Source: an uncultured Muribaculaceae bacterium (GTDB taxonomy: Bacteria > Bacteroidota > Bacteroidia > Bacteroidales > Muribaculaceae). From it: a stretch of DNA of 34,910 bases. Under the pieces are notes generated by a model. The model worked only from the letters and a program-made list of their open reading frames with translations. It had not been told where the DNA came from and searched no databases. Position numbers and translations under genes: made by a program. Positions 1 to 34,910 of the stretch are shown here, one piece after another. The stretch is taken from contig CANQWS010000029.1 in the NCBI GenBank assembly GCA_947627615.1, forward strand, positions 1-34,910, given 5' to 3'. Within the stretch, counting starts at the first letter, position 1; the number at the start of each line of letters is the position of its first letter.

Positions 1-228
1 TATCTCGGTGAGCATTGGGACTATGTGATAACCGTATGTGGGGGTGCCAATGAGAGTTGCCCAGCATTTATCGGCAAGATTGACCACCGTCTGCACCTCG
101 GCTTTGAAGATCCTTCGGATGCCAAAGGGGCAGCGGAGTTCATTGACTCGGAGTTCCGGCGCATCCGTGATGAGATTGGTAAGTGTTTCCGGCAATTCTA
201 TGATGAAGAATTAAAACCAAAATTATAG
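1..228 (+). CDS. arsC: Arsenate reductase ArsC, LMW-PTPase type (3' end only)
   Basis: The reading frame is open from the first base and ends at TAG 226-228, so this is the last ~75 codons of a gene that starts outside the window. The visible part has VTVC-x6-C followed by HRLHLGFEDPSDA and an F-RRIRDEIG helix. In thioredoxin-coupled ArsC these correspond to the second and third redox cysteines (Cys82/Cys89 in Staphylococcus aureus numbering) and the C-terminal helix. The family reduces arsenate to arsenite in the cytoplasm using a Cys cascade. The first catalytic Cys (CX5R loop) is not in the window, so a plain low-molecular-weight phosphatase cannot be fully excluded, but the C-x6-C pair favours ArsC. 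The stop overlaps the end of the convergent radical SAM gene by 6 nt. Confidence 0.75.
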   Translation, partial: YLGEHWDYVITVCGGANESCPAFIGKIDHRLHLGFEDPSDAKGAAEFIDSEFRRIRDEIGKCFRQFYDEELKPKL

Positions 229-1116
229 ATGCCATATCCTGCTGCGATAGGCTTTTAGTTCCTCTTCGGGAAACTCGGCTATTGCTTTGTCAAATTCACG
301 GAGTATCGCGGGTTTGTCGTCGGGCAATGCTCCGGTTATCGGTACCGTATTGGAAACGTGATGACCAAGCAGATTGACCTTTATCTTCAGTCGGTCTATG
401 AGTGTCCGCATCTCCATCAGTCTTTCGATTTCCGGCTCTTCCACATAAGTTCCGTCTATGACCTCTTGATACAATTGTGATTCCGAAAATATGGTCAAAG
501 ATACGATGTTGATGATGCACGGATGAAGTTGGTTCAAGACATCGGCAGTGGCAATTGCGCTGGCTTCGCCATTTCCCTTACCACCGAGTCCGTTTAGGTA
601 GAACACGTTGTAGCGTATTCCCGCCTCGTCGAGTTTCGACAACTGCGCAAGAATGTCAGAGGCGTGATAACCTTTGTTCATCCTATCGAGGGTCTCGTCG
701 TGAGCCGTCTCGATGCCTATGTTGATGCTGTCGAGTTTCAGATGCCGGAGGTTCTTCAGTTCCTCAACCGATTTGGGAGTGATGTCCGTAACGCGGGCGA
801 ACATCCCGAACGACACCATGTGCGGAAGATATTTTCTCAGCAGCAGAGCCACGTCCAGGAGTTTGTTGTAACTCAGCGCGAAAGGATTTGCACCGGTGAG
901 ATAGACTCGCCGGGCGCGTGGCTGCCATTGGCGGATGACTTTAAGGTCTTCCTCCACCTCCGATAGGGGCGACATCCGGAAGGGAGTTCCGTGGTATAGA
1001 CTGCAAAACTTGCATCTGTGCCATGTGCAGCCTGAGGTCAGTTGAAGGAGCTGGGAATTGGCTTCGTATGGCGGTCGCCATACCTGCCCGGTGAAATGCA
1101 GTTCAGGATATAGCAT
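223..1116 (-). CDS. Radical SAM protein
   Basis: The product is 297 residues when started at ATG 1116. An upstream in-frame ATG at 1188 would lie before the promoter seen at 1147-1177, so the shorter start is preferred. Near the N-terminus GCTWHRCKFC gives a Cx4Cx2C cluster, a variant spacing found in a group of uncharacterised radical SAM proteins in place of the classical Cx3Cx2C. It should bind a [4Fe-4S] cluster and cleave S-adenosylmethionine. Later segments (VYLTGANPFAL, LDSINIGIETAHDETLDRMNKGY) match the strands of a radical SAM barrel of the Elp3/MiaB-like kind. No auxiliary cluster or B12 domain is evident and the substrate is unknown. The gene is transcribed away from hxlR and converges on arsC. 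Confidence 0.85.
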   Translation of the reverse strand: MLYPELHFTGQVWRPPYEANSQLLQLTSGCTWHRCKFCSLYHGTPFRMSPLSEVEEDLKVIRQWQPRARRVYLTGANPFALSYNKLLDVALLLRKYLPHMVSFGMFARVTDITPKSVEELKNLRHLKLDSINIGIETAHDETLDRMNKGYHASDILAQLSKLDEAGIRYNVFYLNGLGGKGNGEASAIATADVLNQLHPCIINIVSLTIFSESQLYQEVIDGTYVEEPEIERLMEMRTLIDRLKIKVNLLGHHVSNTVPITGALPDDKPAILREFDKAIAEFPEEELKAYRSRIWHL

Positions 1117-1146
1117 ATCTCGATAAATTTTGTTAATTTTACAGCG

Positions 1147-1177
1147 CAAAATTAGGTGATTATCAGAGCCAAAGCAA
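1147..1177 (-). promoter_or_regulatory. Promoter of the radical SAM gene
   Basis: On the minus strand TTG (1177-1175), a 20-nt spacer and TAATTTTG (1154-1147) match the Bacteroidetes -33/-7 consensus TTTG/TAnnTTTG. The predicted transcript starts near 1140, about 25 nt before ATG 1116, which argues against the longer ORF start at 1188. Confidence 0.6.
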
Positions 1178-1178
1178 C

Positions 1179-1213
1179 AACTTTCCAAACGGTTTGCCCC
1201 TTACCGGAAAGTT
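1179..1213. promoter_or_regulatory. Dyad in the divergent radical SAM/hxlR intergenic region
   Basis: AACTTTCC (1179-1186) and GGAAAGTT (1206-1213) form a perfect 8-bp inverted repeat with a 19-nt spacer. A smaller palindrome, AAACGGTTT, lies inside. The dyad abuts the -33 box of the radical SAM promoter and lies 38 nt before the hxlR start, a position suited to an operator for the HxlR regulator. Function is inferred from position and symmetry only. Confidence 0.4.
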
Positions 1214-1251
1214 TGCTTTACTCGTTATCAACCTGTTCTGCGTGACCGAAA

Positions 1252-1608
1252 ATGGCAAAAAAACTGGACTACGAATATTGCAAGGCCGCACCGATGCTCG
1301 AATGGCTCGGCAACAAATGGGCGCTGGTGGTTCTCGTGAAGATTTCCGAGAACGAACCGGTGCGTTTCAACGAGCTTTACCGCAACATCCCGTCGGTATC
1401 GGAGAAGGTGCTATCGCAGGTTCTCCGCCAGTTGGCCGCCGACGGCATCATCCGCCGCCAACTGTTCCCGGACGTGCCGCCCCGCACGGAATATTCCGTC
1501 ACTGACTTCGGCCGAACGCTTTTGCCCCACGTCGAAGCCCTCATCAACTGGGGCCGCGACAACTTCGACACCATAATATCAAACCGCCAGAAACATAATT
1601 TGAAATGA
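1252..1608 (+). CDS. HxlR-family winged-helix transcriptional regulator
   Basis: This 118-residue protein has the HxlR layout: an N-terminal Cys (CKAAPMLEWLGNKWALVVL), then FNELYRNIPSVSEKVLSQVLRQLAADGIIRR as the recognition helix region, and RTEYSVTDFGRTLLP as the wing. HxlR proteins bind DNA as dimers and several sense aldehydes, quinones or disulfide stress through the N-terminal Cys, here residue 10. The last codons overlap the start of the DUF169 gene by ATGA, so the two are translationally coupled. The dyad at 1179-1213 is a possible operator. The 3' end (1565-1598) recurs downstream at 2348-2381. Confidence 0.92.
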   Translation: MAKKLDYEYCKAAPMLEWLGNKWALVVLVKISENEPVRFNELYRNIPSVSEKVLSQVLRQLAADGIIRRQLFPDVPPRTEYSVTDFGRTLLPHVEALINWGRDNFDTIISNRQKHNLK

Positions 1609-2318
1609 AACCGTCAGAATTCATATCCGAGTATCGGGAGTGCTTCGGTTCCGGAGCGCCGTTGCCTCTTGCCGTGGTCTATAACGACGAACCGCTGAGT
1701 GAGCCCCGGAATATCGCGGGTTGTATGTTCAAGCAATTTCACAGAGCCTATAAAGGTGAAACTGTTACTTTCAATGCCGAAAGTCTCACCTGCGGAGGCG
1801 GTAAGCTATATACAGGGCTTGGACCTGTTCAGGAACAGATATATGACTTTGTTTCAAAAGTTGAACGATATAAACAGACTCCCGAACTTGTACGCAGTTA
1901 TATAGCGGCAATGAATCCCCGCTTATCGGATAAACCATACTTGAATATAGTACCCATCGGCAACCTTGGCGCCTTCGATGGAATCGAAGGCCTGATATTC
2001 TTTGCGACGCCTGATGTTCTCTCCGGTCTTTTCGCGTGGGCCAACTATGACAGCTCAGATCTGAATGCAGTAATGTCACCTTGGGGTTCCGGCTGTGCAT
2101 CATCCATAACAACAATGGTCAACGAGAACCGCGCCGGAGGCAAACATTGCTTTATCGGTATGCTTGATGTCTCCGCGCGACAATTCTTTCGCCCCGATAT
2201 TCTGAGCTTCGCCATTCCACGGAGCCGGTTTCTGGAAATGTGCGAAACAATGAAGGAATGCTGTATCTCCGGCAGTCCGGCATGGCTTAAAGTAAAGAAG
2301 AGAATAAGCAACAGATAG
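1605..2318 (+). CDS. DUF169 family protein
   Basis: This 237-residue cytoplasmic protein has no signal peptide or membrane segment. It matches my memory of the DUF169 family: an N-terminal PLAVVYNDEP segment, GCMFKQFHRAYKGETVTFNAESLTCGGG with conserved Cys and the CGGG turn, a central YLNIVPIGNL, and a C-terminal GSGCASSITTMVNEN followed by GMLDVSARQFFRPDILSFAIP. The biochemical role of DUF169 is not established; the conserved cysteines suggest metal or redox chemistry, which is inference. It overlaps hxlR by 4 nt (ATGA), so both are probably expressed together. The 34-nt repeat behind it suggests that this gene entered, or was duplicated into, the space between hxlR and the zinc-ribbon gene. 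Confidence 0.85.
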   Translation: MKPSEFISEYRECFGSGAPLPLAVVYNDEPLSEPRNIAGCMFKQFHRAYKGETVTFNAESLTCGGGKLYTGLGPVQEQIYDFVSKVERYKQTPELVRSYIAAMNPRLSDKPYLNIVPIGNLGAFDGIEGLIFFATPDVLSGLFAWANYDSSDLNAVMSPWGSGCASSITTMVNENRAGGKHCFIGMLDVSARQFFRPDILSFAIPRSRFLEMCETMKECCISGSPAWLKVKKRISNR

Positions 2319-2346
2319 TATGGAGCATAGAGTGAGGGTAACGGTG

Positions 2347-2385
2347 CTCGACACCATAATACCAAACCGCCAGAAACAAAAATAA
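2347..2385 (+). pseudogene. Remnant of an hxlR 3' end
   Basis: Bases 2348-2381 match 1565-1598 (the end of hxlR) at 32 of 34 positions. Read in the same frame the copy encodes LDTIIPNRQKQK and then TAA, compared with FDTIISNRQKHNLK at the true hxlR end. Upstream of 2347 the similarity stops at once. It is therefore a tail fragment left by duplication or by insertion of the DUF169 gene, not a functional gene. Confidence 0.7.
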
Positions 2386-2389
2386 CGAT

Positions 2390-2659
2390 ATGGAACAAAA
2401 ATGCTGTCAGAGCTGCGGAATGCCGCTCACAAATGAAATCCTCGGTACAAATGGGGATGGCACGCTCAATGACGATTACTGCATTTACTGCTACAAGGAC
2501 GGCAAGTTCACCCAGGACATGACCATGGAGCAGATGATTGACCACTGCGTCCGGTTCACCGACGAGATAAACAAGCAGTCAGGGCAGAACCTGACAGTGG
2601 AACAGGCCAAGGAGATGATGCGCCAATTCTTTCCACACCTCAAACGCTGGAAAAAATAG
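2390..2659 (+). CDS. Small putative zinc-ribbon protein
   Basis: The 89-residue product starts with MEQKCCQSCGMPL and later has DDYCIYCYKDGKF, giving two CxxC knuckles about 28 residues apart, as in the putative zinc ribbon family (Pfam Zn_ribbon_2 type). The rest is helical, ending in LTVEQAKEMMRQFFPHLKRWKK, which is also typical of this family. The function of the family is unknown; it is often found beside stress-response regulators. The gene is 5 nt upstream of the DJ-1/PfpI gene, indicating co-transcription. Only 4 nt separate its start from the stop of the hxlR tail remnant, so it probably once followed hxlR directly. Confidence 0.85.
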   Translation: MEQKCCQSCGMPLTNEILGTNGDGTLNDDYCIYCYKDGKFTQDMTMEQMIDHCVRFTDEINKQSGQNLTVEQAKEMMRQFFPHLKRWKK

Positions 2660-2664
2660 ATTTT

Positions 2665-3273
2665 ATGAGCAACGAAATTCTATATATCCTTCTGCCCGAT
2701 TATGCCGCGCATGAGGCCGTGTATCTCTCGCAGGCAATAGCCTCCGATGATTTTGCGCTGAAAGAGAATCCCAAGTATGTCAATAAGGTTGTGGCTCCGT
2801 CAATGGAACCCGTCAAGTCCATAGGAGGCTTCCGGACATTACCGGACTATTCGTTCGACACGATGCCCGACGATTATGCGGCGCTGGTACTTATCGGAGG
2901 TTTCGGCTGGAGCAAGCCGGAAGCTGATAAAGTTGCTCCTATTGTCCGGAATGCCATTGAGAGAGGCAAGCCGATTGGTGCGATATGCAATGCCGCTTCA
3001 TGGATGGCAAAACACGGCTTCCTCAACGCCGTGAAGCATACCGGCAACGGCCTGGACCAGCTGAAATTATGGGGCGGCGAAAACTACACCAATCCTGATG
3101 GCTATACCCATGCCCAGACTGTCAGCGACAATAACATCCTGACGGCCAACGGTTCAGCCACTCTTGAATTTGCCAAAGCACTGCTTTTGCTTCTTGAGAA
3201 CGACACCCCGGAGCGAATCGAAATGTACTATCAGTTCAACAAGCAGGGCTTCTGCTCCTTATTCCCATCCTGA
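2665..3273 (+). CDS. DJ-1/PfpI-family type 1 glutamine amidotransferase-like protein
   Basis: This 202-residue cytoplasmic protein has the DJ-1/PfpI fold signature. E17 (PDYAAHEAVYLS) and the nucleophile elbow GAICNAASWMA with C108 form the expected Glu-Cys pair, and LVLIGGFGWSKPEA is the oxyanion loop. It most resembles the YoaZ-like subgroup annotated as glutamine amidotransferase. Relatives include deglycases/glyoxalases, proteases and isonitrile hydratases, so the substrate cannot be read from sequence. As the last gene of an HxlR-controlled operon, a role against reactive aldehydes or other electrophiles is plausible (inference). The downstream spacer (3274-3398) holds no clear terminator or promoter. 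Confidence 0.87.
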   Translation: MSNEILYILLPDYAAHEAVYLSQAIASDDFALKENPKYVNKVVAPSMEPVKSIGGFRTLPDYSFDTMPDDYAALVLIGGFGWSKPEADKVAPIVRNAIERGKPIGAICNAASWMAKHGFLNAVKHTGNGLDQLKLWGGENYTNPDGYTHAQTVSDNNILTANGSATLEFAKALLLLLENDTPERIEMYYQFNKQGFCSLFPS

Positions 3274-3398
3274 CGAAAATAATGTACGGATGAAGCAAAC
3301 ACATCTGAGCAGTCTGCGGAAAAATATCTGATTCGGAATCCTTTTCAACAGATGCAAATTTAGCTCACACCCATTTATCCTACAAATATCGCAAGAGC

Positions 3399-4430
3399 TT
3401 ATTCTGCTTCGATAATGGATTGCACCATACGCCGTAGTTCTTCTCGGTTCGGAAGATACATCTGATACTTTGAAACAAAAATATTGCTGTCCATGCCATA
3501 AGTCGCATATTCGACCACAAGCTCATTTTTTGAATGGCATAGGACTATTCCGATAGGTTTATTATCATCGGAGTGAGATACCTCGTTGGCAAAATACCCA
3601 AGGTACATGTTCATTTGCCCTATGTCATAATGTTTCACGCCAGCCCGTTTCAAGTCTATCAAAATATAACATTTCAATATGGCGTGGTAAAACACCAAAT
3701 CGACATAATAATGTGTGTTGCCAATTTGAATCGGATACTGTTCCCCTATGAAAGCGAAACCTTTGCCAAGTTCAAGAAGAAACTTTTGCATGTTGTCAAT
3801 CAAGGCTTTCTCAAGACTTGATTCTGAATATCTCTTTCCTTCCGGGATTCCCAGAAATTCAAGCACAAAAGTATCTTTGACCACATCTTGAGGACTACGG
3901 ATTATCTGCCCTTTCTCTGCCAACGCCAATACTCCGGCCTTATCATGGCTTTGAGCAAGACGCATAAATAATCCTGAATCAATTTGTCTGCGGAGGGCAC
4001 GAACACCCCAATGTTGCGTTAGACATTCATTTTCGTAGAACTGTCTTTCAAGACTATCATCAATTTCCAACAGCTCACACCAATGCGACCAACTCAATTT
4101 TCCAGACACTGTCTGGAATTTTGGATAGTACAGATACAATCGTCTCATATTATGAAGATTAGACAGACTACATCCTTTGCCAAGTTGTAAAGTCAATCGT
4201 TTAGATAATTTACGCATGAGTCCCTCACCATAAGAAGCCCTTGCTTTTCCATCCTGTTCAAATTCCACGATATACTCTCAAATATGCCAATTGGTTATTA
4301 CGAGAGTATCGTCTATCTGATGCAAAATTTTCGTCTTGGCTTCTGAAACCAGACATACAATTCGATCCACAAGATTTTCAAACCCTGCGTCATCATCCGG
4401 CAATATAGGTTTTGGCTTTATTGGCTTCAT
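3399..4430 (-). pseudogene. DUF1016/YhcG-type PD-(D/E)XK nuclease gene with in-frame stop
   Basis: From ATG 4430 the frame reads MKPIKPKPILPDDD... to NWHI, then TGA at codon 51 (4280-4278), and continues in the same frame for 292 codons. Family members have a Gly-Arg/Lys-Tyr-Ile-Val-Glu-Phe-Glu segment here (W-x-I-G-x-YIVEFEQ), so a GGA to TGA change of a conserved Gly is the simplest reading. The remainder is intact: the N-terminal helical DUF1016_N domain (LSKRLTLQLGKGCSLSNLHNMRRLY), then the nuclease core with YYVDLVFYHAILKCYILIDLK, the PD-(D/E)XK-like catalytic motif. The product without the stop would be 343 residues, normal for the family. Initiation at GTG 4268 would give a 289-residue protein lacking part of the N-terminal domain. 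Family members accompany restriction systems and mobile DNA. The gene is visibly AT-richer than the tsaE-yifB part of the window. Confidence 0.8.
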
Positions 4431-4511
4431 AACAAATGCATAAATAATAAATTATTTGGAATTGAGCTATAAGGTATTAAAGTATTACCAAAGCTCGTTG
4501 TCTTTCTTTGA

Positions 4512-5009
4512 CAAGGCGACGATTTCGTAGGCTATCCGACCGTCCTTGGAGCGGCATTCGGTATCATCGAAGCTATTCCCTTTGCATTTCCGGCTAAGTG
4601 CAAAATTCTTGCTGAGGTGCTGTCCCAATCGTTGGAATATCATGGTAATTTTGTAACTTTGGTGGCGGGATTGTCTTTGGCTGTCTGGAGTATTGTATAT
4701 ATGAGAATTTACGGTCAAGGTAATCCGTTTGATGCAATGGGACACGAGATTGCTCCTCGAACCCAACATCTGATGACCGATGGGCCATGTCGCCATACTC
4801 GTAATCCGATGCTCAGCGGAACTTTTGTTTATTATCTCGGCATCCTCACGATACTCCGCTCCTGGCAAGCCGTACTTATCTTTGTGATCATAACGATTAT
4901 CATGTTGGTTCAGGTTCACGACGAAGAACATCGTCTTGAGCGAGATTTTGGCGATGAGTACCAAAACTACAAACAAAAGTGGGAAGATTTTTCTAATCGG
5001 TGCATTTGA
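4512..5009 (+). pseudogene. Isoprenylcysteine methyltransferase-like membrane protein, probably frameshifted
   Basis: The open frame from 4512 has no usable start before GTG 4617. Its translation has the ICMT/PEMT-like features: a membrane segment (VTLVAGLSLAVWSIVY), then TDGPCRHTRNPMLSG (family motif GPYRYxRNPMY), two further membrane segments, and DEEHRLERDFGDEYQNY. Coding-like sequence continues upstream in another frame (4483-4527, YYQSSLSFFDKATIS), consistent with one base lost in the T-run near 4522-4526. At the 3' end the family ending VGRFF plus stop appears in the +1 frame (4979-4996), consistent with a lost base near 4975. The current frame instead runs on to NRCI. Two apparent 1-nt deletions suggest decay. 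Family members methylate carboxyl or amine groups at the membrane; the substrate here is unknown. A short functional protein from GTG 4617 remains possible. Confidence 0.55.
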
Positions 5010-5103
5010 ATATTCTTTATATTTCTCTTCAAACTCATAACTATCTTGTCGCAGAGTTTGGCGATATTGCGGGAAAATGCGTGGCTGTTTCGAGGTTTAT
5101 GGC

Positions 5104-5111
5104 TAAATTTG
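5104..5111 (+). promoter_or_regulatory. -7 promoter element of tsaE
   Basis: TAAATTTG matches TAnnTTTG and ends 18 nt before the chosen ATG (5130). No good TTG is seen 19-21 nt upstream. Its position makes the longer in-frame start at 5046 unlikely. Confidence 0.45.
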
Positions 5112-5129
5112 CAGCATAAACATAAAAGC

Positions 5130-5567
5130 ATGACTGAACACATAATCAATATCCCTACGCCGGCCGACCTCCCCGCCGCTGCCGATGCATTCATAGACCT
5201 GATGGGTGACTACACCGTGTTTGCGTTCAACGGCGAGATGGGCGCTGGCAAAACTACCTTCATCTCGGCGCTGGCCCGACAGCTCGGCGTGACCGAGGAT
5301 CTGGCTTCGTCACCCTCGTTTGCCATTGTCAACGAATACCGTTCCGACACCACAGCCGAACTCATCTATCATTTCGACCTTTACCGTCTGAAGAATCTCG
5401 AGGAAGCCCTGGAGATAGGCATAGAGGACTATTTCGATTCGGGCGCCCTGTGTCTGATAGAGTGGCCCGACCGTGCGGCCGACGTGTTGCCGCTTGACAC
5501 TGTGATGGTTGACCTCGCGGTAGAGCCCGACGGCTCCCGCCGCATGAGCGTCAGACTCCCTGACTGA
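5130..5567 (+). CDS. tsaE: tRNA N6-threonylcarbamoyladenosine biosynthesis ATPase TsaE
   Basis: This 145-residue cytoplasmic P-loop protein has Walker A GEMGAGKTT at residues 35-43, SSPSFAIVNEY with the family's conserved SPTF-like strand, YHFDLYRL, and LIEWPDRA near the end. These are the standard TsaE (YjeE) motifs. TsaE works with TsaB and TsaD to load the threonylcarbamoyl group on A37 of ANN-decoding tRNAs. The frame is open upstream to 5046, but those 28 residues do not resemble the family and precede the -7 element, so ATG 5130 is chosen. The gene stands alone on this strand between the decayed methyltransferase gene and the sialic acid operon. Confidence 0.93.
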   Translation: MTEHIINIPTPADLPAAADAFIDLMGDYTVFAFNGEMGAGKTTFISALARQLGVTEDLASSPSFAIVNEYRSDTTAELIYHFDLYRLKNLEEALEIGIEDYFDSGALCLIEWPDRAADVLPLDTVMVDLAVEPDGSRRMSVRLPD

Positions 5568-5699
5568 CACGGCCCGAAAAATTACTGAATTTATTGCGCA
5601 TGCACCGGCGGGGCGAACATATCCGACCCGCCGCGATGCCTCCTGCTGCCGTCTTACCGGCTTACCGGGACCCCGGCAGTGAATTCCTTGGGGAATTGT

Positions 5700-5730
5700 T
5701 TTGCAGAAGTGGATTATTTCGCTATTTTTG
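5700..5730 (+). promoter_or_regulatory. Promoter of the sialic acid operon
   Basis: TTTG (5700-5703), a 19-nt spacer and TATTTTTG (5723-5730) match the Bacteroidetes consensus closely. The predicted start is about 30 nt before the transporter ATG at 5768. The rest of the 200-nt spacer (5568-5699) shows no gene. Confidence 0.65.
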
Positions 5731-5767
5731 CCATACCGAATAATCTATACCACTCATACATCAATTT

Positions 5768-7039
5768 ATGACAACAGAAAACAGACGCAGCAGTTTTTAT
5801 CCATGGGTCGTTGTAGGGCTTCTTTGGGTCGTGGCCCTTCTTAATTATATGGACCGCCAGATGCTTTCGACCATGCGCGATGCCATGGCTTTTGACATCA
5901 CCGACCTCGAGAACAAGGTGATGTTCGGCAAGATAATGGCTGCCTTCATGTGGATCTACGGATTCATGAGCCCGATTTCGGGTATAGTGGCCGACAGGGT
6001 CAACCGCAAGTGGCTGATAGTGTGCTCGCTTGCCGTATGGTCCGGAGTGACGCTCGCCATGGGCTATGCCACCACCTACGAGCAGGTCTACTGGCTTCGC
6101 GCCGCCATGGGCGTCAGCGAGGCTCTGTACATTCCCGCCGCTCTTTCGCTTATCGCCGATTATTTCACCGGCAAACAGCTCAGTTTCGCCATAGGCATTC
6201 ACATGACCGGACTGTACATGGGTCAGGCCATCGGCGGCTTCGGGGCCTTTGTGGCCGAGAAGGTGTCATGGCAATCTACATTCCACTGGTTCGGCATCAT
6301 AGGAATAGTCTATGCCTTTGTGCTGATATTCTTCCTCCACGAGAAACGCGCTTCCTCGTTCGAGACGCCGAAAGAGGTCAAGGAAAAGGCGCCGCTCGGC
6401 AAGGTGCTCCGCGAGAACATGCGCGCCGTCGGGTCATCTCTCGGCATGCTGCTGGCCAACATTGCCTTCTGGACCATTCTCTTCTTCTTCGCCTCATGCT
6501 CTGTGCCCGGATGGGCCACAAAGAACTGGCTCCCGACACTGTTTGCCGATTCGCTCGGAATCGACATGGTGACAGCCGGCCCCATAGCAACCATAACCAT
6601 TGCTTTCGCCTCGTTCATCGGCGTGATGGTAGGCGGCCCCATGGCCGACCGCTGGGCGCAGAAGAATCTGCGCGGACGCATCTACACGAGTTCCATCGGT
6701 CTGGCCATGATGATTCCCTCGCTGGTCATGATGGGATTCGGCACAAGTGTGGGCGCGGCCGTGGGCGCCGGACTTTTCTTCGGTCTCGGCTACGGACTTT
6801 TCGATACCAACAACATGCCTATCCTCTGCCAGTTCGTGCCGTCGCGCTCGCGAGGAACGGCCTACGGCATCATGAACATGTCGGGCCTGTTCATAGGCGC
6901 GCTCGCCACTGACCTGCTCGGCACCCTCGCCCAGGAAGGCAACATGGGACTGGGATTCGCCTTCATGGCCGGCGCGCTACTGCTTGCCCTTGCGGCTCAG
7001 CTCCTGATTCTCCGTCCCAAAACTCTCAACATGGAATAA
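5768..7039 (+). CDS. nanT: MFS transporter, probable sialic acid permease (NanT-like)
   Basis: The 423-residue inner-membrane protein has about 12 hydrophobic helices. The first loop has NYMDRQMLSTMRDAM and the 2-3 loop SGIVADRVNRKWLI fits the MFS signature GxxaDRxxRr. A matching motif (GGPMADRWAQKNLRGR) lies in the second half. The family is the anion:cation/sugar-acid symporter branch that includes the Bacteroides and Tannerella sialic acid transporter NanT. Lyase and esterase genes follow at once (21 nt to the lyase), so uptake of N-acetylneuraminate with a proton is the likely function. Sequence alone would also allow another sugar acid; the operon makes the call. Confidence 0.8.
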   Translation: MTTENRRSSFYPWVVVGLLWVVALLNYMDRQMLSTMRDAMAFDITDLENKVMFGKIMAAFMWIYGFMSPISGIVADRVNRKWLIVCSLAVWSGVTLAMGYATTYEQVYWLRAAMGVSEALYIPAALSLIADYFTGKQLSFAIGIHMTGLYMGQAIGGFGAFVAEKVSWQSTFHWFGIIGIVYAFVLIFFLHEKRASSFETPKEVKEKAPLGKVLRENMRAVGSSLGMLLANIAFWTILFFFASCSVPGWATKNWLPTLFADSLGIDMVTAGPIATITIAFASFIGVMVGGPMADRWAQKNLRGRIYTSSIGLAMMIPSLVMMGFGTSVGAAVGAGLFFGLGYGLFDTNNMPILCQFVPSRSRGTAYGIMNMSGLFIGALATDLLGTLAQEGNMGLGFAFMAGALLLALAAQLLILRPKTLNME

Positions 7040-7060
7040 CCTGTAAAAAACAAATAAGAT

Positions 7061-7978
7061 ATGGAAAAAATCAAAGGTCTTATAGACGCTCCTTTCACTC
7101 CGTTTCATGAAAACGGAGATATAAATCTCGAACCGATTCCCGCCTACTGCAACATGCTCGTGGTCAACGGCATGCAGGGCGTATTCATCAACGGATCATC
7201 CGGCGAGGGCTATATGCTGACTCCCGACGAGCGCAAAGCCATTGCCGAGGAATGGGTCAGAGTGGCTCCCGAAGGCTTCAAGGTAATTGTCCACGTAGGT
7301 AGCTGCTGCGCGCGCGAAAGCCGCGAACTTGCCCGCCACGCCGCCGAAATCGGTGCATGGGGCATAGGTGCCATGGCGCCCCCGTTCCCAAAAATCAACC
7401 GCATCGAGGAACTGGTGAAATACATAGAGTACATCGCCGCCGGCGCTCCCGAACTGCCGTTCTACTACTACCACATCCCGGCCTTCAACGGCGCTTTCCT
7501 GCCCATGGTCAAGCTTCTTGAGGCCGTTGACGGACGCGTGCCCAACTTTGCCGGAATCAAATATACCTTCGAGAGCATCTACGAGTACAACCAGTGCCGC
7601 CTGTACAAGAACGGCAAGTACGACATGCTCCACGGTCAGGACGAGACCATTCTTCCCTCGCTCGCCATGGGCGGCGCACAGGGCGGAATCGGCGGAACCA
7701 CCAACTACAACGGCCGCGAGCTGAACGCCATAATCGAGTGCTGGAAACACGGCGACATCGAAGGCGCCCGCGAGCATCAGAATTTCGCCCAGGAGGTCAT
7801 AAACGTGATATGCCATTACCGCGGCAACATCGTGGCCGGCAAGCGCATCATGAAACTGATAGGTCTCGACCTCGGTCCCAACCGCGTGCCGTTCCAGAAT
7901 ATGACGCCGGAGGAAGAGGAAGCCATGAAGGCCGAACTCGACGCCATTGATTTCTTCTGCCGCTGTAACAAAGTCTGA
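7061..7978 (+). CDS. nanL: N-acetylneuraminate lyase
   Basis: The 305-residue cytoplasmic class I aldolase belongs to the DHDPS/NAL superfamily. GSSGEGY (45-51) binds the pyruvate carboxylate, Y137 in YYYHIP is the catalytic Tyr, and K167 in AGIKYT is the Schiff-base Lys; the positions match E. coli NanA (Tyr137, Lys165). GGAQGGIGGTTNYNG follows the barrel end. It cleaves N-acetylneuraminate to N-acetylmannosamine and pyruvate. The GSSGEGY and YYYHIP forms favour lyase over dihydrodipicolinate synthase. The gene lies 21 nt after the transporter and 17 nt before the esterase/mutarotase fusion. No ManNAc epimerase is found in the operon, so the product must be processed by a gene elsewhere. Confidence 0.9.
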   Translation: MEKIKGLIDAPFTPFHENGDINLEPIPAYCNMLVVNGMQGVFINGSSGEGYMLTPDERKAIAEEWVRVAPEGFKVIVHVGSCCARESRELARHAAEIGAWGIGAMAPPFPKINRIEELVKYIEYIAAGAPELPFYYYHIPAFNGAFLPMVKLLEAVDGRVPNFAGIKYTFESIYEYNQCRLYKNGKYDMLHGQDETILPSLAMGGAQGGIGGTTNYNGRELNAIIECWKHGDIEGAREHQNFAQEVINVICHYRGNIVAGKRIMKLIGLDLGPNRVPFQNMTPEEEEAMKAELDAIDFFCRCNKV

Positions 7979-7995
7979 ACTTCTACAATATCCGG

Positions 7996-10900
7996 ATGAA
8001 TCTTCGATATCTTATGACAGTCATGGCCATTGCGGCCATGGCTTTCGGCATTTCAGCCGAAACAAAAGTTGCCTGTGTGGGCAACAGTATAACCTACGGC
8101 TACGGACTGCCTGACTCGCTCAGACCTGCCCGGAGCTATCCCGCGCGTCTTCAGGCATTGCTTGGCGACGGTTACCGGGTAGGCAACTTCGGCCACAACG
8201 GCGCCACGCTGCTCCGCCACGGCCACCGTCCCTACTTCAGCCTGCCGGAGTACGCTCAGGCAAAGGCCATGGATGCCGACATAATTGTGATTCATCTGGG
8301 AGTAAACGACACGGATCCGCGTGACTGGCCCAACTATGGCGATGAGTTCGTGGCTGATTATTCGGCTCTGATTGACAGTCTGCGGGCCGGAGATCCCTCG
8401 AAACGCATAATCATTGCCCGCCTGACGCCCATCGGCGCACCGCATTACCGGTTCAGGACCGGAACGCGTGACTGGCGCCTGCTGGAGCAGGAGGCCATTG
8501 AGCGCGTGGCCCGCATAAAAGGGGCGGAACTGATTGATTTCGACACGCCGCTGCGTGACCGCCAGAACCTCATGCCTGACGCCATCCACCCGAACGCCGA
8601 GGGCTACGACATTCTGGCCCGCACGGTCCATGCCGCCATAACGGGCAAGCGCGGTGGCCTTAAACTCCCGCCATTCTACCAGAGCGGAATGGTGATCCAG
8701 CGCCACAGGTCCCTGACCATCTCCGGCCAGGCCGACAGCAACGCCCCCGTCACCCTCAGACTCGACGGAATCACCTACCGAACCAAAGCCGACGGCAACG
8801 GTCTGTGGAGCATAGAGACCGCACCGCTTGCCAACGGCACCTACACACTCGAAGTCAGCGACGGGAAAAAGACCATCCGCCTGACCGACATCGTTGCCGG
8901 AGAAGTGTGGGTGGCTTCCGGCCAGAGTAACATGGCCTTTGAACTCTCGTCGGATACCAGAGGAGCCGAAGCCATAGCAGCCGCCGGAGACCCGGACCTG
9001 CGGTTCTTCGACATGCGTCCGGTGGCCTATACCAACAACGAGAAATGGCCCGATTCGATTCTGACAGCCATAGACACCCTCGGCCATTTCCGGCCGGCCG
9101 TATGGGCCCGGGCCACACCGGAGACAGCCGGACGGCTGTCGGCCGTGGCCTATTACTTCGGACGCCGTCTGCGGGATTCGCTCGATGTGCCGGTAGGCAT
9201 AATAGTCAACGCCGTGGGCGGAGCCCCTTGTGAGGCATGGATTGACGTCAACACCCTCGAGACCGTCACCCCGGAAGCGCTTGTCAACTGGCGGCGCAAC
9301 GATTACGTGCAGCCGTGGGTGCAGGGCCGGGCCGACGTCAACGCTCCGGCGCCCCACCGCCATCCCTACGAGCCGAGCTATCTGTTCTCGTCGGGAATAC
9401 GTCCGCTGGGACGTCCCGACATAGCCGGAGTTATATGGTATCAGGGTGAATCCAACGCCCACAACACCGAACTGCATGAAACATTCTTCCCCATGCTCGT
9501 CGACAGCTGGCGCCGCGAGTTCCGCCGTCAGGACCTGCCGTTCTGCTTCGTTCAGCTGAGCAGCATCGACAGGCCTTCATGGCCCGGATTCAGGGACTCG
9601 CAGCGACGCATGGCCAGGCGCAAGCCCGGCGTATGGATGGCCGTCAGCTCTGACAAAGGCGATTCGCTCGATGTGCATCCCCGCTTCAAGGAACCTGTGG
9701 GCGAACGTCTGGCACGGCAGGCCCTCCACAACGTCTACGGGTTCAAGAACCTGACGCCTGAGGGACCGGAGCCGGTCAAAGCCATGGCCTCGCGCAATTC
9801 TTCGGTTACCGTCACTTTCGACAATGCCTCAGGCCTGACCACATCGGATGGCGCCGCACCGCGCACATTCGAGATTGCCGGCCGTGACGGTGTGTTCTAT
9901 CCCGCCGATGCCGTTATTGACGGCCCCGCTGTGCGGGTCGCCTCAGAGTCAGTCAGCCGGCCATGTTACGTGCGCTATGGCTGGCAGCCGTTTACCCGCG
10001 CCAATCTCATCAATGCCGACAGCCTGCCGGCTTCAACCTTTAAAATAACCATTGACAACATGAATGACTTATATGAAATGGAACCGGGCTACAGCCGGGG
10101 AGTCTCCGCTGCTTATTCCGGTAGTTTTGCCGACGGTACACTGATTGTGGCCGGCGGCGCCAATTTCCCCTGCGACGACCCGCTGGCTCCTACGGCCCGT
10201 AAGAAACTCTATTCCGGCATCTACACCCTCGACCCGGCTACATTTGAGCTGAAACGTTTCGGCTCGCTGCCGGCGCCCATGGCCTACGGTGCTTCGGTCA
10301 CCCTCCCCGATGGAATTGTCCTGATCGGCGGGACGGACGACAACGGAAGCCTCAAGTCAGTGTACCTGCTCGAAGCTTCAGGCGAAATCAAACCGCTGCC
10401 GGAGCTGCCCAAGACAATCGACAATATGGCCGCCGCTGCCATAGGCAACAGGATTTATGTGGCCGGAGGCAATGTCGACGGCAAACCGTCGTGCGACCTT
10501 TTCATGCTTGACCTTGACAAAATTTCGGCCGGATGGCGCAAACTCCGTTCCATGCCGGGCAACCCGAGGGTGCAGCCGGTCATGGCGGCAACTGGCGGCA
10601 AACTCTATCTCTGGGGCGGTTTCGCCGGACGATTTGCCGGACATGAGCCCACTCTGGAGCTCGACGGTCTGGTCTATGACCCGGAATCGAACAAATGGAG
10701 CGCTATCCAGGGTCCCGTGACCGACGACGGAGTGAAAGTATCGACCGGAGGCGGAGCCGCAGCCACACTCGCTGACGGCCGCATAGCCGTTGCCGGCGGA
10801 GTGAACAAGGACGTTTTCCTCTCGGCCCTGATAGACCAGGCCGCCGATTATCTGCTTCATCCCATACCCTGGTACGGCCTGAATCCCCGCGTATTCGTGT

Positions 10901-11058
10901 TCGATCCGGCCTCAGGCCGGTGGAGCGCCGATGCGCCCGACGCCATGACAGCACGCGCCGGAGCCTCCATGCTGCCTGACAGAAACGGATTCTATCTGTT
11001 CGGCGGCGAGCTGAAACCGAGAATCAGGACCAGTCAGACCATCCACGTGACAAAATGA
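7996..11058 (+). CDS. Secreted SGNH esterase / sialate O-acetylesterase / NanM-like mutarotase fusion
   Basis: The 1020-residue protein has three parts behind a signal peptide (residues 1-21, cleavage likely after GISA). Residues 22-215 are an SGNH/GDSL hydrolase: GNSIT with Ser31, GVND (102-105) and DAIH with D195 and H198. Residues 220-680 are a sialate O-acetylesterase (SASA) domain: ASGQSNM with Ser311, WYQGESN (481-487) and a candidate catalytic His561 in DVHP. Residues 690-1020 carry kelch-type beta-propeller repeats (LIVAGGANFP, VLIGGTDD, IYVAGGN, LYLWGGF, IAVAGGV, FYLFGGE), as in NanM and cyclically permuted mutarotases. Tannerella and Bacteroides NanS/EstA already combine the two esterase parts; adding the mutarotase in the same chain is unusual. 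The protein would de-O-acetylate and anomerise sialic acid in the periplasm before uptake. It overlaps the next gene by 4 nt. Confidence 0.88.
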   Translation: MNLRYLMTVMAIAAMAFGISAETKVACVGNSITYGYGLPDSLRPARSYPARLQALLGDGYRVGNFGHNGATLLRHGHRPYFSLPEYAQAKAMDADIIVIHLGVNDTDPRDWPNYGDEFVADYSALIDSLRAGDPSKRIIIARLTPIGAPHYRFRTGTRDWRLLEQEAIERVARIKGAELIDFDTPLRDRQNLMPDAIHPNAEGYDILARTVHAAITGKRGGLKLPPFYQSGMVIQRHRSLTISGQADSNAPVTLRLDGITYRTKADGNGLWSIETAPLANGTYTLEVSDGKKTIRLTDIVAGEVWVASGQSNMAFELSSDTRGAEAIAAAGDPDLRFFDMRPVAYTNNEKWPDSILTAIDTLGHFRPAVWARATPETAGRLSAVAYYFGRRLRDSLDVPVGIIVNAVGGAPCEAWIDVNTLETVTPEALVNWRRNDYVQPWVQGRADVNAPAPHRHPYEPSYLFSSGIRPLGRPDIAGVIWYQGESNAHNTELHETFFPMLVDSWRREFRRQDLPFCFVQLSSIDRPSWPGFRDSQRRMARRKPGVWMAVSSDKGDSLDVHPRFKEPVGERLARQALHNVYGFKNLTPEGPEPVKAMASRNSSVTVTFDNASGLTTSDGAAPRTFEIAGRDGVFYPADAVIDGPAVRVASESVSRPCYVRYGWQPFTRANLINADSLPASTFKITIDNMNDLYEMEPGYSRGVSAAYSGSFADGTLIVAGGANFPCDDPLAPTARKKLYSGIYTLDPATFELKRFGSLPAPMAYGASVTLPDGIVLIGGTDDNGSLKSVYLLEASGEIKPLPELPKTIDNMAAAAIGNRIYVAGGNVDGKPSCDLFMLDLDKISAGWRKLRSMPGNPRVQPVMAATGGKLYLWGGFAGRFAGHEPTLELDGLVYDPESNKWSAIQGPVTDDGVKVSTGGGAAATLADGRIAVAGGVNKDVFLSALIDQAADYLLHPIPWYGLNPRVFVFDPASGRWSADAPDAMTARAGASMLPDRNGFYLFGGELKPRIRTSQTIHVTK

Positions 11059-11828
11059 GCTACAAGATGAAAAAAGCAATCAACGACCTGAGCACCGCCA
11101 CCTACGGCGAGGTGCGCACGCAGGACTACGACATAGCCCTCCTGCCCTGGGGCGCTACGGAACCCCACAACTATCATCTGCCTTATCTGACGGATGCCAT
11201 ACTCAGCCACGACATAGCCGTCGACGCCGCCCGCAAGGCTCTGGAGCTTTACGGCGTCAGGGCCATGGTGCTCCCCCCAATGCCTCTCGGCGCCCAGAAT
11301 CCCGGGCAGCGCGAACTGAAGTTCTGCATCCACTACCGTTACGACACCCAGCGCGCCGTGCTGACCGACATAGCCTCGTCACTGGACCATCAGGGCCTCC
11401 GCCGGCTGCTGATCATCAACGGACACGGAGGCAACGTGTTCAAAAACATGATCCGCGACCTCGCCATTGACCTGCCCGACATGCTCATAGCCACCGGCGA
11501 ATGGTTCAAAGGGGCGCCGGCCAAAGACTATTTTGACCACCCCGGCGACCATGCCGATGAACTGGAGACCTCGGTGATGATGCATTATCATCCTGACTAC
11601 GTAGACCTGTCGACCGCCGGCCACGGAGGCGACGGCGGTTTCCGGAGCGAGGTGCTTTCGCGCGGTGTGGCCTGGCTCCCGCGTGACTGGAGCCGCATAA
11701 GCCCCGATACCGGCGTAGGCGACCCGTCGCTTGCCACGGCCGAGAAGGGCGCCCGCTTCGCCGATGCCTGTTCGTCGGCTTTCGCTCAGGTCATAGCCGA
11801 TCTCTGCGCCCCCGACCTCTACCGCTGA
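11055..11828 (+). CDS. Creatininase-family amidohydrolase, role unknown
   Basis: The 257-residue cytoplasmic protein has the creatininase metal site: GATEPHNYHLPYLTD supplies E36, H38 and D47, NGHGGN (122-127) supplies H124, and DELETS supplies E171. It therefore probably binds two divalent metals and hydrolyses an amide or similar bond. Known relatives are creatinine amidohydrolase, ArfB formamide hydrolase, MftE peptidase and inosose hydrolase IolN, so the family is chemically broad. The start overlaps the stop of the fusion gene (ATGA), which couples it to sialic acid metabolism. An alternative start is M5 at 11067. True creatinine turnover is unlikely in this context. An amide of a modified sialic acid, such as a lactam or N-acyl group, is a speculative substrate. 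Confidence 0.85.
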   Translation: MSYKMKKAINDLSTATYGEVRTQDYDIALLPWGATEPHNYHLPYLTDAILSHDIAVDAARKALELYGVRAMVLPPMPLGAQNPGQRELKFCIHYRYDTQRAVLTDIASSLDHQGLRRLLIINGHGGNVFKNMIRDLAIDLPDMLIATGEWFKGAPAKDYFDHPGDHADELETSVMMHYHPDYVDLSTAGHGGDGGFRSEVLSRGVAWLPRDWSRISPDTGVGDPSLATAEKGARFADACSSAFAQVIADLCAPDLYR

Positions 11829-11891
11829 GTCCCGGCTCTGCCATGTCGCGCGCCCGGTTTTACTGATTTATAGAACTATTGCAACCTTACT

Positions 11892-13061
11892 ATGGATAAT
11901 TTCACTTATTGCACTCCAACAAAATACGTGTTCGGACGCGGCGCCGAACTTAATGCCGCCGCGGAGCTGAAGGCATTGGGCCTCGGCAAGGTAATGGTGG
12001 TCTATGGCGGCGGCTCCGCCGTTCGCAGCGGCTTGCTCGGCCGTGTGCTCGAGAATCTTGACGCTTTCGGCATTGTTCATGTCGAACTCGGCGGCATAGA
12101 GCCTAATCCCACCGACCCGAAGGTGCGCGAGGGCATCGACGTGTGCCGCAGAGAGCACATCGAAGGGCTGCTTGCCGTTGGCGGCGGCTCGGTTATCGAC
12201 ACCGCGAAAGCCATTGCAGCCGGGGTGCCTTACCATGGCGATTTCTGGGACTTCTGGGCCGGGAAAGCCACCGTTGAAAAAGCGTTGCCCGTGGGCGTGG
12301 TGCTGACTATTCCCGCCGCCGGCAGCGAGGGATCGGGCAACTCGGTCATAACCCTGCTTGACGGACTTCACAAGATTAGTCTGCGCACCGACTACTGGCT
12401 GCGCCCGAAATTCGCGCTGCTCAATCCGGAACTCACGTTCACCTTGCCCCCGGCACAGACCGCTGCCGGAATAGCCGACATGATGGCACATATCTTTGAG
12501 CGCTATTTCTCCCCCACTCAGGATGTGGAAATCACCGACCGTGTGGCCGAGGGAGTGCTCATGACCATAATAGAGGAAGCTCCCAAGGTCATGGCGCGCC
12601 CCGACGACTATCAGGCCCGTGCCAACATAATGTGGAGCGGTACCCTTGCCCATAACGGCATCTGCGGCACCGGACGCAAGGAGGACTGGGTGTCACACTT
12701 CATGGAGCACGAAATCAGCGCCGTCTATGGTGTGACCCACGGTGCCGGACTGGCCGTTATGCTGCCGGCATTCATGACCTTCATGGCACACCACGCTCCT
12801 GCCAAGGGTGCCCATCTCGCACGCCGTGTGTTCGGCATATCCGAACCCGACGACACAGCCGCCGCACTTGCCGGCATCACGGCGCTCAAATCGTTCTTCG
12901 GTTCACTCGGCTTGCCACTGACATTCAAGGAGCTCGGCATCGAAAACCCCGACATTGACCTGCTCGTCAAAAAGCTCCACGAGAACAAAGGCGAAGTCAT
13001 AGGCGGCTACTACCCCCTCCGCGTCGCCGACACCGCCGCCATCTACCGCCTCGCCCTCTGA
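11892..13061 (+). CDS. Iron-containing alcohol dehydrogenase (BdhA/YqhD type)
   Basis: The 389-residue cytoplasmic enzyme belongs to the group III metal-dependent alcohol dehydrogenases. VGGGSVID (96-103) binds the nucleotide, and D196, H200, H269 and H283 match the metal ligands of YqhD in spacing (H269 and H283 are 14 apart as in YqhD). The family reduces aldehydes with NAD(P)H and often works on toxic or fermentation aldehydes. It begins 63 nt after the creatininase gene with no clear promoter or terminator between them, so it may be read with the sialic acid operon, but a link to that pathway is not shown. An extragenic palindromic element follows it. Confidence 0.88.
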   Translation: MDNFTYCTPTKYVFGRGAELNAAAELKALGLGKVMVVYGGGSAVRSGLLGRVLENLDAFGIVHVELGGIEPNPTDPKVREGIDVCRREHIEGLLAVGGGSVIDTAKAIAAGVPYHGDFWDFWAGKATVEKALPVGVVLTIPAAGSEGSGNSVITLLDGLHKISLRTDYWLRPKFALLNPELTFTLPPAQTAAGIADMMAHIFERYFSPTQDVEITDRVAEGVLMTIIEEAPKVMARPDDYQARANIMWSGTLAHNGICGTGRKEDWVSHFMEHEISAVYGVTHGAGLAVMLPAFMTFMAHHAPAKGAHLARRVFGISEPDDTAAALAGITALKSFFGSLGLPLTFKELGIENPDIDLLVKKLHENKGEVIGGYYPLRVADTAAIYRLAL

Positions 13062-13090
13062 CCCTCCCCTACCAGATAAAGTATTCTCAG

Positions 13091-13199
13091 CCTCGTAGAG
13101 GCGTACAAATTGTAGCCCCATATCGGAAGCTGCCGAGGAACGAGGCGGCCTTCCGGTATGGGGTATAGGTACAAAAAAGATTCCCTGGCCTCGAAGAGG
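13091..13199. repeat. Extragenic palindromic element
   Basis: Two 11-nt near-identical blocks, CCTCGTAGAGG (13091-13101) and CCTCGAAGAGG (13189-13199), flank a large hairpin. In the hairpin 13116-13129 pairs with 13150-13163 over 14 bp with one G-U, and after one bulged C five more pairs close a 9-nt loop (13135-13143). No T-tract follows, so it is not a classic terminator. The form is that of a repetitive extragenic element; copies elsewhere could not be checked. Between 13200 and 13279 I see nothing further. Confidence 0.55.
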
Positions 13200-13279
13200 T
13201 CAATTAATTCTCCCACTGAATGCCATTACCCCCGCCGCAGGGATTTTCAGGGCTGGATTTGAGTTTTTTTTGCGATAGG

Positions 13280-13311
13280 TTGCTGGTAATCAGAAAAATT
13301 GATTACCTTTG
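13280..13311 (+). promoter_or_regulatory. Promoter of the hybrid regulator with overlapping operator-like dyad
   Basis: TTG (13280-13282), 21 nt and TACCTTTG (13304-13311) fit the Bacteroidetes consensus. A perfect inverted repeat, GGTAATCA (13285-13292) and TGATTACC (13300-13307) with a 7-nt spacer, fills the spacer and overlaps the -7 box. TGATTACC recurs at 17411 upstream of the operon this regulator should control, suggesting autoregulation. The transcript leader to ATG 13420 is about 100 nt. Confidence 0.6.
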
Positions 13312-13419
13312 TGACTCTGACGCCGAGGTCAGGCGGTTTTTCCCGCCGAATCATCGGAGTCCGACCTGAATCCTTTACCAGTCACCAATCATTATCATTT
13401 CTTCCAAGTAATTACCAGA

Positions 13420-16400
13420 ATGCATCTCTTCCGTCTGATAATCAGCGCTGTTTTTCTCTTAATCTGCCCGCAAGCGTTTACCTCCAGACCAGCAATCACG
13501 GGGGCCGACCATCTTCAGGCCAAGGACGGTCTGAGCAGCGACCGGGTGTTTTCCGTTGTCGAGGACAATGACGGGGTTATCTGGGTGGGGACCAAGGAGG
13601 GTGTGGACCGTTTCAACGGCCGTGACTTCAAGCACTATCCACTGCTCGACGATTTGCGTTACGGCGATTTTGCCGCAAGGGTCATAAAACTGGTTGTCAA
13701 CAGTGGGAACGAGCTGATGGCCTACGATAACACCGGGCATCTCTACGGCTACAATCCCATTCTGGACAAGTTTGATGTGAAACTGCGCCTGACGGAGAAA
13801 TTCGAGGAATATGTGACGCTAAACGCGGTTGTTCCAGCATCGGACGGCTCGTTACTCATCGGGCTGACATCGGGGCTTTTCCGGGTGAAAGGCGACGACA
13901 TTACCAAAGTGGCGGACAATCTGAGCGTCAACGACATGATTGTTCTCGGCGACAGACTGCTGGCGGCCACCACCGCCGGAACCATCCTGATAACACCGGG
14001 TTCCGGCAGCCGGAAAACACTTCTCGACAAGAACACCCAGACATTATATTATGACCCGGCCTCACAGTGGGTCTACATAGGCACGTTCAACAACGGTCTC
14101 TGGCGCTATAATCTCGCCACCGGCAAATCGGAGAAACTGAATCATGACAGCCGCGAACTGGACAAACCTGTCAGGGCCATAAAGAAGCTTGACGACCGGC
14201 ATATAGCCATAGGGATAGACGGAGTGGGCGCATATTCGTTCGACACGACCGACCTGAGCATAGACAAGCTGGCCAACACCGGAGGCTCCACCGGCATACG
14301 CCTCAACGGCAACGGCGTCTACACCATTCTGAAAGACAGCTACGGCAATCTCTGGGTGGGGAGCTACACCGGCGGCCTTACCATCCTGATGTTCACGTCA
14401 TGGCCCGCGAAACATATCATTCACGACAAGGGCAACATCAACTCCATAGCCGACAACAATGTCAACGCCATCGCCGAAAACAGCGACGGCAAGATATGGT
14501 TTGCCACCGATGCGGACATCAGCATCGAGGACCCGTCGACGAACCGCTGGAGCCACATTGACGTAAATGCCGTCACCGTAGGGCTGCAACGCCTCGACGA
14601 CGGCCGCATAGCCGCGGGCACGTATGGCGATGGCATCTACATTTTCGATTCGTCAGGCCGCAGGCTGAAACACATAAACAGAGAAAACGCCGGCATAAGC
14701 TCCAACTACATCTTTTCAATCAGGCAAGGCTCCGAGGGCGACATCTGGGCCGCCTCGCTCGACGGCGGAATCATGAGATTCGACAGGAATTTCAACTACA
14801 AGAAAACCTATCCCGTCAACGTGTCATTCAATGTGACGGTCACCCCCGACGGGAAGATAGCGGCGGCCACGGCCGACGGCTATCACGTGATAGACCCCGC
14901 GACGGACCGCATAGAGCATTACGCCAGTGTGGCCGAGCAGGTCAACTCCAACACAAGCGTCTACATCATCTCCATGCTTTTCAACTCCGACGGCAAAGTG
15001 TGGCTGGGGACGGAAGGCGGCGGAATCAATGTCTATGACCCGGCCTCGCGCACTGTCATAAAGAAATACCGCACAGATGACGGACTGCCGTCCAACGACA
15101 TCTACTGCCTGCTCCGCGACAACGACGGCAACATCGTGGCATCGACAGGCAACGGAATAGCGGTGCTGCAGGATTCGGTGTTCAAATCGCTGAATTATCT
15201 CCACGGACTCGCCAAGGAATACAACAAATCAGCCGGAGTGCTTCTCGGCAACGGAGACATGATATTCGGCAGCGTCGACGGAGCCGTCAGGGTCACGCCC
15301 TCGAAAGCCGGAGGCGCAGACTACACGGCCGGCCTGAGAATCACGGGATTTGTGGTTGACGGGCGTGAGGGCGACGAGGATTTCCTGAAATCACTTACGG
15401 GACATCTGAACGAGGGCCGGATAAAGCTGTCATACCGCGACAACTCCTTTGCCGTGCGCTTCGAGTCAATCAACCTACCCTATCGGGAGGACATCGGCTA
15501 CCAGTACATACTGGAGGGCTACGACAAGACATGGAGCAACATCTCCGAATCCGGCACGGCACCCTACAAAAGGGTAGTTCCCGGCGACTATACCCTGCAT
15601 ATACGCAGCGTACGCATAAGCGACGGAACCATTCTGGACGAAAAGGACATCAGTGTCACCGTGGCCAAGCCCTGGTGGCTGCAATGGTGGGCTATAGGCA
15701 TCTACGTCATCATGTTCATCCTGCTGGGATATTTCATTTACCGCTACAAGAGGGACAGGCTCAAACAGGAGTATGACGAGGACAAGATACGCTTCTTCAT
15801 CAACACCGCCCACGACATAAAAACGCCGGTGTCGCTTGTAATGGGCCCCATATCAGACCTGCAGAACGACGGGAGCATCACCGGAAAGGCCAGGGAGCTG
15901 GTGTCGATAGCCGGATCAAACATCAGGAAACTCAACTCCATCATGACCCAGCTTCTGGAGTTCGAGCGCTTTGATCTGGGCAACCGGAAGCCGAAATCCG
16001 AGACCATTGACATGACCGAGTTCGTGGCAATGGAAGTTGACTGCTTCCGCAACGCCTTCAAGCGCAAAGGCATAGAGCTCGTTTTCCGGAAGCCGGAGGA
16101 ATCCATCGGCATGGCGGGCGACCGCTACCTGCTGGAGATGATGATTGACAACCTTCTGTCAAATGCCTGCAAATACACCATGACCGGAGGCGTGGTGACC
16201 GTAAGCCTACAGCCGTGCAACAGAAAGTTCAGGCTTACCATAAGCGACACCGGCATAGGAATCCCGTCCAAAGACCAGAAAGAGGTGTTCACCAACGTGC
16301 ATCGCGCACAGAACGCACGCGAGTCCAACGAGAGCGGCACCGGATTCGGACTGCTGCAGGTCAAGCGAATCGTAGAAATCCACAAAGGCAACATCCAGCT

Positions 16401-17337
16401 CAAGTCACAGGAAGGCCGGGGAAGCGTGTTCACCCTCACATTCAACCGCTCCTATCACTCGGCGGCGCCTTCACCCGCCGAGAAACTTACCATCACCCAC
16501 ATCGACGAACTCGGGTCGTTTGAGCCGCAGTCCAACATTATCAGCGGCGACAAGTCAAGCACCATACTTATCGTCGAGGACAACGATGACCTGCGGAACT
16601 ATCTGAGCAAAACCTTCGCGGAAGACTATGACATAGCCGCCACAAGCTCGGCCGACGAAGCCATGACCTATCTGCAGGGACATTTCCCGGACCTGATCAT
16701 TTCCGACGTGATGATGGCCGGAATGCAGGGCGACGATTTCTGCTATGCCGTGAAATCGAACCCGTCCACGGCCGGAATCCCCTTCATACTTCTCACTGCC
16801 AGATCCGGACATGACGCAATGGTTTCCGGACTGACAAAGGGGGCCGACGACTACATTCCCAAGCCGTTCAACACCGAAATTCTCAAACTGAAAGTCTCGG
16901 GAATGCTGGCCAACCGTGAACGGCAGCGCGAATTCTTCCTACGTCAGGCTGTGGGGCAGATAACAGAACAGACCGAACCCGTCGAGGCCGAAACCACCGG
17001 CGGAGACAAACCCGCCTGCGAGGCCGACAAGGCATTCATTGACAAAGTAACCGATGTCATTGCCCGGAATCTGGGCGACCGGGAATTCAACATTGACCGC
17101 CTATGCCGGGAAATGGCCATGAGCCGCACCCTGTTTTTCAGCAAACTGAAATCGCTCACGGGCAAAGGGCCGCAGGAGTTCATCAGAATCCTGAGACTTG
17201 AGAAAGCCGCCGAACTGCTGAAAAACGGCACCTCGGTATCTGATGTCTGCGACATGACCGGCTTCACGAATTCCAAGTATTTCAGCACCCTTTTCAAGAA
17301 GCATTTCGGCATCTCTCCGAGCAAATACAACGAGTAG
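13420..17337 (+). CDS. Hybrid two-component system regulator (HTCS) of the beta-glucan locus
   Basis: The 1305-residue inner-membrane protein has a signal peptide or anchor (1-25). A periplasmic two-component propeller has repeated VW(V/I)GT-type blades (EDNDGVIWVGTKEGV, YGNLWVGSYTGG, DGKVWLGTEGGG). A Y_Y_Y domain with YILEGYDKTWSN follows, then one transmembrane helix (~755-778). The cytoplasmic part holds a histidine kinase with H798 in AHDIKTP, an ATPase domain with DTGIGI and GTGFGL, a receiver domain with D1096 in ISDVMM, and an AraC-type DNA-binding domain (~1205-1305). HTCS proteins bind a glycan breakdown product in the periplasm and activate the adjacent operon. It lies directly upstream of the GH16-SusCD-GH3 genes in the same direction; the gap at 17338-17556 carries the likely target site. 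Confidence 0.95.
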   Translation: MHLFRLIISAVFLLICPQAFTSRPAITGADHLQAKDGLSSDRVFSVVEDNDGVIWVGTKEGVDRFNGRDFKHYPLLDDLRYGDFAARVIKLVVNSGNELMAYDNTGHLYGYNPILDKFDVKLRLTEKFEEYVTLNAVVPASDGSLLIGLTSGLFRVKGDDITKVADNLSVNDMIVLGDRLLAATTAGTILITPGSGSRKTLLDKNTQTLYYDPASQWVYIGTFNNGLWRYNLATGKSEKLNHDSRELDKPVRAIKKLDDRHIAIGIDGVGAYSFDTTDLSIDKLANTGGSTGIRLNGNGVYTILKDSYGNLWVGSYTGGLTILMFTSWPAKHIIHDKGNINSIADNNVNAIAENSDGKIWFATDADISIEDPSTNRWSHIDVNAVTVGLQRLDDGRIAAGTYGDGIYIFDSSGRRLKHINRENAGISSNYIFSIRQGSEGDIWAASLDGGIMRFDRNFNYKKTYPVNVSFNVTVTPDGKIAAATADGYHVIDPATDRIEHYASVAEQVNSNTSVYIISMLFNSDGKVWLGTEGGGINVYDPASRTVIKKYRTDDGLPSNDIYCLLRDNDGNIVASTGNGIAVLQDSVFKSLNYLHGLAKEYNKSAGVLLGNGDMIFGSVDGAVRVTPSKAGGADYTAGLRITGFVVDGREGDEDFLKSLTGHLNEGRIKLSYRDNSFAVRFESINLPYREDIGYQYILEGYDKTWSNISESGTAPYKRVVPGDYTLHIRSVRISDGTILDEKDISVTVAKPWWLQWWAIGIYVIMFILLGYFIYRYKRDRLKQEYDEDKIRFFINTAHDIKTPVSLVMGPISDLQNDGSITGKARELVSIAGSNIRKLNSIMTQLLEFERFDLGNRKPKSETIDMTEFVAMEVDCFRNAFKRKGIELVFRKPEESIGMAGDRYLLEMMIDNLLSNACKYTMTGGVVTVSLQPCNRKFRLTISDTGIGIPSKDQKEVFTNVHRAQNARESNESGTGFGLLQVKRIVEIHKGNIQLKSQEGRGSVFTLTFNRSYHSAAPSPAEKLTITHIDELGSFEPQSNIISGDKSSTILIVEDNDDLRNYLSKTFAEDYDIAATSSADEAMTYLQGHFPDLIISDVMMAGMQGDDFCYAVKSNPSTAGIPFILLTARSGHDAMVSGLTKGADDYIPKPFNTEILKLKVSGMLANRERQREFFLRQAVGQITEQTEPVEAETTGGDKPACEADKAFIDKVTDVIARNLGDREFNIDRLCREMAMSRTLFFSKLKSLTGKGPQEFIRILRLEKAAELLKNGTSVSDVCDMTGFTNSKYFSTLFKKHFGISPSKYNE

Positions 17338-17410
17338 AAATACCTGTCCGGGGAGTCTTTACGGCCATAATTTTCATCCCCGAGTCAAAAAACGCACCCT
17401 TATTCATCAC

Positions 17411-17472
17411 TGATTACCAACACATTATCATTTCTGTCAGAAATCAAACCCTGAAATGTCAGTAATCAAACC
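17411..17472 (+). promoter_or_regulatory. Candidate HTCS binding site of the beta-glucan operon
   Basis: Two direct repeats, TGTCAGAAATCAAACC (17435-17450) and TGTCAGTAATCAAACC (17457-17472), differ at one base and start 22 nt apart, about two helical turns, the usual geometry for an AraC-type protein contacting one face of DNA. TGATTACC (17411-17418) upstream matches the dyad arm at the regulator's own promoter. The downstream repeat ends 21 nt before the -7 box and so replaces the -33 element. Confidence 0.6.
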
Positions 17473-17493
17473 GGCAGGGATAACACCATCTAT

Positions 17494-17501
17494 TATTTTT
17501 G
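17494..17501 (+). promoter_or_regulatory. -7 element of the beta-glucan operon
   Basis: TATTTTTG matches TAnnTTTG. There is no TTG 19-21 nt upstream, and the direct repeats end there instead, consistent with an activator-dependent promoter. The leader to ATG 17557 is about 50 nt. Confidence 0.55.
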
Positions 17502-17556
17502 CGTCACAGATTCCGAAATCCAATACCTCGGGGTGGAAACTTCACATTTATAAATC

Positions 17557-18387
17557 ATGATAAACAGACCAGTGACATTATCTCTATTCTTAGCAGTTTT
17601 ATTATCCGGATGCGGCGGTTCAGACAGCAATTCCGCCACTCCCGCTCCGGAACCTGAAGCCAACGTCATATTCTACGATGACTTCAACACATTCGACGGC
17701 AACGCATGGACAAAGGAAACCCATGAGGCCGGATGGACCAATCAGGAACTCCAGTCCTATTCGCCGGAACAGGTTACGGTGGGCAGGGACGGCAACCGGT
17801 CCGTGCTGATTCTTACGGCCCGACGCTCCAACGGCAGGATTGTCTCGGGCCGCGTCAACTCCAAAGGAAAGAAAAGCTTCAAGTACGGAGTTGTGGAGGC
17901 AAGCATCAGGCTTCCCAAGACAGCCAACGGCCTCTGGCCCGCATTCTGGATGATGGGCGACAATGCAAAGGAATGGCCCGCATGCGGCGAAATCGACATC
18001 ATGGAAATGGGCGATGCGGCAGGAATAGCCGACGGAACCTCTGACAGCAGGGTCAACACCGCCATCCATTTCGGCCCTTCGGCGGCTGACCACCAGCAGG
18101 AGTACTTCGCCAAAAGCACGGGCATCAACCTGCAGGACGGCAACTACCACACCTACACCCTTGTATGGAACAAGAAAACGCTCGAAATCTCAATAGACGG
18201 CAAGCCGTTCCACACATTTGACATCACCAACAACACATTCATGCATGACAGATTCTTCATTCTGTTCAATCTCGCGGTAGGCGGTTCCTTTACCGGGATA
18301 ACCGACAAAAAAGAGATCACGGCTCTCAAGGAGGGCGAACAGGTGCAGATGTTCGTTGACTGGATAAGAATTTCACAATCTAACTAA
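17557..18387 (+). CDS. GH16 beta-glucanase, surface lipoprotein
   Basis: The 276-residue protein has a lipoprotein signal with lipobox LLSGC (Cys19). One jelly-roll catalytic domain covers about residues 30-276. GEIDIME supplies the nucleophile E145, D147 and acid/base E150 in the beta-bulge ExDxxE form. That form is typical of laminarinase-like GH16 enzymes, and also occurs in Bacteroides mixed-linkage glucanases. Other supporting blocks are WTNQELQSY, YGVVEASIRLPK and GLWPAFWMMG. It would cut beta-1,3 or beta-1,3/1,4-glucan at the cell surface into oligosaccharides for the SusC/SusD pair that follows after 9 nt. It is the first gene of the operon. Agarase or carrageenase activity is less likely because the partner exo-enzyme is GH3. 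Confidence 0.92.
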   Translation: MINRPVTLSLFLAVLLSGCGGSDSNSATPAPEPEANVIFYDDFNTFDGNAWTKETHEAGWTNQELQSYSPEQVTVGRDGNRSVLILTARRSNGRIVSGRVNSKGKKSFKYGVVEASIRLPKTANGLWPAFWMMGDNAKEWPACGEIDIMEMGDAAGIADGTSDSRVNTAIHFGPSAADHQQEYFAKSTGINLQDGNYHTYTLVWNKKTLEISIDGKPFHTFDITNNTFMHDRFFILFNLAVGGSFTGITDKKEITALKEGEQVQMFVDWIRISQSN

Positions 18388-18396
18388 TCTATACAC

Positions 18397-21300
18397 ATGG
18401 AATCGAGAAAATTCTCAAGCAAAGTGCTATGCAGTATGTTGCTTTTAGGGTTTACCTCTTTGGCAACACCGGTGCAGATTTTCGCTGAATCTGCTCATGC
18501 ACAGGCCGCTTCGTCACAGAAAATCACAGTGACCGGAGTGGTTGAAGATGCCGAAGGCCCCGTTATAGGCGCTTCGGTCAAGGAAAAAGGAACATCTAAC
18601 GGAACCATCACCGATCTGGACGGTAAATTCTCACTGGTCGTGGCCCCGAATGCCACGATCGAGGTGAGCTATGTGGGATGTCAGACCGTGGAGGTCAAAG
18701 CTTCCACCACTCCCCTGACCATCATGATGGAACAGAACTCAAAGATGCTCAACGAGGTGGTGGTCACCGCCCTCGGCATCAAACGTGACCGCAAGGCCCT
18801 CGGTTACGGACTTGAGGAAGTGAAGGGCGACGCTCTTGACAAAGCCAAGGAAACCAACGTGATCAACTCCATGGCCGGACGTGTGGCCGGTCTGGTGGTG
18901 TCACAGACCGCCGGAGGTCCGTCAGGCTCCACCCGCGTGATTCTCCGCGGTACCACGGAAATGACCGGCAACAACCAGCCGCTCTACGTGGTCGACGGTG
19001 TGCCTCTGGACAACACCAACTTCGGTTCGGCAGGCACAAGCGGCGGCTATGACCTCGGCGACGGAATCTCGTCGGTCAATCCTGACGACATTGAAAGCAT
19101 GTCGGTGCTGAAAGGTCCGGCCGCTTCCGCGCTCTACGGCAGCCGCGCCAGCCACGGTGTGATTCTCATCACCACAAAGAAGGCCCAGGGCGACACCCGT
19201 TACACAGTAGAATACAACGGAACAATCACCATTGACAAACAGCTGTCAAAATGGAACAACGTGCAGCAGATCTACGGTATGGGCTCCAACGGAACATACG
19301 CCATTGACGCCGTGAGCAACACCAACAAGTCATGGGGTCCCAAAGCCGACGGCGGCAATATGCTCAAATACTTCGACGGCGTGGAGCGTCCCTATCTCAT
19401 AATCCCCGACAACACCTCCAACTTCTTCCGCACAGGTCTGACGGCCAACAACACCGTCACGGTATCCTCGAACACCGGCAACACCGGACTGCGCTTCACT
19501 CTCACCGACATGCGCAACAAGGACATCGTGCCCAACACCAACATGAGCCGTGACATAATGAACCTGCGCGCCAATTCCTCCCTCGGAAAAGTAGACCTGG
19601 ATTTCACCGCCAACTACACCCACGAGTATGTGAAAAACCGTCCCGCTCTCGGCGACAGCAAGTCCAACATCGGCAAGAACCTCATGACCCTCGCCACTAC
19701 CTACAATCAGGAATGGCTGAAAACCTATCAGGACGCCAACGGGGAATATTCCAACTGGAACGGCATGGACCCCTACAACGTCAACCCCTACTGGGACGTC
19801 TACAAGAACAACAACGAATCGAAGAAAGACCTGTTCCGCCTCCACGGTTCGGTACTGTACAATATCACCAAGCACCTCAAAGTGAAAGGCACGGCCGGAG
19901 CCGAGCTCAACTGGTTCAATTTCCAGGACTTCAAGGCTCCTTCAACACCCGGTTACGAAGCCGGCTACATGCAGCTCAGCAAATTCCACAACCAGATGTA
20001 CAACTTCGAGCTGATGGCCACCTACAACAACAACTGGGGTGACTTCGACTTCACGGGAACCGCCGGCGGCAACATCTACAAGGTGGATAATTCCACATTG
20101 CTGATAACCGCGCAGGACATGCAGATACGCGACGTGATAGCGCTGATGAGTTTCAACGAAACCTCCAATCAGGAAAACAGCTACCGCAAGCAGATCAACT
20201 CCCTCTTCGCCGCCGTCAACCTCGGATGGAAGAACCTCCTTTACCTTGACGCCACCATCCGCGGCGACAAATCGTCGACACTTCCGAGAGGCAACAACAC
20301 CTACATCTATCCCTCGTTCTCGGGAAGCTTCGTATTCTCGCAGCTCATCAAGAGAGCCGACATTCTGCCCTACGGCAAGATACGCCTCTCATGGGCGCAG
20401 GTAGGTTCCGACACCGACCCCTACCAGCTCGGCCTCGTCTACACGAAATCGAAATACTCCTATCCCGGCTACACCATAGGCTACATTGACAACACCGTCA
20501 TACCCAACAAAAACCTCAAGCCCACCCGGACCAACTCTTTCGAGGCCGGTTTCGAGACCAAATTCTTCAACAATCGCCTGGGACTTGACTTCACCTACTA
20601 CAATCAGATTTCAAAAGACCAGATCATGGGCCTGGCGTCAAGCTGGACCACGGGCTATCCCAACCGTCTGATCAACGCCGGCGAAATCCAGAACCAGGGT
20701 ATCGAGATTGTCCTGAGCTCGCGTCCGCTGCAGATCGGCGACTTCTCATGGGACCTGAACGTCAACTTCTCCAAGAACAACAATAAGGTCCGCAAGCTTG
20801 TCGACGACATGGACATGATTGAACTGGAACGGGCTTCATGGCTCGATGTCAAAGTGGCCGCGAAAGTGGGCGAGAACTTCGGCTCCATCATAGGTCCCGA
20901 TTTCAAGCGCAACGCAAACGGCGACGTCCTCATCGACCCCTCCACCGGCCTTCCCCTCTATGACAAGGGCAACCACGTGCTCGGCAACGCCACATGGGAC
21001 TGGACCGGCGGTCTCAACACCACATTCCGCTACAAGAACATAGGGCTGTCGGCCGTGTTCGACGTGAAATGGGGAGCGGACCTTTACTCCATGTCGGCCC
21101 GTGCGTCGTATGAATCAGGTAAAGCTCTGGCCACTCTCGAAGGCCGCGAGGAATGGTACAAGTCCGAAGAACAGCGCATGGCCCTCGGATATCCCAAAGG
21201 TTCTCCCGACTGGACTCCCACCGGCGGATTCACGGCTCCCGGAGTCATTGACAACGGCGACGGCACATACCGCCCGAACGACATCATAATCAACCCCGAG

Positions 21301-21597
21301 GACTACTGGATGCACGTGTCCCGCTTCATTCCCTCGATGTTTGTCTATGACAACTCCTACATCAAATGCCGCGAGATAACCCTCTCCTATCAGCTGCCCA
21401 AGTCATGGCTCGGCAACGGCAAGGTGGTCAAGGATGTCAATCTCTCGTTCGTGGCGCGCAATCCCTTCATCGTGTGGAAAAACATTCCTGACATCGACCC
21501 GGATTCAAACTACAACAACACAACCGGCATGGGACTCGAATACGGTTCTCTCCCCTCTCGCCGCAGCTATGGATTTAATGTCTATGTTAAATTCTAA
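18397..21597 (+). CDS. SusC-family TonB-dependent outer-membrane transporter
   Basis: The 1066-residue protein has a signal peptide (about 1-36, ending near SAHAQA). A carboxypeptidase-regulatory-like domain follows (ITVTGVVEDAEGPVIGASVKEKGT, about 42-125). The plug domain (NEVVVTALGIKRDRKALGYG to LYVVDGVPLDN) comes next, then a long beta-barrel ending in an aromatic FNVYVKF. No STN anti-sigma-interaction domain is present, in keeping with control by an HTCS instead of an anti-sigma factor. It imports oligosaccharides across the outer membrane using TonB-ExbBD energy, capped by the SusD lipoprotein encoded 12 nt downstream. Confidence 0.95.
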   Translation: MESRKFSSKVLCSMLLLGFTSLATPVQIFAESAHAQAASSQKITVTGVVEDAEGPVIGASVKEKGTSNGTITDLDGKFSLVVAPNATIEVSYVGCQTVEVKASTTPLTIMMEQNSKMLNEVVVTALGIKRDRKALGYGLEEVKGDALDKAKETNVINSMAGRVAGLVVSQTAGGPSGSTRVILRGTTEMTGNNQPLYVVDGVPLDNTNFGSAGTSGGYDLGDGISSVNPDDIESMSVLKGPAASALYGSRASHGVILITTKKAQGDTRYTVEYNGTITIDKQLSKWNNVQQIYGMGSNGTYAIDAVSNTNKSWGPKADGGNMLKYFDGVERPYLIIPDNTSNFFRTGLTANNTVTVSSNTGNTGLRFTLTDMRNKDIVPNTNMSRDIMNLRANSSLGKVDLDFTANYTHEYVKNRPALGDSKSNIGKNLMTLATTYNQEWLKTYQDANGEYSNWNGMDPYNVNPYWDVYKNNNESKKDLFRLHGSVLYNITKHLKVKGTAGAELNWFNFQDFKAPSTPGYEAGYMQLSKFHNQMYNFELMATYNNNWGDFDFTGTAGGNIYKVDNSTLLITAQDMQIRDVIALMSFNETSNQENSYRKQINSLFAAVNLGWKNLLYLDATIRGDKSSTLPRGNNTYIYPSFSGSFVFSQLIKRADILPYGKIRLSWAQVGSDTDPYQLGLVYTKSKYSYPGYTIGYIDNTVIPNKNLKPTRTNSFEAGFETKFFNNRLGLDFTYYNQISKDQIMGLASSWTTGYPNRLINAGEIQNQGIEIVLSSRPLQIGDFSWDLNVNFSKNNNKVRKLVDDMDMIELERASWLDVKVAAKVGENFGSIIGPDFKRNANGDVLIDPSTGLPLYDKGNHVLGNATWDWTGGLNTTFRYKNIGLSAVFDVKWGADLYSMSARASYESGKALATLEGREEWYKSEEQRMALGYPKGSPDWTPTGGFTAPGVIDNGDGTYRPNDIIINPEDYWMHVSRFIPSMFVYDNSYIKCREITLSYQLPKSWLGNGKVVKDVNLSFVARNPFIVWKNIPDIDPDSNYNNTTGMGLEYGSLPSRRSYGFNVYVKF

Positions 21598-21609
21598 TAT
21601 CAGAATATC

Positions 21610-23283
21610 ATGAAGAAATATATAGTAACAGCACTGACTTTTGTCACTTTCTCCATCGGCGCAATGCTGACAGGCTGCAGCGACGATTACATGGAGGATC
21701 TCAACACCAACCCCTCGAAGGCTCCGTCAATAGACCCGAACGCGCAGCTCACCACCGCGCAGCTGCAGACCTACGGCGACCTGGGGGAAGTGGAAATATA
21801 CCGTAACTATCACTATGCTTTCAACCAGCAGCTCATGGGTTGCTGGAACACGACCAACTACGGCGGCCACCACACCATTGACGACAACGAGATGAGCCGT
21901 GTGTGGACATCGTTCTACCCCAACGCACTGAAGAATCTCGTGGACGGCATAGACCGCACCAAGGACGACGAAACAAAGGTCAACATCAACGCCGCTCTCC
22001 GCATCTATCGCGTTTACATGATGTCGCTGATCACCGACATCTACGGCGATTGCCCCTACTTTGAGGCCGGCCGCGGATACATCGACGGCAAGTTCACCCC
22101 GCGCTACGACACTCAGGAAGAGATCTATTCCGATTTCTTTGTTGAGCTGAAGGATGCCGCTTCACAGATGTCGGCGGCAGCCGACCGCCTGTCAGGCGAC
22201 CTGATTTTCGGCGGAGACATAAACGGATGGAAGAAATTCGCCAACTCCCTCCGCATGCGTTACGCCATGCGCATATCGAAAGTAGCCCCTGACAAGGCCC
22301 GTCAGGAATTTGAGGACGCCTGTGCCTCGGAAGGCGGAATCATGTCATCGGCAGCCGATGATGCACTGATCAAATACATGGACATCGCTTTCAGCTTCGG
22401 ACAGGAATCCTACAGCGATTATCGCGGCAACGCATTGAGCCAGCTTCTGTTCGGAAACGACCCCGCCAACAACCCCTCCTACATCTGCTCCACATTCTTC
22501 AACCAGCTCAAGGATACCAATGACCCGCGCTGCTTCAGAATATGCCGATTCTACTATGACGGACTGATGTCGGCCACAAAAGCCGAGGGCCGCGTGGACC
22601 TGACCGATGAAATCATTGCCAAAGGCGTCAAAATGGAGCCCTGCGATCCGGGCACTTATTCCTGGGACAACTGGCCTGCCGGCTACACAAGCGACATCCT
22701 GACCGAGATGGCTGTAAACAATCCCGCCATAGACCCCAATATGGCCCGCGAGGTACGCCCCAAGCTCGCCTCCGAGTTCCTCAAAGGCAACTGCCCCGGA
22801 GTGGTGATGACCTACGCCGAAGTCAATTTCCTGCTCGCCGAAGCAGCCCTGAACGGCTGGAATGCAGGCGGCAATGCCGAGAACTACTATAAGCTCGGAG
22901 TAAAAGCCGCGATGGACTTCCTGTCCGACAACTACGGCACTAAGAAAATCTCCGACGCGGAATTCGAGGCCTACATGGACGCCAATCCTTTCGGATACAC
23001 AACCGAACAGAAAAGAGTCAACATCAACACCCAGGCATGGATTCTCCATTTCACCAACCCCAACGAATGCTGGTCCAACCTGCGCCGTTCCGGATTCCCG
23101 AGACTCAAATCGCCCGAAGCCTACGGACAGGGAGCTTTCATGACCGGTGGCGTTGAAATCCCCGTAAGGCTCTGCTACCCCATCAATGAATCCTCCTACA
23201 ACAAGAAGGGCTACGATGAAGCGCTTGACCGCATGGGAGGCAGCAACAGCTGGAACACGCCCCTGTGGTGGGATGTAAACTGA
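21610..23283 (+). CDS. SusD/RagB-family nutrient-binding lipoprotein
   Basis: The 557-residue lipoprotein has lipobox MLTGC (Cys23) followed by SDDYMEDLNTNP, which gives the acidic surface-export signal of Bacteroidetes. DLNTNP and TDIYGDCPYFEA, plus the C-terminal NEC-W-NLRRSGFPRL segment, are characteristic of the SusD-like_2 subgroup. The fold is built from TPR-like helices that form the lid of the SusC barrel and bind the glycan. Its gene follows SusC by 12 nt and precedes the glycan-binding lipoprotein by 24 nt. The ligand is inferred from the GH16/GH3 neighbours to be a beta-glucan oligosaccharide. Confidence 0.93.
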   Translation: MKKYIVTALTFVTFSIGAMLTGCSDDYMEDLNTNPSKAPSIDPNAQLTTAQLQTYGDLGEVEIYRNYHYAFNQQLMGCWNTTNYGGHHTIDDNEMSRVWTSFYPNALKNLVDGIDRTKDDETKVNINAALRIYRVYMMSLITDIYGDCPYFEAGRGYIDGKFTPRYDTQEEIYSDFFVELKDAASQMSAAADRLSGDLIFGGDINGWKKFANSLRMRYAMRISKVAPDKARQEFEDACASEGGIMSSAADDALIKYMDIAFSFGQESYSDYRGNALSQLLFGNDPANNPSYICSTFFNQLKDTNDPRCFRICRFYYDGLMSATKAEGRVDLTDEIIAKGVKMEPCDPGTYSWDNWPAGYTSDILTEMAVNNPAIDPNMAREVRPKLASEFLKGNCPGVVMTYAEVNFLLAEAALNGWNAGGNAENYYKLGVKAAMDFLSDNYGTKKISDAEFEAYMDANPFGYTTEQKRVNINTQAWILHFTNPNECWSNLRRSGFPRLKSPEAYGQGAFMTGGVEIPVRLCYPINESSYNKKGYDEALDRMGGSNSWNTPLWWDVN

Positions 23284-23307
23284 TAATAACCTATAACTCC
23301 AAACACT

Positions 23308-24546
23308 ATGAAATCAATATATAAAAGTCTGATTCTATTACCGGTACTGGCCGCAGTACTGGCAGGATGCAGCAAAGACGAGCCATTCTCCACAGCATCC
23401 GAAACCGACGAGCCGCATATTCTGGACCCGACGTTTCCCGACAAGGATAACGGACAGATTGTGGCGAACATAAACCGCGACACCAATTTCAAGATGACGG
23501 TAACCGTCACTCCCTCACAGAGCACGGAAGTGGCCTGGTTTATCGACGACGAGCAGGTGGCTACAGGCACCACTATCGACATACCCCTTCTGGCTGGCTC
23601 ATACCGGATGAAAGTCACCGCCACCACCACCGCCGGCAAATCCACCTATCGCGAGGGCATAATCAACGTGGCAACTCTCGAGGGCGACCCCTGGGCCACT
23701 ACGGTCAGCTTCGAGCGCATCATAGCTCCGGGAAGCACGGCGCATCTCTACGGCGACAATCTCCAGAAGGTCAAATCACTTCGTATCGGCTCAACAGATA
23801 TTCCGGCCGTGACCTACAACAGCGCCGACGGCTCGCTGACCTACACGGTTCCCGCCTCGTTGGAAAACGGCACAAGCCGCCTTGTACTGATCGACGCTGC
23901 CGGAATAGAGTACGGAGCAAACACCGTCACAGTCAGCTCGTCGCCCCTCATCACGTCAGGAGCCGACCGCATGACTTCCGGTTCAAAATGCGTGCTCACC
24001 GGCATCAATATGAATCAGATCTCAAAACTCACTCTTGACGGCAAGGAACTCGCCATGTCCGACCGTTCGGACTCGGAAATCACCGTCACGTGTCCCGCTC
24101 TTGACGACGGCGAGTACAGACTCGTCGGCACAGCCGGACAGGGCGCGGTACAGTTCTTCATCAACGGAGCCATAACGGAGGAAGCCACAGTGACCGTATC
24201 CTCGGAACAGACTCTCTGGTCAGGCCACCACTATGTGTCATGGGATTTACCTGACGGAGACCCCAACAAGACATTCAACCTCATTCCCGCCGATGTATTC
24301 GCTTCAATGAAGCCCGGCAGCATAATGTCGATACACTATTCAGTGGAACCCTCCGCCGAATATCATCAGCTCCGCACCACAACCGGCTGGTGGAGCGACC
24401 TGCCCGGAACATCGGTCATCGAATTCCAGGAAGGAGGCGTGAAGGAAGTTGTCATGTCGGCCGCTGTCCTCGCCGCCATAGCCGAACAGCAAGGCTTCCT
24501 CTGTGTGGGCCACGGATATTATGTTGACCTCGTAACCTTGCGTTAA
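23308..24546 (+). CDS. Surface glycan-binding lipoprotein (SGBP-like)
   Basis: The 412-residue lipoprotein has lipobox VLAGC (Cys21) followed by SKDE, a surface-export type signal. Residues about 50-120 resemble a PKD/Ig-like domain (EVAWFIDDEQVATGTTIDI). The middle has two IPT/TIG-like repeats (FERIIAPGSTAHLYGDNLQKVKSLRIG and ADRMTSGSKCVLTGINMNQISKLTLDG). The last ~110 residues (from TLWSGHHYVSWDLPDGD) are rich in Trp and Tyr and are the likely glycan-binding domain. The position between SusD and GH3 is that of SGBP-B proteins in beta-glucan loci. No catalytic motif is seen. The ligand is inferred from context. Confidence 0.8.
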   Translation: MKSIYKSLILLPVLAAVLAGCSKDEPFSTASETDEPHILDPTFPDKDNGQIVANINRDTNFKMTVTVTPSQSTEVAWFIDDEQVATGTTIDIPLLAGSYRMKVTATTTAGKSTYREGIINVATLEGDPWATTVSFERIIAPGSTAHLYGDNLQKVKSLRIGSTDIPAVTYNSADGSLTYTVPASLENGTSRLVLIDAAGIEYGANTVTVSSSPLITSGADRMTSGSKCVLTGINMNQISKLTLDGKELAMSDRSDSEITVTCPALDDGEYRLVGTAGQGAVQFFINGAITEEATVTVSSEQTLWSGHHYVSWDLPDGDPNKTFNLIPADVFASMKPGSIMSIHYSVEPSAEYHQLRTTTGWWSDLPGTSVIEFQEGGVKEVVMSAAVLAAIAEQQGFLCVGHGYYVDLVTLR

Positions 24547-26874
24547 ATGATTATGAACAGAATGTTTGTTACCGGATTGACCATTGTTTCGGCAGCCTGC
24601 ACAATGCAGGCCGCCGGGACAGCCATACCGCAGGATCCGAAGCTGGAGGCGAAAATAGAGAAAACGCTTTCAAAAATGACACTCGAAGAGAAAATCGGTC
24701 AGATGACCGAGCTTTCCATCGATGTGCTCGGCAGTTGGAAAGACGGAGAATTTTTCCTTGATCCGGAGAAACTCCATGAGGCCATAGCCGTCTACAAGGT
24801 CGGATCTGTTCTCAACGCCCCCGGAGGCCCCACAGCCCAGACTCCGCAGAAATGGGAAGAGATTATCAGTCAGATTCAGGATATATCCATGAAGGAAATC
24901 GGCATTCCCTGCATCTACGGTCTGGACCAGAACCACGGCACCACTTACACCCTCGGCGGAATCCTGTTTCCGCAGAACATAAACGTGGGCGCCGCCTTCA
25001 ACCCTGAAATAGCACGCAAGGCCGCCGAAATCACCGCCTACGAAACCCGCGCGGCAAACTGCCCCTGGACCTACTCCCCTACTGTTGACCTCACACGCGA
25101 TCCCCGCTGGAGCCGCGTATGGGAGAATTACGGAGAAGACCCCTTGGTCAATGCTGTCATGGGGGCTGCTCAGGTAAAGGGTTTTCAGGGTGACAATCCC
25201 AACGAAATCGGACCACGCAGAATAGCCACATCCGTCAAGCACTATCTGGGCTACGGCGCTCCGCGCACCGGCAAGGACCGCACACCCGCCTATATATCGC
25301 CGTCGGACTTGCGCGAAAAGTTTTTTGAACCATACCGCGCATGCATCGAGGCCGGAGCGCTCACGGTGATGGTCAACAGCGGCTCCATAAACGGACGCCC
25401 GGTCCACGCCAACAACGAGCTGCTGACAAAGTGGCTCAAAGAGGACCTGAAATGGGACGGCATGATCATTACCGACTGGGCGGACATCAACAATCTGTAC
25501 ACCCGCGAGCATGTGGCCGCCGACAAAAAGGAGGCCATCGAGATGGCCATCAACGCCGGCATAGACATGTCAATGGAACCCTACGACCTCAACTTCTGCA
25601 CCCTCCTGAAGGAGCTCGTTGAAGAGGGGCGCGTTTCCCAAAGCCGCATCGACGATGCCACCCGGCGCATACTCCGCCTGAAATACCGCCTCGGACTCTT
25701 CGACAGCCCCAACACCCGTTTCAGGGACTATGGCGATTTCGCTTCCGCCGCCCACAGGGATGTGGCTCTGGCTTCCGCCCGTGAATCGGAGGTACTTCTG
25801 AAGAACAACAATGGTATTCTGCCGTTTAAAAAAGGCATTAAGATACTGGTAACGGGACCGAACGCCAATTCAATGCGCTGTCTTAACGGCGGCTGGAGCT
25901 ATTCGTGGCAGGGACACCTGACCGACCGCTTCGCCTCGGACTACAACACCATCTATGAAGCCGTCCGTGACAAGTTCGGAAATGAAAACGTGATTCTTGA
26001 ACAGGGCGTCACATATCCGGCCGAAGGCGCATATTACGAGGAAAACGAGCCGGAGATAGAAAAAGCCGTGGCCGCGGCTGCAAATGCCGACATCATTCTG
26101 GCATGCATAGGCGAGAACTCCTACTGCGAGACTCCGGGCAACCTCTCCGACCTCGCCCTCTCGGAAAATCAGAGAAACCTCGTCAAGGCACTCTCCCAAA
26201 CCGGCAAACCGATAGTACTCGTCATCAATGGCGGCCGTCCCCGCATAATAAGCGACATTGAACCGTTGGCCGACGGCATAATCAACGTGCTTCTGCCCGG
26301 AAATTTCGGCGGCGATGCCCTTGCCGACATTATTGCCGGCGACGCCAACCCGAGCGCCAAGATGCCCTACACCTATCCGAGAAATTCAGCCGAGCTCACC
26401 ACTTACGATTACCGAGTGAGCGAGGAAATGGATAAAATGGAAGGCGCTTATGACTACGATGCCGTGGTATCCGTCCAGTGGCCTTTCGGCTACGGGTTGA
26501 GTTACACCACCTTCAGATACGATAACTTCAGGTGCTCTCAGACTGACTTCGATGCCGATGACAATCTGGTGTTCACCGTGGATGTCACCAACACCGGAAC
26601 CAAAGCCGGCAAGGAAGTGGTGATGCTCTTCAGCCGTGACATGGTCGCATCCCTTACGCCCGAGAACCGCCGGCTCCGTGCCTTCGATAAAATCGAGCTG
26701 CAACCGGGCGAGACGAAAACCGTGACGCTGCCCATCAAGGCCGGAGATCTGGCTTTTGTGGATTCCGACGGCCGATGGACTCTCGAAAAGGGTGATTTCA
26801 GGATGCAGGCCGGTACCGAAGTCCTGAATCTGAAATGCAATAAAACACACAAATGGATTACTCCGAATAGATGA
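24547..26874 (+). CDS. GH3 beta-glucosidase
   Basis: The 775-residue exported enzyme has three GH3 domains: an N-terminal TIM barrel (about 35-375, with [18 protein letters not shown] and [17 protein letters not shown]), an alpha/beta sandwich ([19 protein letters not shown] to [13 protein letters not shown]), and a C-terminal fibronectin-III-like domain ([12 protein letters not shown] region onward). The nucleophile is D310 in [19 protein letters not shown] carries the likely acid/base Glu. The N-terminus has an export signal ending near MQAAG; a lipobox is not convincing. It would release glucose from the non-reducing end of oligosaccharides imported by SusCD. ATG 24547 abuts the stop of the preceding gene; ATG 24553 is an alternative. 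Confidence 0.93.
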
Positions 26875-26901
26875 CAATTTAAGGTTAAAGATTGGAATTA
26901 C

Positions 26902-26939
26902 GAGACTTGTCGGCCATAAACCGGCAAGTCTCTTTTTTT
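26902..26939 (+). terminator. Intrinsic terminator of the beta-glucan operon
   Basis: A 12-bp stem pairs 26902-26913 (GAGACTTGTCGG) with 26921-26932 with one G-U, around a 7-nt loop, followed directly by seven T (26933-26939). It lies 28 nt after the GH3 stop. Confidence 0.9.
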
Positions 26940-27057
26940 CGTCTCCGCCACATTCCCTGAAATATGCCGATGACGGGGCGGGGACAGTCCTGTTTCCGGA
27001 GAGACTGTAGCCCCGGTCAATTAACATTTATTGACTTAAAAATCCAACCATTAGCGT

Positions 27058-27065
27058 TAACTTTG
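27058..27065 (+). promoter_or_regulatory. -7 element of the CoA-transferase gene
   Basis: TAACTTTG matches TAnnTTTG, 22 nt before ATG 27088. The nearest TTG (27031-27033) is 24 nt upstream, slightly too far, so the -33 part is uncertain. Confidence 0.5.
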
Positions 27066-27087
27066 CAGCCGAACTCAGAATAGTTAT

Positions 27088-28386
27088 ATGGAAAGGAAAT
27101 CTATGACTGCTGACGAGGCGGTCAAACTCGTCAAGAGCGGTGACCACGTATTTGTTCAAGGCAGCTGTTCAATACCTGAAGCACTGATTGCGGCTCTGGC
27201 CCGACGCGGCGGAGAGCTGCGCGATGTAGTCCTGTACAATGCTTTCGCCTTGGGACGGAGGGTCTCGCCGCTTTGTGACTACTCTCTGAAAGATTCTTTC
27301 CTGATTGACTCGTTTTTTGTTTCAAACGCCGTGCGCGGATGGGTCAACGATGGCTACGCCACCACCACTCCCCGGTTTTTCGGTCAGGTGCCGCAACTTT
27401 TCCGCGACGGGACCATCAAACTCGACGTGGCGTTCATCAACTGCTCGCTGCCGAATGCCGACGGCTACGTGTCATTCGGCGTCTCGGCCGACCTCACCCC
27501 CTCGGCCGTGGAATGCGCCCGCACGATAATAGCGCAGATCAATCCTCTGATGCCGTTCACCTACGGCGATTCCATGATCCACATTTCGCGTCTCGACGCC
27601 ATTGTCGAGGTGTCCGACCCGCTGGCGGAGACACCCGTGTGCGAGCCGAACGAAAAGGAGCGGAAAATAGGAGGCTACATAGCCGAACTCATTCCTGACG
27701 GCGCAGCCCTCCAGATAGGCGTGGGCGCCATTCCGAATGCCGTTCTGGACTCGCTGCACTCCCACAAGCATCTCGGCATTCACTCCGAGGCCCTGACCGA
27801 CGGCATGGTGCCCCTCATAGAGAAAGGCGTGGTCACCAACTCCAGGAAACAGATAGAGCCGGGACTGTCCGTGGCGTCACTCGCCATAGGCACCCGTAAG
27901 CTCTACGATTTCATAGATCACAATAAAAAGCTTATTTTCCGCGACATAGCATGGGTCAACGACCCCTTCGTAATCTCTCAGAACCACAACATGGCGGCCA
28001 TCAACTCCTGCATAGAGATAGACCTTTCGGGGCAGGTATGCGCCGATTCCATCGGCACCCGCATATTCTCCGGAGTGGGCGGGCAGCAGGATTTCGTCTA
28101 CGGATCATCGCGCAGCATAGGCGGCCAGTCATTCATAGCCATGCTCTCCACCACTTCAAAAGGAGAAAACAAAATCAAACCGGTGCTTACTCCGGGGGCC
28201 GGGGTTGTCACCACCCGCTTCCAGACCAACTGGGTTGTCACGGAATACGGAGCCGTGAATCTGCGCGGCAAGAACATGATTGACCGCGCCCGGTTGCTCA
28301 TCTCCATTGCCGCACCGCAGTTCCGCGAGGAACTGGACCGTGCAGCCTACGAGATGCTGGGCTATGCCTATCTCAGATGGCGCTGA
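27088..28386 (+). CDS. Acetyl-CoA hydrolase/transferase family CoA-transferase
   Basis: The 432-residue cytoplasmic protein belongs to the Cat1/Cat2 type of class I CoA-transferases. The N-terminal half has DHVFVQGSCSIPEAL, and the C-terminal half has GVGAIPNAV (211-219), the catalytic E234 in IHSEALTDGM, GTRIFSGVGGQQDF and the final VVTEYGAVNLRG. The length (~430) fits 4-hydroxybutyrate or propionate/butyrate:acetate CoA-transferases better than the ~500-residue succinyl-CoA:acetate type. It moves CoA between short-chain acids, probably in fermentative acetate, propionate or succinate formation. It follows the terminator of the glucan operon, has its own promoter and is convergent with the GH115 gene, so it stands alone. 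Confidence 0.88.
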   Translation: MERKSMTADEAVKLVKSGDHVFVQGSCSIPEALIAALARRGGELRDVVLYNAFALGRRVSPLCDYSLKDSFLIDSFFVSNAVRGWVNDGYATTTPRFFGQVPQLFRDGTIKLDVAFINCSLPNADGYVSFGVSADLTPSAVECARTIIAQINPLMPFTYGDSMIHISRLDAIVEVSDPLAETPVCEPNEKERKIGGYIAELIPDGAALQIGVGAIPNAVLDSLHSHKHLGIHSEALTDGMVPLIEKGVVTNSRKQIEPGLSVASLAIGTRKLYDFIDHNKKLIFRDIAWVNDPFVISQNHNMAAINSCIEIDLSGQVCADSIGTRIFSGVGGQQDFVYGSSRSIGGQSFIAMLSTTSKGENKIKPVLTPGAGVVTTRFQTNWVVTEYGAVNLRGKNMIDRARLLISIAAPQFREELDRAAYEMLGYAYLRWR

Positions 28387-28421
28387 CAGAGCAGTACCAT
28401 CCGGGAATCGGAATACGAAAG

Positions 28422-31013
28422 TTATTTTTTGCGGGGCAATGCCGGACCTACGTATGTGGGCTTCAGTCCGCCCCAGTCAAGCACAATGCGCTCGATCATG
28501 GCCCCGGCATCGCCGTAGCTCAGAATCAGCTTATGGTGCCGTGACTTACGGTCAACGGGGAATGTGGCCTTGTGGATGACTCCGTTGCGGATCACATTGT
28601 CGCGCCATATCTTTGACTGTTCCACCGGAATATAATCGGCCTTGACAGCCGGAGCGGAATCCATGGAGATTCCGAACGATGTGCCCACGCCTGTGTGGAG
28701 CGGGAAGAACGGGAGCGCATACACCATCACGGTGACCGAATCGGCATCGATGGCCGGCAGAATGTATTCGAGTCTGTTTCCTGTCAGGTCCGAGGGATTG
28801 CACCGCGGCTCCATGGCATCGCCCATCTGCATGACGCGATAGTCATAGCCGAGGCCCTCGACCGCCGTGGCCGTGTGGTTTTCGTCAGTGACGGCGATGC
28901 ATTTCACCGGATCGACAACCATGCAGCCCTCCAGTTCGTAGGGTTTGGGGGAAAGGTCGTAAGGCACCGGCTCCACGCTCTTGTCAACCGTGAGCGGGGG
29001 CATCAGGTGGACCTTGGAGCAGAGCGCGGGAGCCACATCCATCATGTAATTCCACTTGCCGTCAAGCTGGGTGTTGTAGCGCTTTGTCAGAGCAGCAATG
29101 CTGTCGTAGGCCTCAGTTGACTGAATGGCCGCCCAGCGGGCATGTGACTTGTCGCCGGCGGCTGCCAGTTCGTGGTTGAGCTGGGCCATGAGGAATTTGC
29201 GGTTCATCTGGCAGGCACCCATCACCGGATAGGCCACCATTTCGTAGAACGACGGCACATATTCCTGCGGCAGACGGTTCATGAGGTCATTGACACGTGT
29301 GGATATATTCTCATAGTCCTTGAGGCGCCGCAGTGCATCGTTATAGTTGGCGAACGAGAAATCGGTGTCGCGGAGGTCATCGAGTTCCGGGGCTTCCCAC
29401 TCGCGCTCCCAGCCCATGGCTTCGGGCTTGCGGCTCCATGCCAGACGGTAATACTCGTCGAGTATATCCCGCAGCTCGTCACGATAACGGTGGCCGTAGA
29501 TCGATGCAAGGAAATCGGGCTGCCAGTCGTTGATGTTCTTCAAATTGTATTTGCCCAGGTCCCATGCCATACCGAAGAACGTGGTCAGGGCGAGTTCGGC
29601 GGGCTTTATGTCGCCCACGTTCAGAAGCCAGTAACGGTCAGCGCCGGTGTCATAGGCGCGCTTGAGCTGCTCGTACATCAGGGCCGGCGGAGTGGTGCAT
29701 ATCCACAGATAGTCATGGGGCACGCCGAGATACGAAACGTGGTAGTACACGCCCGAATGGCCCGAACGTTTCTGTTCCTGCTCGTTGCTCAGACGCTTGA
29801 TATAGCCGTAATTGTCATCGGGCCACACGAGAGTCACGTCGTCGGGCACCTCAAGGCCGTCATTATAGATGGTGAGCGCTTCCTTGTAAGGCACAAAGAT
29901 CTGCGGAATTTCCGTGAGGGATTTACCCTTCACGTGGTTGCTTATAATCTCGCGCTGGTCCATGATTGCGTTGCGGAGCACCTTCACACGTTCCTGAGGG
30001 GTGAAATCGCCCCTCATGCCCTCGTCGTGCAGGCCGCGCATTGCCAGTGTGTAGATGTTGTCATACGGAGCTGCCTCGCGCACACGCGCATCGAGTTTAC
30101 CGTAAATCACATCTTTGTTGGTAGCATAGTTCCACTCTCCGTCACGGCGGCGTTCCCATTCCCAGGGAGAGGCATTGTTGAAAAGCAACGGTTCGCAGTG
30201 TGATGTGGTGATCATTATACCGTAAGCATCCGCCGCCACCTTGTTGTCGGGGTTCTTATAGAATGCATCGGTGCATGTGTGCATGGCCGGCGCCAGCATG
30301 TTGCCTTTCAGGCGCAGTATCAGCTCGCATACGGCGGCGTAGGTCTTCGGACCGACATTGCCGAGCTCTTTTTCATAATTCTTCGAGGCCCAAGGAGTCA
30401 GGCCCCAGTCCTCGTCATTGATGAAGATTCCGCGGTATTTCACCGTAGGCGATTCCGAGACATAATCGGCCTTGACCGAGACCTTGTCGTGGGACGGGAC
30501 AGGGACATCGGTCCACCAGAAGAAAGGCGACACGCCCATGCGCTCGCTCACGGTGAACGCTCCGTAGGCCGCGCCGCGACGGTCGGAACCAGCTATGACG
30601 AGGGCGCGGTCCACTCCGGCCATAGGCTTGTCCACTGTCTTGATGACGAAGCGTTCCCACTCTCCGTCAATGCCCTTCAGGTCAATCTTGCCGGAAGCCT
30701 GCAGACGGTCAAGCATGGGGCTTTCGCCGGCAGTGGCTATGATAACCACATTTTTGTCGCGCACAACGGAATCCACCTTTACGGCACGGCCCGTGACACG
30801 CTCAATGTCAGCGGCGAACAGACCGGCCACCTTGCGGCACAGCGACGGTGACCCGGGGTCGAACACCACCGTTGCCTCGCTGAGAGGAAAATTACTACGT
30901 GAATGTTTGAAACTGATTTCGAGGCGGTTGCCCGAGGCCATGGCCGCCGAAACCGATAAAAAGATAACCGACAGAAACAGAATTACGCGCCTTGCGCCAG
31001 ATGTAATGAACAT
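28422..31013 (-). CDS. GH115 alpha-glucuronidase
   Basis: The 863-residue exported protein has a signal peptide (about 1-28, MASG end). The GH115 pattern is clear: AGSDRRGAAYGAFTVSERMGVSPFFWWTDVPV, then KYRGIFINDEDWGLTPWASK, LRLKGNMLAPAMH, ITTSHCEPLLFNN, MRGLHDEGM, LVWPDDNYGYIKRLS and HVSYLGVPHDYLWI. GH115 enzymes remove (4-O-methyl)glucuronic acid side chains from glucuronoxylan or, in some, from arabinogalactan proteins. The usual C-terminal module is also present (CMVVDPVKCIAV onward). No xylan or arabinogalactan gene set lies here; the only neighbour on this strand is the phospholipase gene 47 nt upstream. Confidence 0.92.
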   Translation of the reverse strand: MFITSGARRVILFLSVIFLSVSAAMASGNRLEISFKHSRSNFPLSEATVVFDPGSPSLCRKVAGLFAADIERVTGRAVKVDSVVRDKNVVIIATAGESPMLDRLQASGKIDLKGIDGEWERFVIKTVDKPMAGVDRALVIAGSDRRGAAYGAFTVSERMGVSPFFWWTDVPVPSHDKVSVKADYVSESPTVKYRGIFINDEDWGLTPWASKNYEKELGNVGPKTYAAVCELILRLKGNMLAPAMHTCTDAFYKNPDNKVAADAYGIMITTSHCEPLLFNNASPWEWERRRDGEWNYATNKDVIYGKLDARVREAAPYDNIYTLAMRGLHDEGMRGDFTPQERVKVLRNAIMDQREIISNHVKGKSLTEIPQIFVPYKEALTIYNDGLEVPDDVTLVWPDDNYGYIKRLSNEQEQKRSGHSGVYYHVSYLGVPHDYLWICTTPPALMYEQLKRAYDTGADRYWLLNVGDIKPAELALTTFFGMAWDLGKYNLKNINDWQPDFLASIYGHRYRDELRDILDEYYRLAWSRKPEAMGWEREWEAPELDDLRDTDFSFANYNDALRRLKDYENISTRVNDLMNRLPQEYVPSFYEMVAYPVMGACQMNRKFLMAQLNHELAAAGDKSHARWAAIQSTEAYDSIAALTKRYNTQLDGKWNYMMDVAPALCSKVHLMPPLTVDKSVEPVPYDLSPKPYELEGCMVVDPVKCIAVTDENHTATAVEGLGYDYRVMQMGDAMEPRCNPSDLTGNRLEYILPAIDADSVTVMVYALPFFPLHTGVGTSFGISMDSAPAVKADYIPVEQSKIWRDNVIRNGVIHKATFPVDRKSRHHKLILSYGDAGAMIERIVLDWGGLKPTYVGPALPRKK

Positions 31014-31060
31014 AACTGTTTTAATGAATTATACTTGAACGCCGCGCCGACGGACAGTCA

Positions 31061-31909
31061 TCAGTACTCGCTGAATATACGGGGTTTGATGACAATGCCC
31101 ACGCGGAACATGGAGTGATGAATCTTGTATTCGAGCAGCCCTTCGCCGTAGCCGTTGTAGTACTGGGCGAAAAGATATTGGTTCTCGCCTTTGAACAGGC
31201 GATAGTTGAGTTCGATTATCGCGTTGTAGTCAGGTGACCATCCGCGGCGTTTCACCAGAGTCACCGCAGCGCCGAAGCGGCGGTTGGCCGAAAAGAACTG
31301 TGTGCCCATCTGATAGATGCCGGCATAGTCAAGTATGTCGCGGTTCTCCCCGCCGTCAACTATGGGAATCCAGACCTTTCCGTGGACCACGAAGTTGGGG
31401 TCGATCATAATGCTGCCTGTCAGCGAGATCTTGTTCCACGAGCGGGATTTCACACCGTCCTTTCCGTTGCTCTCGTGCTCCAGGATGAGCCCCACCTTGC
31501 CAATGAACCGGTTCTTGACAAACAGCGGCTTGACAAGTCCCACACCCGGATTGAAGTTAAGGTCAGTCATGGGCATGGATTTCTCGAGCACGTTCCAGAA
31601 CACCTTCTGCGTGTAGAACAGAAACAGATAGGTGCCCCAGGGCAGCGTGCTTTTCGTCAGGCGCTGCGCCACGGAAATCTGGAATTTCACATTGGAGTTA
31701 TGGCGGTTCGGCGTATGCCCCACGGGCACACCGAAAGTAAAGTAGTTGTCCTTGTAGATGCCGAACGACGGCTGGCGGTCAAATGCGCGCCGGAGGCTGT
31801 CGCTGTCAATGGTCAAGCTGTCATTGGCCACAATCTGGGCACTGCCGTCAAGCGGCGTCAGAGACAGAAGCAACATAAGCGATGACAACAGCAGCAAGAA
31901 ACGTTTCAT
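31061..31909 (-). CDS. pldA: Outer-membrane phospholipase A (OMPLA/PldA family)
   Basis: From ATG 31909 the product is 282 residues with a signal peptide (MKRFLLLL to about SAQ25). The active site is LEHESNGKDGVKSRSWNK with H145, S147 and N159, matching E. coli OMPLA H142, S144, N156 in spacing. Alternating aromatic strands follow, as in a 12-strand barrel (YFTFGVPVGHTPN, TYLFLFYTQKVFW, YLFAQYYNGYGEGLL), ending in FSEY. It hydrolyses outer-membrane phospholipids, normally after membrane damage brings two copies together with calcium. The frame is open to 31933, but the upstream codons overlap the -7 box and lack signal character, so 31909 is chosen. GH115 follows 47 nt downstream on the same strand. 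Confidence 0.88.
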   Translation of the reverse strand: MKRFLLLLSSLMLLLSLTPLDGSAQIVANDSLTIDSDSLRRAFDRQPSFGIYKDNYFTFGVPVGHTPNRHNSNVKFQISVAQRLTKSTLPWGTYLFLFYTQKVFWNVLEKSMPMTDLNFNPGVGLVKPLFVKNRFIGKVGLILEHESNGKDGVKSRSWNKISLTGSIMIDPNFVVHGKVWIPIVDGGENRDILDYAGIYQMGTQFFSANRRFGAAVTLVKRRGWSPDYNAIIELNYRLFKGENQYLFAQYYNGYGEGLLEYKIHHSMFRVGIVIKPRIFSEY

Positions 31910-31913
31910 AATG

Positions 31914-31921
31914 CAAATATA
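31914..31921 (-). promoter_or_regulatory. -7 element directly at the pldA start
   Basis: On the minus strand TATATTTG (31921-31914) matches TAnnTTTG and ends only 4 nt before the ATG. A TTG lies 22 nt upstream. If used, the mRNA would have almost no leader. Confidence 0.45.
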
Positions 31922-31983
31922 GTCACTCGTCAAGGATTTTCGTCAACTGTGACCAAACTTTTTCTTATTAAGACCAGTTTTTC

Positions 31984-32014
31984 TTGTCTGTGTGGAGCGA
32001 TATGCATAATTTTG
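31984..32014 (+). promoter_or_regulatory. Promoter of the DUF4369 lipoprotein gene
   Basis: TTG (31984-31986), 20 nt and TAATTTTG (32007-32014) fit the Bacteroidetes consensus exactly; the leader to 32052 is about 30 nt and AT-rich. Confidence 0.65.
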
Positions 32015-32051
32015 TGAAAATATCAACAAATCAAATCTTTTTTAACCACAC

Positions 32052-33080
32052 GTGAAAAATTTAAAGCTATTCGTGACAATGCTCTGCGCGCTGCTCCTGC
32101 TCAGTGCCTGCAGCAAGAAACGCCACTTCAGTGTAACGGGCGATATCGAGGGCGTAGGCTCACAGCTTGTCATAGCCACATACTACACTGCCGGCGGTCT
32201 CAAACGGGTGTCATCGCCGGCCATTGACGGTAAGTTCAGCCTGCGCGGCGAAGCCACACGCCCTACATTGCTGACTCTGGCCCTGTCCGACGGCACCCGG
32301 CTCGCCACCATGGTTGTGGAAAACGGCAACAAAATGGAGCTGCAGGGTGACCTCACAAAGCCTTACGAAATAGAGGTGGGCGGCAACAGCGAGTCAAGCG
32401 ACATCGCCTCATGGGTCAGGGACAACGCCCAAGCGCTGCAGAACCGCGACGCGGCGGCAATCAACAGCTCGCTGGCCGAGTGGGTTGGCCGCCACAAGGG
32501 GAGCAAGGCTTCAACCGCGCTCATGGTAAGCTATTTCCAGACCGAAGGCTACGAACATCTGGCCGATTCGCTGATGGGAATCCTGAGCCAGAGTGCCAGA
32601 GCGCAGGACATTGTGCAGAACTTCACCGGCGTGCTGTCGGCCCAGCTTCAGACCACCGCCTCGGCTCAGGTGCCCGTGATGTATCTCTACGACGCCTCGG
32701 ATTCCGTAATAACCTTCAATCCCCACCTGCAGAAAACGTCGCTGCTCTGCTTCATGCCCGACGACCGCACGGCGCGCGACTCCGTTGGCCGTCAGATCCG
32801 GAATCTCTACCACACATATCCCGCCTCCCGCTTCAGGGCTGTGGAAATATCCTCGGCATCGGACTCGGCCTCATGGCGCCGCTCGCTCGAAGGCGATTCG
32901 GCCTCATGGCGCCGCACGTGGGCTCCGGCCACCGTGGCATCGATGTCGCTGCGCAAACTGGCAGTGCCCCGCATCCCGTTCTTCATTGTGGCGGATTCGT
33001 CGGCCGCACAGATTTATCGCGGTTCGTCGATAAAATCGGCCGTGGCGGCCATCGAGTCCAGGCTGAAACCCAATAAATAA
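32052..33080 (+). CDS. DUF4369-type lipoprotein with thioredoxin-like C-terminal domain
   Basis: The 342-residue lipoprotein starts at GTG 32052 with lipobox LLLSAC (Cys20) followed by SKKR, which lacks an acidic surface-export signal, so a periplasmic location is likely. Residues about 26-115 match the DUF4369 domain (HFSVTGDIEGVGSQLVIATYY, LRGEATRPTLLTLAL). The last ~120 residues (SLLCFMPDDRTARDSVGRQI to IPFFIVADSSAAQIYRG) look like a thioredoxin fold without a CxxC, so disulfide chemistry is not expected. DUF4369 proteins in Bacteroidetes often carry an active thioredoxin domain (TlpA-like); this one seems a non-redox version. An 11-codon in-frame duplication (DSASWRR twice) lies at 32865-32915. 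The next gene starts 29 nt downstream. Confidence 0.8.
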   Translation: MKNLKLFVTMLCALLLLSACSKKRHFSVTGDIEGVGSQLVIATYYTAGGLKRVSSPAIDGKFSLRGEATRPTLLTLALSDGTRLATMVVENGNKMELQGDLTKPYEIEVGGNSESSDIASWVRDNAQALQNRDAAAINSSLAEWVGRHKGSKASTALMVSYFQTEGYEHLADSLMGILSQSARAQDIVQNFTGVLSAQLQTTASAQVPVMYLYDASDSVITFNPHLQKTSLLCFMPDDRTARDSVGRQIRNLYHTYPASRFRAVEISSASDSASWRRSLEGDSASWRRTWAPATVASMSLRKLAVPRIPFFIVADSSAAQIYRGSSIKSAVAAIESRLKPNK

Positions 33081-33109
33081 TCCATCCCCCCTCTTCACAC
33101 ATTCATCAG

Positions 33110-34672
33110 ATGCTTGTCAAGACCTACGGCGCAGCGGTGCAGGGCATCGACGCCATCAAAATCACCATCGAGGCCGTTTCGGCCCCAGGCTCCACTTTCA
33201 ATATGGTAGGCCTTGCCGACACCGCCGTCAAAGAAAGCTACCAGCGCATTCAGGCGGCCGTGGAACAAAGCGGCCGCAATTTCCCGCGCCACCGCATGGT
33301 GGTCAATCTGTCGCCGGCCGACGTGAAGAAGGAGGGAGCCGCCTACGACCTCCCCATAGCTCTGGCCATACTCGCCACATCGGGCCGCATTCAGGTCCCC
33401 GACCTTGACAGCTACATGATCATGGGCGAACTGTCGCTTGACGGCTCCGTGCTCCCCATCCGCGGCGTGCTCCCCATGGCCATACTCGCCCGCAAGCTCG
33501 GCTTCAAGGGCATGATTGTGCCTAAAGCCAACGCCACGGAGGCCGCCGTGGTCAACAATCTGAAAGTCTATGGCGCCGCAAGCCTCCGCCAGGTCATAGA
33601 TTTTCTGGAAGGCTCCACCGCCATCGATCCTACCGTCGTCGACACCCGCGCCGAATTCGCCGCTGACTGTGACTGCTTCGAATATGACTTCGCCGAGGTC
33701 AAGGGGCAGGAACAGGTGAAACGCGCATTCGAGGTGGCGTGTGCCGGAGGCCACAACATTCTGCTCGTGGGCCCTCCCGGTTCGGGAAAATCCATGATGG
33801 CCAAAAGACTGCCCTCCATACTCCCGCCGCTGTCGCTCTCGGAAGCCCTCGAAACCACCAAGATACACTCCGTGGCCGGAAAACTTGCCCGCGACTCGCG
33901 CCTGATGACGCGCCGCCCCTTCCGCTCGCCCCATCACACCATATCGCCCGTGGCCCTCGTGGGCGGCGGCACCAACCCCATGCCCGGCGAAATATCCCTT
34001 GCCCACAACGGCATCCTCTTCATGGACGAGTTTCCGGAATTCCCGCGCACCGTGCTTGAAGTTCTCCGGCAGCCCCTCGAGGACCACCACATATCCATAG
34101 CCCGCGCCAAATATGCCATTGAATATCCGGCATCGTTCATGCTCGTGGCCTCGATGAATCCATGCCCGTGCGGCTACTACAACCACCCCACCAAGGCATG
34201 CGAATGCCCGCCGGGAGCCGTGCGCAAATACCTCAACCGCATCTCGGGCCCGCTGCTTGACCGTATAGACCTGCAGGTTGAGATCCAGCCCGTGGCCTTC
34301 GACGACATGGCCTCCGGAGCGCCCGGCGAATCGAGCGCCGAGATACGCCGCCGCGTGATTGCCGCCCGCAGCATCCAGCAACAGCGCTTCGCCTCCGAGC
34401 CGGGAGTCCACTGCAACGCGCAGATGAACACCCGTCTGCTCCACAAATATGCACCGCTCTCCGACCGCTGCCTGGAAATTCTCAGGCAGACCATGACACG
34501 CTTCGACATGAGCGCCCGCGCCTACGACCGCATCCTCAAAGTGGCCCGCACCGTGGCCGACCTCGACGCCTCCCCCGAAATACTCCCCGAACACATGCAG
34601 GAAGCCGTGAGCTACCGCAACCTCGACCGCTCCAGCTGGGGCGCCGCCTCCGCCGCACCCCTCCCCTTCTGA
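33110..34672 (+). CDS. YifB/ComM-family Mg chelatase-like AAA+ ATPase
   Basis: The 520-residue cytoplasmic protein has the YifB layout. An N-terminal Lon-like domain has TFNMVGLADTAVKESYQRIQAA and MGELSLDGSVLPIRGVLPMA (1-170). The AAA+ core has Walker A GPPGSGKS (221-228), NGILFMDEFPEF as Walker B, and SMNPCPCGYYNHPTKAC, the Cys-rich insert of this family. The C-terminal Mg-chelatase domain has ISGPLLDRIDLQVE and MSARAYDRILKVARTVADL. In naturally transformable bacteria the homologue ComM is a helicase that drives branch migration during recombination; in Bacteroidetes the role is untested. It is complete at family length and probably shares the promoter at 31984-32014 with the lipoprotein gene 29 nt upstream. 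Confidence 0.93.
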   Translation: MLVKTYGAAVQGIDAIKITIEAVSAPGSTFNMVGLADTAVKESYQRIQAAVEQSGRNFPRHRMVVNLSPADVKKEGAAYDLPIALAILATSGRIQVPDLDSYMIMGELSLDGSVLPIRGVLPMAILARKLGFKGMIVPKANATEAAVVNNLKVYGAASLRQVIDFLEGSTAIDPTVVDTRAEFAADCDCFEYDFAEVKGQEQVKRAFEVACAGGHNILLVGPPGSGKSMMAKRLPSILPPLSLSEALETTKIHSVAGKLARDSRLMTRRPFRSPHHTISPVALVGGGTNPMPGEISLAHNGILFMDEFPEFPRTVLEVLRQPLEDHHISIARAKYAIEYPASFMLVASMNPCPCGYYNHPTKACECPPGAVRKYLNRISGPLLDRIDLQVEIQPVAFDDMASGAPGESSAEIRRRVIAARSIQQQRFASEPGVHCNAQMNTRLLHKYAPLSDRCLEILRQTMTRFDMSARAYDRILKVARTVADLDASPEILPEHMQEAVSYRNLDRSSWGAASAAPLPF

Positions 34673-34910
34673 TTCCCCTCAACTCTCCCCCAATCCCTCC
34701 AACCCAATCGAATATGACCGGACCAATCGACACACAGCATACCGAGCGACATAAATACTTCGATATATTTCCACAACACATATCCTTATATAAAATTTAA
34801 CCTGACGCACAATGAACAGAGAAATGAAAATTTTTTAAGTACATGACAAAAATTTGAAAACATCGAATTTAGGTGTATAGCTCTGACGGAAAAGTACGTT
34901 TGAAATCTCT
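34673..34910. other. Intergenic region to window end
   Basis: No convincing gene is seen. The sequence turns AT-rich after about 34750. TACGTTTG at 34895-34902 fits the -7 consensus on the plus strand and could serve a gene beyond the window, but no TTG lies at the right distance upstream. No hairpin with a T-tract is evident behind the YifB gene. Confidence 0.4.

Follow-up and report, generated by a model that had tools for sequence, protein, structure and literature searches.

The published sialic acid pathway of Bacteroides, made up of NanL, NanE, RokA, NagA and NagB, runs through NagA as described in the available sections of PMC10017367, and a creatininase-type step is absent from it in the available sections of PMC10017367 and PMC7899658. 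The string "creatinin" does not occur in the main texts of PMC10017367, PMC7899658 and PMC5583593, and the replacements named in the accessible part of PMC5583593 do not include NagA. The creatininase superfamily, to which the protein analyzed here (CRN) belongs, also holds MftE (mycofactocin) and IolN (3-dehydro-scyllo-inosose hydrolase), family names that show varied hydrolyses. Superfamily and fold are known, and CRN's role in its operon appears to be undescribed within the open-licence literature, in whose accessible portion we found no description of a link between creatininases and sialic acid or amino sugars. Sialic acid is an object of competition among gut bacteria, and a conserved extra hydrolase next to NanL suggests that current reconstructions lack a step.

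The CRN gene and its neighbors

In the window, the whole 34,910-nucleotide stretch of DNA analyzed, CRN is an open reading frame of 257 codons with no internal stops (Table 1). Its product matches the Pfam Creatininase profile PF02633 over residues 16-247 with 186.1 bits (cut-off 31.3) and is predicted to have the creatininase fold; it is the sole PF02633 match in the window's genome at E 0.001. A hydrophobic leader is not visible at the N-terminus, and the protein is apparently cytosolic. The start of CRN overlaps the stop of the 1020-residue esterase/mutarotase fusion as ATGA, a gap of -4 nt, just as the preliminary description had reported, and its observation of a creatininase-family gene after sialic acid genes is confirmed.

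Table 1. Positions of the genes of the unit and of selected CRN codons in the window
Feature	Position	Strand	Basis or remark
MFS transporter, NanT-like by position, first gene of unit	5768..7039	+	Pfam MFS_1, 190 bits
NanL-type N-acetylneuraminate lyase (DHDPS family)	7061..7978	+	Pfam DHDPS; NCBIfam
GDSL esterase - SASA sialate esterase - NanM mutarotase fusion, 1020 aa	7996..11058	+	Pfam/NCBIfam matches
CRN, creatininase-fold amidohydrolase, 257 aa	11055..11828	+	candidate by Pfam profile, ORF call
CRN metal-site codons E36, H38, D47	11160..11195	+	invariant in 119 sequences; aligned with creatininase E34/H36/D45
CRN codons 90-93, F-C-x-H signature	11322..11333	+	branch with most sialate-/amino-sugar-linked copies
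CRN codons H124-G-G126-N127	11424..11435	+	creatininase counterpart H120-Y-E122-N
CRN codons H166 to E171 (H-A-D-E-L-E)	11550..11567	+	H166, E171 aligned with creatininase H178, E183
Iron-containing alcohol dehydrogenase	11892..13061	+	NCBIfam PRK15138, 308 bits, under cut-off 645

The genes from the transporter to CRN are separated by 21, 17 and -4 nt. Relatives of the MFS transporter adjoin NanL in many nan-linked loci. The best NCBIfam match of the lyase is to N-acetylneuraminate lyase at 141.7 bits, under that model's cut-off of 281, and the protein lies under the curated cut-offs of both N-acetylneuraminate lyase models that it matched; we call it NanL because of its neighbors and its recurrence in such loci. 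The fusion that follows has an N-terminus that looks signal-peptide-like by eye. Its NanM part is a permuted mutarotase, and similar fusions are found in many relatives. NanE is not found in the window, and the AGE-type epimerase of the window's genome, a NanE candidate, lies on another contig (G000:C1:112518-113513, L115). The alcohol dehydrogenase, which we take to be YqhD-like, starts 63 nt past CRN, and its membership of the CRN unit is uncertain. Such a dehydrogenase also stands near the nan operon in eight other loci (L032, L033, L035, L039, L041, L169, L170 and L175), where the strand varies, being either downstream on the same strand or opposite. Between positions 5500 and 13500, promoter- and terminator-like sites showed no clear excess over shuffled sequence (3 vs 3.3 and 9 vs 6.5, respectively). 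Farther along, positions 13420-26874 hold a hybrid two-component regulator with GH16, SusC/SusD-type and GH3 genes, a separate polysaccharide locus whose substrate is probably beta-glucan.

The preliminary description had stated that all metal ligands of the family are present. The five that it named are indeed there: E36, H38, D47 and H124 are invariant in 119 aligned sequences, the window's included, and E171 is found in 118 of them. The word "all" does not hold, since the position of creatininase E122, presumably a metal-site residue, is occupied by G126 in CRN and by glycine in 117 of the 119 sequences. In the alignment with creatininase, E169 of CRN is an extra residue.

Linkage and co-occurrence with sialic acid genes

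A short-pattern search of named genomes, which detects close relatives only, yielded 44 CRN relatives. Counting NanL, NanM, SASA or MFS within the fetched stretch as a nan gene, we found at least one in 26 of the 44, namely L069 and all 25 of the loci L032-L056 (59-79% identity); the fetched stretches of L057, L058 and 16 others held none. An upstream gene could be called in 24 of the 26 nan-operon loci (no call for L034 and L055), and 23 of these genes are the NanM fusion, NanE or NanL, the exception being L044, in which a different gene lies 251 nt from CRN. The gap between the upstream gene and CRN is -26 to +30 nt in 21 loci, 88 nt in L050 and 75 nt in L054, values that are approximate because a simple rule fixed the gene starts. 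The link between creatininase genes and nan genes is thus conserved, and the lack of any such link, an outcome that the preliminary description had allowed for, is not what the survey found.

We found the same association at the level of whole genomes. In a sample of 295 genomes of the order, CRN (E 1e-20) was present in 39 and NanL (E 1e-35) in 30, with both in 20 (Fisher p=2e-13). A housekeeping gene of the order, the other outcome that the preliminary description had envisaged, is rejected because CRN is confined to those 39 of 295 genomes. Among the 20 shared genomes, CRN and NanL lie within ~6 kb of each other in 5 (G000, which is the window's, G131, G166, G257 and G259) and ~18 kb apart in G121; in the other 14 they are on separate contigs or distant. 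The 37 labelled loci of this sample outside the window comprise 8 nan loci, 4 amino-sugar loci and 25 with none of the genes sought. Among the loci labelled nan, one is counted for its transporter (L081), one for a sialidase (L090) and one for a weak esterase match (L093). Several of the contigs are short.

In a sample of 163 genomes of the window's family, taken to be Muribaculaceae (order Bacteroidales), CRN (E 1e-30) was found in 15 and NanL in 34, and NanL was present in 14 of the 15 CRN genomes (p=3e-10, a value that overstates independence because the genomes are related). The two genes lie 3 to 4.5 kb apart in 6 of the 14, the window's genome included. CRN directly follows the esterase/NanM fusion in G844 and is divergent from NanM, with a small reading frame in between, in G720; in six genomes (G728, G768, G787, G817, G830 and G854) it stands beside unrelated genes, e.g. 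OstA-like, PPIase or aminotransferase genes. The fifteenth CRN genome, G759, has no NanL match at E 1e-35, and its CRN follows ROK, MFS and SIS genes. Because 20 of the 34 NanL genomes of the family are without CRN, we regard CRN as accessory. From 17 of these 20 genomes NanL loci were fetched, and at least five (L170, L171, L173, L175 and L176) keep the run of MFS, NanL, NanE and fusion. In the CRN-less operon of L173 (783-8235), three GDSL/SASA esterase genes stand in a row, and one of the three is a fusion with NanM.

A quick maximum-likelihood tree of 119 sequences separates a near branch from a far half. Outside the order, the phylum gave 76 matches, 40 of which were fetched, and three of those loci (L118, L120 and L149) are absent from the tree for want of a usable gene call; the short L103 was left out of both the tree and the residue counts. 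The near branch has 58 rows (support 100, starred), of which 31 are labelled nan, 6 amino-sugar and 21 not at all. Nested in it is a branch of 30 rows (support 95, starred), 27 of them nan and 3 unlabelled. Another branch, of 16 rows and mostly Bacteroides, comprises 14 unlabelled rows and 2 nan rows, the latter being identical Coprobacter copies from two fetches. The nan label requires 9 changes on the tree compared with a mean of 30.4 in shuffles, a difference to which near copies contribute. F90, C91 and H93 are present in all 58 near rows, whereas the 61 far rows have N93 in 59, L90 in 50, C91 in 15 and F90 in 3. The sister row L090 has the near F-C-x-H signature. Two far relatives, L099 and L109, adjoin nan genes yet are without the signature, and their nan adjacency may be independent or due to chance.

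These patterns bear on the strongest of the competing explanations, by which the phylum uses CRN as a general or repair hydrolase, which was only carried into nan operons and owes its association with them to shared lifestyle. Relatives in other orders and classes have neutral neighborhoods, with 56 of the 60 rows in the far half of the tree unlabelled. Moreover, CRN co-occurs with fucose isomerase, our lifestyle control (79 matches, of which 71 with E under 1e-20 were kept and 8 weak ones dropped), in 28 of its 39 genomes, and NanL is also associated with fucose isomerase. The association with NanL nevertheless survives stratification: CRN was found in 15 of 20 NanL genomes vs 13 of 51 others where fucose isomerase is present (p=3e-4), and in 5 of 10 vs 6 of 214 where it is absent (p=2e-5). 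The near-nesting of CRN within NanL genomes in one family, the three different nan neighbors upstream of it and the separation of the nan-rich branch by its signature residues also argue against a general hydrolase, which we consider unlikely, though the least so of the alternatives.

Conserved linkage and co-occurrence of CRN with NanL are both observed. The coupling to sialic acid catabolism that the preliminary description asserted finds support in adjacency and in co-occurrence in two genome samples, and its interpretation is partly borne out, with the substrate being one that we infer. The recurrence of CRN relatives with such genes suggests an undescribed step in sialic acid or amino-sugar breakdown.

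Candidate function of CRN

Our preferred reading, held tentatively and at somewhat less than an even chance, is that CRN is an accessory, cytosolic, metal-dependent N-acylhexosamine amidohydrolase of sialic acid and N-acetylhexosamine breakdown, with hydrolysis, the amide bond, the substrate and metal use all inferred. The bond cut would most likely be the exocyclic N-acyl amide of an N-acylhexosamine that arises downstream of the NanL step. The substrate would be ManNAc or GlcNAc, possibly also in N-glycolyl or 6-phosphate forms; hydrolysis would release acetate or glycolate and leave the free amino sugar to the kinase and NagB steps. The activity would be accessory, given that CRN occurs in only part of the NanL genomes. 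Most nan-linked genomes tested are without NagA, the usual deacetylase, and we would tentatively link CRN to that absence. A more specific version is more doubtful, namely that CRN is a creatininase-fold sugar de-N-acylase (ManNAc/GlcNAc-type, acting on N-acetyl or N-glycolyl groups) that stands in for NagA in NagA-less genomes of the order, with the F-C-x-H branch devoted to sialate and N-acetylhexosamine breakdown. We know of no creatininase-fold de-N-acylase in sugar metabolism.

The contexts of near relatives away from NanL are particularly relevant to the choice of substrate. In L059, L060, L082 and L167, the last placed by similarity, a near-clade CRN lies behind a ROK kinase, an MFS transporter and a SIS sugar isomerase, and in L082 a GH20 gene follows this run. 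Genes with a weak CelK match, presumably GH9-like, come after CRN in L059, L060 and L082 and not in L167. Next to the operon of L060, from Dysgonomonas, positions 10828-13371 encode a glycosidase-like part (weak cellobiosidase CelK match) fused to a polysaccharide-deacetylase part. CRN adjoins a gene of the YhcH family, to which the E. coli anomerase NanQ belongs, in L083-L085; in L081 the gene order is NagC-like regulator, MFS, YhcH, CRN and NagB-PIG-L fusion; and in L090 it follows a BNR sialidase. Most of these contexts share N-acetylhexosamine with the nan operon, which points to an N-acylhexosamine and not to sialic acid itself. Among the substrates that the preliminary description had listed, a breakdown product of the ManNAc type is thus favored by the ROK-MFS-SIS and L081 contexts and by G759, which gave no NanL match, and a sialic acid lactam is less likely. 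Whether CRN and YhcH stand in for each other gets an equivocal answer: YhcH was found within 8 kb of NanL in 0 of 26 loci with CRN and in 6 of 31 without it, yet L081 and L083-L085 have both adjacent; these 57 NanL loci were pooled from several fetches and include one genome twice (L069, L088).

The distribution of NagA gives a mixed picture. NagA (TIGR00221, E 1e-30) is found in 25 of the 295 order genomes, and the window's genome has no match at E 1e-30 or E 1e-8. At E 1e-8, NagA was found in 1 (G314) of 24 genomes, these being the window's and G295-G317, the hosts of 23 of the loci L032-L056 (those of L037 and L042 were left out of the NagA and NanE searches); since the records of G295-G317 do not state how complete they are, a missing gene counts for less in them than in the window's genome. 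NagA is also present in Coprobacter (G318) and in both Dysgonomonas genomes, for 4 of 27 overall. Across the order, the association of CRN with NagA is positive, not negative, with NagA in 12 of the 39 CRN genomes, and it probably arises through lifestyle. Moreover, a NagB-PIG-L fusion is present near full length in 21 of the 30 NanL genomes of the order, among them the window's and all six that have neither NagA (E 1e-30) nor CRN. One copy, that of L081, was read for the PIG-L motif HPDD and has it, and the fusion is possibly a replacement deacetylase in its own right. The copy of the window's genome is at G000:C83:221-2095, and such fusions are common in NanL genomes, many of them without a NagA match. 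The presence of the fusion in NagA-less genomes indicates that deacetylation is probably solved otherwise in some, a route that weakens the deacetylase role of CRN without removing it. As a simple replacement of NagA, CRN is weakened by both the positive NagA association and the PIG-L alternative. Replacement of NanE by CRN in loci where NanE does not adjoin NanL is mostly rejected, since an AGE-type epimerase was found in 27 of the 30 genomes searched, including G307, G311 and G316 (hosts of L046, L050 and L055); none was found in G088, G278 and G296, the last being the host of L033, whose nan operon is without NanE.

The coexistence of CRN with the PIG-L fusion could be explained if CRN acted only on the N-glycolyl amino sugars released from Neu5Gc (ManNGc/GlcNGc) and the fusion took the N-acetyl forms; CRN would then be expected to be accessory, and Neu5Gc has been reported in the mouse gut (available text of PMC10017367). 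The ROK-MFS-SIS and NagC/NagB contexts, however, require no Neu5Gc. Moreover, nan-linked CRN is found in Hoylesella, Hallella seregens, Segatella baroniae and Prevotella sp. oral taxon 376, all of which we take to be human oral bacteria. Humans do not make Neu5Gc, as stated in the available text of PMC10017367 and PMC7899658, and we judge restriction to N-glycolyl substrates to be improbable.

Slightly less probable still is that sialic acid itself is the target, with CRN opening its lactone or lactam and so clearing up variants together with the esterases and mutarotase. The overlap of CRN with the esterase/NanM fusion, together with the close proximity of the two in many relatives, fits such a role, as does the fact that creatininase opens a cyclic amide. 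Against it, the leaderless CRN contrasts with the signal-peptide-like start of the fusion, and CRN is found in amino-sugar operons with no adjoining NanL, once in a genome that gave no NanL match (G759). That CRN is a true creatinine amidohydrolase is very improbable and is rejected, for it scores 67 bits against the NCBIfam creatininase model TIGR04448 (cut-off 235), and the positions of creatininase E122 and W174, presumably functional residues, with mutants named in structure-entry titles, hold G126 and H162.

Comparison with known systems

Creatininase (1J2T, 1Q3K and mutants) has the same fold as CRN at ~23% identity (1J2T, 1Q3K) and shares E34, H36, D45, H120, H178 and E183 with it. Identification of CRN as MftE or IolN is rejected on scores under the curated cut-offs, 66.5 bits against TIGR03964 (cut-off 172) and 33.5 bits against NF041098 (cut-off 245), respectively. 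NagA would do a similar job if our preferred reading of CRN as an N-acylhexosamine amidohydrolase holds; it belongs to a different family, and a comparison of CRN with NCBIfam at E 0.001 gave no TIGR00221 match. A homologous structure has been solved in 3LUB, a putative creatinine amidohydrolase, so termed in the entry title, from Bacteroides fragilis NCTC 9343, and the Bacteroides CRN copies in our set are mostly away from nan genes. With this structure as a start, follow-up of CRN can draw on a short substrate list. From the NanL-NanE-RokA-NagA-NagB pathway of Bacteroides, the window likewise has NanL, with an MFS transporter, and the AGE-type epimerase of its genome is encoded on a different contig.
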